64,000 nucleotides of DNA from Stentor roeselii (lineage: Eukaryota > Ciliophora > Heterotrichea > Heterotrichida > Stentoridae), in assembly GCA_006503475.1 (NCBI GenBank), contig RSEH01000190.1, positions 28,666 through 92,665 of the forward strand, in the 5' to 3' direction. Shown piece by piece: positions 1 through 64,000 of this stretch. The number at the start of each line of letters is the position of its first letter. Within the stretch, counting starts at the first letter, position 1. Below the pieces are notes generated by a model, which ran no database searches, was not told the origin of the DNA, and was given only the letters and a program-made list of their open reading frames with translations. The translations under genes and the position numbers were made by a program.

Positions 1-109
1 ATCTATTAAATAAACTTTTACCTTACTCAAGTAATCAATGATAAATTTGAAAAATCGCAATAGACAATAGATTAGCCTTGCAGTCAAAAGTTTTATGAAT
101 ATCATCATT

Positions 110-549
110 TTACAAATCCCATAAGAATACCATCCCATCGTTAGAAGAGGTGATTACGAAGTTCTGATCAAAAGCAACAGAGACCCTTCTGACCTGCTGA
201 TAATATTTTAATAAATACCTCCCATTATATTCATCTACAAAACAGACTTTTTCATCTTAGCATCCAACATTTGCTAAATCATGTCCAGACTTCGAAAAAT
301 AACAAATTTGGTAAATTTGACTGCAAATCCTCCTGTTTTTAAATAAATAACTCATGGCTTCGTCAAGATCATCCTGAAATCCATCTTCGCCAGAAAATTA
401 GTTCCTTCAATGAGTTCCCGATCTATATTTCGAATGGATTAGTTAAAATTGGTTTAAACTATAAATTCATCTGGATCTAACTCAATATAATGATTATGTT
501 GTAAGATTTCAAAAAATCTTCGAATGCAGGAATAGTTAAATTTAGGGTG
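110..549 (-). pseudogene. Decayed WD40-repeat protein fragment
   Basis: Reading the minus strand downward from about 549 gives roughly 145 codons of protein-like sequence. It is broken by three TAA codons and one frameshift near 410. The last part is a recognisable WD repeat: after a stretch resembling YYQQVRRVSVAFDQN comes a run ending in SSNDGMVFLWDL, the classic spacing before a Trp-Asp end. Another TAA follows immediately, then more protein-like sequence. No intact start or long open frame exists, so this is a relic, not a gene. It is unlike the SEC12-like WD40 gene later in the window, so its parent is probably elsewhere in the genome. The WD40 assignment is fairly secure; the specific family is unknown. 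Confidence 0.6.
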
Positions 550-559
550 CTATACATTT

Positions 560-1586
560 ATATAAATATATATTTTTTATTTAGTTATATAACACTAGGA
601 TAGCTATCACATTTTATCCTAAACTATTGATGCTTATAAAAGGTATAAGAATTAAAAGTGTTAAATAAATTTTAAAGTATTTAAGATTAAATAAGTCTTT
701 TTGGAACTTCTTAAGATTTCTAATTTTAATCTTGAGGAAATAAAAAAAATTGTAAGGAGGATTACAAAATATTTAAAAATTCATCAATTAACTTAAGAGA
801 TACAATATACATGTAAAAACTTTCATTTGCATGGGCAGAGGAACTGCTTTAAAAAATAAGAAAAACTTTGAATTATAGTAATAATTTATAGACTTAAAAT
901 ATTCCTGTGTATAATGTTTAGTCTTTGAAGTTTATATGTTAATTATTTAGACCTGTTTATACACGTGGGATAAAATGGTGACTCAAAACTTTATATTTTT
1001 AAACTAATCTTATCTATCAAGTTTTACTGCTACTAAAATCAAGCAGAATTAAATTAAAACTATTTCTAGAGTGAATTTATTTGTTTTATCAAAAGACAAT
1101 ATTTAAGTATTAATGCTTAAAACCTACCTGATTAGAATTCAAGTTTTGACGAGAAATTTGCAATGAAGATTATCGCCAGCGATATGAGTAATCTTCAAAA
1201 TAGCAAGGAAATAGTAAATAAAAAAGCCTTGACTAATTCAATGAAATTTATCTAATAATTAATATTTGACTGCTATCCATTTAATATATCCGAACTAACT
1301 CACAATAGCAGCCCTTAGTAATTTTCCCGCAATGAGTATCTTACATTCCTTTATATCAAGATTCTAAAGCTCACCACAAGAACTCTAAAAAAAAACCTTA
1401 AAAAAAAGTAAAATTTTCAAAAAAACCAAACCTTAAAGTCCAAAACTTCATCAACATCTCAAAAATTTAAATTTCTACCTAAATCATACCTCTGTATCCA
1501 ATATTAAAAAGCCCTAATATAAATATTCCTTCTTTGATTTAAATTTTTCTGTGGTATTAAATTAATGGTGGAAACTCTTTATAAAA
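560..1586. other. AT-rich intergenic DNA upstream of the kelch-oxidase gene
   Basis: No open frame of useful length is seen on either strand. The last 200 bases before the next start codon are rich in A with short C tracts on the sense strand, as seen upstream of some other genes here. A short minus-strand stretch around 1250-1380 reads as weakly protein-like (leucine-repeat flavour) with stops, too poor to call. Confidence 0.5.
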
Positions 1587-4500
1587 ATGGGTTGCATCAG
1601 TCCTAAAAACAAAAGCCACAGAGTTGACAGTACCATTCAGGAGGTCAACAGGTTCTTTTACTTCTCAAGAGTCACTAAAACTCTTTACGAGGTGACTTCA
1701 GAACAAGTCCTCGAGTTTAAACTGAAGGGCGAGATTGAAGCTTATCGCGATTCAGCCATCTCGACGCTTAACACTGACAAGATCGTTGTGATTGGAGGGT
1801 CAAACTTCTACAGTGAGCTTACTAATCAAGTTTATTTAATAGATTGCTCTACTGTAACAATCCATGATTACGGAAAAACTCCTGTTAGTACTAAGGATGG
1901 GCATATATTGGTTAAAGGAAATACATTGTACTTTGTAGGAACTACTATTGAGGCTAATGAACACTCTGGATTATTTATAGGTGGGCCTGTTATGATTTAT
2001 AGCTTAAGCAGTCACGAATGGACTGTTATTCCTCCTGAAAAGATCTCAAAAAATCATTTTTATTCATTGGCAAGGAACAAAAAAACCAATGATGAAATTA
2101 ATTTAGATCAAATCGACTTCAATTTGAATTCAATCATTTCTCCTGGAGTATTCATGTACGATGAAAGGTTGTACTATGTCGGCGGCAGAATATTTGACGG
2201 TAATGAATATGTTCCGTCGAAAAAAGTCTTCTCATTAGGGATTAATGAATGGGATTTGCGACTTGAACCTTTCTCGCTGCCTGTTACTTTAATAAACCCT
2301 TTGTGTATTAATAAAGGACATGTTCCGTTCATAGTAGGAGGCTTTTTAGAAAATGGAAAACCAAATTTGGATATTTTCAACTTTAAAGCAAAATCTAATG
2401 ATATTCAGCAATATGCAAAATCATTCGAAACCAGTCTAGAAGAAAACTATTCTCCACAAATCATTCACAAAGATATCATTTTCCATTCAATTCCAAAATT
2501 CTGGATAATTCCAGAAGAATCTAACGACCTGATAAGTTACACAGTATCCAAATCTCCAGGAGACATAAAAGAATCAGTCCGAAGAACCTTTAACCCTTCC
2601 TCATCCTCAATAGAAGCTCAATACATTCAAGTAAACAACCGAACTTTAACCGTAATGGAATTCGTTGCATCCAACGGTGACTACCTTTCAGACAACAACG
2701 GTAAGCAGGTCCTTCTCTTCGAAAGCGGAATGATAAACTTAGCTTCAACAGCATTTCACGTAGATGAAAATTTAACCATAATTTGTAAACCTTTACTCCG
2801 TAAAGACATCTCATCAAATCACAAAATAATTTTCAAGCTAAACCGAAAAACTGCAGTTTTCACCTTAGAAAGCCATTTTCTACACCCTGGCGAAATGACT
2901 CTGAACTTCGAGCATCTCCTCGATCGAAAAGACCCTCCTTCCCCTATTCACTGGGCAAGTCCAGTAACGATAAACAAAGTCCACTACACAAACTGGAGTC
3001 GAACAATAACAGCTAATAAAATTTGGACCGCAGCTCCGAAAAACTTCGAAGAAGTTGAATTGATTTGTAACTGGGGAATGGAAAATGAATATTTAATAAG
3101 GCCAAGAGGTGTTATTCATGGATGGTCACCTTTAACAATTTTAAATCAAGAGAAGGCAAAGGTCCTTCTAGTTGACCTTACCAAGTTCCCAGGGCCGATG
3201 AAGTTTAACTCTTCTGGTCCTTATGGTCCTTGTGTTACTGTTTCAGCTGGAACGACTTTAGGAGAATTATTAAAATTTTTAGAACAACAACAAGGAACTG
3301 GAGAGGCTCCTGGGTGGAGCTTTCCTCATACACCTGCACCTGCTCATCTTACTATTGGAGGAGTTTTAGCGATTAATGCACATGGCTCTGCGATTCCAGT
3401 GGAAACTGAGAATTTTCAGGTATCTTATGGGTCGTTAAGCAATCATATTTTAGAACTATGGGCAGTTGTTACTGACCCTAAATCAAGTAATCCTAAACGG
3501 TATATTGTTAAGAAATTTGATAGAAAAGATAAAGATATCAAAGCGTTTTTGGCTCATTTGGGAAGAACGATTGTTGTCCAAGTTACCTTGAAAGTGATTC
3601 CTAATTACAATTTAAGATGTCAGAGTCTTGTTAATTTAAGTTTTGAGACTTTATTTGCAGAACCTGTTAATGGTAAAAATCCGGAAAATTCGATAGGGTA
3701 CTTAGCAGAAAGAGCTGGAAGAGTGGAAGTCATCGGCTTTCCTTTCACTGAGTATCCTTGGACTAAGGTCTGGACACATGAAGCAGAAATTCCGATAGGC
3801 AGTGTAAAAGTAGAAAATATGAACAACTATCCTTTTTCTGATTCTTACCCAGACTACATCACAGATTTATTGAAAAAAGTTACATCGATTCCTGAAGTGA
3901 CTCCACCTTTATGCCAAATAATGTCGAAATACACAAATTTCGAACTAGTTCAACAAAACTTAACTGATCTTTGGGGTCCTTCTAAAAATACCTTGATTTA
4001 TATCAGGGACCAGACGTTAAGGGTCACTGCCAACGGGTATGCTATTCACATGAACCGAAAATACATTCAACAGGCTTGTTATTTATTTTATACGAAATTC
4101 GATCAGTTGATTAAAAAATACGATGCAAAGGGACAGTGGCCTATTAATTCGCCTTTAGAAATTAGAATCACTGGACTTGATAAAAATGAATATATTTTTG
4201 ATAATTCTGATGATGAATTTAATCGACCTGTCATTTCTGCTCTTGCTTATAGTCAGTTGGATAAGGAAAGAAACTGGGATGTCGCGGTTTGGCTTGATAT
4301 TTTAACTATTCCAGGAACTAAATATTCTGATAAATTTTATGCGGAGTTTGAAAATTGGCTTGATGATAATTTCAATGATGAAAATGCAAAAATTTTTGTG
4401 GAGTGGTCGAAAGGATGGGCTTATACTGAAAAAATGGGAGCGTGGAGTGATGGAAATTCTATTCAAAGTATTAGGAATGCATTTACTGAAGGGAGGGCTA

Positions 4501-4595
4501 GAGATGATAATTGGAAGTGGCAGGGAAAGACTTTGGAAAAGTATGATGCTGGGAATATTTTTTACTCTGGATTGAATAGGGTGTTATTTAGTTAG
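1587..4595 (+). CDS. Kelch-like propeller fused to type II cholesterol-oxidase-like FAD enzyme
   Basis: 1002 residues, ending in TAG. The start MGCISPKNKS resembles the dual-acylation start of Src-type kinases (Gly2 myristoylation, Cys3 palmitoylation), suggesting membrane tethering (inference). Residues about 20-330 form a kelch-like beta-propeller with repeated V(I)GG turns (VIGGSN, YYVGGR, IVGGFL). From about 470 to the end the sequence follows type II cholesterol oxidases of the vanillyl-alcohol-oxidase fold. RPRGVIHGWSPL carries His511, the likely covalent FAD attachment site. VTVSAGTTLGELL and the LTIGGVLAINAHG loop are FAD-binding. The substrate domain has SGRVE/AGRVE-FPFTEYPW, NNYPFSD, TLRVTANGYA and VEWSKGWAYT signatures. 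Known enzymes oxidise and isomerise 3-beta-hydroxysterols with O2, giving H2O2; this substrate is inferred. A colinear paralogue lies at 39240-42235 (-), and a decayed copy follows directly. No intron is needed. Confidence 0.85.
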   Translation: MGCISPKNKSHRVDSTIQEVNRFFYFSRVTKTLYEVTSEQVLEFKLKGEIEAYRDSAISTLNTDKIVVIGGSNFYSELTNQVYLIDCSTVTIHDYGKTPVSTKDGHILVKGNTLYFVGTTIEANEHSGLFIGGPVMIYSLSSHEWTVIPPEKISKNHFYSLARNKKTNDEINLDQIDFNLNSIISPGVFMYDERLYYVGGRIFDGNEYVPSKKVFSLGINEWDLRLEPFSLPVTLINPLCINKGHVPFIVGGFLENGKPNLDIFNFKAKSNDIQQYAKSFETSLEENYSPQIIHKDIIFHSIPKFWIIPEESNDLISYTVSKSPGDIKESVRRTFNPSSSSIEAQYIQVNNRTLTVMEFVASNGDYLSDNNGKQVLLFESGMINLASTAFHVDENLTIICKPLLRKDISSNHKIIFKLNRKTAVFTLESHFLHPGEMTLNFEHLLDRKDPPSPIHWASPVTINKVHYTNWSRTITANKIWTAAPKNFEEVELICNWGMENEYLIRPRGVIHGWSPLTILNQEKAKVLLVDLTKFPGPMKFNSSGPYGPCVTVSAGTTLGELLKFLEQQQGTGEAPGWSFPHTPAPAHLTIGGVLAINAHGSAIPVETENFQVSYGSLSNHILELWAVVTDPKSSNPKRYIVKKFDRKDKDIKAFLAHLGRTIVVQVTLKVIPNYNLRCQSLVNLSFETLFAEPVNGKNPENSIGYLAERAGRVEVIGFPFTEYPWTKVWTHEAEIPIGSVKVENMNNYPFSDSYPDYITDLLKKVTSIPEVTPPLCQIMSKYTNFELVQQNLTDLWGPSKNTLIYIRDQTLRVTANGYAIHMNRKYIQQACYLFYTKFDQLIKKYDAKGQWPINSPLEIRITGLDKNEYIFDNSDDEFNRPVISALAYSQLDKERNWDVAVWLDILTIPGTKYSDKFYAEFENWLDDNFNDENAKIFVEWSKGWAYTEKMGAWSDGNSIQSIRNAFTEGRARDDNWKWQGKTLEKYDAGNIFYSGLNRVLFS

Positions 4596-5239
4596 ATGAT
4601 TATTAGATTTTTTATGATTTTTTGATTTTTATTCGAGGATTCATTGATTGTTGATTTAAGTAATGGAAAGTTTAGCATAAGATATATAACGAAAAAATCT
4701 AGTTATTGATTAGTTTCCATTCAACTATATTTCTTATTGGTCCTTCTAACACTTATAACTGCTCTAAATTCAATAATTATTAAAAATTTGATTATACAGG
4801 CTTCACATATTCTCATTAAACTTGATATATTCGATAAATTCTTTAACTTAAACAGTATTCATTATTTTCAGAATAAATATTGTTTCCTGCACTTATTGAA
4901 AACATCAACTTTTGTTAAAAAACTCTGCAAAAATTATTCTCAAAGAAATGTTTGTCTAGAAATAAAAGCAAACAAAATTAACTCGACTCTTTACCCCTGA
5001 TATCCGTATCTAATAAATAAATTTAAATACAAGATAAATTAAAATATGAGTTTTCAGCTCTCTAACTTCTTTCTTAATCTCAAGTAATCAAATAACTGAG
5101 CCATTCATCTAAAATTTCCCTTTGAGTTAAAATGAGCCTATTAATTAATGGCTGATATTCTTCTATAAATGGAATGAATGGTTGACATCCTTTTATAAAT
5201 GGATTCTTTGTCCAGAGAAAAATGCCATAGATTTAAAAG
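4596..5239. other. AT-rich spacer between the oxidase gene and its relic
   Basis: No supported gene. Short open frames here have no family signature and are compositionally like the surrounding AT-rich DNA. A small imperfect direct repeat sits near its end (listed separately). Confidence 0.5.
5147..5202. repeat. Imperfect 30-bp direct repeat, two copies
   Basis: The block AATGGCTGATATTCTTCTAT plus AAATGG at 5147-5172 recurs with a few substitutions at 5177-5202 (period 30). It lies just before the decayed oxidase copy. It looks like a simple local duplication with no evident function. Confidence 0.6.
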
Positions 5240-6395
5240 TCCTTAGGAGAATAGTTATTTTCTTTCTTAAAACACTAGAAAACTTAACAGAAGGTAATAT
5301 TAGATAAAATGATAGAGAAAATTAAAGGAAAAGATGAAAATCTTTACGGATTCCGCCTTACCGTGGTGGAAACAGACAAGATAATAATGGTAATATGTTC
5401 GAACCTGCAAATGATGTGACAAGCAAAATATTTTAAAGGACTATTGATATCAGAAGTTCAGGAATTCGGAATGTTCTTAGGAAGCCATATTTTTAAGAAA
5501 GATCACTTTTTACTTCCTAGAGACTACTGTTGAAGTAAATAAGCACTTTGGGATTTTTGCAAAAGGATCTGCTATACTTTTCAACTTAAATAGCAATCAA
5601 TGGATGTAGTCCCTCCTGAAATGTTTCCAATTCAAGTATTTGTCGTTTACCAGAAATTTCATCACTTATAATAGTTTCGACTTGGATTAAATCAACTTTA
5701 ACATTAAGTCCCTCTAATATCCTATAACTTTTTTGTTCAATGATCAGATTATTCTAATGGTAGCAGGATTTAATGTCTATAAATATGTTCCATATATGAA
5801 AAGATTCTTAGGAATTCTTAACTGGATTGCGATTAAAGCCTTTCTAGCCACCAAAGTTTTTATCAATCAATTATTTATAAATAAAAGTCTTACTGATATC
5901 ATAGCTGGCGGCAATTTGTAAGATGAAGAACCAAATTATGATATTTTTTTATTCATATAACTTAAGATAAAAATGATTTAAATGGTTTAATGATAAATTT
6001 GAGAGTCTTTAAAGGTGAGCTTTATTTATATAATTTGATAATTTTACAATTGAATTTAAAAGAGTGAGATTTTAACTGATTAATTATTTTATACTCAATT
6101 TGATTTTATCGAATCGGGATGCTATAAGAAAATAATATTCTCTGGTGTTCTGTTAATTGGGTAGTTATTTCAGCATTTGCTTACAGTTAGATCAGGACAA
6201 AGAATTTGATGCTGCTTTGTGAGTTTTTTGACACTTCTTCTCTTAACCATTTTTATTTAAAACTCGAGCAAAAGTTTAATGTTTAGTGCGAAGGTTTAAA
6301 TTGATTATCGAAGGACTGGACTTATATTCATGAAAAAAGACTTAGGAGTAATAGTAAAGTAATCCAGGGCATTAAAGATGAATTACTGATAATAC
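5240..6395 (+). pseudogene. Decayed, internally deleted copy of the kelch/cholesterol-oxidase gene
   Basis: Shifting between three forward frames recovers a colinear match to the intact gene upstream. KLKEKMKIFTDSAL then ETDKIIM (about 5320-5400) match the first propeller blade. ITFYFLETTVEVNKHFG then LFNLNSNQW (5497-5610) match the next. The stretch FNDQIILMVAGFNVYKYVP through FINKSLTDIIAGG (5734-5915) matches the third and fourth blades, and DEEPNYDIF follows a TAA. After a gap, VVISAFAYS, LDQDKEFDAAL and LSKDWTYIHEK (6150-6345) match the extreme C-terminus. The central 550-650 residues, including the whole FAD-binding part, are missing, although the remaining ends keep their order. Many stops and indels; clearly dead. 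Confidence 0.85.
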
Positions 6396-6640
6396 TGTTA
6401 AAAATGATGACATTATGCATCAAAAAGACCTTATCCAACAATAATACTATTAATCTCTTAATTCATATCTAACCAAGACATTATTTATTCAATAATAATA
6501 TTCATGAATAACTATCTCTGAATATCCCAACATTTAAATTCCCCAAAATTCCCTCCCTCCTAAAACATCCAATCCAAAAAAATTTCTCCAAACACATCCC
6601 TATCAACTCCAATCTCCATAAACCAAATTAAAAAATCCTA

Positions 6641-9600
6641 TTAACGAATATCCTGTTTTTCCGTTCCTTCTCGAGATCCAAGTTCATCCATGGACTCACT
6701 TTCAACTTTCCTCTTTTTCCTCTTTTCAAAGCACTTATAAAAGCAGACCCTAATCTGCAAGATAACTCCAAGATTAGGAAAAATCCACTTCATCAAAAGA
6801 TATTCAAAACCCGGCATAAAAAAGAAGTCTCCGATATACCCAGTGACAGTTGTAACGATCCACTTATAACTAACAGAAATATCCAAGTTCATAGCGAACA
6901 TAGCGATGCTCCAAGAGAACCAGATCATAAGCGGCCAGCAAAAAGCAAGACAGCCGATTCTTCTCCACCTGTTCTGCTTGATAATCCTGACATTTTCATC
7001 TTTAGACCATTTGATATTAACAGGGTTGTTTTTCGTCAAGTAAGCAACGACCACTTCAATGCAGAACATGATGATAGTCGAGTAAACCATAACTAAAAAG
7101 TCTCTAAAAGTATACCCGCTGATTGCTTCTCTTATCGTTGTCGCTTCTTCACCGCCACCCCCATCATAAAACAATCCAATAAAATACATCTTTCCAATCA
7201 AAACCGTGAAAATCATGGTGCAAGTCGAAAGTCTAAAAGCATTCGGGTCAAACAAGAAGAAAATCCTTAAAAACTTGTGATTATGAATCAAGTTTTTTAT
7301 ACGAACTCTCGCTTTAATGATGATATTTTCTTCTTTCTTCGGGTCTAGCATCTCACCTTCAGCGATGTCTGAGTCGACCATGATAGCTTCGTCATTTTGA
7401 GAGATATGAAGACTTTGCTCTTGGGCTTCAACGACTTTTAAAACGTTTTGATTGTCGATTTGTTTGATGATTTCTTTCATATCTTCAGCGTCTTTTGATC
7501 CTACTAAAATTGCGATGATTACGTAAGCTACTAAAAGAGTTCCACAAACATAAAAGCCGAGAGCACTAGTCGCGTTTAAGTCTTTTAATGATTTAAAGTC
7601 AGTGGTTTGGGCGAAGTTGTTTGAAGGAAAAAATCCGCCTCCTTCAGTTCCTTCCCCTGCTGAGAAGAAAGAAAGATGACTACATTCACAGATGATTGAA
7701 AATGTCTTCACCTCAACAACAGTGCACCCGAATGAGTCCCATTGATAACTTTCATTTAAAAAAACACAAGCAGGTTTTTTCACAGTCTCAACACTAACAA
7801 CCGGCACTTCTAACAGAAATTTACTAGTCTTTAAACTGACATCTTTTAAAAGTCCTTCTTGAAAAACAGAAATCGATAACACGTCAGGAACTGATTCACT
7901 TTCACCTGTTGAATCAAGTTTAACAGTACTGAAGTGCATTCCTATTTTCAACCCCCCTGCCATCTGTTGAAAGACCTCACTGGGCACGTTGACTGAAGCC
8001 AGGCCTTCTGTTTTCAACTGAGCACCTGAGGTATAATCATTAAAAACCAGTGACTGCATCGTCATTTGATTTGTTTCAAGTTGATTTTTCTGCCCTGGAA
8101 TCATTTTTTTCATCATTCCTGAATTCACGTTGTTGAGGACTTGATGCAAGGAGTCCATTGAAGCTGTCTGGTTGTAAAGTGCTGAAAGTTTCATTTTTAC
8201 TGAATTATCAACTGAGTCTAAAAGGTTTTCTGCCTGGTCTTTAGTGAGTCCTAAGTGATCAGTTTGGTTTAACAGCTGGTGAATCAATTGAGTTGTCTTG
8301 TTCAGGTTTTCTTCTGAACGAAGGTTAGGGTTTTGGGTCAGGTCTTGAAGTAAAGAACTCGTCAAGTCGATTAGCTCTGGACTTGCCATGCTTAGTTCTA
8401 TTAAAGAAGAGACTTTTTCTTGGATTAAAAAAAGAGTCTCTTGAAGTTTTGTGTCGAGCTCTGGGAAAGTCTCAGTATCGCTCCGGCGGTTTAGACTTGC
8501 TGATAGAATATTGCTTAAAACGTTTGGAAGTAAGTCGAAACGCACTTGATTCAAGGAATTTGAAGTTTTTTTCAAGAATTCATCGATTTTTGATTGGTCT
8601 TGTTTTTTTATTGTGACTGTTAAAGTCTCTTCGGAATAATCACCTAGACTATCGAAGACTTTAGTAAAAACTGTAAGTTTTTCACCTTTGTAAGGAAGGA
8701 TTAGTTTAGCTGAGTTGCTGATACTTGTTGGAATTAAGATAAAGGATATGTTTTCTTGAATATACCCGAAGTTGTAGAGAAGTGGATAGTTTTTTTCAGT
8801 GTCTTGCCAGTCGTTTGTTAAGAAATAAAATTCAGTTTCTAGCTCAGTTCCTTCATTGGGAGTGACTGAAAATATTCCGAATTTTGGTGGAGAGTTCATG
8901 GTGAAGTCGTAGTAGTATTCACTTGAAGAGCCACTCTCAGAAGTCATTTCAAGGACTAGCTTGTAACTCTCGCCTTGAACCAAGCCACTTGGATCTATCC
9001 CTATATAGACCTGGTCTGTCGGAGTTATGAAAATCGAGTCTTTTCCTTCCACTCTCCAGGAAAAACTGAAAACATCAGTTTCTTCATAAATCGCTTTAAA
9101 AGTAAGTTTTTCAGATATCTTGAATACCCTTTTTTCAGTACTTGTAAGTGCCTCGACTATTTGAACTTTTGCAACTTTCCAAGAAACGATTTTTAAGGCA
9201 AGGGAAAGTGAAGATGAAATGAATTCAGAGGTTTCTTGGTCGAGTTGGTAGTTTAAAGTTACTGTTAAAACTAGCTTGTCAAGTGCCTGACTCTGCAGAA
9301 AAGTCCTGGGAATAGTCACTATTGACTTATTGTTCGTGAATTGGAACTTGCAAGGCCTTCCCAACAAGAAACATTCCCAAGTGAACTGAAAATTCGTATT
9401 TTCAGGAAGCGGGTTTAATATCAAAGAGCTGATAGTCAAGTCTTCTAGACTTGAAACAAAGCCCCCGATACGATCTGTTGAAATTATCAGGTCTGAAGGA
9501 AGAATCTTGATGTTCAGCTGTGAGATTGACTCGGCTTTAGACAATGTCTCAGTCACTGTTAGCTCAAATTTTAATATTCCAGGTAAGAAGAAGTTTTCAG

Positions 9601-12600
9601 GAATTTTCACTGAAGTGGGAACTGTTTGTAAAGCCCAGAACTTGTCGAAGTCAGCAGAGATTTCTTTTTGGTTTTTTAGTTTCCAGGAGTAATTAAATAA
9701 AGGGTTTTTTGAGCAGGTGTCAATTGATTTTATAGAAAATTGACAGGGTGATGACTGTTTACAAGAGTTTTCATTTACTTGTTCGAAAAGGACAGTGATT
9801 TTATTTTCTGTTGTCAATAAAACCTTTGATGTTGTTGAGTCTTGGTAATCAAATCGATTTTTTACAGTTAAAGTTATCAGAATTGTACCTTCTTCAAGTA
9901 AATCTCTTGGAATAGGGTAGATCGAAATCCCTTTTTTTGAAAGTTCTGGAATTTCTTTATCATTTAACACAAATTCCCATTGATACTGAAGATCATCAAG
10001 TAACTTTCCAGTGGATAAACTTCCATCAACAGTTAAATTCTGACAATTAAGCAAAATCGTATCTGGAACACTGATGATAGCTTTGGGTGTTGGAAACTCA
10101 GCTGAAAACTTCAAAGAAACACTGACAAATGTTGAGTTAAACCCACATTCCTGCCGAGTTCCAATAAGACTTTTCTCTAAAAACGAAATCGTTTCTTCCT
10201 TTAAAGTATTCCCTTTTCCTAAAACAATAGTAAGAACTTTAAGATTTTCAGAAAAAATACATGAAAACCCTGCACCTAGCTTGAAAATCACACTTTCATT
10301 AAACAAAGCCTTACAAGGTACTTTTATAACAGGTACTTCAAAGTTAATGATAACCTGCATAAAGCTATTATCAAAGTACCCAGAGACTTCTCCTTGTTGT
10401 AGCCATCTAGTGCAATTATCACATTTATCTTGATAAATTTTCTGTATTCCTGGACATCTACAAGAATTACTTCTAATATCATAATCTGCGCCTTCAGCGC
10501 AGGCACATGGAAAAGTTTTACTCACAGACCCATCCACACATTGAGTGCAGTTTTCATTTAAAAACTGAAAAGTCTTACACAGAGGGTCAGGGTGAATATT
10601 ACAATTTACTTCACTTGAACACCCTGTCAAGCACTCAACTCGACAACGCCCGCAGCGGAGCTGCGGGCCAGGAAATTCATTAAAAAGACAAGAAGATAAA
10701 AATTCATTCATCTCTAAACATTCAGAACCCGAGCAAGAATCAAGTGGGTCAAAGTTGTTAACCAAAAAATTAAAAAAACTCACTCTGTATATATACCCTG
10801 TAAATGAACTCACTATTCGCCCTCCTAAAAAGAAATAACTTGTTAAGGGCTGGTTAAAGATTGAATTTATTTCAGCTTTTATTTCTATTTCTTCGTTGTT
10901 TAGATAGGTTCTTAATGTTAACTTGTTTGAAGTGAAGTCAAGAGACCAACGGAAATGATACCAAAGGCCTGGAGTTATTGGCGAGGAATGGTTCAGATTT
11001 GATGAAGAGAATGTGTCGGTTATCATGTAGCTTAGGAAGAGTTGAGGCGATTTTGAAGTTATTTGGTGGGAAAGAGAGATGAAGGGAAATTTTTCGTCTG
11101 ATAGAGATAATAATTGACCTGGGTTTAAAGGGTTTAGGAAAAGTTCAAATGTGTGGGTGTTGCTTACTCGAAGGGTAGATGGCTTTTGAGGGGTCCCTAG
11201 GGTGGCTGATGAACGGTTGAAGTAAAGACCTCGTTTGTAGAGGAGGAATGGGTCGAGGTTATCGTATTTTGGCCAGAAACTGTCGTCGAGGCCCATGTAC
11301 ATCTGGTATTTTCCACTGGTGATCACATTACTAACCCTGTTAAAAGTAAAAGAAAAAACCCTAACATCATTACGATTGCATTTCCAATCATCACTTAAAT
11401 CCCCATCCCCACAATAACTCAAGCAAGTGCCATCATAATTTTTGAAAAATGGTCTAATACAATTCTGATCACTTTCCATCAAATAACTGCACCCTTCATA
11501 TCTCGGTAAACAACGAGCACATTTTCCGCTTTCCTCAACCCAAATCGATTTTTCCATACATCTCAAGCAAGTAGATTCACTATTACTACAAACATCACAA
11601 TATTCATCATTGCAAGGTCTACAGTCATTCGGCCTTCTACAATTACAAAGATTAGGACAAGCAGAGCAACTCTTTCCATTAAAATAATAAAAAGGTCTAC
11701 AATTCCAAAGAAAAGAGCCAATCATTAAAACATCAGAAAGATCATTGAAATTAACAGCTTCAGACCAATAGTTAAATGAGTAAATCCAGCCGATTATCCC
11801 TGAACCGATTGAAAAGCTTGAAGGCCAGTCAAGGTAATAATCATTTACTTTCTCTTCAGAGAAAAAAGTGTCTTGTCTGATAGAGATCGTCAGAGGTTGG
11901 CCTTGTTCTGATTTAACTGAAACAAATAAAAAACTCCAGGTGTCTATATTAAAGTTGTTATTCAAACTAAAGGAAAATACCTGGTTTTGAAGAGTTATTG
12001 AAATTGATAACTTTTTTCTTGAAGTTTCTATAAAAAATGATGGCTTTTCTAGTACTCGACCCAGACTTCGAGAATTGATCCACATTGATATTGAGAAAAT
12101 ATTTGAAAACATTGAAAATTCTGGACCTGTCAGTTGAGAGCCGTTAAAATAAACCCCTCTTAAATAACCGATCAAAGGAGGCTCTTTTGAAGCATAAATA
12201 AAAGAAAGGTCAGGGTTTTCAGTCTGAAAAATTCCGTCAAGTTGATTAAAAATAATCCTTGCGCTAGTCATTTCAGAAGCGATACAAGATGTATCAACCT
12301 GCTTGTAAAATAAAGGACATTTAACAGTGCAGAAGTGGTTTAAAGTGATATAGCAGCTAGTACAAGAACTATAACTCGCGTCGTTGCAAGTTTTACACGC
12401 TGGGTGACAAGGTAAGCACTTGCTTCCGAAATTTACTTTTCCTTCTGGACAAACACAGTTAGATTCAGCATAAATAGCTTCAGGAGAACATTTTTTGCAA
12501 GAGGTTGAATCGAATGAATCACAAGAGTCACAAAGGATATTCGAGCAAAGTGAACAAGTGTCACTGTATCTGCAAGTAAGACATGTCAACATGCATTTCT

Positions 12601-15600
12601 TGCAAGTATTTCCTTCGTAGTACTCTTCAGGAAAGCAAGGCCATAAAGTTGGAATAATTGAAAGAAAGTCATCATTGTTTTCAAGGGAAGTTATTGAGTA
12701 TGTAAAAGAATACACCCATGATCTTAGTGTAGAAGTTGCAGTGCTTATCATTAAATTTCCATCAATATCTAAAAAACTTCCAGGAAATGAAGTATCTTGT
12801 CTTTCTTCATTTAAAAATAGAGATATTTTCACGTTATCACCATCAATGTCAACTGTTAAAGTAAGCAAGTTCCATGTATTTAAACAGGCTTTATTTTGGT
12901 TAACCTGTTTTTCAACCCCGCCTTCTAGAACTATTTTAATAATAACATTAATATCAGTGATCTCTATTCCAAGTTTCGGCTTGTAAAGAAATACTCCTGT
13001 AGTGTAAGGGTGCACCCAGGACTTGATACTGAAAATATTAGACAGAAGAAGTGGAATTATTGATTCAAGATACAAAGTTTTTAAATAAAGACCTCTTTTG
13101 TATCCGAAAATTTGACTTGGAGTGGCTTGGGCAACAGGACTTGTTTGGATTATGTTGAAGAAGTCGGAAAGAATATCGGTGTTTAACTTGGTTGTTGAAG
13201 TTAAAAATCTGTTGAAGTCAATATTGAACTTTTGATGACCTATTGAGAGACAATCAGGATTTTGTTCGGTGTAAAGGTAAGGACAAACTGAAGTGCATTT
13301 TTGATTTAGGTTGAATTTGCAGGTAGAACATCCTAAATGGGTTATAGTTGTACAAGATGTGCATGAATTGTGACATGATTCACATTTGTCTTTATTACGA
13401 GCATATCCTTGCAAGCATGAGCAGTTATGGGTGTTAATATCCCCTTTTTCAATACATCTACTGCAATAAGAAGAGAAATTATCACAAGCAGCACAATTAG
13501 GAGATGAACAAAGTGTGCAAGTATCTACATATCTGCAGGTACTACACTGAGAAAGACAAGGTTTGCATTCTCCAGAAACATCCATCATTGATAACGAGCA
13601 AGTCCATATCTCAATATCAGCTCTGATATTTAAATATTGATTAGTTTCAAGTAAATATGCTAGATATTGAATTCTATAAATCCATCCTTGATAGAAATTA
13701 TTATTCAAACGAAGGATAACAATAGGTTGTTTCGTGTCAAGGAAATGAGGAATATTTCGAGTTCCTAACAACTCATTTTCCAGCCAAACATTATAAACGC
13801 CATTTGATGCTGAGGCTTCATATGTCATTGTAATTAACACCCAGCTATTAAAATCTATATTTTTCTCTTCACTGTTCAAATTAACACCATTCAAAGTAAT
13901 ATATTTCTCATAAAATCCTAATGAAAATCTATTCAAAACATTCAATACTGAACCTTTTTCAGGTTTCACTAAAAACTGAATCGTAAATTTATTAGAAAAC
14001 ATGAAACTCGTTGCAGAATTTAAAGTAGATAAACTATTCATCAGTATTCCTCGAGCATATGCGATTTTAGGTATAATAAGTGCGTTATTCTCTTTATAAT
14101 TAAAGGAAAGGTTAGGATCAGTTGTTGTAAAAGGATTATTCAGCCTGTTGAATTCAAGTAAAAAGCTGTTGCCAAGGCGAGGATTGCAAGAAAACTTCCC
14201 AAAAGAATCAAGAATTTTTTCGTAATAATTCGGACAATCATGTGTGCATAGTTCATTTAAAGTGCCTGCACAAGTCGAGCATCCCAGATAAGTTCCATCA
14301 GTGCAGGTTGCACATTGACTGGAGCATGAAGAGCAGAATCCGTTGTTTAGGTAAAACCTGTCCCTGCATCTAGTGCATGTGTTTCCATTTGTTCCAGTAC
14401 AGTCAGCACACATGATGACCTGGCATCCCCAGCACTGATTATCTCTTGAATACATTCCAACATCACAAAAACATTTCCCATCATTATCCATTGAAGCACC
14501 ACTTGCACAACTTATGCATGTATTCGGTGACTGTGAAGAACATTCAACGCACAGCGGTTGACAAGGGTAGCAATTTTCATTTAACTGATAATAACTTTGT
14601 CTGCAAACACAGATGTCGCCTTCCCGTCTTGCATTCTCAGCGCAAGAGTTGCAGGATAATTCTGTGTCTTTTTCGCAGTTTCGACATAATGGATGATAGC
14701 ATATTGAACAGTTGGTACTGAATCGACATGTTGTACATGATGGGCTGCATTGAAAGCACTCATCGATTAACTGGTATTTACCTATTCCACAAAACCAGGT
14801 ATCTATATATGAATACTCAAAATCAAACACCATTGAATTTTGATTTAATCCTATTTTATAAACCCAAAAACTATTTATAAAATCCCCAAATATTGTAGTA
14901 CTCTGATTAGAACTTTTAAAAAAATTTTGAGAACTAGGTGTTGATTCAAATTGATTGGGAGAATCTTGCTCTTTAAATTCAATAGAAAACAAAGAATTTT
15001 GAATCACTGCAGAAATTTTAAGATTAATCCAATATTCAGGATAAATTCTTGTAAAACTTTTCTTTATCAGTCCATTGAAAGTGAGAATTGAAATCGAATA
15101 TTGACTAATATCTACACTTATTGAAAGTTCTGTTCCAAATGAAGAAACTCGATTAATAAATGTAACTTTTTCTGGTAACTTAACCCAAGCAGCCAATTGA
15201 AAAATAGGACTAATAATAAAAGAGCTGGTATCAATTCTTTTAGTATACCAACCTCTTTTATACTGAAAGGTACTACCTGGAGCTGCTAACATAGAAATAG
15301 TTGAATTTGTAGAATTCATATTCAAGGTGTTAAAATCCCATTCAACATATTGAGGACTTCCTTCTTGTAGAAAGCAAACCCCGTTGAGATCATTAAAAAG
15401 AAGAGGGCAACCTCGAATACAAATGCCATTAAATAAGTTATATCCAGGAAAACATGAAGTACACTTATCCAAAGCGTTTAAACTGCATGAAACACAATTC
15501 AAAGGACAAGTACTTAAACAGCCTCTATCATCTAAACATCCAATGCAATTGCAAGTAACACATCCACCTGCTGAAACATAACTCATCAAATTACAAACAC

Positions 15601-17986
15601 TTAATACTCCTGAATCAATTCCATTTAAACTGAATTCATTACTAATCATGTTGTAGTAGTTAAGATCACTATATCCATAGTTATACAAAAGGAAAGTCGC
15701 AGTTAAATCAGTTTTAATTTTAAAACTCATCCGAATTCTACTTAAAGTTGTAGAATTATCATAAAAGAAAATTTCTTTAATAGTTCCATTCACCTGGACA
15801 TACTGGGTGTAAAGTCTTGCAAGATTCGCCTGAGGATGAAAAACATTCCAGATGTTTTCAACAGTTCTCTTCGAAATAGCTGTCCAATGTTCATTAACAA
15901 GAACGTTAATCCCTAACACCTTCAAAAAAAACCCATCAAAAATAAAAGAATAAATTTCATCAAAATAATCATGAAAAAATCCAATCGCTATTTTTCCAGA
16001 AGTTATTATTTTTATCCACATTCCTTGATTTAATTCAGGCATCATGAAATAAGATTCAATAGAAGATACAAATGAACTACTTGAAAAAAATATTCCTCTT
16101 GAAGGGATGAACCTTGGGGCGTTTCCTTCAATTGAAATGAAAGATAAACTTGAATGGTTACTTGAAATGGCTCCATTGAACTTAACTAAACGAATTTCAT
16201 TTATTTTTGAACAGTTTCCAGAAAGATCTGCTTCAGTGAGTATAGGACAAGAATCATAACAATACCCTTTAAACCGGTAATTAAAACATGTAAGACATTC
16301 AAAGTACTTCCCACTTCCACAGTTGATACATGCAGGATCAGCACAAAAATTACAATCATTGAAACTTCTACAGTTCATAATACTCTCTCCACATAACTCT
16401 GCTTGATTCGAGGTCTTGTTAAAGAAATAACCTAATTCATAAGTTTCAGGACATGCATGGGTTGAATAGCTTTGAACACTACAAGGAAAGGACAACATTG
16501 GAAGGTAAAACCGGATTTCATTGTCAAGTGAAGCAAGAAAGAGAAACATCCATCCTTTAAAGAGCCTTTGTCCTTTTCCAACATAAAAAGACCCTTCTAA
16601 AGTAGGAGTATCAGATGAAGAGAAAAATGAATCAGTACTATTTATACTATTTATCCATTCATTTTTCATTGCTTTTATCTTGAAAGTAAATGAATCTTTT
16701 ATTATCAGGAAACTTATGAAGAACCATTGATTTTTTTTTAATTCAATGATTGACATGGTACCTGTGTAACTTGTTGGGGTATAAGAAAATATTGCACTTA
16801 AATAGTTTATTGATAAATCGAAGTTATCTCCTGAAAATAAGCCGATGTTTTCTAAATGATCTGGCCTTATCCAGAAGGAAAAACAAGATTGAAGATAGAA
16901 GTAAGTGATATTTGATTGTAAAGTGTAGAAATTCGTTACTCCATTGAAGTACCTTCCTCGGTTTACTCCATATAAGGCCTGTTCAGAACTAGGTATTAGT
17001 TTATTAATAGTCCCTCCATCAGAAATAGTGTCACTTAAAGTATCAAAAGAAAATATCATCGCTTTTTTATTACTTTTTAAACAAGTTGTTGAAGACTCTT
17101 CCTGATAATAAAAAATTGGGCAAGTGGTTTTACTAGTAATCTTTAAATTTTCAATAACAACTTCAAGTTTTCTATGTTTTTCTTCATTCATCTGACAGCA
17201 CTTCAAAAAGCAGTTGTTTCCAAAGCACATTAAACATTCACTGCTCTGCAAATTCTGACAAATCTCGATTTTTTCAAATTTTCCAGAATTTTCATGATTA
17301 AAAACACGAAATTCCTTTAAAAGTCCAACAAAAAGTTCCCCTCCAACAAAAAAGTCAATTTTTTCCATAAAAAAATCAAAATCCTCAGAAATTTCTTCAG
17401 TTCTTCTATTTTCATTAATCATAATTTTTAGCTCCATTGATTTTTTTTTCCTTTTCACATTGAGGACCAGGTGAATCGATTGGAAACCCAAATCAAAAAC
17501 TGTTGTTTTACTGAATGTTTTAATTGAAAGGGTCCTTTTATTAAGACTTTGAGATACCCAGACTTTTATGTTGCCTGAAGAATCACTGGTTATTGTTCCT
17601 GGAGAAAGAGGCAACACTTTTAGCTCCAGGGTAAAGACTGGGGAAAGAGAAATTTTTTGCTTATTTAGGATCATCGTTGAGTTTGAGATTGCTAGTCCTT
17701 CTTCTGTATGGACTGGACTAAAAATGATTGAAGTTCCGGATATTAGGCTGGAGAATGGGACTTTTGAGAGATTTGGTAAGGAAGAGGATTCTGAGAAGTC
17801 GAGGATTAAGGGTGACCTCATTCGACATTCAGAGCCTTCGATCTCAAACCCACTCGGGCAGTACCCAAGACAGATCCCCTGAACCCAAACTCCTTTCAAG
17901 CACTCCAATTTCTCAATAACCTCATCCCTCTGATAATCCATCTCACCTATGACAAATCTAAAAAAACTAATCAGCCAAATAAACAT
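6641..17986 (-). CDS. Giant polycystin-1-like receptor: LamG-like/Cys-rich modules, REJ, GPS, about five TM segments
   Basis: 3781 residues, starting with a short hydrophobic signal-like stretch (MFIWLISFFRFVIG) and ending in TAA. Residues about 60-2450 alternate large beta-sandwich (LamG/ConA-like) modules with CxxC-rich growth-factor-receptor/furin-like segments. Modules begin near residues 309, 597, 880, 1274, 1585, 1907 and 2205 and most carry an RG-x-Y/F-x signature (NRGRYFNG, LRGVYFNG, KRGLYFNR); a more divergent one precedes them. From about 2620 follow REJ/PKD-like beta domains, an alpha-helical stalk around 3150-3300, then a GPS autoproteolysis-type motif (about 3405-3440, with CECSHLSFF). 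About five membrane helices follow (near 3475, 3585, 3630, 3675, 3710) and a basic tail. Polycystin-1 has this REJ-GPS-TM order, but with a PLAT domain and eleven TMs, both absent or reduced here. Probable cell-surface adhesion or mechanosensory receptor (inference). A decayed copy of its C-terminal part lies at 37450-39030. Confidence 0.8.
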   Translation of the reverse strand: MFIWLISFFRFVIGEMDYQRDEVIEKLECLKGVWVQGICLGYCPSGFEIEGSECRMRSPLILDFSESSSLPNLSKVPFSSLISGTSIIFSPVHTEEGLAISNSTMILNKQKISLSPVFTLELKVLPLSPGTITSDSSGNIKVWVSQSLNKRTLSIKTFSKTTVFDLGFQSIHLVLNVKRKKKSMELKIMINENRRTEEISEDFDFFMEKIDFFVGGELFVGLLKEFRVFNHENSGKFEKIEICQNLQSSECLMCFGNNCFLKCCQMNEEKHRKLEVVIENLKITSKTTCPIFYYQEESSTTCLKSNKKAMIFSFDTLSDTISDGGTINKLIPSSEQALYGVNRGRYFNGVTNFYTLQSNITYFYLQSCFSFWIRPDHLENIGLFSGDNFDLSINYLSAIFSYTPTSYTGTMSIIELKKNQWFFISFLIIKDSFTFKIKAMKNEWINSINSTDSFFSSSDTPTLEGSFYVGKGQRLFKGWMFLFLASLDNEIRFYLPMLSFPCSVQSYSTHACPETYELGYFFNKTSNQAELCGESIMNCRSFNDCNFCADPACINCGSGKYFECLTCFNYRFKGYCYDSCPILTEADLSGNCSKINEIRLVKFNGAISSNHSSLSFISIEGNAPRFIPSRGIFFSSSSFVSSIESYFMMPELNQGMWIKIITSGKIAIGFFHDYFDEIYSFIFDGFFLKVLGINVLVNEHWTAISKRTVENIWNVFHPQANLARLYTQYVQVNGTIKEIFFYDNSTTLSRIRMSFKIKTDLTATFLLYNYGYSDLNYYNMISNEFSLNGIDSGVLSVCNLMSYVSAGGCVTCNCIGCLDDRGCLSTCPLNCVSCSLNALDKCTSCFPGYNLFNGICIRGCPLLFNDLNGVCFLQEGSPQYVEWDFNTLNMNSTNSTISMLAAPGSTFQYKRGWYTKRIDTSSFIISPIFQLAAWVKLPEKVTFINRVSSFGTELSISVDISQYSISILTFNGLIKKSFTRIYPEYWINLKISAVIQNSLFSIEFKEQDSPNQFESTPSSQNFFKSSNQSTTIFGDFINSFWVYKIGLNQNSMVFDFEYSYIDTWFCGIGKYQLIDECFQCSPSCTTCRFSTNCSICYHPLCRNCEKDTELSCNSCAENARREGDICVCRQSYYQLNENCYPCQPLCVECSSQSPNTCISCASGASMDNDGKCFCDVGMYSRDNQCWGCQVIMCADCTGTNGNTCTRCRDRFYLNNGFCSSCSSQCATCTDGTYLGCSTCAGTLNELCTHDCPNYYEKILDSFGKFSCNPRLGNSFLLEFNRLNNPFTTTDPNLSFNYKENNALIIPKIAYARGILMNSLSTLNSATSFMFSNKFTIQFLVKPEKGSVLNVLNRFSLGFYEKYITLNGVNLNSEEKNIDFNSWVLITMTYEASASNGVYNVWLENELLGTRNIPHFLDTKQPIVILRLNNNFYQGWIYRIQYLAYLLETNQYLNIRADIEIWTCSLSMMDVSGECKPCLSQCSTCRYVDTCTLCSSPNCAACDNFSSYCSRCIEKGDINTHNCSCLQGYARNKDKCESCHNSCTSCTTITHLGCSTCKFNLNQKCTSVCPYLYTEQNPDCLSIGHQKFNIDFNRFLTSTTKLNTDILSDFFNIIQTSPVAQATPSQIFGYKRGLYLKTLYLESIIPLLLSNIFSIKSWVHPYTTGVFLYKPKLGIEITDINVIIKIVLEGGVEKQVNQNKACLNTWNLLTLTVDIDGDNVKISLFLNEERQDTSFPGSFLDIDGNLMISTATSTLRSWVYSFTYSITSLENNDDFLSIIPTLWPCFPEEYYEGNTCKKCMLTCLTCRYSDTCSLCSNILCDSCDSFDSTSCKKCSPEAIYAESNCVCPEGKVNFGSKCLPCHPACKTCNDASYSSCTSCYITLNHFCTVKCPLFYKQVDTSCIASEMTSARIIFNQLDGIFQTENPDLSFIYASKEPPLIGYLRGVYFNGSQLTGPEFSMFSNIFSISMWINSRSLGRVLEKPSFFIETSRKKLSISITLQNQVFSFSLNNNFNIDTWSFLFVSVKSEQGQPLTISIRQDTFFSEEKVNDYYLDWPSSFSIGSGIIGWIYSFNYWSEAVNFNDLSDVLMIGSFLWNCRPFYYFNGKSCSACPNLCNCRRPNDCRPCNDEYCDVCSNSESTCLRCMEKSIWVEESGKCARCLPRYEGCSYLMESDQNCIRPFFKNYDGTCLSYCGDGDLSDDWKCNRNDVRVFSFTFNRVSNVITSGKYQMYMGLDDSFWPKYDNLDPFLLYKRGLYFNRSSATLGTPQKPSTLRVSNTHTFELFLNPLNPGQLLSLSDEKFPFISLSHQITSKSPQLFLSYMITDTFSSSNLNHSSPITPGLWYHFRWSLDFTSNKLTLRTYLNNEEIEIKAEINSIFNQPLTSYFFLGGRIVSSFTGYIYRVSFFNFLVNNFDPLDSCSGSECLEMNEFLSSCLFNEFPGPQLRCGRCRVECLTGCSSEVNCNIHPDPLCKTFQFLNENCTQCVDGSVSKTFPCACAEGADYDIRSNSCRCPGIQKIYQDKCDNCTRWLQQGEVSGYFDNSFMQVIINFEVPVIKVPCKALFNESVIFKLGAGFSCIFSENLKVLTIVLGKGNTLKEETISFLEKSLIGTRQECGFNSTFVSVSLKFSAEFPTPKAIISVPDTILLNCQNLTVDGSLSTGKLLDDLQYQWEFVLNDKEIPELSKKGISIYPIPRDLLEEGTILITLTVKNRFDYQDSTTSKVLLTTENKITVLFEQVNENSCKQSSPCQFSIKSIDTCSKNPLFNYSWKLKNQKEISADFDKFWALQTVPTSVKIPENFFLPGILKFELTVTETLSKAESISQLNIKILPSDLIISTDRIGGFVSSLEDLTISSLILNPLPENTNFQFTWECFLLGRPCKFQFTNNKSIVTIPRTFLQSQALDKLVLTVTLNYQLDQETSEFISSSLSLALKIVSWKVAKVQIVEALTSTEKRVFKISEKLTFKAIYEETDVFSFSWRVEGKDSIFITPTDQVYIGIDPSGLVQGESYKLVLEMTSESGSSSEYYYDFTMNSPPKFGIFSVTPNEGTELETEFYFLTNDWQDTEKNYPLLYNFGYIQENISFILIPTSISNSAKLILPYKGEKLTVFTKVFDSLGDYSEETLTVTIKKQDQSKIDEFLKKTSNSLNQVRFDLLPNVLSNILSASLNRRSDTETFPELDTKLQETLFLIQEKVSSLIELSMASPELIDLTSSLLQDLTQNPNLRSEENLNKTTQLIHQLLNQTDHLGLTKDQAENLLDSVDNSVKMKLSALYNQTASMDSLHQVLNNVNSGMMKKMIPGQKNQLETNQMTMQSLVFNDYTSGAQLKTEGLASVNVPSEVFQQMAGGLKIGMHFSTVKLDSTGESESVPDVLSISVFQEGLLKDVSLKTSKFLLEVPVVSVETVKKPACVFLNESYQWDSFGCTVVEVKTFSIICECSHLSFFSAGEGTEGGGFFPSNNFAQTTDFKSLKDLNATSALGFYVCGTLLVAYVIIAILVGSKDAEDMKEIIKQIDNQNVLKVVEAQEQSLHISQNDEAIMVDSDIAEGEMLDPKKEENIIIKARVRIKNLIHNHKFLRIFFLFDPNAFRLSTCTMIFTVLIGKMYFIGLFYDGGGGEEATTIREAISGYTFRDFLVMVYSTIIMFCIEVVVAYLTKNNPVNIKWSKDENVRIIKQNRWRRIGCLAFCWPLMIWFSWSIAMFAMNLDISVSYKWIVTTVTGYIGDFFFMPGFEYLLMKWIFPNLGVILQIRVCFYKCFEKRKKRKVESESMDELGSREGTEKQDIR

Positions 17987-18063
17987 TTATATAAACCATA
18001 AAAATTATCTCAAATTTAAAAAAGCCCAAAAATGCTAAATACCTAACCCCATCCTCCATCAGA

Positions 18064-18140
18064 ACCCAAAACCTAAAAATCAAAAAGCCCAAAACCTAAA
18101 AATCAAAAACCCAAAACCTAAAAATAAAAAAACCCAAAAA
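18064..18140. repeat. A/C-rich simple repeat, about 22-bp unit
   Basis: Three to four imperfect copies of a CCCAAAACCTAAAAATCAAA-type unit lie in the 270-bp gap between the start of the minus-strand receptor gene and the tRNA. On the receptor's sense strand this is a G/T-rich tract just upstream of its start. It could be promoter-proximal low-complexity DNA; no specific role can be read. Confidence 0.6.
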
Positions 18141-18256
18141 TCTCAAAAAAACTTTCAAAAAAATAAAAAAATCCAAAACTCTAAAAAAAACTCAAAATTT
18201 CTAAATCCCAAAACCTCCAAATCAGATATAAAATAAAACTCTCTTCATTTCAATCA

Positions 18257-18329
18257 GCTTCCATAGCTCAGTAGGTAGAGCATTAGGCTGTTAACCTAAA
18301 GGTCAGTGGTTCAAGCCCACTTGGTAGCG
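18257..18329 (+). tRNA. tRNA-Asn(GTT): tRNA-Asn (anticodon GTT)
   Basis: 73 nt fold as a cloverleaf. The acceptor stem GCTTCCA pairs with TGGTAGC (one T-T mismatch), discriminator G. The D arm is AGCTCAGTAGGTAGAGC. The anticodon stem is TTAGG/CCTAA with loop CTGTTAA, so the anticodon is GTT. The T arm is AGTGG-TTCAAGC-CCACT. The A box (TAGCTCAGTAGG) and B box (GGTTCAAGCCC) are internal Pol III promoter elements. No intron, and CCA is not encoded, as usual in eukaryotes. Confidence 0.96.
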
Positions 18330-18336
18330 TTTTTTT
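18330..18336 (+). terminator. Pol III terminator after tRNA-Asn
   Basis: A run of seven T residues begins immediately after the discriminator base, the standard RNA polymerase III stop signal. The next protein start is only 28 bases further on. Confidence 0.85.
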
Positions 18337-18364
18337 CTATCAAATGATTGAAAGATAATCTTGA

Positions 18365-18943
18365 ATGGCCAGTTTAAGTCTTCTTCTAAACATCTTTCGT
18401 TTCTCAGCAATGTTAGCATCTTTCGCTTTTTTAAACGACTTGTCGACATACCTGAAACTTGCATTGGCTTCAACTGTTGGATACAGTTTTTCAGTTGTTT
18501 TTGTTCCTCAGTCGTTCTTCGGCGTGATTTGCCACAAGTGCATCAGTCATGTGCCCAGTACAGCGCTTTTAGTCCTTACGACTGACGTGGAAACCCGCTT
18601 TAGACCTGTTCTTCTTATCCTGTGCACCGTGCAGTACCTCGGCCTTTGGCTTGAGATGTACGCGAATGTCTTTACCTTGAAGCTTAAACGTGAAATATCT
18701 ACGAAAAGTCCTCCAAGATTTTTAGATGAGATGCTTTATCTCGCACATGATGTAAGAAAAAAATAGACTTTTTTAGCTGTTCATATCTCTTGTAAGACTG
18801 GAATCGCTTTCAGTCATTTTGAGGAAAATCCGGCTTATTTTGGACTTTTTGGACTTTTTTTGATTAGGAATTTGGTTAATCTTGGAAATTTGTTGAAAAG
18901 TGTCTGGAGTATTGTTGAACTGGAACCGAAGAAGAAAAATTAG
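18365..18943 (+). CDS. Small multi-pass membrane protein, two exons (not recognised)
   Basis: Spliced product of 187 residues: exon 1 is 18365-18751 and exon 2 is 18767-18943, ending in TAG. Without splicing the frame stops at 18766 inside the intron's own TAG. Removing GTAAGAAAAAAATAG keeps phase and opens 58 more codons (TFLAVHISCKTGIAFSH onward) to a basic KKKN end. The protein is hydrophobic, with probable membrane segments around residues 5-25, 33-55, 75-100 and in the exon 2 region 145-175, and conserved-looking RFRP and LYLAHD motifs. I do not recognise the family. The arrangement faintly recalls PEX11-type or CDP-alcohol transferase C-terminal regions, but no catalytic motif is visible. 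It lies between the tRNA and the dehydrogenase gene, same strand as both. Confidence 0.7.
18752..18766 (+). other. 15-nt spliceosomal intron
   Basis: GTAAGAAAAAAATAG: GT donor with GTAA start and AG acceptor, exactly 15 nt, between codons (phase 0). Its terminal TAG is in frame, so an unspliced mRNA would be truncated by about a third. Removing it opens a continuous frame to 18943. Confidence 0.85.
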
Positions 18944-19003
18944 GATTAGATAATTATCGAATTTTTTAAGATTTGTTGAAAAATCAGGCATTTTTAGGTT
19001 ATA

Positions 19004-19771
19004 ATGAAACTGGAAGGAAAAGTCGCCATTGTCACTGGAGGAGCTTCTGGACTTGGGGAGGCTGCTGTTAGGGAGTTTATTAAATTTGGAGCCAAAGTTG
19101 CAATCTGGGACTTGACTCAGGATCTTGGAGTTAAACTTGTGCAAGAGCTGGGAAGTAATTCTTTTTTTATTAGGGTGGATGTTACTTCGGAGGAATCTGT
19201 GAAGAATGCCTTGGCTGAAACTGTTTCTAGATTTGGAAAGGTTGATGTTTTGTTGAACTCTGCTGGAATTTTGATTGGTAGGATGATTGTCACAGCGAAG
19301 ACAGTCCACCCACTAGAAGACTTCGAAAGAGTGATCCGAGTAAACCTAACCGGCACATTCAACGTGAGTCGTCTAGTCGCTAAGCAGATGTCAACTCAAG
19401 CAGAAATCGAAGGAGAGCGAGGAGTGATAATTCACGTGGCAAGCATAGCAGCCTTCGAAGGTCAAAGAGGCCAATGCGCTTATTCCGCAAGCAAAGGGGG
19501 AGTAGTAGGTCTGACACTTCCAATGGCAAGAGACCTTCAAAGTTACAAGATTCGAGTCAATTCGATGGCTCCAGGTCTTTTCGCAGGGACTCGAATATTC
19601 CCCAACGGGCATAACAAGGACCTTTTATCACCAATGATTAAAGAAATTCCCTCTGGAAGGACAGGACATCATCATGAATTCGCTCATGCTGCAAGGTTCT
19701 TAGTTGAAAACAGTTATATGAATGGAGCTGTCCTTAGATGTGACGGAGGCATTAGACTTCCTAATATTTAG
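19004..19771 (+). CDS. HSD17B10: Short-chain dehydrogenase, HSD17B10-type 3-hydroxyacyl-CoA dehydrogenase
   Basis: 255 residues, about the length of human HSD17B10 (261). Classical SDR landmarks are all present: TGGASGLG at 11-18 for the NAD-binding turn, DVTS at 59-62, NSAG at 85-88, catalytic Ser147 and Tyr160-Lys164 (YSASK). The stretch VIIHVASIAAFEGQRGQCAY and the PGLFAGT loop are particularly like type 10 17-beta-hydroxysteroid/2-methyl-3-hydroxybutyryl-CoA dehydrogenase, a mitochondrial NAD enzyme of isoleucine and fatty-acid breakdown that also serves in mitochondrial RNase P in animals. No clear N-terminal presequence, as in the human enzyme, whose own N-terminus targets it. A start at 19004 gives a canonical N-terminus (KLEGKVAIVTG). 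Starts 60 bp after the upstream membrane-protein gene. Confidence 0.9.
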   Translation: MKLEGKVAIVTGGASGLGEAAVREFIKFGAKVAIWDLTQDLGVKLVQELGSNSFFIRVDVTSEESVKNALAETVSRFGKVDVLLNSAGILIGRMIVTAKTVHPLEDFERVIRVNLTGTFNVSRLVAKQMSTQAEIEGERGVIIHVASIAAFEGQRGQCAYSASKGGVVGLTLPMARDLQSYKIRVNSMAPGLFAGTRIFPNGHNKDLLSPMIKEIPSGRTGHHHEFAHAARFLVENSYMNGAVLRCDGGIRLPNI

Positions 19772-20368
19772 ATTAGATATTAAAAGATTCTTGAAAATTT
19801 TTATGGAAATTAATGTTTTGGGGAGTTTTCATTGATTTTAATGGAAAAATAAGGAGAATTTATTTTTTGGGGATTTGTGTTGGTTTTTAATTGGATTTGT
19901 TTTAGGGGTATTGTTTAGAAGGGTTTGGAAAAAGAATGAGGATTTTTGGTCGGAGCTTTGATTGTTACTTGAATTATCTTCGGGGTGTAAAATTTTAGAT
20001 GAGGGTTGCTTCTGGTAACAAATGAAATTAATATAAAATTATTATACAATACTTTAAGATTTCATATAAGATTACCTTTTCTATATATGTTCAGATTGTT
20101 TTAAGGCTTTGGTATGTGTTCAAAAGTGTTTGTATCGAGAGGGTGTTCCTTATTCCATGAAAGACAATCACGCGAGGTTCATTTTCACTAAAAAAATCCA
20201 GAAAAGCCCTAATAATGACCTCCCAATATCAAGACTAAAGTAAAAAAATTTCAAACAATGAACATCCATTAATTTTCCCATTAAAAACCAAAATCAAATA
20301 ACTCAACTTCAACATAATTCTAATCCAATCTTAATCCTTCAAAAAAATATTAAAACCAATCATAAAAT
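19772..20368. other. Spacer between convergent genes
   Basis: About 600 bp between the converging dehydrogenase (+) and COQ11-like (-) genes. It has G/T-rich then A/C-rich tracts and no open frame of note. No tRNA, snRNA or other RNA gene could be recognised, although the less AT-rich block around 20105-20200 stands out slightly from its surroundings. Confidence 0.5.
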
Positions 20369-21082
20369 CTAAAAATTTCTTCCAATTCTTTCAATATCAT
20401 CCACATCAAAAATACCAAACCTCAATTCAGGTTCAAACAAGCTCCTAACCGTGACCTTGGCAACGACTTCAACATCAAGTGACCTAGCAGGTACAAAATT
20501 CCTTCTAACCCACTCAAAGCCTACAGCCTTCCAAACTTTATCAGGAAGATGAAGAAGATCAACACCCAAAGCAATTCCTTTCAATTTCAAATGATTCTGA
20601 TCATACATAAACCCGGGTCTTATAATCGAATAAGGAATGCTTTCCTTGTTTTTCATCAAAAATTCCTCAACTTCTCTCTTAGTGTTGATATATCCAGGGG
20701 CAAAACATATTCCTCTCTCTGAACTCAAGTAAGCGAAAGGAATGTCTTTTCCTTTTATTTCGTTTAGAATGGTTAAAGCTGTATCACGATTCATTTGAAG
20801 ATAACTTCCGGAGTAATTCGCTTGTTGCCATGGAAACTTCTTTTCTAGAAGGACTCCGATTGAATGAACTACGCCTGAAACTTGAGGAAGAAGAGAAGAA
20901 TAAGATGATGGGTCTAATGCGTCGCCTTTTATGTAAGTCACTTCTTTTTGCCAGGCTTCTTTGAACTTCGGCTGGCCTGATCGAGAGATTGCGATTACTT
21001 TTAAGTTTTGGGATAAAGCGTATTTGCAGATTGAGGAACCTACGAACCCGTTTCCACCGAAGATTAAAAGGGTTTTAGACAT
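20369..21082 (-). CDS. COQ11/YLR290C-like NAD(P)-binding Rossmann protein
   Basis: 237 residues, TAG stop. It is an atypical extended SDR: dinucleotide-binding GGNGFVG at 9-15, then AISRSG, GDALDP and HSIGVLLE, and a preserved YxxxK pair (Tyr131, Lys135 in GYINTKRE) followed by IIRPGFMYD. This motif order is that of yeast Coq11 (YLR290C) and related NDUFA9-like mitochondrial proteins that associate with the coenzyme Q synthesis complex. The family is thought to bind cofactor and regulate or stabilise the CoQ synthome rather than carry out a well-defined reaction. There is no obvious mitochondrial presequence in the short N-terminus. Same strand as, and 111 bp downstream of, the next minus-strand gene. 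COQ11 is my best match; another mitochondrial atypical SDR is the alternative. Confidence 0.75.
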   Translation of the reverse strand: MSKTLLIFGGNGFVGSSICKYALSQNLKVIAISRSGQPKFKEAWQKEVTYIKGDALDPSSYSSLLPQVSGVVHSIGVLLEKKFPWQQANYSGSYLQMNRDTALTILNEIKGKDIPFAYLSSERGICFAPGYINTKREVEEFLMKNKESIPYSIIRPGFMYDQNHLKLKGIALGVDLLHLPDKVWKAVGFEWVRRNFVPARSLDVEVVAKVTVRSLFEPELRFGIFDVDDIERIGRNF

Positions 21083-21193
21083 TTACTTATTACTGGTAAG
21101 ATGGAGGCTTGTGGAAATGGGTTAGATTGATTCCTTAGTTAAAAAAATCAAGTTAAAAATAATCCACCTAAACCTCATCCCAATAATTATCCT

Positions 21194-21601
21194 CTAATTA
21201 TTTCCTGCCCTCAAATCATTTTCCCTAACCTGTTCATAAAGCCTATCAACCTGTTTCCTTACATGAAAAATTTCTACCTCTTCATCTTTCAACATACCAA
21301 CAGGTTTTTCCACTTTTTTTCTAATTTCCCTTCTTTCCTTTTCAACCTCTTCACTTCTATTCGGCCTGACATTGAACTTCCTCTGAACAGGTTCATATTG
21401 AATATCATCTAAAATGACTTTCCGTGCAGTGGGTAGTTTGACATCGAGGTCTATTTGTTTAAACAAAGGAACAACTATTTTTTCAGCTGAAATTTCATCA
21501 GCGATCTCTTGACCAGTTTTTTCTATTTTTTCAGTCCTTTTCGGGGCGAGTTTGGAAAGATTTTGTTTGAAAGCCTGGGTAAAAATAATGGTTTTGATCA
21601 T
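21194..21601 (-). CDS. Charged helical protein, unrecognised
   Basis: 135 residues if started at the Met at 21601 (MIKTIIFTQAF); a Met 17 codons further upstream (21652) would give 152 but would run into the coding region of the divergent neighbour. The middle has a distinctive segment VKLPTARKVILDDIQYEPVQ, and the C-terminal half is a highly charged helix rich in Arg, Lys and Glu (EEVEKERREIRKKVEK) likely to form a coiled coil. No membrane segment, no catalytic signature, no family recognised. It sits head to head with the coiled-coil gene at 21612, about 10 bp between starts. Confidence 0.6.
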   Translation of the reverse strand: MIKTIIFTQAFKQNLSKLAPKRTEKIEKTGQEIADEISAEKIVVPLFKQIDLDVKLPTARKVILDDIQYEPVQRKFNVRPNRSEEVEKERREIRKKVEKPVGMLKDEEVEIFHVRKQVDRLYEQVRENDLRAGNN

Positions 21602-21611
21602 TATATTGAAA

Positions 21612-22502
21612 ATGTTCTCAATTAGATCTTCAAATTTTTTTGCATCACCCAAGTCGCCGGTTCCGGACTTTTCGGAGTTTACACTTGAGTTGTCTCAGAT
21701 CTCTGAAGTTGAACAGACAGTTTTTTCGCCTTTGAACTCGTCGATTAATGAGTCGAAGATCGAGTACTTTAAAAATTCGCCTTCAGTCAACACGTTTAAA
21801 GTCAGGGAAAGTTTCATCGCAGGACTTTTAAGCCAAGAACTCACTTTGCAAAGAGCTCTCAGTGAAAGTTCACTAAAAGTCAAACAGTTAGAAATCGATT
21901 TAAATTTTTACGTTGAACAGTTTCGAATTGTTAATGATGAAAACTTAGCCCTGCAGTCCTTATTGATTGAAAAAGATAAAATTATTGATGAACTTGTTGC
22001 TGATTCCACGAAAATAAATCAGAAACTTGAAGAAAGAAAGTATTTATCGAAAGGAAGTTCTGATGATGACTGGTCAAATGAATATTCTCGAAAAAGTCCA
22101 AAAAATCTTCAAGAAAGTTCTGAAAAGTTACAAAAAACTCAAGAAACTTGTGTAAATACAACTTGCAGTCATCATTCAACTGACAGTATCAACAATAAAG
22201 AAATTTTTAGACTTTTGAAAGAAAATGAAAACTTGAAAATAGAAATTTGTGAATTAGAGAATCAAATGAAAAAGCAGGACTTTTATATTATTAAAGAATT
22301 AAAAAGTGAGTTGAAAGTTAATGACTCTGAAGGGTTGATTAGGAGAGTGCTTTATCTTCAAGAACATTTTCATCAGACGAAAGAAATTTTACCTGTTTAT
22401 AGTCAGATCTCTTCGATTGTTTCGAAAGCGGTCGGGCGGATGGTTACAGAGCATTCGGGGATTATTCAATTGGTCAAATCTAAGTTCCTTCCACAAGTTT
22501 AG
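21612..22502 (+). CDS. Coiled-coil protein, unrecognised
   Basis: 296 residues from the Met at 21612 (MFSIRSSNFFASP); an in-frame Met at 21552 exists but would overlap the divergent gene's coding sequence and adds a hydrophobic stretch unlike the rest. Residues about 60-145 and 205-250 are heptad-rich coiled coils (LKVKQLEIDLNFYVEQF; LLKENENLKIEICELENQM). They are separated by a Ser-rich, probably disordered linker (SKGSSDDDWSNEYSRKSP). The C-terminal 50 residues are helical and end in SKFLPQV. No enzymatic motif. Possibly a cytoskeletal or vesicle-associated scaffold (inference). It ends 36 bp before the SEC12-like gene on the same strand. Confidence 0.65.
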   Translation: MFSIRSSNFFASPKSPVPDFSEFTLELSQISEVEQTVFSPLNSSINESKIEYFKNSPSVNTFKVRESFIAGLLSQELTLQRALSESSLKVKQLEIDLNFYVEQFRIVNDENLALQSLLIEKDKIIDELVADSTKINQKLEERKYLSKGSSDDDWSNEYSRKSPKNLQESSEKLQKTQETCVNTTCSHHSTDSINNKEIFRLLKENENLKIEICELENQMKKQDFYIIKELKSELKVNDSEGLIRRVLYLQEHFHQTKEILPVYSQISSIVSKAVGRMVTEHSGIIQLVKSKFLPQV

Positions 22503-22538
22503 TCATATCCCAACCCAACCCTCCAACCCTAAATAAAA

Positions 22539-23525
22539 ATGGTCTCCGTTCAGCCAAAGTCTCTTGAAATCTCAACAGCAATGTGTTACAAGAACAAGCT
22601 TCTCGCCAGTTACAAATCCGACGCAACCCTTCACCTATTCTCTCTAAGTGCCCTTCCCTACCTTCACCTAAGCCATCTTCATACAAAAGGCCAAATCCAA
22701 AGTATCGACTGGGGATTCAAGCGTGACCAAATCTTGACCTGTGGAGACTCCGAGGTCTTAATCTTAAAAGTCTCAGAAAAAACAAAGTAACTTTTAATCA
22801 GCACCATTGAACTACTTCAGCAATTTCCATTCAATGCATCGATGGGAGTTTTCAGCTATCAAAACGACTTCATCATTATCGGCAGTACTTCAGGCGAGGT
22901 GCATCACGTGAATTTAGAAACTGGTTCAAAGGTCTTTAGTTACTTTCACAAGGGTAAAGTGACAGGAGTCGATATTAACTATGAAGACGATTTAATAGTC
23001 TCCGCGTCTTTTGATGGTACTTGCTTGTTACACAAGGCCAGTGAGAGGAAAAAGTTAAGGACTTTGGAATTCGCTGAACATGGACAGTCGAAGAACCTGC
23101 CGTTCTTTGGATGCAGGTTTTCGAAAAGAGGAGACGTTTTGTTTACTGTCAGTTCTGATGAGTATTCTTTTCTTACTCAGTGGGATATGAAGGAACTTGC
23201 ACCGATTGTTACGTTTCGCATTCATCATGCACCTATCAGTACTTTTAATATGAGTCTTGATGGGTTCTTTTTGGGAATCGGGACTCAAGATGGATGGGTC
23301 AGGATTTTAAATACTAGGACTATGGACTTTGAAAGGAAAAGTAAAGAGTTTGAATTACCGGTCTCGGCTTTTTCTTTTACTTATGATAGTCGACATGTTG
23401 TAGTCGCCTCTGGATATGAGTTTAAGAATATGTTTAATACTAGAGGAGAAGGGTTCTTCTCGAAAGCATCGAAGATTTGGGTGATTTCAATCTTTTTGTT
23501 GTGGTTCTATTTATATTTTAGTTAA
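22539..23525 (+). CDS. SEC12: SEC12/PREB-like Sar1 GTP-exchange factor, two exons
   Basis: Spliced product of 323 residues: exons 22539-22786 and 22802-23525, TAA stop. A WD40-type seven-bladed propeller occupies nearly all of it (YKSDATLHLFSL, KGQIQSIDWG, GSTSGEVHHVNLETG, VSASFDGTCLLHKA, YSFLTQWDM, GIGTQDGWVRILNTRT). It is followed by a single C-terminal hydrophobic segment (VISIFLLWFYLYFS) with almost no lumenal tail. This is the topology of Sec12/PREB, the ER membrane exchange factor that loads Sar1 with GTP to start COPII coat assembly. The blade with LTQWD and the DGFFLGIGTQDG turn agree well with PREB. Without splicing the first part ends at a TAA created by the donor site. Other membrane-anchored WD40 proteins are possible but fit less well. 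Confidence 0.75.
22787..22801 (+). other. 15-nt spliceosomal intron
   Basis: GTAACTTTTAATCAG: GTAA donor, AG acceptor, exactly 15 nt. It splits a codon after its second base (AA|C, Asn), and removal joins KT-N-TIELLQQF in frame between propeller blades. Unspliced, the frame meets TAA at the donor. It shares the GTAA start and 15-nt length with the intron at 18752. Confidence 0.9.
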
Positions 23526-23619
23526 GATTTCTTGGGAATTGTTGACTTTTCATAAATTTAAAGCTAAAATCGAATCCCAATACTAAGATACACCAGCTGA
23601 TAATTAATCAAATACTATT

Positions 23620-23693
23620 CCCCCCAAACCCCACCCCAAACCTCCTCAATCCCCCTCTCCCATTCCCAATCCCAATCCCAATCCCTCTAACCC
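23620..23693 (-). promoter_or_regulatory. G-quadruplex-prone tract between convergent genes
   Basis: The plus strand carries ten C-runs of three to six within 74 bases, including four successive CCCAAT-type units. On the minus strand this reads GGGATTGGGATTGGGATTGG and onward, with 3-base loops, a textbook quadruplex pattern. It stands out sharply from the AT-rich background. It lies between the 3' ends of the SEC12-like and AT-hook genes, so a role in termination or as a fork barrier is possible (inference). Confidence 0.6.
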
Positions 23694-23791
23694 CTCTCAA
23701 ACCTCTTCAACCCTCCATCCAATATCCTCCATCCAATCAAAAAACCTTTAAAACCCTTCTCAACCAAAGCTAAAATCAACATCCTACTATA

Positions 23792-24169
23792 TTACTTTAA
23801 AACTGTTTCCTCTACTTTTTTGTTTCTCTTATAACAAGCTTGGCACTGTCCTTTTGCGTACTTTTTCTTGAGCTCCAACTGGCGGGAACAGCTAAGACAA
23901 GTGAAAAGCAAAGTTCCAGGTTTCAAATTGGCCAGATCAGGTTCAAAGTCCTTTGAAGGCCTTCCTCGCTTTCGTGGTCCAAGTTCAGTGGAGTACTGGA
24001 CGTGGATGCCGACATAAGGATTAGTCCAGGAGGTCGGTGGTTTTGACACACATAGCTTTTTTCTACTCTTTAATCGTAGAATATCTATGGTATCTGAATA
24101 TTGACTAGTAAATTTCCTGATCTGTTCTAGTTTTTTATTAAATTCAATAGTGTTCTGAACAAGGTCCAT
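23792..24169 (-). CDS. Small AT-hook plus zinc-ribbon protein
   Basis: 125 residues, TAA stop. Residues about 66-73 hold a canonical AT-hook core (RKRGRPSK), which binds the minor groove of AT-rich DNA. About 22 residues later comes a CxxC...CxxC zinc ribbon (FTCLSCSRQL then KGQCQACYKR), followed by a basic tail. The N-terminal 50 residues are helical. Likely nuclear and DNA-binding; a role in chromatin or transcription is inferred. No specific family recognised. Transcribed divergently from the small gene at 24369 with a 199-bp shared upstream region. Confidence 0.75.
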   Translation of the reverse strand: MDLVQNTIEFNKKLEQIRKFTSQYSDTIDILRLKSRKKLCVSKPPTSWTNPYVGIHVQYSTELGPRKRGRPSKDFEPDLANLKPGTLLFTCLSCSRQLELKKKYAKGQCQACYKRNKKVEETVLK

Positions 24170-24368
24170 ATTGATATCAGGCAGATTTTCAACACAGAGA
24201 TAGATGAAAGTTTAAATATTCACTTTGGCCCAGGGAATATAGAGGAAATCGATTGGTTGGATGTTTTTATGAATGGGGATCATGAGAAGTTTATTGGCCT
24301 TATTTAATTACAGTTATAGCATTAGAAAATTAGATTTATGTTTCAGGTTTTACTCTTTCTCCTATATA

Positions 24369-24575
24369 ATGGAAAAAAGCACTCCCAAAGAAACAAAAGT
24401 CCAACAAGACCGCTTTTGGACCTGGAGAGTCAACCGCGAAGAAAACCTGATCATCAAAGAATTCGAAGACATAGAAGAGCGTTCATCAAACCAAGAAAGA
24501 CTTCAAAAAAGCATCATAAAAGCTAAAATAGTAGCAGAAAACTTAAAACACAGGGCAACATCCATGAATCCCTAG
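24369..24575 (+). CDS. Small charged helical protein, unrecognised
   Basis: 68 residues from MEKSTPKETK to TAG. An in-frame Met at 24273 would add 32 hydrophobic, low-complexity residues from the AT-rich spacer and is less likely. The body is a charged amphipathic helix with a Trp-rich start (RFWTWRVNREEN) and Glu/Arg/Lys-rich remainder. No family recognised; small ciliary or microtubule-associated proteins often look like this, but nothing here proves it. It converges on CDC45 with only 40 bp between stop codons. Confidence 0.5.
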   Translation: MEKSTPKETKVQQDRFWTWRVNREENLIIKEFEDIEERSSNQERLQKSIIKAKIVAENLKHRATSMNP

Positions 24576-24615
24576 TTTAACTAAAAAAAATCCTCATCTA
24601 AACATCTTAATTAAT

Positions 24616-26265
24616 TCAAATATCTTCATTGGTAAGTTTTTCAATGAAAGCCTGAAAATGTTCTTTCTTAACCTCAATATAAGCATCTTCAAAGAAGTCC
24701 CTTCTGAAGTCAGCTTGAACCGCTTCAGCAGCTTCATGAAATCTCCATCCAAAGTCATTTTTATCCTGTAATTTACTGATGACTCCACAAACAAAATAAG
24801 TATTTCGACTTGAATTAAAAACACATAAAACCATAGGCTTCGGTCTCACATTAGTCCTTAAGCTTTGATAAGCCTCTTGAATAAAGCAGTTCAATTTTTT
24901 TATTGCTAAAGGATGATGAAAAAATTTTATCTGATTGATGGAGTCGCTGCTTATAATTGCATATCGAAATTCATTTGCAGGGCTGATGACTTTCTTTTCA
25001 ATCAGGGCAGTGCCTTGTTGAATGACGGCTTTTTGTAGTTCAATTGCGAGTTTAATGCCTTGTTCGAGTTTTCCTTCTTCAAGTAGCGCATCATGTGCAG
25101 TCCAAAAGTTCCGAAGCCACTTGTCTTGCAAGGTGACTTCTTCATCAGTATCCTCAAGAAGACCAGGGTATTCAAAAAGTGCACTGATTGCATAAACGAC
25201 GTCAGAAGCACTGTATTGCCTTTTACGACTGTATTGTCTAACACAAGTCGTGATGAATAAATCATCAATATCATACTGACTTCCAATCAACGGAAGCTTT
25301 TCCCTTAAAGTAGCTTTAAACTGACTCTTCATAAATCGATATTGTTGTTTGCATTCTTGTAAAGGTATTCCTATTTGTGCTAATATTTCATTCAACTTAT
25401 TTTTTCCAGGTTCTTTCCAGATGCCAAGGCGAGAGGCGATATAATTAGAATGATAAAGACTATCATAAAGTGACCAATGTCGATACAACATGATCCTTAA
25501 GTCCTTATGTTCAATGAAAACACTTGAAACTGGCTTCTGTTCCGTCTGTATCTCAAAATTACAAGAATCATCTTCAACACGTGAAGGAACTTTATAAATA
25601 TTAGCAGGGTGACTTACCACTTCATTAATACAAGCACTTATTTTCCCTTCATAATCCACTCTATCAATTTTACTATGCAACAGCTGGTCAGTGAGTCCAA
25701 CAATCCACAACCAAAGCAACTCCAAACTAGCCCTATTCAATTCCCTTGCAAGAGAATAAATCACTCCAGAAGTCGCTGCGGCGAAGAAGACTCCAGTTGA
25801 GTCACTTTCAACAACCAGTCTTCTTGGCTTCATTTCCCGCCTTTCAGGGTCAGAGGAAATTGCGTCTTGATCTTCAGCTGAGAGGCTTTCATCAAAGACC
25901 CGAACGAGGGTGCTTTTCAGGTAGTTTTGAATGTAGGGCCTTTGACTGTCAAATATGTAGCAGACCAGGTCTTTTGACTCGATTAAACCTGTCATGTCGG
26001 CGGAACCTCCGCAGTTGAATAAGACGATCGTGTGAAGACTTGGGTCTGATACTGACGAGAGAGAGTCTTGAAGTTCTGAGTAGTTCGCTACGGGAGTCAC
26101 GCAGTATTGGACGGCGTCTTTGTGTAGAAGAGTTGTGAATATTTTGCATGCACAGATTGCGTCTACGTCGCCTGATACGTAGATTAGGATACTACAACCT
26201 TTGTCTAAAGAGTCTTGACGGATTTGGTTGTACGCCTCGGTTAGATCGGATAGGTTTATTCTCAT
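24616..26265 (-). CDS. CDC45: CDC45, replication initiation factor (CMG helicase subunit)
   Basis: 549 residues, close to the human protein (566). The N-terminus has the DHH-phosphoesterase-derived core shared by CDC45 and RecJ (LIYVSGDVDAICACKIF, residues 27-43). It is followed by the VLFNCGG strand and the YIFDSQRP segment typical of CDC45, and a short acidic insertion (ESLSAEDQDAISSDPERR). The C-terminal half keeps FVCGVI and FGWRFHEAAE, conserved in eukaryotic CDC45. CDC45 joins MCM2-7 and GINS to form the replicative helicase; the family has lost phosphoesterase activity. The stop is TGA; even if TGA were read through, the frame would end three codons later. It starts 170 bp downstream of the giant repeat gene on the same strand. 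Confidence 0.93.
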   Translation of the reverse strand: MRINLSDLTEAYNQIRQDSLDKGCSILIYVSGDVDAICACKIFTTLLHKDAVQYCVTPVANYSELQDSLSSVSDPSLHTIVLFNCGGSADMTGLIESKDLVCYIFDSQRPYIQNYLKSTLVRVFDESLSAEDQDAISSDPERREMKPRRLVVESDSTGVFFAAATSGVIYSLARELNRASLELLWLWIVGLTDQLLHSKIDRVDYEGKISACINEVVSHPANIYKVPSRVEDDSCNFEIQTEQKPVSSVFIEHKDLRIMLYRHWSLYDSLYHSNYIASRLGIWKEPGKNKLNEILAQIGIPLQECKQQYRFMKSQFKATLREKLPLIGSQYDIDDLFITTCVRQYSRKRQYSASDVVYAISALFEYPGLLEDTDEEVTLQDKWLRNFWTAHDALLEEGKLEQGIKLAIELQKAVIQQGTALIEKKVISPANEFRYAIISSDSINQIKFFHHPLAIKKLNCFIQEAYQSLRTNVRPKPMVLCVFNSSRNTYFVCGVISKLQDKNDFGWRFHEAAEAVQADFRRDFFEDAYIEVKKEHFQAFIEKLTNEDI

Positions 26266-26434
26266 TTTTAATCAGAGGGTTAGGGATTTCAGGAAGGTTT
26301 TGGCAGGAGTGGGAATTTAATTAGAGTTTATTTATCAAGCAATTATGCTAAAGTAATTAAACCCAAAATCAACCCATAAAAACTCTTTATTTCAATCCTC
26401 TCTAAACCAAAAAAAAATAATTCAATCCTTTCTA

Positions 26435-29400
26435 TTAGTTATTCCTCAAAATGATATACTTGAAAGATCTACTCACAGCAAACACCGCTTCTTGTTTCCC
26501 AACAGAATCAGAGTCAGGCATGATTTTAGCAGTAAGAAGAATATTGAAAGCTTCTTTAGGTTTCAACGGTATTTTCCCAAATATTCCACTCATGCCCATA
26601 GAGATCTTATGCAACTGGTTAACAGTGAAATTTTTATTCGGAAGGATATTTTTCAGTGCTTTTTCCATGACTTCCGTATTTACTTGCCCTGCACTTCCGA
26701 AATGAGAAGATTTTTCTAGGTCTTCAATTGCAGGTAGTTCAAGAGTACTCAAAACAAGGTCGAGGAACTTGCATGCTTGATCAAATGTTGATGAAGTCTT
26801 TAAGTCGGTCTCTGTGTCTGATACGTCGGATGAGGATGGAGACTCGGCTTTCGGGACTGTCATTTTTTTCTCTTGTCGGACTCTTTGGTGCTCTACTAGT
26901 TTTGCTTTCTTTTGAAGCGCTGTTGAACTGTTTTTTGAACTGGAACTTGAACTTGAACTGGAACTGGATGAGCTGGACTTTTTCTTCGCTACATTCTTTT
27001 TTTTGCTAGAGGACGATGATGAGCTGGAACTCGATGACTTCTTCTTTGCCTCATGAGTCGCAACCCCTAATTGAGTCTTTGCTTTTTTGTTTGAAGATGA
27101 AGAACTTGAAGAAGACTTTTTACCCGGGATTTTAGCAGCAGAGATTGAGGGATGCACTTCAGATGATTTGACATCTACTTTCACCGAAGGGTTCTGGATA
27201 CTAGGTGGCTTGATTTCAATAGATTTCTTTTTACCTGATGATGAAGATGATGATGAAGATGATGAAGAGGATGACGAAGACTTCTTCTTAGAAATTTCTA
27301 CTTTTGCATTGGATGAAGGCAACTTGATTCCTGCTTTCCTTGAATTACTTGAGCTGGAACTGCTTGATGATTTTTTGCTTAAGTGAACTTCAGATTTTGG
27401 AAGTATGGTAGGGGGTTTGATCTCGACTTTTGCTGTAGAGCTAGGAACATTCACACTAATCTTTTTCTTATCATTTGAACTACTTGATGATGAGGAAGAG
27501 CTACTCTTTTTAGCACCTATTTTTACTCCAGGAACATTTATTTCAGCTTTAACTGTTGGAACAGAAGGCTTAATCTGGACTTTTTTCTTGTTTGAAGATG
27601 AAGATGATGATGAAGACGAAGAGCTGCTCTTTTTACCACCTAGTTTGACTTCAGGAGCTTTTATTTGAGCATTAATACTGGGAACTGAAGGCTTTATTTG
27701 TGCTTTTTTCTTACTTGATGAAGACGAAGAACTACTTTTTTTAGGAGCTATTTTGACTTCTGGGGCTTTAATTTCTGGTTTAACTATCTGTGCAGAAGGT
27801 TTGATTTGGATTTTTTTCTTGTTTGAGGAGGATGACGATGAAGAAGATGAAGACGAAGAACTGCCTTTTTTAAGTCCTAGTTTGACTTCAGGAGCTTTTA
27901 TTTGAGAATTAACATTTGGAACTGAAGGCTTTATTTGCACTTTTTTCTTATTTGATGATGATGATGAAGAGCTGCCCTTTTTTCCTTGAACCTTTAACCC
28001 AGGAGCTGAAATATCTACCTTAACAGCAGGAGCAGGTGGTGTAACATGTACCTTTTTCTTACTTGAAGAAGAAGAGGAGCTCTTTTTCCCTCCAATTTTT
28101 ACTGCAGGAACTTTAACTTCAGCTTTAACAGCCGGAACAGATGGTTTAATTTCTATCTTTTTCTTCCCTGAAGAAGAGGAAGATGATGATGAACTGCTCT
28201 TTTTTCCTCCGATCTTTACTCCTGGAACTTTAACATCAGTCTTAACAGCAGGAACTTTAACATCAGCCTTAACAGCCGGAACAGATGGTTTAATTTGAAC
28301 CTTTTTCTTTCCTGAAGAAGAGGAAGATGATGATGAACTGCTCTTTTTTCCTCCGATCTTTACTGCAGGAACTTTAACATCAGCCTTAACAGCAGGAACC
28401 GATGGCTTAATTTCTATCTTTTTCTTTTTAGAAGAAGAGGAAGATGAACTGCTCTTTTTGCCTCCGATCTTTACTCCTGGAACTTTAACATCAGCCTTAA
28501 CAGCCGGAACATTTGGCTTAATTTGGATATTTTTCTTTTTAGAAGAAGAGGAAGATGAATTGCTCTTTTTTCCTCCAATCTTGACGGCAGGAACTTTAAC
28601 ATCAGCCTTAACAGCAGGAATAGTTGGCTTAATTTGGATATTTTTCTTTTTTGAAGAAGAGGAAGAAGAACTGCTCTTTTTACCTCCGATCTTCACTGTA
28701 GGAGCTTGGATGTCAGCCTTGATAGAAGGAACCGATGGCTTGATTTCTATCTTTTTCTTGCTGGAAGATGATGATGAGCTGCTCTTTTTACCTTTGATAT
28801 TGACAGTAGGAGCTTTGATGTCAGCCTTAACAGCCGGAACCGTTGGCTTAATTTGCACATTTTTCTTTTTAGAAGAAGAGGAAGATGAGCTATTCTTTTT
28901 CCCTCCTATCTTGACGGCAGGAACTTTGACTTCAGCCTTAACAGCAGGAACCGTTGGCTTAATTTGTACATTTTTCTTTTTTGATGAAGAGGAAGATGAG
29001 CTACTCTTTTTTCCTCCTATCTTTACTTCAGGAACTTTAACATCAGCCTTGATAGTTGGAACAGATGGTTTAATTTGAACCTTTTTCTTACTGGAAGATG
29101 ATGATGATGAGCTACTCTTTTTTCCTCCGATCTTGACTGAAGGAACTTTTACATCAGCTTTAACAGCCGGAACCGTTGGCTTAATTTGTACCTTTTTCTT
29201 GCTGGAAGATGACGAAGATGATGATGAGCTGCTCTTTTTTCCTCCAATCTTGACTGCTGGAACTTTTACATCAGCTTTAACAGCAGGAACAGTTGGCTTA
29301 ATTTGGACATTTTTCTTTTTAGAAGATGAAGAAGACGAGCTACTCTTTTTTCCTCCGATCTTGACCTCAGGGACTTTAACATCAGCCTTAACAGAAGGAA

Positions 29401-32400
29401 CAGTTGGCTTAATCTGGACATTTTTCTTTTTAGAAGAAGAGGATGATGAGCTACTCTTTTTTCCTCCAATCTTGACGGCAGGAACTTTGACTTCAGCCTT
29501 AACAGCAGGAACTGATGGCTTTATTTGGATATTTTTCTTTTTAGAAGATGAAGAAGATGAATTACTCTTTTTTCCTCCGATCTTGACCTCAGGGACTTTA
29601 ACATCAGCCTTAACAGCAGGAATAGTTGGCTTAATTTGGACATTTTTCTTTTTAGAAGAAGAGGAAGAAGAACTACTTTTTTTTCCTCCGATCTTAACTT
29701 CAGGAGCTTTAATTTCAGCCTTGATAGTAGGAACAGATGGCTTAATTTGAACCTTTTTCTTTTTAGAAGATGAAGAAGATGAACTACTCTTTTTTCCTCC
29801 TATCTTTACTGCAGGAACTTTTACATCAGCCTTAACAGCAGGAACAGTTGGTTTAATTTGAACCTTTTTCTTTTTAGAAGAAGAGGAAGATGAACTACTC
29901 TTTTTTCCTCCTATCTTGACTGCAGGAACTTTAACATCAGCCTTGATAGCTGGGGCCGATGGTTTAATTTGAACCTTTTTCTTTTTGGAAGAAGAGGATG
30001 ACGAGCTACTCTTTTTTCCTCCTATCTTGACTGCAGGAACTTTGACATCAGCTTTAACAGCAGGAACTGATGGTTTAATTTCTATCTTTTTCTTGCCTGA
30101 AGATGAGGAAGATGATGATGAACTGCTCTTTTTTCCTCCTATCTTGACTGCTGGAACTTTTACATCAGCCTTAACAGCAGGAAGAGTTGGTTTAATTTCA
30201 ACCTTTTTCTTTTTAGAAGAAGAGGAAGATGAGCTACTCTTTTTTCCTCCTATTTTGACGGCAGGAACTTTAACATCAGCCTTAACAGCCGGAATAGTTG
30301 GTTTAATTTGAACATTTTTCTTTTTAGAAGAAGAGGAAGATGAACTACTCTTTTTTCCATCAATCTTGACAGCAGGAATTTTTACATCAGCTTTAACGGC
30401 CGGAACAGTTGGCTTAATTTCCACTTTTTTCTTTTTTGAAGAAGATGATGATGAACTACTCTTTTTTCCACCAATCTTGACAGCAGGAATTTTTACATCA
30501 GCTTTAACGGCCGGAACAGTTGGCTTAATTTCCACTTTTTTCTTTTTTGAAGAAGATGATGATGAACTACTCTTTTTTCCACCAATCTTGACAGCAGGAA
30601 CTTTGACATCAGCTTTAACAGCTGGAACTGATGGTTTAATTTCTATCTTTTTCTTGTTGGAAGATGAAGATGAGCTACTCTTTTTACCACCAATCTTGAT
30701 TGAAGGAGCCTTAACATCAGCCTTCACAGCTGGAACCGTTGGCTTAATTTGTACTTTTTTCTTGCTTGAAGAAGATGATGAGCTACTCTTTTTTCCACCG
30801 ATTTTTACTGCAGGAACTTTGACATCAGCCTTAACAGTCGGAACTGATGGCTTAATTTGTACCTTTTTCTTTTTGGAAGAAGATGATGATGAACTACTTT
30901 TTTTTCCACCTATTTTGACCTCAGGAATTTTTACATCAGCTTTAACAGCTGGAACCGATGGCTTAATTTCCACTTTTTTCTTTTTTGAAGAAGATGACGA
31001 TGAACTGCTCTTTTTTCCTCCGATCTTTACTGCAGGAACTTTAATGTCTGCCTTAACTGCTGGAACTGATGGTTTAATTTGGACCTTTTTCTTGCTTGAA
31101 GACGATGATGATGAGCTACTCTTTTTTCCACCAATCTTGACAGCAGGAACTTTAACGTCAGCTTTAACAGCTGGAACTGATGGTTTTATTTGCACCTTTT
31201 TCTTTTTGGAAGAAGATGAAGATGAGCTACTCTTTTTTCCACCGATCTTGACGGCAGGAACTTTGACGTCTGCCTTAACTGCTGGAACCGATGGCTTAAT
31301 TTGAACCTTTTTCTTACTGGATGAAGAGGAAGATGAACTGCTCTTTTTTCCTCCGATCTTTACAGCAGGAACTTTAACGTCGGCCTTAACAGCTGGAATT
31401 GATGGCTTAATTTGTATCTTTTTCTTTTTGGAAGAAGATGATGATGAACTACTCTTTTTACCACCAATCTTAACCTCAGGAACTTTAACATCAGCCTTGA
31501 TAGCAGGGGCCGATGGTTTAATTTGTACCTTTTTCTTGCTGGAAGATGATGATGAGCTACTCTTTTTTCCACCGATCTTTACAGCAGGAACTTTGACATC
31601 AGCCTTAACAGCTGGAACTGATGGCTTAATTTGTATCTTTTTCTTTTTAGAAGAAGAAGAAGATGAGCTACTCTTTTTCTTGCCGATCTTGACTTCAGGA
31701 ACTTTAACATCAGCTTTAACGGCCGGAACAGTTGGCTTAATTTCCACTTTTTTCTTTTTTGAAGAAGAGGATGATGAACTACTCTTTTTTCCACCAATCT
31801 TGACAGCAGGAATTTTTACATCAGCTTTAACAGCCGGAACAGTTGGCTTAATTTGTACCTTTTTCTTTTTGGAAGAAGATGATGATGAACTACTTTTTTT
31901 TCCACCTATTTTGAATGAAGGAACTTTGACATCAGTCTTAACAGTCGGAACTGATGGCTTAATTTGGATATTTTTCTTTTTAGAAGAAGAGGAAGATGAA
32001 CTACTCTTTTTTCCTCCGATCTTCACTGCAGGAACTTTGACTTCAGCCTTAACAGTTGGAACCGATGGTTTAATTTGGACCTTTTTCTTATTTGATGATG
32101 ATGATGAACTGCTCTTTTTTCCACCGATCTTGGCAGCAGGAACTTTGACATCAGCCTTAACAGCCGGAACTGAAGGTTTAATTTGTACCTTTTTCTTTTT
32201 GGAAGAAGATGAAGATGAGCTACTCTTTTTTCCACCTATCTTGACCTCAGGAATTTTTACATCAGCTTTAACAGCGGGAACCGATGGCTTAATTTGTACC
32301 TTTTTCTTTTTGGAAGAAGATGAGCTACTCTTTTTACCTCCGATCTTGATCGCAGGAGCTTTGACGTCTGCCTTAACAGCAGGAACCGATGGCTTAATTT

Positions 32401-35400
32401 GCACCTTTTTCTTTTTAGAAGAAGAAGAAGATGAACTGCTCTTTTTTCCTCCGATCTTTACTGCAGGTATTTTGACTTCTGCCTTAACAGCCGGGACTGA
32501 TGGCTTAATTTGTACCTTTTTTTTGCTTGAAGAAGAGGAAGATGAGCTACTCTTTTTTCCACCGATCTTTACTGCAGGAACTTTGACATCAGCCTTAACA
32601 GCTGGAACTGATGGCTTAATTTGAACCTTTTTCTTTTTGGATGAAGAGGAAGATGAACTGCTCTTTTTTCCACCTATTTTGACTGCAGGAACTTTAATGT
32701 CTGCTTTAACAGCTGGAACTGATGGCTTAATTTGTATCTTTTTCTTGTCTGAAGACGATGATGATGAGCTACTCTTTTTTCCTCCGATCTTTACTGCAGG
32801 TACTTTGACTTCTGTCTTAACAGCTGGAACTGATGGCTTAATTTGTATCTTTTTCTTACTAGATGAGGAAGATGAACTGCTCTTTTTTCCTCCGATCTTT
32901 ACTGCAGGTACTTTGACATCAGCCTTAACTGCTGGAACCGATGGCTTAATTTGTATCTTTTTCTTTTTAGAGGAAGAGGAAGATGAACTGCTCTTTTTTC
33001 CTCCTATCTTTACCGCAGGAACTTTAACATCAGCCTTAACAGTCGGAACTGATGGCTTAATTTGTACCTTTTTCTTTTTGGAAGAAGATGATGATGAACT
33101 ACTTTTTTTTCCTCCTATCTTTACCGCAGGAACTTTAACATCAGCCTTAACAGCCGGAATTGATGGCTTAATTTGTACCTTTTTCTTGCCTGAAGATGAG
33201 GAAGATGAACTACTCTTTTTTCCTCCTATCTTGACTGCAGGGACTTTGACGTCTGCCTTAACTGCTGGAACCGATGGCTTAATTTGAACTTTTTTCTTTT
33301 TAGAAGAAGAGGAAGAAGAGCTACTCTTTTTTCCACCTATCTTGACAGCAGGAACTTTAACCTCAGCCTTAACAGTCGGAACTGATGGCTTAATTTGCAC
33401 CTTTTTCTTTTTAGAAGAAGAGGAAGATGAGCTACTCTTTTTTCCACCAATCTTGACGGCCGGAACTTTGACGTCTGCCTTAACTGCTGGAACCGATGGC
33501 TTAATTTGAACTTTTTTCTTTTTTGATGAAGAGGAAGATGAGCTACTCTTTTTTCCACCAATTTTGACTGCAGGAACTTTGACGTCAGCCTTGATAGCTG
33601 GGGCCGTTGGCTTAATTTGAACCTTTTTCTTTTTCGAAGAAGAGGAAGATGAACTACTCTTTTTTCCTCCTATCTTGACTGCAGGAACTTTGACGTCCGC
33701 CTTGATAGCTGGAACTGATGGCTTAATTTGCACCTTTTTCTTTTTGGAAGAAGAGGATGAGGAACTGCTCTTTTTCCCTCCTACCTTGATCGAAGGAGCC
33801 TTTACATCTGCCTTAATAGAGGGAACTGATGGCTTAATCTGAACTTTTTTCTTGCTTGATGAAGATGAGCTGCTCTTTTTCACTCCTATCTTTATCTCAG
33901 GAGCCTTTACAGCAGGGACTGAAGGAATTTTTGCTTTTTTCTTATTTGAACTTGATGAGCTGGATGATGATTTTTTACCAGTTATTTTAGCTGAAGGACC
34001 TTTGACGTCTGGAACCTTTACGTCAACTTTGACATTAGGCTTGATCTGAATCTTCTTTTTCTTAGAACTCGAGGAACTTGAAGAACTTCTTTTGCTTCCA
34101 ATCTTAACAGCTGGGCCTTTAATCTCAGCCTTGACTGTGGGAACTGAAGGCTGAAGTTTTACCTTCTTTTTTTTGCTTGAACTACTTGAAGAACTGCTTT
34201 TACCAATTTTAACACCAGGTTTTTTCACCTCTGGGACTTTTATTGAAGGTGTTAATACGTTTAATTTTGCTTTTTTCTTCTTTGAGTCACTGGAAGAGCT
34301 CGATGATCCTTTTTTCATAATGATTTTAGGAGGTTTGACTTCTATGCTAGTTTTAACCTTCTTTTTGTTAGAGCTACTAGACGAGGAGCTCGAACTTTTC
34401 TTCTTCAAATTAATTTCTGGTGCCTTCACGTTAACTGATGGGAGTTTTGCTTTACCTTTTTTCTTATTGAAGCTCGAAGAACTTGAAGAATTTTTCTTTT
34501 TACCCTTGACAATTTTAGGAGTAGCGAGATTGACATCTCCTTTAATTTCTCCACTATATGAAGTATTTTTGAATTTGCTTGAACTACTCGATGTTGCTTT
34601 TTTCCTATGAACAAAGGGTTTAGGCATTTTAGTTGGTGACTTTTTGCCGGCTTTGCTACTACTCGAGCTGGAGCCTTCTTTTAATTTAATGCCAACATGA
34701 ACTTTTGGTTCTTCAGGAAGTTTGAAGTCCAGAGATGCTTTTCCTTTCTTTTTACCACTTGAATCAGAGCTTGACTTCTTTACTTTCACTTTTATTTTAG
34801 GAACTTTGACTTTCTTCTTTTTACTTGAGTCAGATTCTGAATGTTTGTCTTTTTGATTCTTTTTATCGCTTGAGCTTGATGACTTTTTCTTTCCTTTGAC
34901 AATTTTAGGCTTTTCAACGATTTTCTTCGATTTCTTTTTACTAGAGCTGGAGCTGCTTGACTTAGACTTCTTCTTCTTTTTCTTATTATCAGAACTAGAA
35001 CTAGACGATTTCTTCTTCTTCTTATCCTGCTCCGAATGATGCTTTTTATGATGACCATGTTCACTGGGTCGGTGTTGTATACTAAAAACAAACCAGTTTC
35101 CTTTATCTCTCCTTCTAACTGCCACATGTGGGAAAGAAATAAAAATAGAATGAGAACTAGTCCCAATAGTCGGATAATTTTCTTCCAACTCAAAGTTAAG
35201 TCCATCAATCTTATTAAACTTCGGACCCGCACTATCAATTGAAAACTCGAAGACATTTTTATTATATTCTCCAGTTGTGGGGTGTTTTCCTCCAGCAAGT
35301 ATCGCGTAATTATCCAACGATGCGACTTTAGGGTTGATTACTTTGAACTGCATCTTAACTGGTTCCATTCTCAATACAAAGCTATCATCCTTTAAATCAA

Positions 35401-36049
35401 GTGAGTAAACATATTGACTGGACTTCAATTCTCCCTTGCTAGCCTTTCTCTGTCCTCCCACAAAGTAAATCCGATCACCCATCAAAAAGCTTCCAGCATT
35501 TAAAAGGTTTTTAATCTTAAAGTCCCTTTTCGACTGTACACTACTCACATCGCTTAAGTTGCCTTGATTGAGTTGTCTTCGAAGTTCCTCGTCATTCATG
35601 AACTTTTCTTGAAAGGTTTCCCAGTGGTCCTGACTGATGCTGTACCTCATCAAAGGCGAAGTTTCGACTCCAGCAGGTCCTTTAACAAGTCCTGAAACAT
35701 AATAAACCCAAGAACCGTGCTCATGAAGATAACCGCCCATTGAAGGGACTGGCAAAGGCTTAACGATCGAAATTTGTTTAGACTCAGGGTTGGCGAGGTA
35801 GACGTCGTTCAAGAACTCTGAGTTGTTAACGCCTCCTACGATTAAAAAGCTTCCTTCTTTCAGCCATTGCACTGCACTGTCCTTAGGGAAGTCCATTTTT
35901 GAGGTGAAGTCGATCTTTTTGACGCCTTTCTTTGAGATTGAAAGAATCCGGCCTTTCTCTCGGTATAGGTAATAAAAATCTGGCAGTGCCAAATTTTTTG
36001 ATGATTCTCCTTGCTCTGCAGTTGTTTGCTTGCCTCCGCATGCGCCCAT
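26435..36049 (-). CDS. Giant acylation-type kelch-propeller protein with about 2700-residue Ser/Lys tandem repeat
   Basis: 3204 residues, TAA stop. It starts MGACGGKQTT, an N-myristoylation/palmitoylation-type N-terminus. Residues about 25-330 are a kelch-like propeller (FLIVGGVNN, YFVGGQR, AILAGGK) related to that of the two oxidase proteins in this window, including a shared helical insertion after blade three. Residues about 340-3040 are low-complexity repeats. The dominant 37-residue unit (111 bp) is an eight-Ser run, three or four Lys, then VQIKPSVPAVKADVKVP and AVKIGGKK. Unit variants use Thr, Asn, Gly or Asp at a few positions. The repeat lacks Cys and nearly all aromatics. The last about 160 residues are non-repetitive and helical (TFDQACKFLDLVLSTLELP). 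No enzyme motif. The Ser blocks look phosphorylatable and the linker resembles AHNAK-type VKVP repeats; a scaffold, matrix or cortical structural role is inferred. Confidence 0.85.
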   Translation of the reverse strand: MGACGGKQTTAEQGESSKNLALPDFYYLYREKGRILSISKKGVKKIDFTSKMDFPKDSAVQWLKEGSFLIVGGVNNSEFLNDVYLANPESKQISIVKPLPVPSMGGYLHEHGSWVYYVSGLVKGPAGVETSPLMRYSISQDHWETFQEKFMNDEELRRQLNQGNLSDVSSVQSKRDFKIKNLLNAGSFLMGDRIYFVGGQRKASKGELKSSQYVYSLDLKDDSFVLRMEPVKMQFKVINPKVASLDNYAILAGGKHPTTGEYNKNVFEFSIDSAGPKFNKIDGLNFELEENYPTIGTSSHSIFISFPHVAVRRRDKGNWFVFSIQHRPSEHGHHKKHHSEQDKKKKKSSSSSSDNKKKKKKSKSSSSSSSKKKSKKIVEKPKIVKGKKKSSSSSDKKNQKDKHSESDSSKKKKVKVPKIKVKVKKSSSDSSGKKKGKASLDFKLPEEPKVHVGIKLKEGSSSSSSKAGKKSPTKMPKPFVHRKKATSSSSSKFKNTSYSGEIKGDVNLATPKIVKGKKKNSSSSSSFNKKKGKAKLPSVNVKAPEINLKKKSSSSSSSSSNKKKVKTSIEVKPPKIIMKKGSSSSSSDSKKKKAKLNVLTPSIKVPEVKKPGVKIGKSSSSSSSSKKKKVKLQPSVPTVKAEIKGPAVKIGSKRSSSSSSSSKKKKIQIKPNVKVDVKVPDVKGPSAKITGKKSSSSSSSSNKKKAKIPSVPAVKAPEIKIGVKKSSSSSSSKKKVQIKPSVPSIKADVKAPSIKVGGKKSSSSSSSSKKKKVQIKPSVPAIKADVKVPAVKIGGKKSSSSSSSSKKKKVQIKPTAPAIKADVKVPAVKIGGKKSSSSSSSSKKKKVQIKPSVPAVKADVKVPAVKIGGKKSSSSSSSSKKKKVQIKPSVPTVKAEVKVPAVKIGGKKSSSSSSSSKKKKVQIKPSVPAVKADVKVPAVKIGGKKSSSSSSSSGKKKVQIKPSIPAVKADVKVPAVKIGGKKSSSSSSSSKKKKVQIKPSVPTVKADVKVPAVKIGGKKSSSSSSSSKKKKIQIKPSVPAVKADVKVPAVKIGGKKSSSSSSSSKKKIQIKPSVPAVKTEVKVPAVKIGGKKSSSSSSSSDKKKIQIKPSVPAVKADIKVPAVKIGGKKSSSSSSSSKKKKVQIKPSVPAVKADVKVPAVKIGGKKSSSSSSSSSKKKVQIKPSVPAVKAEVKIPAVKIGGKKSSSSSSSSKKKKVQIKPSVPAVKADVKAPAIKIGGKKSSSSSSKKKKVQIKPSVPAVKADVKIPEVKIGGKKSSSSSSSSKKKKVQIKPSVPAVKADVKVPAAKIGGKKSSSSSSSNKKKVQIKPSVPTVKAEVKVPAVKIGGKKSSSSSSSSKKKNIQIKPSVPTVKTDVKVPSFKIGGKKSSSSSSSSKKKKVQIKPTVPAVKADVKIPAVKIGGKKSSSSSSSSKKKKVEIKPTVPAVKADVKVPEVKIGKKKSSSSSSSSKKKKIQIKPSVPAVKADVKVPAVKIGGKKSSSSSSSSKKKVQIKPSAPAIKADVKVPEVKIGGKKSSSSSSSSKKKKIQIKPSIPAVKADVKVPAVKIGGKKSSSSSSSSSKKKVQIKPSVPAVKADVKVPAVKIGGKKSSSSSSSSKKKKVQIKPSVPAVKADVKVPAVKIGGKKSSSSSSSSSKKKVQIKPSVPAVKADIKVPAVKIGGKKSSSSSSSSKKKKVEIKPSVPAVKADVKIPEVKIGGKKSSSSSSSSKKKKVQIKPSVPTVKADVKVPAVKIGGKKSSSSSSSSKKKVQIKPTVPAVKADVKAPSIKIGGKKSSSSSSSNKKKIEIKPSVPAVKADVKVPAVKIGGKKSSSSSSSSKKKKVEIKPTVPAVKADVKIPAVKIGGKKSSSSSSSSKKKKVEIKPTVPAVKADVKIPAVKIDGKKSSSSSSSSKKKNVQIKPTIPAVKADVKVPAVKIGGKKSSSSSSSSKKKKVEIKPTLPAVKADVKVPAVKIGGKKSSSSSSSSSSGKKKIEIKPSVPAVKADVKVPAVKIGGKKSSSSSSSSKKKKVQIKPSAPAIKADVKVPAVKIGGKKSSSSSSSSKKKKVQIKPTVPAVKADVKVPAVKIGGKKSSSSSSSSKKKKVQIKPSVPTIKAEIKAPEVKIGGKKSSSSSSSSKKKNVQIKPTIPAVKADVKVPEVKIGGKKSNSSSSSSKKKNIQIKPSVPAVKAEVKVPAVKIGGKKSSSSSSSSKKKNVQIKPTVPSVKADVKVPEVKIGGKKSSSSSSSSKKKNVQIKPTVPAVKADVKVPAVKIGGKKSSSSSSSSSSSKKKVQIKPTVPAVKADVKVPSVKIGGKKSSSSSSSSSKKKVQIKPSVPTIKADVKVPEVKIGGKKSSSSSSSSKKKNVQIKPTVPAVKAEVKVPAVKIGGKKNSSSSSSSKKKNVQIKPTVPAVKADIKAPTVNIKGKKSSSSSSSSKKKIEIKPSVPSIKADIQAPTVKIGGKKSSSSSSSSKKKNIQIKPTIPAVKADVKVPAVKIGGKKSNSSSSSSKKKNIQIKPNVPAVKADVKVPGVKIGGKKSSSSSSSSKKKKIEIKPSVPAVKADVKVPAVKIGGKKSSSSSSSSSSGKKKVQIKPSVPAVKADVKVPAVKTDVKVPGVKIGGKKSSSSSSSSSSGKKKIEIKPSVPAVKAEVKVPAVKIGGKKSSSSSSSKKKVHVTPPAPAVKVDISAPGLKVQGKKGSSSSSSSNKKKVQIKPSVPNVNSQIKAPEVKLGLKKGSSSSSSSSSSSSSNKKKIQIKPSAQIVKPEIKAPEVKIAPKKSSSSSSSSKKKAQIKPSVPSINAQIKAPEVKLGGKKSSSSSSSSSSSSNKKKVQIKPSVPTVKAEINVPGVKIGAKKSSSSSSSSSSNDKKKISVNVPSSTAKVEIKPPTILPKSEVHLSKKSSSSSSSSNSRKAGIKLPSSNAKVEISKKKSSSSSSSSSSSSSSSGKKKSIEIKPPSIQNPSVKVDVKSSEVHPSISAAKIPGKKSSSSSSSSNKKAKTQLGVATHEAKKKSSSSSSSSSSSKKKNVAKKKSSSSSSSSSSSSSSKNSSTALQKKAKLVEHQRVRQEKKMTVPKAESPSSSDVSDTETDLKTSSTFDQACKFLDLVLSTLELPAIEDLEKSSHFGSAGQVNTEVMEKALKNILPNKNFTVNQLHKISMGMSGIFGKIPLKPKEAFNILLTAKIMPDSDSVGKQEAVFAVSRSFKYIILRNN
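26935..35020 (-). repeat. Coding tandem repeat, 111-bp unit, roughly 70 copies
   Basis: Successive copies are spaced 111 bp (for example the same 20-base string at 33000 and 33111), with unit lengths varying by multiples of three as Ser or Lys codons are gained or lost. The central part (about 28040-33780) is most regular; both flanks are more diverged, as expected for unequal crossing-over. Ser runs are written with mixed AGC, AGT, TCA, TCC and TCT codons and Lys runs alternate AAA and AAG, so the DNA is not a simple microsatellite. The copy number is estimated from length divided by period. Confidence 0.9.
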
Positions 36050-37449
36050 ATTAATTATAGTGGTTGGGATTGTGAATTAATTTTAATTGGATGGAATTAG
36101 ATTAGAGAATTTTTGGACTTAACGGAGAAAGGACTTTGGATTTATGTGGAAAGGGATTTTGTGAAAATTGGTTTTTTTTAGAATTTTTGGGATTTTTGGG
36201 GTTTTTGGATTTTGTTGAGGTTTTATGGGTCTTGGAATTTGAAGTTTTTATGGTTTTTCGGGGGGTCGCTTGGTTAACGGTTTGGACTTTGGGGTTTTAG
36301 GGTTTTTGAGATTTTGTGGAAGAGGGGTGGAGAGGGTTTTGGATAATCGGTATTCTTGGAAGAGAAGTTTTCATTTACAGAGTGAGTATCTTTGATAATC
36401 AGTTTTTATTATTACCACTAACTTAAGTCTTCTATTCTTATTAGATTCTTTACCAATTTCATAGGGTCTTAGGGCATCAGGTCTGGAAACAGCAAGTTCG
36501 ATTATCTTAAAAGTAATCAACTTTGAGATTTATATGAAAAAGTTTGCTAGTTTTTAGATAAGATAACTTTCTTCATCTTAACAAAGAAAACTTCTGATTA
36601 CGGCTAGCTGAAAGACGAAATTAAGCGAAAATCAGGAGAAATAATTGAATTCAGGAATAAATTAGTTTAGATAGCTTATTGATTATTCATACAACGATAA
36701 ATCACGATTATTGCAACATTGGAAGAAATTGGGTCAGATTTTTCGAGCAAAGAATCATCTTCATCAACAGCAAAAGTCAAAGTTATTAAAATTTAACAGC
36801 GAATGCTTTCTAATACATCTTTAAGGCTTAACTAGCTGAAAATCTTTGACCTAATGAAAAATAATAGATTTAGTTTTCTTTGAAAAACCGCAAATTTTAG
36901 AGTTCCTTGTTCATTAAATTAATCCATCTTGAAAAGTGGCCTTAACGAGAGAGTTAATACGAAAAATTGTTTAAACTCTTAAATTGGCTTGAAAGTTAAA
37001 GAAAAGAACTTCATCTAAATTTTATAAAAGAAGAGATATCAAGAAAAACTTTTAATGTTTTACGAGTTTAGTTTTTATATGATGTTAAAGGCTAATTATT
37101 GAAAAAAGAACTGGAGATGGTCTTTGAAGAGGATCTATTAAAAATACTAGAATTTAGGGAATTGTATTTGAGATTAATTATCATCTTGAAGATAAGGTTG
37201 AATATTTTGACAGATACTTCGAAGGCGGGTAAGGATTTAGGACTGGATTAAAACTGCAATACAAGGGATAATAATATTTAGAGACTTTGGAAAAAGGAGT
37301 ACAAAAGAATCTTTGAAACTTTTGAGAAATTATTTCTTAACTTAGACAGGCCAGCATTATTTCATCAAGCCTTCCTACGTGCTAGTTTGAATCTCTAAAA
37401 ATATCAGTAATTAAAACTTACTCAGGTTTTTAACAAGTTAAAACATTCA
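36050..37449. other. Intergenic DNA, G/T-rich then AT-rich
   Basis: The first 300 bases upstream of the giant gene contain runs of TTTTTGGG-type sequence (A/C-rich on that gene's sense strand). From about 36400 the DNA is AT-rich with scattered short protein-like stretches in all forward frames, probably further relics too decayed to assign. Confidence 0.45.
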
Positions 37450-39030
37450 AGAGTCGCTCTACGGTTTGCCGTTTGTCTCAAGAAGCTGAAATATATGATT
37501 AAGAATTTTTTTGTCAAAACATGAACTCAGCTCTTCGGCTGAACTAAGATTTTTGTTTTCTATCAAAGTAAAATAATATTCTTGTTTTATTATAACTATA
37601 CCATCACTTGTTAAAGAAATTTTAAAAACACGTCAAAAATAACTCTTTGATAAATATCACTAAAGACAAAAGCTTTACTAACAAAACTGTCTTATTTTAA
37701 ATCTTTCACATGTCTAAGATCTTGAAGGATTTTCCAAGAAAAGGAAAAAGTTGAATACAGGGATATTTAAAGATGCTTCTTGTTCAACTGAACCAAGTTG
37801 AACCCAATTAGATGTTATTTCATTCAATTTTCCCACCCTTCAATTGTTGAAAAGAGTGAGATCGCTTCGTTCCAAGTACTTCCAAATTTTTAGTAGATGA
37901 GTAGTCATTAAATTGGCATAACTTCAGTACACTTAAGCTCCAAACAAGAGATTGAGCCAGTTTCTATCATTCTGTCATTTTCAGTATTTCAAGATAATCT
38001 TCTGAATCTATGCCGATCGACTTGAAGTCAATTTATTACTTTGGGAAAGAAATGATAAAAGCCCTGAATTTTCTTAACTTTGCAATCATGTAGGACACAA
38101 CTGACTGCGAGGTGGTCGAGGTGAAAACAAAGTCAATTATCTATTATGCAGTCTTTTTTTCTCTGATGAAAATACGGGACTTTCAGCTGGTTTGCTTAAA
38201 AAAACTTCGAGCTTACCAATGAATTCAACTTATTTGAGACCTGAGGACGACTAACGCATAAGGCTTCGATGAGTGTGGAGGTCTTCTGCCTGTGTCTTAT
38301 GTTATCGTGATTTTAGTTAGCAGAAGACTCTGACAACATGAAAGACGTGATGAGACAAATTGATTAGAATAACTTGATGGAAGTCGTTGAGGTATAAGGA
38401 CTGAGCATCGAAATCCTAGTGAATGACGACACAATCATTTTACTGAGTGCAAGCTGAAGGAAAATACAAGAATAAAAATTTCATTGTGAAATAAAGATTC
38501 AGATAAGAAACATGTTCATGATTATAAGTACTTTAGTAATTTTTTTGGTTAATTCGATGATTTAGAATGTAAAGTTACTCTATGATTTAGGCCTTTCCTC
38601 ATCAAGATGCACTATTCAGAATTTATGATGGAGGAGATGCGACAAAGATTCGACAGGAGTTAATGCTACACTTTTGAGATTTTACTCATGTTTTAATAGA
38701 CTCATCATCTGTAATATTTAAATTCATTGGGAGAATAGCGAAGCTCCAGCTGAGCCAAACCATAAATCCCCAGTAAAAATTTTAAAAATAACTCTTATTA
38801 ACCGTGTTAAACTCATAATTTTGGTATTCTCATCTTTCGACGTCTAAACTTGATACGATTGTTTAGGTCCAATTCATTTATTGGTTTATGATCACTGGAA
38901 TTTAAAATTTTCTATGTCTTGATTATCTTTTGATGAGCGAATCATTTAAGAAATCATTTTGAAGAAAGAGAATACTTTGGCAAGTGCTAAGACAAGATGA
39001 AGAAAAAGTTGAAGCTGGAAGGAAATCAGT
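37450..39030 (+). pseudogene. Decayed copy of the C-terminal third of the polycystin-like receptor, with internal inversion
   Basis: Frame-hopping translation aligns with the receptor at 6641-17986 (-). SFTNKTVLF (about 37670) matches ALYNQTASM. IITS/GITSVHLSSKQEIEPVS then ILSFSVFQDNLL (about 37915-38000) matches the segment before the GPS. TDCEVVEVKTKSII (about 38105) matches the GPS start. GGLLPVSYVIVILVS (about 38285) matches TM1 and EDSDNMKDVMRQID (about 38327) the following loop. DGGDATKIRQE (about 38625) matches the DGGGGEEATTIRE loop, and the basic tail ends near 39030. Many stops and indels. A 112-bp block at 38731-38842 is inverted. The parent was probably a paralogue of the intact gene, given roughly 70% nucleotide identity by eye in the best blocks. 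Confidence 0.85.
38731..38842 (-). other. Micro-inversion inside the receptor pseudogene
   Basis: On the plus strand this block aligns directly with plus-strand 6896-7008 of the minus-strand receptor gene: both read ATAGCGA-GCTCCA, then CCA-CATAA, CCAG-AAAAA, and end in CATCTTT-GAC. The flanking blocks of the relic (38600-38725 and 38845-38940) align only with the reverse complement of that gene. The block is therefore flipped in place between otherwise colinear neighbours. Confidence 0.8.
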
Positions 39031-39239
39031 TTTCTTTCAATCTGAAAGGAATTAACAACAATTGACTTGAATTAAGTATTTGTTTAAAGATTTGCACTAA
39101 AATTTAAAGTCTGATATATATGTGCGAATATCTATGAAAACTTCATAAAATGAAGAATTCAAAGAAAAGTAGATAAATTACTTATAAATCTATTGTTGAA
39201 CGAAGAATATGAATAGACACAAATATCAAATAAAATCTT

Positions 39240-42235
39240 CTAACTAAATAAATTCCTATTAAGGTTGGAATAAAAGAGTTTCTTTGCATCATATTTCTCC
39301 AAAGTTCCCTTTTCCCAATCCCAAGTATCATCATCATTCCTATAGTCAGTAAACGCTTTCCTTAACTTCTGAAAAGCAGTTTGACTACTCCAAGGTCCTT
39401 TATCAGTAGTATAAGCCCAGCCCTTCGACCACTCAACATAAACCTTAGCATTATCATCATTAAAAGTCTTATAAAGCCAATCCTCAATCTCCTTATAAAA
39501 CTCATTCGAATATTCAGTTCCAGGAATACACAAAAGGTCTACCCACAAAGCCACATCCCATCCTTTATCCTTATCAAGTTTATTATAAGCCAATGCAGAA
39601 ATAACAGGACGATTGAATTCATCATCAGAATTCTCAAAAATATGTTCATTTTTATCAAGTGCAGTGATTCTAATTTCTAAAGGAGAGTTCATCGGCCACT
39701 TCTTATTTCCAGCGTATTTTTGAACCATCTTGTTAAATTTCGTTCCAAAATAATAACAGGCTTGCTGGATGTAGTTTCGTTTCATATGAATAGCGTATCC
39801 GTTCGCAGTGACTCTTAAAGTCTGGTCCCTGACGTAGATCAAAGTATTTTTCGAAGGACCCCAAAGGTCATTCAATTTATCCTCAACAAGTTTCCCATTT
39901 GAATAGGCCGACATGATTTTGCACAGATAAGGTGTTAGATAAGGAACACTTGTTACTTTACTTAAAAGATCTGTGATGTAATCAGGATAAGTGTCTGAAA
40001 ATGGATAATTGTTCATGTTATCCACTTTCTTGCTGGATTCCGGCTTAACTGCCTCATGAGTCCAGATCTTTACCCAGGGATACTCAGTGAAAGGGAACAT
40101 AATGACTTCAATTCTTCCTGATTTTTCAGCGAGTTCTCCAATTGAATTTGAAGGATTTTCTTCATTTACAGGTTTTGCGAAGAGTTTATCAAAGCTGAGA
40201 TTAACAAAGCTCTGACATCTTAAGTTGTAATTTGGAATCACTTTCATAGTGACCTGAACCACGATGGTCCTTCCAAGATGTGCGAGAAGTGCTTTGGTGT
40301 CCTTGTCTTTCCTATCAAATCTCTTAACAGTGTATTTCTGTGAGTCACTAGTCACAACAGCGTAAAGTTCAACGACATGATTGCTTAAAGACCCATAAGA
40401 AATCTCGAAATTCTCATTTTTTACAGGAAAAGCACTTCCATGTGCATTGATGGCCAACATGCCACCTACAGTCAAATGCGCAGGGGCCGGTATATGCGGA
40501 AAGCTCCACCCTGGGGCATCTCCACTTCCTTCCTGCTGTTCTAAGAAAGTCATCAATTCCCCTAAAGTCGTTCCAGCTGAAACAGTCACTCTTGGTCCAT
40601 ATGGACCTTCTATATTGATACTCATGGGCGAAGGGTATTTGGTTAAGTCAACTAGAAGGACTTTGCCTTTTTCTTTATTTACTATCGTCAAAGGAGACCA
40701 GCCATGAACTACTCCTCGTGGCCGAACGAGGTACCCGTGATTTGAAGCCCAGTCACAAATCAAGCCGAGTTCTTCGAAGTCCTTCGGAGCGGCGGTCCAG
40801 ATTTTTTCAGCCTGAATGGTTCTGTCCCAGTTGGTGTAGAAAACTTTGTTGACACTCACTGGATGAACCCAGTCTGAAGGAAATTCGGGTTTTTTCTCTT
40901 TGATCACTTTGTTAAAGTCAACAGTTATGTATTCAAGATGAAGCAAATTACTGTTTACTGAAAAAACTGCAGTTTTTCCGTTTAATGAGAATTTCACTTG
41001 CTCCTGTGATTTCACGTCACTTAGGACTTTCGGCTTGGCGATTATGTTTAGATTTTCTCCGACGTGATAAGCGGTGGAGGCGAGGTCGATTTCTTGACTT
41101 TTCAACACAAAAATCACATTTTCACTATAGTCTGACATGTAGTCTCCATTGGTAACAACGAAGCTCATGACTGTCAAGGTGTTATTTTTTACTTTGATGT
41201 ATTGAGCTTCAATTGGTTTTGAAGATTTTTTGGTGATTTTTTCTGCTTTGCTAAAGGTTTTAGACTCGACTTTTTCGATCATGTAACTGTTCAGCTCTTT
41301 CTGTCCTTTCGGCTTGATCCAGAACCTGGGGTAAGAAAGAAACACGACGTCGTCTCTGACTATGAATGGATAATAATGCTCTTCTGGCTTGGTTTCAAAG
41401 GAAGCTCCGTATTTTAATATTGAATTCGACTTGGACTTATAAATGAAAACGTCTAAATTCGCTCTTCCATCTTCCAAAACTCCTCCTGCAATGAAAGCAT
41501 TTGATCCTTTAGACACACACATCGGATTCACAAGACTTACCGGCAATGAAAACGGCTCTACTCGTAAATCCCGATCCGCTATTCCAAGTGAAAAGACCTG
41601 CTTCGAAGGTAAATAATCAGAGCCATCAAAAACTTTTCCTCCTACAAAGAAAATTCTATTATTCAGCTTAAAAACTCCTGAAGCGATGATGGAATTTAAG
41701 TTGAAGTTAATTTCTTCGAGGTTTAGTTCATCAAAAGTCTTCTGATCTCCAACTAAGGAGAAGAAGTCAGTTTTTAAAATATTGTTGTAAGAAATTTCGC
41801 TCCATACACGATTTTTGTATCGAAAAGCATCAAAGGTCCTCCTTGAACGGAGGCTGAGTGTTCGTTTGACTCGACTGTTGTTCCAACGAAGTACAAAATT
41901 CCGTCTTGGAAAAAGACTTGACCTTCTTTTGTACTTCGAGGAGGCGATTTGAATTCATGCACCTTGTGTTCAGAGCAGTCTATGTAAAAAGCCCCGCTGG
42001 TGGGGGTGTTTAGCAAGTTTGAACCTCCGATCACGATTATTTTGTCGTTGTCTAAAGTTGATATCGCTGAGTCGTGGTAGATCTTGATCTTTCCATTTAC
42101 TTTCAACTTGTTTACTCTCTCAGATGTTATTTGGTAAAGGTTTTTATTGTGTCTGGAAAAGTAATAAAAGTCGTTCACTTCTTTCTTGACGATTTCTTCC
42201 TCTGGGTTTCCGCTTGAAGAACTAGTCGATCCCAT
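39240..42235 (-). CDS. Kelch-propeller/cholesterol-oxidase-like paralogue, one frameshift
   Basis: About 998 codons, colinear with the gene at 1587-4595, starting MGSTSSSSGN (Gly2 with Ser6, a good myristoylation context) and ending LNRNLFS-TAG. The frame shifts once at plus-strand 41812-41816: after LMLFDTK the homologous sequence continues two bases on as RVWSEISYNN. Restoring homology needs one extra A in an A5 run on the sense strand. Everything after this is intact, including the propeller remainder, the FAD-binding RPRGVVHGWSPL, TVSAGTTLGEL, LTVGGMLAINAHG, and all substrate-domain signatures (EWSKGWAYT). Either an assembly or sequencing error in the homopolymer, a very recent inactivation, or recoding. 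An assembly error is likeliest because the remaining 850 codons show no decay. An internal Met at 41546 is not a credible true start. Confidence 0.8.
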
Positions 42236-45200
42236 ATTTGTAAGGAATTTGGACCATGTGTTTTTAATGGTTTTGATTAATCAAATACTTTGTAAGTTTT
42301 TTTGGAAATCGGATTTTTTTAGAGGATGGAAAACTTGAAGTCAAAAGATTGGGGGAGTGAGAGGACTGATGGACTATTAGTGGGTTTTTGAGAGTTATTG
42401 GCATGTTTGATGTAAAATATGATCCCAGACTATATAAGTTTCCATTTTACCAAATTTTATTATACTTTTAAAAATGAAAAATAGACTAATTTAATAAATC
42501 GAAGAGTTTATGTGTCTTAGAATTTCGAGGATATTAATTATTGACTGAATTTTATATTGAAAAATTGATTTTTGGGTTATATTAAACATAAGCCTCGAAA
42601 AAAAAATTTTTGATTTACTTGAGATTTTTGGATTATCACTATAAGCAGACGCTATTTTACAAATGCAGGTATATTTTTTAGTATTTTTTACTATGTTTAT
42701 ATAAGATAATAATACAGCCTGATCTAATTCGAGTAAGTCCAAAAGATTATTAGAATCTAGATAAATTATGATATACTCGGTATAAAAATTAATAAACTAC
42801 TTGATAAATTTAATAGATATTTTGATTTAAGTATAATGATTGAGAAAGATATCTAATATAATTAGAAATTAAATCTAATCTTTCTAATTTTATATTCTTA
42901 TTTATTGTGCCAACTTCAAGAACTTGCTTAAATCAATAAATTATAAATAGTTAAAGGCTGTCTTATAGATCAAGAGATACAGAGACCATAAGTATTCAGT
43001 ATTATTATATTTAGGCTTATTATTTATTCCATCGTGAAAAATGCACCCAGCTAAATTTCAAGATCTTCATTTTAAATGATACCGTTCTTTAACTCTTTTC
43101 AAAATATTTCTAATGTGATTAGTTATGAAGGTGATACTTAATATAATTTATATATAATATTATAGTTGATGATTATGGAATTTGATAAAGACTATCAGCA
43201 ATCCTCACACAAAATATTTAGAATTAATAAATTCTAGTTAATAAAATTCTTTAGATAGTTTGGACTTAACCTTCTCCTTAAAAACTCATTTACTCGATAA
43301 TCAGAAACCATTTCCCAAGTGATACAAACTTCTATTAAATGATGAAAGCATAAGCAAGTAAAGTACTTCAAAGTATCAGAAACACGATAATTCCATTAAC
43401 CCTTCAGAAGACTCTGAAAATGCAGACAGATGCATAATTATTAGACTAAAAATTAAAAGAACAGCTTATCTTTAAATATTTCATCATTTAGTTGAATACT
43501 TTTGAATCTACTGATACTCTGAAAAGTAGTCTTCATGAGAGGAATTGCCAAACAAATGATCAACACTAAGCGAAGATATGATTGGAAGATATTTTTATTT
43601 ATTCATTATTGAGTCTACCATTCGAGCGACTTGTTGTCCTTAATGGGTAGCTAGCAGTTCAGTGGTAGTTCGATTATTTAAGAAGAAATTAGTTGTTCAT
43701 TTAAAGTATCTGTTTAATTCATACTTTAATTAATAAACATATATGAAAAATTTCAAGTTTACATCACAGGCATTAAACTGAAGAAAGGGTCTTATCCTCT
43801 CAAACTCATATTTTAACGAGTTCGCAAATCAAATGATCTAAAATATCTATAATACTAAGTTTTTTGACAATAAAAACTAAGTTTTTAGAACTAAACTCAA
43901 TTAAATTTTCTTCATAATCATATTCCGCTTTACCCTATCGAATTTCAAATCCTAACCATACCAAAGATCTTCAACTTACTTAGTATTTAAAATTCAATAA
44001 TTTAATCTAGTTAAGATTTGCTCATCAACATAATCATCCCTTAATAATGATCAAAAAAATAACTCAAATTTATCTTATACCTTCATTAATTATACAAAGT
44101 CTTCAACAAATATAAAATCCAATTTAATGATTTTCAGCAAATTACTGAAATAGGAACGCTCATGAGTTTAATATTTTAGAAGAATATTTAAATTTTCCAC
44201 TCTTTGATAATTTTTTTATATAACACAAAAGGAAATCTTAGAATTCTCAAAAAGCACTCAGGTTCAATGAAAGTTATATTATGAATCTATATTATACCGA
44301 AGCTAAATTCAAAAATTAAAAACCCTCTATTAGCTTGTAAATTTCTCAATCAATATTCAGTGATATAACGACTGAGAAAAGGTATTCTATTTATTTTAGT
44401 GAGTATAACTCTTATGATTTTGAAGCTGATGGATCTGAAGTTTCTTCTATGTTTAACTTTATGATATTCTGATCGCAATACTATCTTCAGAATCTGGCTA
44501 TTTAAAGTCATTAAGCTTAATGCTATTGAAAATTCATGTTATCATTAAGTACTTGGGATAAACTTATCATCAGTTCTAAGCTTATTTCATTAAAAACCTT
44601 CAAAATTCACTTTAAAAAAATCAGCTAATCAAACAACTAAAACTCAAAAAAGTGATAATTTCGACTGGTATTGATAAAGGAGATTTGAATTAAAAAGTGC
44701 AAAATAAAAAGATATAAATACAAGAGAAATAATTTAAATCGTGGATTCAGCATATACTAATCAGACTTATTAGAAACTAAGATTCAAGTAAATTTATAAA
44801 AATCAAGAAAAGATTCACTTATATAAGTTTATTAAGGAATTCTAACTTTATATTCGTGTGATCCATGTATATGATCAGGCGTTCGGGTACTAAAGTTGAT
44901 TTATTGAAATTCTCTTACTGGTAACTTTTTGGATAAATTCTATTTGGTTTATGTCAAAGTTAGTCTGGAAACTTTGAAATGTTGAGAGTTATTTAATTTA
45001 GTCTTATTTAGAGATATTATTTTAGGAGTTACTCCATTAATAAATTATAGTTTTTGCTAGAATTACAAGTTTATTAGATGTTGAGGAAATAGCTTAAGCA
45101 GTAAATTATTAGATTTATTAGATTATAATTAGTTTTAAAGTATATATTTTGGTTATATGAATGATATATATGTGTTTAGTTTCTTTCTGATAATGATTCT

Positions 45201-46297
45201 CTAATAATCTGATTAAATAAGTTATTTTATTACTTTAATGACAAATTTTCGTAATAAAATCTTATAAATATTTGAGTTCTGATTGATTAATTTTATGATA
45301 TCCTTTATAATTTATATATTAATAGGTATTAGTCTTACTAGTTAAATTTCTGCACGATTTTTAATAGAGTTTAATGAATTAGTTATAATCAATTGTCGAA
45401 ACTAATCAAATCGAGAAATTGACAAGAATATAGATATTTTAAGTGCTATACTTATGATAATACCTAAATAAAGCATTAAAGTCAATGCATTAGTATTATT
45501 ATTAGTGTTAAACTTATGATTATACTTAATTTAAGCATTATAACAATAAGATTGTATTATTATGTTTTATCTAAGGATTTCAATTAAAAATCTTGTTTAG
45601 TTATCCTGTTTTATTATCAGTAAACCAGATATTAATTCTATAGACTTTGATGTTTTTTTTTAGATTTTTCGAGTTTTATATAAAGATTCATCTTAATTCT
45701 TTAACTATAACCTTTAGAGCTCTGAGTTTGAAATACATAAATACCACTCTTTATATGAGATAAAACGGAATAATAGCCGAATTTGAATCTTTGAAAATTG
45801 ATAATGAGAGATTTAACAGTATTTATTCCAATATTAAGTGAATATCAATCATCTTCTACCTATTCAAATACGTAAGTATTACTAAAAATATCTTGATTCA
45901 GATAACCTTAGTATAGTTAAGTAAAAATAATTCTTACTAAAGTTGATTATAAGTTCATATCCTATCTCTCTAGTTTTTCCCATATATAGAATTTTTACAT
46001 TTTTCATTGAATACTGCTCGTCTGTTCAAAGTTAATTTTCAATACACTACTCAACACTGCTTCTCTTTCAAGATAATTATTTATTCATGAACTCTTATAA
46101 ATCTAAATATCTGACCGAAATTCAGTTTGAATAAATAAACTAATATTTCATTTATTTCAAATATTCGGAATAATAAATTGTCTATATTTTACAGTCCTAT
46201 TGTAAAACCTTGATCAAGCCTCTAATATAAACCTTCTGATATAAAACAATTTGAAATATATTCCTAATTAGGTAGATTAATCTGGCCTCTTAATAAA
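42236..46297. other. Four-kilobase AT-rich gene-free region
   Basis: No frame with a recognisable family signature was found on either strand. The sequence is very AT-rich with frequent stops. A few short stretches (around 43330-43560 and 44390-44480) read as weakly protein-like, possibly further relics. It contains one degenerate tandem duplication near 45.5 kb. It separates the second oxidase gene (-) from the RNF213-like giant (+), so it includes both upstream regions. Confidence 0.5.
45442..45563. repeat. Imperfect tandem duplication, period about 61 bp
   Basis: The block AGTGCTATACTTATGATAAT and onward at 45442 recurs about 61 bases later as AGTGTTAAACTTATGATTAT, with shared AAGCATTA and TATTATTAT further on. 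Two diverged copies only; no function apparent. Confidence 0.55.
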
Positions 46298-49200
46298 ATG
46301 AGTGGTTTTGATGATCCTATGAACCAAGTCACAGGTGACGACCTTTTTTTCGAATATAGAAACCAAGAATTAAAGGTAATAAAGGAAGCTTCCAAAAGTG
46401 TTCAACAAAGGTACAATTCTGAATTTGGATGTGATATCGACTGGATGATAGTCCCTTTGATTCAAATTATAGGCAATAGAATGAGTTTTGACCAAAGAAG
46501 CCAAATCTTTTGCGACCAAGTCAGAGTTTTTGATGGGATTTCGCCTATTTGGGATGTCATTTTAATGGGGTCTGCATACGATTATTCTAAGTCATATTTG
46601 GGGTTAGATGATATGTTCCTTCCGATACTTGATTTCATCAAAGGAAGGTTTTTAATTATGGATCTCAAAGACTTCTGGATCGAAGTGAAAATGATGGTGA
46701 GCACCCAGTTTGAGTACTTTGGCCTTATTGTTGTTGAATATTTCCCAGAAATCAAATTGAAAATTTTGATCTGTGCAGGAGACGATAGTACAAAAAGTGA
46801 AGCAATAGATAATGCTCTTGATGAGCTAAAAACATTAAAAAAGCAAATCATTCCAATTAAAAAAGTACTTGGGGATGATTTTTGTAATAAATTGATTGAA
46901 GATGAAGGTTTAATTATTAAACCTCGCCCAATAACTGAAGAAATAGTCCAGAAAATTACAGAGACCATGAGCCAAGAACTAATCAGTGAACAAATAATGG
47001 ATGAGAAAGAAGATTTTCTAGGAAACAAGGAAAAAATTCATGAATATGATGAAATTATGCATAACAGTCAAGAATTTATAGAGAAAAATAAAGAAATAAA
47101 ACAAAGAAACGAAGAAATATTTGAAAAAAATGAACTTCAATTTAAATCATCTGATAATGCAGAGGTTAGACCAGAAGAACAAATAATTGAATCTCAATTT
47201 AAATCATCTGAAATTGCTATTGAGGTTGAACCCAAAGCAAGTAGAATTGATAAATATTTCGAAAGATTTCAACCAAAAACAATAAATTATAACTCTCAAT
47301 CTAATTTTTATAAGGAACAATTAAATCGAAAACAAATTGATCAATCACCATTCAATACTACTGGTTCTTCAAAAAATAATAAAGAAGTTGGTCCTCGTGA
47401 GCCAAGTGAAAGTAGATATGGGCTTAATTATAGAAATTTAATAAATCAAAATAAAGAAGATGAGTCAATACCCAGTAATCAAATACTCAGCGCACTCCCT
47501 TTAAAGCGAAATCCTGAGTTTCCTTTAGAAATTGAGAAAAAAAGTGGTAATGATGAATCTTATTTCGATAAATTCACTCCAGGATTTACATTAAATGATT
47601 TACCAGTTGAAATAAAGAATCTAAGAAACTTCATTGAATGTAATAAGCAGAAATACCTCAATTACTATCGAATGAAAGATCAAAATATCAGTTGGATGGA
47701 ACTTTTGGTTCAATATCACTCAAATGAAGAAAATGGAATTGAAACAATTAACTTTTACGCTGAACAGGAAATTATTTGGAAAGTTTCTGTTTTTGGAGAC
47801 TTCTTAATGGATTTATTATCATTAGACGAATTAATTTTCCTCCACTGCTTATACAAAATAATTTTATGTGCAAAAGGTGACTTAATTGAAGACGCTCAAT
47901 CTTTTTTTAGTTCTAATGAAAAGGAATTAGTAAAGTTATCTGTTTCAATAAAACTTGAAAAATATGGCCTACCATCGATCAGTTCTCTTTTATTTTTTCA
48001 AGAAGGAAACCCAATCCAGCCCATTTTAAAAATCCTTGGATTTGAAATAAATACTGTAAAAAACCTAACCATTAGAAATGCCTCAAATAAAGCTCTTGAT
48101 ATAACTAAAGAACTACAAAGAAATTCTATAAAAGATTTACTGATTTTTGATGAAAATCAAAAAATTATTCCAATTAAAAATCTGATGAAGCCAACAAAGA
48201 ATGCTGTGTCAATTATTTATGTTGTGACTCGATGCACGATTAAAAATTTTGAAAACTCTCATTATTTATATGTTGAAGGAGCTCAAGATATTAAATTCAA
48301 AAAAATTGCGGAAGTAAATGATCACAAACTCGCTCTTTTTAGTGCTGAAGTGAAGATTAATTCATCTTTTGAAATTAGAGAAAATTCGTACATTCCAATT
48401 TATTGGTTGAGAAGAAACCAAAATATGAAAGCTAATAATAATTTCGAATTTATTTTCGATATTGAAAATTCCTATAGATATAAAGAAAGAATATCAACTT
48501 TCGAGTTGTTACTGATTTTTTCGAAGGGATTTGCTTCTGGAAATATTGACACATGCTTTGATGATTTTTGTCTAAAATTAATTGATACTTCATCAAACTA
48601 TCTACTAGATAAATCGAAAGAAAAAGACATATTATCTCTATTAGAATCAGAAGTTTCACAGAAAATTCTTGATTTTGATAAAAGTTTTAGAATTTTAGTG
48701 ATTCTTTCATTTTTGAAATCGTTTTCATTCAACCAAAATAGTTCCTTCTCTTTCAGGAAACTCATTGAAACAATGCAAAGTATGAAATCTGATTTAATGA
48801 TATTGCTGAAATCCAGAAAGACTTACTTGCCTGCAGTCCAAGGAATTGTGAAAGTTTTGATTTACCAGGCTAAACATCATGATGAAGACTTCAACTTCTT
48901 GAGACAAATAAAAGATTTTTTAGTCCTTGAAAAAATGCTTCAATTTTTATTTGAAGAGTATAACACAGTTTATGATGTTATTTCTGATAAAAATATAAAA
49001 ATCCTTATAGACTTGATCTCAAGAATGACACTTCAAAGTCAAGAGAGATTATTCGGTTTAATGATAAACCTTACAGCAAACACTTCAATTGTAATCGAGT
49101 TAATTTTAACTCAAAAAATTTTTTATGCAGAACCTAAAACTAAGAGAGACCTCTTTAACAAATATTTGGGAACCTTGAAACTAACTAATGATGAATTGTT

Positions 49201-52200
49201 AGAGTTCTTGACCAAGGTTCAATCATATACATCAAACATTCCAAATCTGTATGAAGAAAAAAATCTTTTAAATTTTATTTCAAGAATATTATTTTTAAAA
49301 GAAAATATTAATACTACTGAAACAGAAACTGTTATAAACATATTCAAGATAATGGACGAAATTCAATTATTGAATCACTTTAATTCCGATGAATTTATCG
49401 AAAAAATTATAGAAACAGATATGTTTTATAAAGCTTTTTACTTCATAAAATTCTTTGGTTTAAATCTATCGTTGTGGATTTATTCATGGTTAAAACTAAA
49501 CAAATCTTATTTCGGATTTGCAACAAAATCGAAATTTAATTTAGATAAAATAAAAAAAATTGATTCAGAAATAAAGAAATTAGATGAAATTTCCCAAAAT
49601 GAATTTGCAAAAGAATTTTTTACCATGGTCAACGAAGATGAATTTTTAGGGCTGATAGATCATTTTACCAAGGTATCAAGTAAAGTTTTTAAAGATATTT
49701 ATATAGAATCCTTTAAAAAGATTATCGGTTTAAATACTTTCGTCAGAGATTCAGTGATAAAAAAAAATATAATGAACAAAAACACTGATACGATATATGA
49801 AGAAATTTACATATACGCCATAAGTGGGTGCACTGCTTCTGAGAAAGAATTGTGTGAAATATTAATCCTTAACCCTTCTGACTCTCATCCACTTTTCAAG
49901 TTTCTCGAAGACCCCTTAATACATAAAAATCACGAAGCTTATAAAAAAATTACGAACTATTTAAGAAACATGATTGAGGGAATCATGAAAGAAAGTATTT
50001 CATTCAAGGACTTTCAAATATTTGAAAAACATAATAAATTACAAAAGTTATCATTCATGAAATACATCAATTTAATTTTGCAGAACCCTTTAGAATATAA
50101 CGCTTTTCATGATATGTTTCAACTCTTATTAGAAAAATATTTAAATATCATTTCAAATTTGAATATATTGAAAATGATTCATTATAAATACATCAGAAAT
50201 CCAAGAACCGAAAATTCCCTGATAGCCTTTGAAGAGTTTCATTATACTTTGTGGGAAATGTCACTAGGGGACTGCTCGTTAAACAAAAAACTAAAAAACC
50301 TTGAATCTGAATTCTCAATCAATACAGTTTTATTGAAATCACTTCTATTTTCATCATACCTTAAGGATAAATCTATTGAAGATTTCGAATCTTGCATCGA
50401 AGATCAATATTATCCCTTTATTTTAAAGTTGGAAATTATAGAAAATCTTTCATTTACAAATGAATCTCTGCTAAAATTAATGATTTTTATGAGTAAACCT
50501 AATGAAACTATGAAAGAAACAACATTACTATCGAAAATAATAAGAAATCAAAATTTTTCAGAAAGATTAAATTTAATTCTGCAATCTTTTTTAAAATTTT
50601 TCAAAATAAATCAGATAGTTTCCTATGTTCTTGCATTGGCACAACTTCTTGAATTAGATGATGAGATAGTCCAAAAAGATTTATTTTTTCCCCTAAATTT
50701 TTCAGATGACTTTTTATTTCTAATCGAGAGTTTCAATGAAAGAAACTTATCAAGTTTCATTCCAGAAGAAGTCGACTCTTTGATAACTTTTTTCATGTCT
50801 CTAAGCGAATCCCGAAACTCTCTGATTCTAATAAACAGCTTACAAGAAGATGAAATAAGCTTCTGGAAGGAGTGTTTCCAAGAAAACAACGAGAACAAGC
50901 GTCTTACCCTTGAGTTAATCCAAGTATTTTCCAATACTTGGACCTTCTTGCACATAATAAAAGGATCAAAAGGCACACTTTTCACTTACTTTAAGAAAAT
51001 AAAAGAGCTTCTTCAAAACCCGAAGTACCGAAACTTCCTCGAAGAACTCAGCCGATGCGAGGAAGACCTTCATATTTTAGAAGAATACCACAAGTCACTC
51101 AACAACCTCGAGCAAGAAAAACTAAATAAAATCAAAATGATTGTCACCCACTCGACCTTCAATATTTTCATGCATCACTCAACATATGAAATCACTTTAA
51201 AAGTCCTCAAAGAAAACGGCGAGTGCAGACTTCACCCTCTTGACTTTTCTGAATTGAAAGAACTTCGAGACCGTGCATTGTTGAGCAAGTATATCATGGA
51301 CCAGAAGTCTTCAAGCAAAGAAATAGTCCAGGATGTGAAAGTTTTCCAGATTTTCGTGGATTTCGTGGAATGTTTGAACAGGTTTATAGAAACTCTTAAT
51401 CAACTTTCACATTCACTTTACAGGGATAGACTTGAAATTGATGAAAACTTTATGATTGAAAAAGGAGAATTTTTCAGAATGATTGAAGTTTGTGAGTTTT
51501 TTAGAGAATTGAGTGAGGAATACCAGGAAGTTCATCGACTTGCGATGAGAGAAAGTTACTGGATGAATTTTTTGAATGGTGAGAGAACGATTTTGATTGA
51601 CAAGTTCACTTTTAACCAAAGCGAGGAAAACCTGCAAGCAATTCTTCCACTATTGTCCTACATGAACAAAGGCATCCCTGATTTAAATCTGATGCAATTC
51701 GACCGTCCAAACGAAATGGTGAACAGGTTCAAAATAATAGAAAGCCAGCTGCAGCACTTCGAAACCAACTCAGACTCGCTGAAGCTCTACATGCCAGGAC
51801 TGGAAACAAAAGAAAAGCCTTTGGGCCACCTGATCCTCTTGGAAAACAAAGAGTACTACAGGTCAATCCTTTCCATTTACGCGATATACGAAGAATCAGT
51901 TCCCAGCATAGACTTAGTCTTCTTCTGCTACTTGTCAACCATTTGGCAAGAGCTAAAAATGTTCATAAATCGATGCTTTCTCAACCCAGAAAACAAAATT
52001 TACTCTTTGGTCTTCCCTGAAAACCTTTCACTTGAAAACCAGACAAAGCTGGAAACAAAGCTGCTGAAAAATTTCAAAAACAACTGCGGAAAATGTGTCG
52101 CGATTCTGACGACGAACTCGAGAAGCAAACTCGTCAACAACCTCCGGTATCAGAACCTGGTCCCTATTGAAAAGGTGAAAAGTTACTTGCTGCTGAAAGA

Positions 52201-55200
52201 CCAGCAGATTAGAGTAATTATTGAAAATATCGGGGCTAAGATCCAGGTCGTCAGTTCTGAGAGGTCTGGACTGGGAAAGTCGAGGTTTATTCAGAAAAAG
52301 TGCCTTGAAGCAGGAGGAGAAGTGAAAGAAATCGACTTGTCTGGAACTTATGAAAGTTTTGAACTTGGCTCGGCACTTGAAAAAATTTTCAGTGAAAAAG
52401 ACACGAATTATCATATTCAGGTTAGCTACTTATCAACCCCTGAGTACTTCGAACACTTGATTTTTTCGTTGTCTGTCTTCAAGCAGCACTACTCTGAGAA
52501 GTCCTTGTTTCGACTTCAAGACAACTCAAGAATTTTTATTGAAATAGCGAATACCTTTAAAAATAAGTTGTCATCTTCTCTGCCTTTTCTCAAGTTGCTG
52601 CCGAAACAAAAGCACTTAAGTGACTTTTCTATTCAAGACTTGGTGACTTCTGATGATATCGCATATGTCAGTTCTTACCTGAAACTTTACGATTCAGGAC
52701 TCATCAATGACCAGGACTTGAACTATCATAATTCAGACTTTCAGTCTATTACTCATCAAGAGACCTGCCAGTTGCTTACCAAGTACTTCCTTAAAACTCA
52801 AGAAAAAAAATGGAACTTTCACCAACTCGTCACTTTTGTGAAAATTCTGGCAAGACTTTTGCAAAACTTCGAAAAAAGCATGTTTTCAGCTGATATTATG
52901 AGAATTCAAATGAAGGACTTCCATGAAACCACCTGGCAGAACTTGTTTGTAAATATTCGCTCGTCACTGATGCAGAGCATGGTGGAAACCACTAAAGAAT
53001 TCACGAAGTGCTCTGAAAGTGTTTTGAAGGGGCAGACTGCTGCTTTGAGCAAAGCTGAAAATTCTTTGAGTGAAGTGCAGGACCTTACTGAGAACAGTGT
53101 GAAATGGGAAAACTCTAATCATTTCATTGCTTTGTTTTTGGCAGAAGGGGACTTTATGTGCATTTACAGAAAAGCTGAGATGGTTCCGGAAAATATAAAG
53201 AAATTGATTTTGAGTCAGGAGTCCATTCAAAATGCTTTGAGAAGTGGTAGAAATCCTCGGTTTGATAATAACTTGAAGATTCAGGAGTACTCGGCTCTTT
53301 CAAGTAACGACTTGATTGAGAAACTTCTCAGTTTTTATATCAAGTACTCACTGAGGAAGATGAGAGAAGAAACCTTCCAAAAACAGGAAATCGACTTTGA
53401 AACCCTGAAATACTTGAGACTGATGAGCATGGAAGCAACAGGATACGTTTTAACCCCAGACAACTTCTTGAAAATGAACTTGATTTACCTTCGATGCATT
53501 TCAAACCTGCCTTTAATTATCATGGGAGAAACTGGCTGTGGAAAGACTTCACTTCTTCGATTTTTCGTGAGAGAGGTGCTTCAAGAAAGTTTGGAAATCG
53601 TTTATATCCACTCGGGAATAACAGTTGAAATGATACGAAACGTTTTAAATGAGGCCAACCAAAAAGCCTTAATATATCCAGATGATCGACTCTGGGTCTT
53701 TTTCGACGAGTTCAACACAAGCGACTGCATCGGGGTTCTAACAAACATCCTCTGCGAAAAGAAGTTCGAAAACATGTACTTAAGCCCAAACTTGATTTTC
53801 GTGGGGGCCTGTAACCCTTACCGTGTAAAAAAAGCAGTTGCCTTCGAAGAAAATGTGGGGATCAAGAAAAAGCTCGGCGAGGCGCAGCTGGTGCATCTGG
53901 TGAAGCCTCTTCCAGAGAAAGCCACTGAATTTGTCTGGGACTTCGGGTCGCTTCAAAGCAACGAAATCAGGAAGTACGTGGAAAGCATGCTCAAATTAGA
54001 AAAAATCTCTCATCAGGACCTCTTCGTTGACTTGATCTGCAAGGTTCACGAGTACTTCCAGTCCAAAGAAGACGTGAGCAGCGTCAGTCTTCGAGACGCT
54101 CATCGTTTTCTCAAACTATTGAAATGGTTCCAGATATCAATAAAAGAAAGAGAAAAGTACCCGATTTCGAAACCTGACAAGATTTATCTGGAACTAGTTG
54201 ATGAACTAAACGATTTCAGTCATTTTAAAGATATTCGTGGAGGGCTTCTCGCTTTATTCCACTGCTACTACCTCAGGATTTCCTCGAATGTGCAAAGGGA
54301 AGAAATGTTTGGCGTGATCATGAGTTCTCTCCTGAAGCGCCTGCCACATGTGAACAGAGACTACATCGAGAAGTTGCTGCAGTTGGAGCAGCTGGATTTC
54401 ATCAAAAGAATGATTATCCCAGGAGGAGTCGCTTTGAACCAAGCCCTGACCGAGAACATCTTCGCAGTTTTTCCTTGTCTCATGAACAACATCCCGATTT
54501 TCATCTGCGGCAAGCCCGGGTGCAGCAAGTCTCTCGCAATTCAAATCATCCAGTCAAGTGTCCGCGGCGACAAAAGCGCAGACCCGTACTTCAAGACCCT
54601 TCCAGAGCTGAACTTCGTTTCTTTTCAAGGCTCTGACTCGTGCACATCTGAAGGTGTTGAAGAGGTCTTCAAAAAAGCTCTGAAAGTCAAAACCTTCGCG
54701 AAAGGTATCCTTCCTGTAGTCCTTTTCGATGAAATCGGACTTGCGGAAGTCTCAAGGTACAACCCTTTGAAGGTATTGCATCGTCTGCTGGAAGCTGAAA
54801 ACTGCGAAGTCGCCTTTATTGCGATTTCCAACTGGAGACTCGACGCCTCGAAGATGAACCGCGCGCTCTACCTGGCAAGGCCTGACCCGCTTCAGGAGGA
54901 CCTGGTGAGAACTGCGAGAACTTTGTTTGAATCGCTGGGGGTGCAACTGGAGGATCCCCGGGTGAAGGACTTGGCTCACGGGTACTTTGACTTGAAGCGA
55001 AGGCATCTCAACAGCCCTTTTCCTGATTTTTATGGACTGAGGGACTTTTACTCGATGATCAAGTTGGTCGGTAACCGCCTCAAGAAAGGAAAAGGCGACT
55101 TGGACTTCATTGTTCAGAATGCCTTGTTGAGGAATTTTAATGGACTGGAAAAGACAAAATTTCTGGTTGAGGAAAGTTTTTGTTCGTTTTTTCAAAAGTT

Positions 55201-58200
55201 CTTATCAAGGACCTCCGTGGTCGACCTGGTCAAAGAGAATCTGGCTGAAAAGGAGTCGCGGTATTTAATGGTCATCTGCGCGCAGGATGTTTCTATGTAC
55301 TTGCAGGCCACTTTAATCAAAGAGCAACTTCCTAACGCGAGGTTCATCATGGGAAGCACTTTAGAACTGGATGTCTTGCAGGAAGGCACCAGGTTCAGAC
55401 TCTTGTCAGACATCATCGGGTACATGGAGCAAGGAATTCCTATAGTTCTCCATAACATGGACATCATTTACAGTTCTTTGTACGACCTGTTCAATCAAAA
55501 CTTCATCCGTCTCGGAAACTCAAGAAAATACTGCAGAATTGCACTCGGCGCACAGTTTAACCCGAAATGTTTCGTCAATAAACATTTCAAAGCTGTTGTT
55601 TTCCTTGACAGCGATGATGAAACTTTGAAATCTGCTGATGCTCCTTTTTTGAATAGATTTGAAAAACATTTCCTTGTTGTTAGAGACATTCTCAGCGAAC
55701 GCAGTTTGGAAATTTCGGGGAAAATTGAAAACTGGATTCAAAATATCTTGAAAATCCAAAGAAATGAAAACTTGTTAAACCCTGTCGCGGTTTTTCCTTG
55801 TTATTCTCCTGAAACTGTTAATCTTTTAGTGAAGATTTATGAAGATGACCCTGAAGTTGAAATGAAGTGCAAAAGGTTTTGGCTCAAAAATGCAAGTATG
55901 GATGTTTTGGTCCTCAATAAAATGAACCAAGTCGAGGAGGATGAGAAGTTTTCAATTGAAAGGCTGTGGAAGTCCTGCCACGTCAGAAGCTTTCCTGATT
56001 ATTTACAAAAAATCATTGAAAGTTGCAAGCAGGTTAAAATGGTCTCAGCCACTTATGACCCTTCCAGTGTCGATCACTTGAAAATCGATTTCGAAGAATT
56101 TCTTCAAATCGAAAAATGCACAAATTTTAGGTCTGAAGAAGAACTGAAAAAGAACTTCACAAGCTTTTTACTTGGTCTGAGAGTTTTGTACTTGTTTGAG
56201 CTTGATTTTAAGAAAGAGAATCAACATCTTAGGTTTGTTGTCAACCTTTTTGAAAGAGTTTCTTTTGAACTTAAGGAGAGAATTGAAGGAAATCGAAAAA
56301 ATGTTTTGATTTTAATCAGGATGGCCAGAAATGATGAAAATCGAATTCCTCTTTGTTTGTTCAATGGATGGAGGTATAAAATGTTTGAAGATCTGAAATT
56401 TAGTCCTTTGGAAATCGCTGAAGAAGTTCTAGAAAATGATACAGAAACTATTGTGAAAAAAGAAAATGTTTTCTGTTTTGAAGAACATGTTGGAGACATC
56501 AGTCAGCGAGCTGTTGAAACCCTCAAATATTTTTCAAATCTTTTCAATTTTCAAACCATCAGCGAATATAAAGTTTCAATTGAAAAAGCTTTAACAAGTA
56601 ATACAGAAATTATTAAAGCTTTTAAACAAAAAATTTTATCTCAAATAACGAAATTCTTGAGAAGGTCCCGAGAAAAGTGGCATGAATCTCTTTTTGCAAG
56701 TCAAAATATAATTTATCACTCATTATCAATCAAGGATTCAATGAAAATTTACGTTTATGAGAAGTTTGTTAATGAGTTCACTAAACTTCTAGTTTTATGT
56801 GAGAAAAAAGCAGTTCTTTCTCAAATTATTGACTTAAAATCAAATTACTATTGCAATATCTGGATGAGTCTTTTCAATAATTTATCAACTAATGATATGA
56901 AAGTGCAGGTGACTCCTGAGAGCAACCAATTAATCTACAAAGGAATTTTACATACACCTTTTATCTATGAAGATATTTTAAAGTTGATTTCATATCATGA
57001 GGAGGAATTAAGTGGAGCTAATATTGAGGATAGTGACCGGGTTTTATTAATGCGAAAGTATCATATTGAAAACTGCTCCTGGAGAGAACGCAGTAACCTA
57101 TTTTATTCAGATCTTTCACTTCAAGAGAACTTCATCAAAGACTTTATTCATATTATATTAATAGAGAGAGATCATGATATTTCAGATATTCACGAAATTC
57201 AGTATGTTATTTTACTTTACTTATCACAGTTCGAAACTGATCACAGGCTTCTTAAACTTTTGGATTTCAAGGACATGATTCTTAGCTTGAACAAAATATT
57301 AAAAAACTTAAAACAAATAGGCTGCAATGATCCAACAACTTACTTCATGGAAAATTCTGACGTTGAATATCTAGATTTCAATGAAAAGTGGAACAGTTTC
57401 TTTGAAAACTTAGTCAGAAGCACTTTTCCAAGTAAAGTTGACTTTAAGAGCTTAGCAAGTCTCAAATATTATTCGCAGAAAATAGTTGAAATAAAGGAAT
57501 CTTTACAAATGGTTGATTTCTCATCTCAAAGTCTGGAAATTCTTGAATTTTGGATTCAGCTTGCTCAGATCGACAGTGAAGAACTTTTATTAGAAGTATC
57601 AAAAAAAGTGGAGGATAATGGCTTTGAAGTTATTTTGGAAAGGGCTGTGGTTGAAGAGATTCTTTTGAAACTTACTCCAAAAACTATCCAAACATGTAAA
57701 TTCAAATTATTTTACTTTATTACTTTGCTAAAGCAGTCCTCGGATTTCTTTGATATTATTATAAAGGAAATAATTCAGGAAGACCTCTGGAACTACACTG
57801 GGCCTATTTTCGATATGGTTCTTGATTTAACAGGACTTGAAACAGAAATTTTAAATGCTGAGCAGAACACTTTGGATTTATTAGGAATTTTAACTCAAAA
57901 GAATGAATTTTTAGAAAAATTAGTCAATTTATTGAATGCAGATGAGAGTGCCTTTTCAATAATTCTCTGTGATAAAATATCTCAGATTCACAGTGAGGTC
58001 CGATACTCTAACTACAAAGACATTTGCTCTTTTTATATGAATCTGCTAGATGACATACAGAGTAACGGAAAAAATGATAGAAAACTGATGATTATTATTG
58101 CAAGTGGCCGAGTTCGATATTATTTAACGGATTTCTCATACTTTTTAATGGATGAGTTCAATGGACATCAGGCAGATGTTGAAGATATGCTGCAAGACAT

Positions 58201-61150
58201 GAAAACTTTGCTTTCAGAAAAACAAAACTTGCAATATGAACTTTTTATAATGAAGAATTTGAAAACTTTAAGTGGAGAAACTCTTTTCAGTTTGATCAGC
58301 AAGTTAAAGGGAATAAAATACGACTGGAAACATCCCATAGACTCAATCACTGTCAAAAATGAATTCCAAATTTTCCCTTTCATTCAATTGGATAATCCCT
58401 TGTACCAAAAGTTGAGTTTAGGACTTTCTGAACTAAACAAAAATATCAACGCACTGGATAGTTTGATATCAAAAGGAGTTACTTCTCATTTCAAGTTGTT
58501 ACTCGGACTGGCTTTGATAAATCAAGTTTATCTTCATTACAAGTTTTTAAATTTTGAATCCAATCGATATAAAAACTGGTTCAACAAGAAAAAGAAACAA
58601 ATCAGTTCGAATCTCGGAGAAGAATACTCAAGGCTTGTGAATTTATTGATCTTCAACTTTCCTAAAAATTCTCGGCTATTCATGCATCCTAATGTTGATG
58701 ATAAAGAGTTTTATAAAATTCAAGCAGTTGTCACTTTGATTCTTTTGGTCATTTCACATCAACAAACACAGAACCCACTATCAAGTCTAATTTTCGAGAA
58801 TAATTCAAATCTTTGTAAAAATATTTGCACTCGAATAAACTCTTTATATGTTGTTGGAAACGGCGTAGACAAGATGCACGATTACTTGAAATACAACAAA
58901 GAAAACTTTGAATTGCTGAAAAGTACAACTTTTCACAACAGGTATTCGAAGGGAGGATCTTATGTCTGTTCAAACGATTGCAGTTATTTTTATATTGTTA
59001 ATCACTGTGGGGGGACTCGAGAAAAAAGAAACTGCCCTTTTTGCCAAAAAGAAATTGGAGGAAATAACTATTTAATTGTGCAAAGAGAAGGACATAGGAA
59101 TTTAACTGACGATGAAGCTCGGAGCTACTTAAATGAGAAATGCGAGTTGTTTAAAAACTCTGAAACAACTGGTTTGCATGTTTCTGACTCTAATTTAGTC
59201 CTTTCAGTTCCTCGAGAGATGAAATATTTGACTTCTTATTACTTTTTAAACCTTTCAGTTCATTCAATTTTTTACTTTTGTTCAATTGCAGACTTATTTC
59301 CAAAAAAGCAACTTTTAGAGCTTTATAAAATTTCCTCTACTAATGAATTAAATGCTCGAATTGAGAAAATAATTGAAGAAGACTTGAATGAAATCATGAG
59401 CACTGTCAAAGGAGAAACTTGTTATTACTGGACATTAGCGTGTATTTTAAATCTCAATAAAATTATTGAGTCTTTCAACCAAGAACCAATAAATAAAGAG
59501 ATTCGCTTGAAGTTCGAGCAAGACTTTGAAAGCTTGGTAACATCAGCTGACCCTTACCTGTTGACAAACCAGTTTAAATCTGAACTCAACTCCCAGCTCC
59601 AGCCATCTAATTTAATCAAATACATCGATGAACTTGAAATCCCTCCTCAAAATAACTATCCTTTCACCTGCTACTTCCGTGAAACTGGGACTTCATCTTG
59701 GGAAACCCTTTCTCACTCTTTCCTAAGAAGTCCTAGGAAACTAGAACTAAAAACACTTTCATTATTCATCGAAAACTTCAATGAAATCTTGAATTTGCAA
59801 TACTTCTGGCCTATAGTCAAGCTTTCTCGAGCACTAGTTTTGGAGTTTTCATTCAAAATATCTAGACAAGAAGCTCTAAATCTTAAAGTTCAAGATGCTC
59901 TTGCGAGATACCCGAACTTGATAAAAGACTTGGAAGATTTTTTAATTGCTTGGAACTCTTTATCAGTGTCTCTGACTTTTGACTGTAAGTCGTTTGAAAA
60001 GATTCCTCTTGATGAAGACTCTTGTTTGGCTTACTTTTTAGTTGACAACGATATCAATTCTTCAGGAATCCTCATCGCAGCTGCTTTAAGAAAATTGGCG
60101 GAATTGCAGAACTTACTGAAAAAGGTGCTTTTTGAGGAAGGCAACCAATGTGAGAAAATGTTCTTGATTTCTCATTTAACTAAACAAGACATTTTTTCAG
60201 TGGATCAAGAGTTTCTTCAAAGTCTTGCTGAAAATTGTTCAATTCACGGGTTCCAGTTCGGAAGAGGCAAAGAAATTTTCTTTGATTTTGACAGAGTTCA
60301 GCTGAACCTTGAAGGAAAATTAGCTGATGTGAAAATGTTGAACACTGAAAAGATTGAAACAATTCAATATCAATATGAACTTCTCAACACCCGAAGCAAG
60401 TACTCAGGAGTCATTGAACAGATCAGGTCATCCATTCCCCAGGAGCCTCTCACAGAGTCTGATATCTTGAAAATAGAAAAAAATGTCAGAGCTCTGGCGG
60501 CATCCTTGAAAATCAACGACCTCACTGTTTTCAACGAAATTTATTCTTATTTGAATCGACTTCTCAGTATTATCCTCAAGCAAGACCTTCAAATTGTCAA
60601 AACAATCAAGCAGATGCAACTTTTCTCAATGAAGTTTTGCTCTAAATTTAAAGTTGAAAACATTATTTGGGACTTTCCTCTCTCGAAAATCACTTCTTTG
60701 TTTGAGACTATTGAAGTTAAAGTCTATCCTGAAGTCTTGAAGTCTATTCGGAATGACTATAAATTACAATTTAAACCAGATGTACCTGCTCAAGATTTTA
60801 TTGCTGGCTTTAGAATTATTGTTTTGAAGGAGTTCGGGGAAGCAGCTTTTGTTGAAGCTCATAAAGTGATTAGAAGGATGGCTTGCAGGTTACTCACTGC
60901 AAACTTGGATTCTGAATTTTTTATTTGTGATTATTTTGGAAATGAAAATTATTGGAGTCTTGAATTTACAGATAAATGCGAAGAAATTGCCAAAAATTTC
61001 CCAAAGGAATTAAGGTTCATGAATGCAATTCAGATCGAGTCAATATTTGATAGATTGATCAATCCTAAAAGTGATGAAATAGGCAAAAAGATTAGTTCCT
61101 CAACTACTAGTAGAACTTCAAATTTTTTAAAAAAACAGATAAAATTTTAA
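46298..61150 (+). CDS. RNF213: RNF213/mysterin-like giant AAA+ ubiquitin ligase with RZ finger
   Basis: 4950 residues in one intron-free frame, TAA stop; human RNF213 is about 5200. Residues 1-220 and 440-640 hold two related globular domains separated by a Glu/Lys-rich disordered linker. A long helical stalk runs to about 1950. A dynein-like AAA+ core follows. It has a degenerate P-loop at 1987-1995 (SERSGLGKS), Walker A 2410-2418 (GETGCGKTS) with Walker B at 2465-2471 (LWVFFDE), Walker A 2738-2745 (GKPGCSKS) with Walker B 2807-2812 (VVLFDE) and IGLAE, and the family sensor region ending in NRFEKHFL near 3117. The RZ-type zinc finger spans 4224-4258 (C4224, C4228, C4237, C4246, C4249, then IGG). 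Animal RNF213 acts at lipid droplets and on intracellular bacteria, using the RZ finger for ubiquitin transfer. No RING finger is visible, unlike vertebrate RNF213. Upstream lies 4 kb of gene-free DNA. Confidence 0.9.
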   Translation: MSGFDDPMNQVTGDDLFFEYRNQELKVIKEASKSVQQRYNSEFGCDIDWMIVPLIQIIGNRMSFDQRSQIFCDQVRVFDGISPIWDVILMGSAYDYSKSYLGLDDMFLPILDFIKGRFLIMDLKDFWIEVKMMVSTQFEYFGLIVVEYFPEIKLKILICAGDDSTKSEAIDNALDELKTLKKQIIPIKKVLGDDFCNKLIEDEGLIIKPRPITEEIVQKITETMSQELISEQIMDEKEDFLGNKEKIHEYDEIMHNSQEFIEKNKEIKQRNEEIFEKNELQFKSSDNAEVRPEEQIIESQFKSSEIAIEVEPKASRIDKYFERFQPKTINYNSQSNFYKEQLNRKQIDQSPFNTTGSSKNNKEVGPREPSESRYGLNYRNLINQNKEDESIPSNQILSALPLKRNPEFPLEIEKKSGNDESYFDKFTPGFTLNDLPVEIKNLRNFIECNKQKYLNYYRMKDQNISWMELLVQYHSNEENGIETINFYAEQEIIWKVSVFGDFLMDLLSLDELIFLHCLYKIILCAKGDLIEDAQSFFSSNEKELVKLSVSIKLEKYGLPSISSLLFFQEGNPIQPILKILGFEINTVKNLTIRNASNKALDITKELQRNSIKDLLIFDENQKIIPIKNLMKPTKNAVSIIYVVTRCTIKNFENSHYLYVEGAQDIKFKKIAEVNDHKLALFSAEVKINSSFEIRENSYIPIYWLRRNQNMKANNNFEFIFDIENSYRYKERISTFELLLIFSKGFASGNIDTCFDDFCLKLIDTSSNYLLDKSKEKDILSLLESEVSQKILDFDKSFRILVILSFLKSFSFNQNSSFSFRKLIETMQSMKSDLMILLKSRKTYLPAVQGIVKVLIYQAKHHDEDFNFLRQIKDFLVLEKMLQFLFEEYNTVYDVISDKNIKILIDLISRMTLQSQERLFGLMINLTANTSIVIELILTQKIFYAEPKTKRDLFNKYLGTLKLTNDELLEFLTKVQSYTSNIPNLYEEKNLLNFISRILFLKENINTTETETVINIFKIMDEIQLLNHFNSDEFIEKIIETDMFYKAFYFIKFFGLNLSLWIYSWLKLNKSYFGFATKSKFNLDKIKKIDSEIKKLDEISQNEFAKEFFTMVNEDEFLGLIDHFTKVSSKVFKDIYIESFKKIIGLNTFVRDSVIKKNIMNKNTDTIYEEIYIYAISGCTASEKELCEILILNPSDSHPLFKFLEDPLIHKNHEAYKKITNYLRNMIEGIMKESISFKDFQIFEKHNKLQKLSFMKYINLILQNPLEYNAFHDMFQLLLEKYLNIISNLNILKMIHYKYIRNPRTENSLIAFEEFHYTLWEMSLGDCSLNKKLKNLESEFSINTVLLKSLLFSSYLKDKSIEDFESCIEDQYYPFILKLEIIENLSFTNESLLKLMIFMSKPNETMKETTLLSKIIRNQNFSERLNLILQSFLKFFKINQIVSYVLALAQLLELDDEIVQKDLFFPLNFSDDFLFLIESFNERNLSSFIPEEVDSLITFFMSLSESRNSLILINSLQEDEISFWKECFQENNENKRLTLELIQVFSNTWTFLHIIKGSKGTLFTYFKKIKELLQNPKYRNFLEELSRCEEDLHILEEYHKSLNNLEQEKLNKIKMIVTHSTFNIFMHHSTYEITLKVLKENGECRLHPLDFSELKELRDRALLSKYIMDQKSSSKEIVQDVKVFQIFVDFVECLNRFIETLNQLSHSLYRDRLEIDENFMIEKGEFFRMIEVCEFFRELSEEYQEVHRLAMRESYWMNFLNGERTILIDKFTFNQSEENLQAILPLLSYMNKGIPDLNLMQFDRPNEMVNRFKIIESQLQHFETNSDSLKLYMPGLETKEKPLGHLILLENKEYYRSILSIYAIYEESVPSIDLVFFCYLSTIWQELKMFINRCFLNPENKIYSLVFPENLSLENQTKLETKLLKNFKNNCGKCVAILTTNSRSKLVNNLRYQNLVPIEKVKSYLLLKDQQIRVIIENIGAKIQVVSSERSGLGKSRFIQKKCLEAGGEVKEIDLSGTYESFELGSALEKIFSEKDTNYHIQVSYLSTPEYFEHLIFSLSVFKQHYSEKSLFRLQDNSRIFIEIANTFKNKLSSSLPFLKLLPKQKHLSDFSIQDLVTSDDIAYVSSYLKLYDSGLINDQDLNYHNSDFQSITHQETCQLLTKYFLKTQEKKWNFHQLVTFVKILARLLQNFEKSMFSADIMRIQMKDFHETTWQNLFVNIRSSLMQSMVETTKEFTKCSESVLKGQTAALSKAENSLSEVQDLTENSVKWENSNHFIALFLAEGDFMCIYRKAEMVPENIKKLILSQESIQNALRSGRNPRFDNNLKIQEYSALSSNDLIEKLLSFYIKYSLRKMREETFQKQEIDFETLKYLRLMSMEATGYVLTPDNFLKMNLIYLRCISNLPLIIMGETGCGKTSLLRFFVREVLQESLEIVYIHSGITVEMIRNVLNEANQKALIYPDDRLWVFFDEFNTSDCIGVLTNILCEKKFENMYLSPNLIFVGACNPYRVKKAVAFEENVGIKKKLGEAQLVHLVKPLPEKATEFVWDFGSLQSNEIRKYVESMLKLEKISHQDLFVDLICKVHEYFQSKEDVSSVSLRDAHRFLKLLKWFQISIKEREKYPISKPDKIYLELVDELNDFSHFKDIRGGLLALFHCYYLRISSNVQREEMFGVIMSSLLKRLPHVNRDYIEKLLQLEQLDFIKRMIIPGGVALNQALTENIFAVFPCLMNNIPIFICGKPGCSKSLAIQIIQSSVRGDKSADPYFKTLPELNFVSFQGSDSCTSEGVEEVFKKALKVKTFAKGILPVVLFDEIGLAEVSRYNPLKVLHRLLEAENCEVAFIAISNWRLDASKMNRALYLARPDPLQEDLVRTARTLFESLGVQLEDPRVKDLAHGYFDLKRRHLNSPFPDFYGLRDFYSMIKLVGNRLKKGKGDLDFIVQNALLRNFNGLEKTKFLVEESFCSFFQKFLSRTSVVDLVKENLAEKESRYLMVICAQDVSMYLQATLIKEQLPNARFIMGSTLELDVLQEGTRFRLLSDIIGYMEQGIPIVLHNMDIIYSSLYDLFNQNFIRLGNSRKYCRIALGAQFNPKCFVNKHFKAVVFLDSDDETLKSADAPFLNRFEKHFLVVRDILSERSLEISGKIENWIQNILKIQRNENLLNPVAVFPCYSPETVNLLVKIYEDDPEVEMKCKRFWLKNASMDVLVLNKMNQVEEDEKFSIERLWKSCHVRSFPDYLQKIIESCKQVKMVSATYDPSSVDHLKIDFEEFLQIEKCTNFRSEEELKKNFTSFLLGLRVLYLFELDFKKENQHLRFVVNLFERVSFELKERIEGNRKNVLILIRMARNDENRIPLCLFNGWRYKMFEDLKFSPLEIAEEVLENDTETIVKKENVFCFEEHVGDISQRAVETLKYFSNLFNFQTISEYKVSIEKALTSNTEIIKAFKQKILSQITKFLRRSREKWHESLFASQNIIYHSLSIKDSMKIYVYEKFVNEFTKLLVLCEKKAVLSQIIDLKSNYYCNIWMSLFNNLSTNDMKVQVTPESNQLIYKGILHTPFIYEDILKLISYHEEELSGANIEDSDRVLLMRKYHIENCSWRERSNLFYSDLSLQENFIKDFIHIILIERDHDISDIHEIQYVILLYLSQFETDHRLLKLLDFKDMILSLNKILKNLKQIGCNDPTTYFMENSDVEYLDFNEKWNSFFENLVRSTFPSKVDFKSLASLKYYSQKIVEIKESLQMVDFSSQSLEILEFWIQLAQIDSEELLLEVSKKVEDNGFEVILERAVVEEILLKLTPKTIQTCKFKLFYFITLLKQSSDFFDIIIKEIIQEDLWNYTGPIFDMVLDLTGLETEILNAEQNTLDLLGILTQKNEFLEKLVNLLNADESAFSIILCDKISQIHSEVRYSNYKDICSFYMNLLDDIQSNGKNDRKLMIIIASGRVRYYLTDFSYFLMDEFNGHQADVEDMLQDMKTLLSEKQNLQYELFIMKNLKTLSGETLFSLISKLKGIKYDWKHPIDSITVKNEFQIFPFIQLDNPLYQKLSLGLSELNKNINALDSLISKGVTSHFKLLLGLALINQVYLHYKFLNFESNRYKNWFNKKKKQISSNLGEEYSRLVNLLIFNFPKNSRLFMHPNVDDKEFYKIQAVVTLILLVISHQQTQNPLSSLIFENNSNLCKNICTRINSLYVVGNGVDKMHDYLKYNKENFELLKSTTFHNRYSKGGSYVCSNDCSYFYIVNHCGGTREKRNCPFCQKEIGGNNYLIVQREGHRNLTDDEARSYLNEKCELFKNSETTGLHVSDSNLVLSVPREMKYLTSYYFLNLSVHSIFYFCSIADLFPKKQLLELYKISSTNELNARIEKIIEEDLNEIMSTVKGETCYYWTLACILNLNKIIESFNQEPINKEIRLKFEQDFESLVTSADPYLLTNQFKSELNSQLQPSNLIKYIDELEIPPQNNYPFTCYFRETGTSSWETLSHSFLRSPRKLELKTLSLFIENFNEILNLQYFWPIVKLSRALVLEFSFKISRQEALNLKVQDALARYPNLIKDLEDFLIAWNSLSVSLTFDCKSFEKIPLDEDSCLAYFLVDNDINSSGILIAAALRKLAELQNLLKKVLFEEGNQCEKMFLISHLTKQDIFSVDQEFLQSLAENCSIHGFQFGRGKEIFFDFDRVQLNLEGKLADVKMLNTEKIETIQYQYELLNTRSKYSGVIEQIRSSIPQEPLTESDILKIEKNVRALAASLKINDLTVFNEIYSYLNRLLSIILKQDLQIVKTIKQMQLFSMKFCSKFKVENIIWDFPLSKITSLFETIEVKVYPEVLKSIRNDYKLQFKPDVPAQDFIAGFRIIVLKEFGEAAFVEAHKVIRRMACRLLTANLDSEFFICDYFGNENYWSLEFTDKCEEIAKNFPKELRFMNAIQIESIFDRLINPKSDEIGKKISSSTTSRTSNFLKKQIKF

Positions 61151-61605
61151 TAGTTAAGCTCTTTGATAATTAGTTAAAAGATGAATAATATAAGTGAAAT
61201 AACTTTGATTAAACAATCAGAAGAGTTATTTATTTTGAGAATATTTGAGTGTTTTTAATAGGCTAAGGAATAAATCTTATAATTAAACATGATAAACCTC
61301 AAATATTTATGATGAAATAGGTATATAGTTTAATTTTTATTTACGTGTATACATAAGCATAATAAAATATTTACTACTTAAGTTTGGATAGTGAAGTTTC
61401 TTGATGTATTCAATTACTAAAGAATATTTAGAGAATAAATAAATTGTATATTTTTTATTAGATCGTAAAAGAAATGGTTAGATATTATTTACTCTAGATA
61501 TACAAACTTTTAACCAAAAAGAAAGACTCGCTTTTATCATCTTATTAAATATATTGTTGAAAGATTGATCCTAAATCTAATAATTCTTTGAGTAAGATTT
61601 CGGGA

Positions 61606-61640
61606 ATAAGTGATAAAAAACCTCTTAAATCATCACTTAT
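61606..61640. repeat. Perfect 9-bp inverted repeat (hairpin)
   Basis: ATAAGTGAT at 61606-61614 is the exact reverse complement of ATCACTTAT at 61632-61640, leaving a 17-base loop. It lies about 460 bp after the RNF213-like stop codon. It may be chance in AT-rich DNA. Confidence 0.4.
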
Positions 61641-61973
61641 AGTCAGAGAATTCAAATTTTAAAAACAGTCTTTAGAGAGGTTTACCAGAAATAAACCATG
61701 ATTTAAAAAAAATTAGTAATCAGATAAATTCAAATCAACATGTTTCTTTTAACTTTTTATAAATTAAAATCAACTTATTAAACAAGAAAATGATTTGCTA
61801 TATCTAGCTCTACAGCTTAATTCATCATTGAAATTAAAATTTTATCGAATTAATGGATAAACATAAGAAATGAATTCCTTCATCGAAACATAAAAATTAA
61901 ACTGAACAGCAGAATCACTTTTTTCATTTGATACTTAGTCATGAAGCTCCAGCTTCTCACCCAAATTTATTGG

Positions 61974-62040
61974 TCTTAAGATGCCTAAAATAATTAAAAT
62001 TAATTAATCTTAAGATGCCTATAATAATTAAAATTAATGA
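61974..62040. repeat. 34-bp tandem duplication
   Basis: TCTTAAGATGCCTAAAATAA and the following bases at 61974-62007 repeat immediately at 62008 with a single substitution in the first 30 bases. A recent local duplication. Confidence 0.8.
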
Positions 62041-63069
62041 TAATGGCGTTAAAACTTTGATTTTTAGCATCAATTAAGTTTCTTTAAGGCAGATATTCTA
62101 ATATTATTATTTATATCCGTTAACCATTCTCTAAATGGTGAAACCGTTATTCTAGGTTAATCTAACATTTTATAATATATCATTCCTTTGTTCTCTCTAA
62201 TTGACAAAGAAGCTAAAGGATTGCCAAGCTTAAATTTGTAAAAATAGTTGAAAAGTCATATATTATCACAAAGCGTTATTAAGAGTTCCCTAGAAAATTT
62301 ATGTACTTTAATTAATATATCAGAGCTATTCAATTAAGCTGATCCTGCTTCTTTCTAAAATATTTCAAGATAAGAACACAAAGTAATTTTTCTAAGATTA
62401 TAAGTCCTTAAAAAATATAAGATTTTTTAACATGTTTTATTATTATAAAGTTTTTTTTCAACGAAAATTTAACTTCATAGATCAGATTTTCTTTATATTA
62501 ATCGAAAGAATTTAATATTTTTTTTTATAATGCTTTGAATAAATATTATTTGAAAATTTTTACGAGTTCCTTTGATTTTATTTGTTTGATGGGATGTTTT
62601 AGGAGTACTCTTTCAAATATTTATCATTAGTAACTTCAAAATTATTTGAGACTTGCTAGGAGTATGAATTTACACAATTAAGGTTCTTTTTCTGAATATA
62701 CTTGCCTTGAGACCATCAAGTTCTTTCTGTGTTAGCTTCATATAATTTAGTTTGTTCCAATTTATATGTGTTAATTTTATTCCAATATTCGATTGCTTTA
62801 ATATCTTTTTGTTTACTGTATGTAGTGCAATTCTTCAAGTGATCAATTATAAAGAATAATTGAAGCATATAGTGAAGGAAGTTTATTGGTTAATAGTCTA
62901 GAGTAGTTCACAAAACATGATTATTCTAATACTTAAAGAAAATAAGCCCTTAATTTTTTAATGAAAGATTATCTAACCTGAACCATAAAATGAAATATTT
63001 AATTATTTTACGCTTCATCTATTAGGAAGATTATTATTAAGCTGCGTAGTTAATACATAGATTACATCA

Positions 63070-63800
63070 AATTCTTACAACCTTGGAATAATAATTCCTT
63101 ACTTTGCATCTATGTTCCTCTAAAATGATCGAACTGTGAATTCAGCATTTTTTACTATAATCTCGGGAGTGACTGGTATATCTGAGGCTATATTAAATTT
63201 TTATGGTATCTCATTCGATTATATGCATGTCTCCTTTCAATATGATTATGATATTCGGTCCAATAAGTTGAGCTGCATTATTTTTGACATCTTACATATA
63301 ATGTATGAATTTTATAGTACTCTTGATGAGCATATTATTTAAAATATTGGATATTTGATTATCAAATTTATTGAAAATGAAATTTCTAAGTTTTTGAATC
63401 ATGGTAAATATTTTATTGGGTTTATGGTATTGCTTTAGGACTTCAAATAGGGATATTATTCTTACCACAATTATACATCCTCTGGAATCACTACGCTAAC
63501 TATAAAGGCTTAATAAAAGAGACCTTTTCAGGATGCTTCAATTTTTGAATCATTTCATTCGGTTATATCTTTACAATAACTGCAAACCCTTTCAATTCCC
63601 TCAGTTTTTAAACATTCTTCAAACAGTGAAGAAGTTATTTTTGATGAAAAAGTACCTTCGAGAGTTCCTTGGAGTGTTCAACTATCTTCCCTTTCATATC
63701 TTGCAACGATTATATTAGGTTTAGTTTTATTACCTTCACAAAACGTTCCAGATGAAAAACAAGAAGAAAGAATTTGTCTTGAGTAAAAAAAAATATTTAA
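63070..63800 (+). pseudogene. Decayed N-terminal half of a major-facilitator transporter
   Basis: Frame-hopping in the forward direction gives an MFS-like succession. YNLGIIIPYFASMFL (about 63083) recalls the first helix of oxalate/monocarboxylate-type transporters. YGIALGLQIGILFLPQLYIL (about 63425-63485) then WNHYANYKGLIKETFSGCFNF recalls the TM4-loop-TM5 region with its W-F-x-x-x-K-G-L motif. FGYIFTITANPFNS follows, then VQ-LSYLATIILGLVLLPSQ near TM6. TAA stops and frameshifts interrupt it throughout. Only the N-terminal half is present before the chromosome end. The superfamily call is moderately secure; the substrate is unknown. Confidence 0.65.
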
Positions 63801-63926
63801 GAACTGAATAATTTTATACAATAAATTTCTTATGAGTAAAAGTCTATTGATTTCGAGTATTAGAATATAAAGTTTGATAAAAGATTAGAAATTTGAGTAG
63901 TAGATTAAACATTTTGAGATGATTTT

Positions 63927-64000
63927 TTAGGGTGTTAGGGTGTTAGGGTGTTAGGGTGTTAGGGTGTTAGGGTGTTAGGGTGTTAGGGTGTTAGGGTGTT
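63927..64000 (+). repeat. Telomere, (TGTTAGGG)n
   Basis: Nine and a quarter perfect 8-bp units of TTAGGGTG (a permutation of TGTTAGGG, complement CCCTAACA) run to the last base, with the G-rich strand 5' to 3' towards the end. This is the orientation of a right chromosome end and the unit reported for heterotrich macronuclear chromosomes (Stentor, Blepharisma). The junction with unique AT-rich DNA is at about 63926. Confidence 0.95.

Follow-up and report, generated by a model that had tools for sequence, protein, structure and literature searches.

A single-exon gene in the window, the whole 64,000-nucleotide stretch of DNA analysed here, encodes an intact giant protein of 4,950 residues (46298..61150, forward strand, as are all features of the gene given below). 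Judged by the homology of its AAA core and RZ zinc finger, the gene is a member of the RNF213 family and represents a RING-less branch of that family. By sequence it is not a canonical RNF213, since it carries neither the RING nor the general-base histidine of the catalytic site. The gene is one of a large set of paralogues, and the interpretation we favor is that these are RING-less, ATP-gated E3 ligases of the RZ type together with catalytically reduced sisters, probably serving as cell-autonomous surveillance proteins, a proposal to which we give an even chance of being correct.

The Gene and Its Coding Frame

The gene occupies one open frame from ATG to TAA without introns, at exactly the positions where the original prediction had placed a single-exon giant. 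At the base composition of the window, the chance of an open run of this length is approximately 10^-162. When read with translation table 6, the frame extends to 61312 through seven reassigned codons. Because the table 11 frame is open up to the TAA, these seven are the gene's own stop codon and six codons behind it, and neither TAA nor TAG is therefore used as sense inside the 4,950-residue gene. The 11 giant genes of this genome that were read completely all terminate in TAA or TAG, and the CDC45 gene within the window terminates in TGA. The standard stops are thus in use, with TAA, TAG, and TGA all closing long genes.

Stentor is a heterotrich genus with the standard code, and a heterotrich of this kind fits the ciliate origin that had been proposed for the DNA. 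The contig end is in line with this origin. About 2.8 kb past the gene, the contig terminates in telomere repeats, (TGTTAGGG)n (63927..64000, no strand assigned), which also occur at other contig ends among the matches listed and are comparable to the telomeres of Blepharisma, described in PMC9942806 as permutations of CCCTAACA. According to the same source, UGA encodes tryptophan in Blepharisma, whereas TGA is a stop in the genome studied here; because TAA, TAG, and TGA all terminate long genes, the DNA is not from Blepharisma.

Several other large reading frames were observed in the window. Two frames, at 1587-4595 (forward strand) and 39240-41546 (reverse strand), encode proteins in which a FAD-binding domain accompanies a cholesterol-oxidase substrate-binding domain (E ~1e-90), one of the two proteins being fused to Kelch repeats. 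The reverse strand also carries an ORF of 3,781 residues (6641-17986) that contains a REJ domain and, under its cut-off, a match to laminin-G, as well as a 3,204-residue ORF with marked AT skew and weak Kelch matches (26435-36049), opposite which several long open frames are found.

The AAA Core Points to the RNF213 Family

Pfam recognizes AAA in the window protein above the cut-off of the family, the best stretch covering residues 2735-2846 (E 1.2e-9). A phmmer search against the PDB at E ≤ 0.01 retrieved nine distinct sequences, all nine of which are RNF213, with the best match, to mouse RNF213, extending over residues 2383-3157 (53444..55768; E 4e-97). The RNF213-type AAA core that had been recognized at the outset is borne out by this result, and neither midasin nor dynein, the families named as possible alternative groupings of the core, is among the matches. 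Within the core, the Walker A and B motifs of AAA3 and AAA4 are all four matched by pattern: GETGCGKT (AAA3 Walker A, residues 2410-2417; 53525..53548), WVFFDEFNT (AAA3 Walker B, residues 2466-2474; 53693..53719), GKPGCSKS (AAA4 Walker A, residues 2738-2745; 54509..54532), and VVLFDEIGL (AAA4 Walker B, residues 2807-2815; 54716..54742). The AAA numbers are presumptive and follow position relative to RNF213. In addition, a weak alignment (10.7 bits) places a putative AAA2-type P-loop at about residues 1984-1998 (approximately 52247..52291), collinear with its counterpart in RNF213.

A profile built from the C-terminal halves of 11 copies aligned with RNF213 over the core (333 bits) and then, with the order of the two stretches conserved, over a segment that begins inside the RZ finger and continues into the C-terminal region (45 bits). 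The region behind the RZ finger (59084..61147) is partly alignable to the C-terminal region of RNF213. At the other end of the protein, the N-terminal arm (residues 1-1840; 46298..51817) is without a Pfam domain and includes the parts that diverge fastest among the paralogues. The overall layout resembles that of vertebrate RNF213 (mysterin; mouse structures 6tax and 7oik), a protein of about 5,000 residues that shares the AAA core with AAA3 and AAA4 motifs, the RZ finger with its nucleophilic cysteine, and part of the C-terminal region, in the same order.

A search for a possible source among viruses and prokaryotes confirmed no relative: with patterns based on the aligned cores, 52 stretches of viral contigs and 157 stretches of prokaryote genomes were hit, none of them a confirmed relative. 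The RZ family was not found in the 14 control genomes.

No RING Is Detected between the Core and the RZ Finger

In vertebrate RNF213, the RING resides in the E3-module interval, which in the window protein corresponds to residues 3158-4216 (55769..58945). The original prediction had seen no RING here and had proposed a profile search for RING-type zinc fingers. Such a search, in which the window protein and the C-terminal halves of 11 copies (the window protein and 10 paralogues) were compared with Pfam, retrieved no family of the RING type at E ≤ 1; single copies gave chance-level matches to zf-C3HC (E 0.084) and Cys_rich_CPXG (E 0.18). Direct reading of the copies gave the same picture. Between residue 3158 (window numbering) and the first RZ cysteine, an interval of 1010 to 1152 residues depending on the copy, a CxxC pair is present in none of the 11. 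The window copy contains 16 cysteines and 22 histidines in the 1066 residues of this interval, and in copy C57 a single CxxH and a single HxxC lie far apart. Four Cys/His columns are common to 9 or 10 of the 11 copies (C3168, C3191, H3228, and H3310 of the window protein); they are single, unpaired residues that follow closely on the core and span 143 positions, and judged by this spacing they are not a RING array. As a positive control, the genome yielded at least 150 PF13639 RING matches (150 of 455 candidates scored), and among the 150 matches listed none falls inside an RNF213-like gene.

Because all 11 read copies are devoid of a RING, it was absent already before these copies diverged. 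A 10-copy profile from residue 3340 to the end of the RZ finger found no RNF213 chain at E ≤ 10 (one weak TFIID chain, E 0.91), and when the 11-copy profile was compared with RNF213, the interval contained a single collinear patch, of 1.8 bits, so the RING gap is not placed to the residue. By sequence, the stretch between core and RZ finger is not alignable to RNF213, and the RZ finger alone is too short to carry the profile.

With regard to origin, the absence of a RING in all 11 copies of one genome makes two histories equally possible when taken by itself: the RING may never have been gained, the RZ finger having come first, or it may have been lost. In the latter case, an ancestor with both RING and RZ finger would have given rise to a ciliate lineage that dropped the RING before the gene was duplicated. 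One early event would suffice to account for 11 RING-less copies, the RING is described as dispensable in mammals (PMC12075652, PMC11549300), and the ciliate profile is shorter by about 190 positions between the two aligned stretches (869 positions versus 1059 RNF213 residues). We consider such a loss to have slightly less than an even chance; it would concern the origin of the branch only and would leave the proposed mechanism unchanged.

The RZ Finger and Its Active Site

An RZ finger had been recognized in the original reading of the sequence and was recovered by Pfam as PF20173 at residues 4218-4262 (58949..59083; E 1.7e-6), scoring 28 bits, one bit above the cut-off of 27. The genome search gave 36.1 bits for the same finger and 39.8-49 bits for those of six other giants. 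A 7-copy profile from before the RZ finger onward matched RNF213 with a best E of 1.9e-14, over a stretch that includes the end of the finger. The last four active-site positions were assigned by alignment (mouse VGEC to NH), and the first two ligands, which lie outside the aligned stretch, were assigned by motif.

In mouse RNF213, zinc is reported to be coordinated by Cys4451, His4455, Cys4471, and Cys4474, with Cys4462 acting as the nucleophile and His4483 as the base; activity is reduced in the H4483A mutant, and zinc-ligand mutants are inactive (PMC12075652). The window copy has a cysteine at the nucleophile position (C4237, equivalent to mouse Cys4462; 59006..59008) and ligand-type residues at all four putative zinc-ligand positions, namely C4224 and C4228 (58967..58981), the second of which takes the place of mouse His4455, and C4246 and C4249 (59033..59044), equivalent to mouse Cys4471 and Cys4474. 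Cysteine instead of histidine at the second ligand position is a feature of all 10 read copies with an RZ finger. The position of the general base, mouse His4483, is occupied by Tyr4258 (codon TAT, 59069..59071), which suggests that the window copy may be a weakened enzyme. Since the sister copy C154 retains the histidine, the change to tyrosine is assigned to the window copy's own branch. A fold predicted for this part of the window protein, the RZ region, from the single sequence reached a mean pLDDT of 33.7 and is meaningless.

The other copies differ widely in the state of this site. A complete RZ active site, with four ligand-type residues, the cysteine, and the histidine, is present in 5 of the 11 (C154, C36, C9, C138a, and C187). 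The general-base histidine is kept in six of the 10 read copies other than that of the window, including C511, which has both nucleophile and base but an aspartate at the fourth ligand position. The nucleophile is replaced by tyrosine in C96 and by phenylalanine in C57 and C65a, and the whole RZ block is missing from C310. A further histidine, His4266 in the window protein, is invariant in the seven read copies that bear the nucleophilic cysteine (7/7). On an unrooted tree of the core (14 rows), C96 and C57 fall into one supported group and C310 and C65a, together with C65b, into another; because both groups also hold cysteine-bearing copies, parsimony suggests at least two losses of the nucleophile.

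A Family of Giants with Mixed Catalytic States

A check for paralogues, suggested in the original prediction, revealed an extensive family. When the 44.4-Mb genome was searched with the core as the query, at least 21 core-bearing loci were found, comprising 17 giant ORFs, two shorter ones, and two decayed ones; counts for families of this size are lower bounds. A near-complete core is present at 16 loci, whose open frames range from 3739 to 5139 residues, and C245, in which the core is split into three pieces inside one frame of 4543 residues, was counted as the 17th giant. The shorter frames, C231 and C74, contain 2382 and 2409 residues, respectively. An RZ finger scored above the Pfam cut-off at nine loci, namely seven of the 17 giants, C74, and C460. 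The last of these (G000:C460, L006:940-2271), an ORF of 443 residues, is accompanied by no AAA core within the 3.1 kb inspected, and may encode an RZ-only protein or be a single exon from a larger gene. The two decayed loci, G000:C304 and G000:C501, are fragmented giant copies with stops or short frames, located less than 10 kb from the start of their contigs.

The whole gene was read for 11 giants (the window copy, C154, C36, C9, C138a, C187, C511, C96, C57, C65a, and C310), the remaining six of the 17 being C16, C138b, C65b, C185, C54, and C245. All 11 read copies match the Walker A patterns of AAA3 and AAA4; Walker B is matched in all 11 for AAA4 and in 10 of the 11 for AAA3, the exception being C511. 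Elsewhere in the family, C16 matches AAA3 Walker A and both Walker B patterns but not AAA4 Walker A, C138b matches both Walker A patterns and no Walker B, and C65b matches AAA4 Walker A alone, with no Walker B. The ATPase motifs thus appear, by pattern, to be well kept across the family, with exceptions. The core is also the part that diverges most slowly: the window copy and C154 are 73% identical over residues 2701-3157 and 27% identical over residues 401-800, a segment that is among the fastest to diverge. Searches with Pfam revealed neither a CBM20 nor another known recognition domain in the window protein's N-terminal arm or in the first 1800 residues of the 10 other copies, a region in which divergence could hide one.

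The distance to a contig end is between 1.3 and 28.8 kb for the 11 read genes, a proximity that differs from random placement (one-sided KS p 7e-5; Fisher's method 0.002). Among the contig ends inspected, those of C106, C9, C36, C57, and C511 carry telomere repeats and that of C96 is without them; the contig ends may in part be assembly breaks.

Discussion

The kept ATPase motifs, the mixed states of the RZ finger, and the diverging N-terminal arm fit, at the level of sequence, a family with E3 and non-E3 members. In the mechanism proposed here, the AAA3/AAA4 pair would, by homology, bind and hydrolyze ATP, probably acting as a switch. The RZ finger would hold zinc and present Cys4237, which would accept ubiquitin as a thioester from an E2, a family with 59 matches in the genome, 58 of them above cut-off, and pass it on to a substrate with no involvement of a RING. 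In the window copy, with Tyr4258 at the base position, this transfer would probably be slower, or a nearby histidine such as His4266 may act as the base. The divergent N-terminal arms would determine target choice, the targets most likely being microbes or the membranes surrounding them.

The premise of the original prediction, that the RZ finger and not the RING can drive ubiquitin transfer in vertebrate RNF213, agrees with three reports in which the RING is described as dispensable and the RZ finger as catalytic (PMC7311170, PMC12075652, PMC11549300). RNF213 deprived of its RING still ubiquitylates bacteria and RZ mutants fail to do so, as reported in PMC11549300. The same paper describes RNF213 coats on Toxoplasma vacuoles that form in RZ mutants and require ATPase activity; by comparison, the ciliate copies that lack the nucleophile or the entire RZ finger could function as ATP-driven scaffolds or decoys. 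It also reports that positive selection in simian RNF213 acts chiefly on the N-terminal part, around the CBM20 domain.

A role in housekeeping instead of defence would have the family act on lipid droplets, digestive vacuoles, or other membranes, with its copy number reflecting ordinary duplication. Large gene families are frequent in ciliates, which is in keeping with this idea. RNF213 itself has been reported to influence fatty acid metabolism and lipid droplets as well (PMC11549300). The diverged N-terminal arms, the mixed catalytic states, and the location near contig ends nevertheless resemble a response to changing demands, although they could also have a neutral origin, and we regard housekeeping as unlikely, if well worth considering. 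Less probable still, in our estimation, is a broader scenario in which RNF213-type proteins were RZ-only at first and acquired the RING on the animal side, with the ciliate form radiating into subtelomeric intracellular sensors whose shared ATP-switch cores, diverging target arms, and active, weakened, or dead RZ heads would work jointly on microbes or vacuoles.

The family might alternatively consist mostly of decaying duplicates, the window copy being an inactive relic with a damaged RZ finger. The tyrosine at its base position, the two decayed loci (C304 and C501), and the disappearance of the nucleophile from 4 of the 11 read copies would be expected under such decay. However, the frames are open over 4300-5100 codons in all 11 read copies despite the high divergence of the six pairs compared, in each of which third codon positions differ most and synonymous differences are near saturation, and the window copy retains its AAA motifs, the nucleophile, and the zinc-ligand positions; we therefore consider decay to be quite improbable. 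Membership in a different giant AAA family, such as midasin or dynein, or in the ZNFX1-type helicases was rejected as exceedingly improbable and is excluded within the scope of the PDB and Pfam searches, for although six-unit AAA cores are similar in outline and ZNFX1 shares the RZ finger, the PDB matches at E ≤ 0.01 are RNF213 chains only, no helicase family passes the Pfam cut-off, and the RNA_helicase P-loop match lies below it.

The predicted RZ-type ligases can be compared with several known systems. Unlike vertebrate RNF213, the ciliate copies have no RING and carry cysteine instead of histidine at the second zinc-ligand position, and the window copy has tyrosine for the base histidine and no CBM20 that Pfam detects. 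Gene number differs as well, with many copies here as opposed to one in humans, two in zebrafish, and six in salmon, according to PMC12234341. ZNFX1 has the RZ finger in common with the window protein but is an RNA helicase (PMC12075652), whereas the window protein is a giant with an RNF213-type AAA core. The combination of a cysteine nucleophile and a histidine base is described as a strategy common to RNF213 and MYCBP2, a RING-Cys-Relay E3 (PMC12075652); the ciliate giants differ from MYCBP2 in having no RING, and the likeness drawn here is one of catalytic strategy. An expansion of the RNF213 family has likewise been reported for symbiotic bivalves, animals with bacterial symbionts (PMC9993606). 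Among the matches listed from the open PMC literature, none dealt with RNF213 in ciliates or in other protists.

The RING-less giants represent a natural counterpart of the RING-deletion experiment and as such a test of the claim that RNF213 acts via its RZ finger and not its RING. Within the same family, AAA motifs are retained in copies whose catalytic head is damaged or absent. If these features were confirmed in other protists, an immune-type ubiquitin system would predate animals, and sister genes would offer a single-celled model in which the ATPase and ligase roles of the family could be separated.
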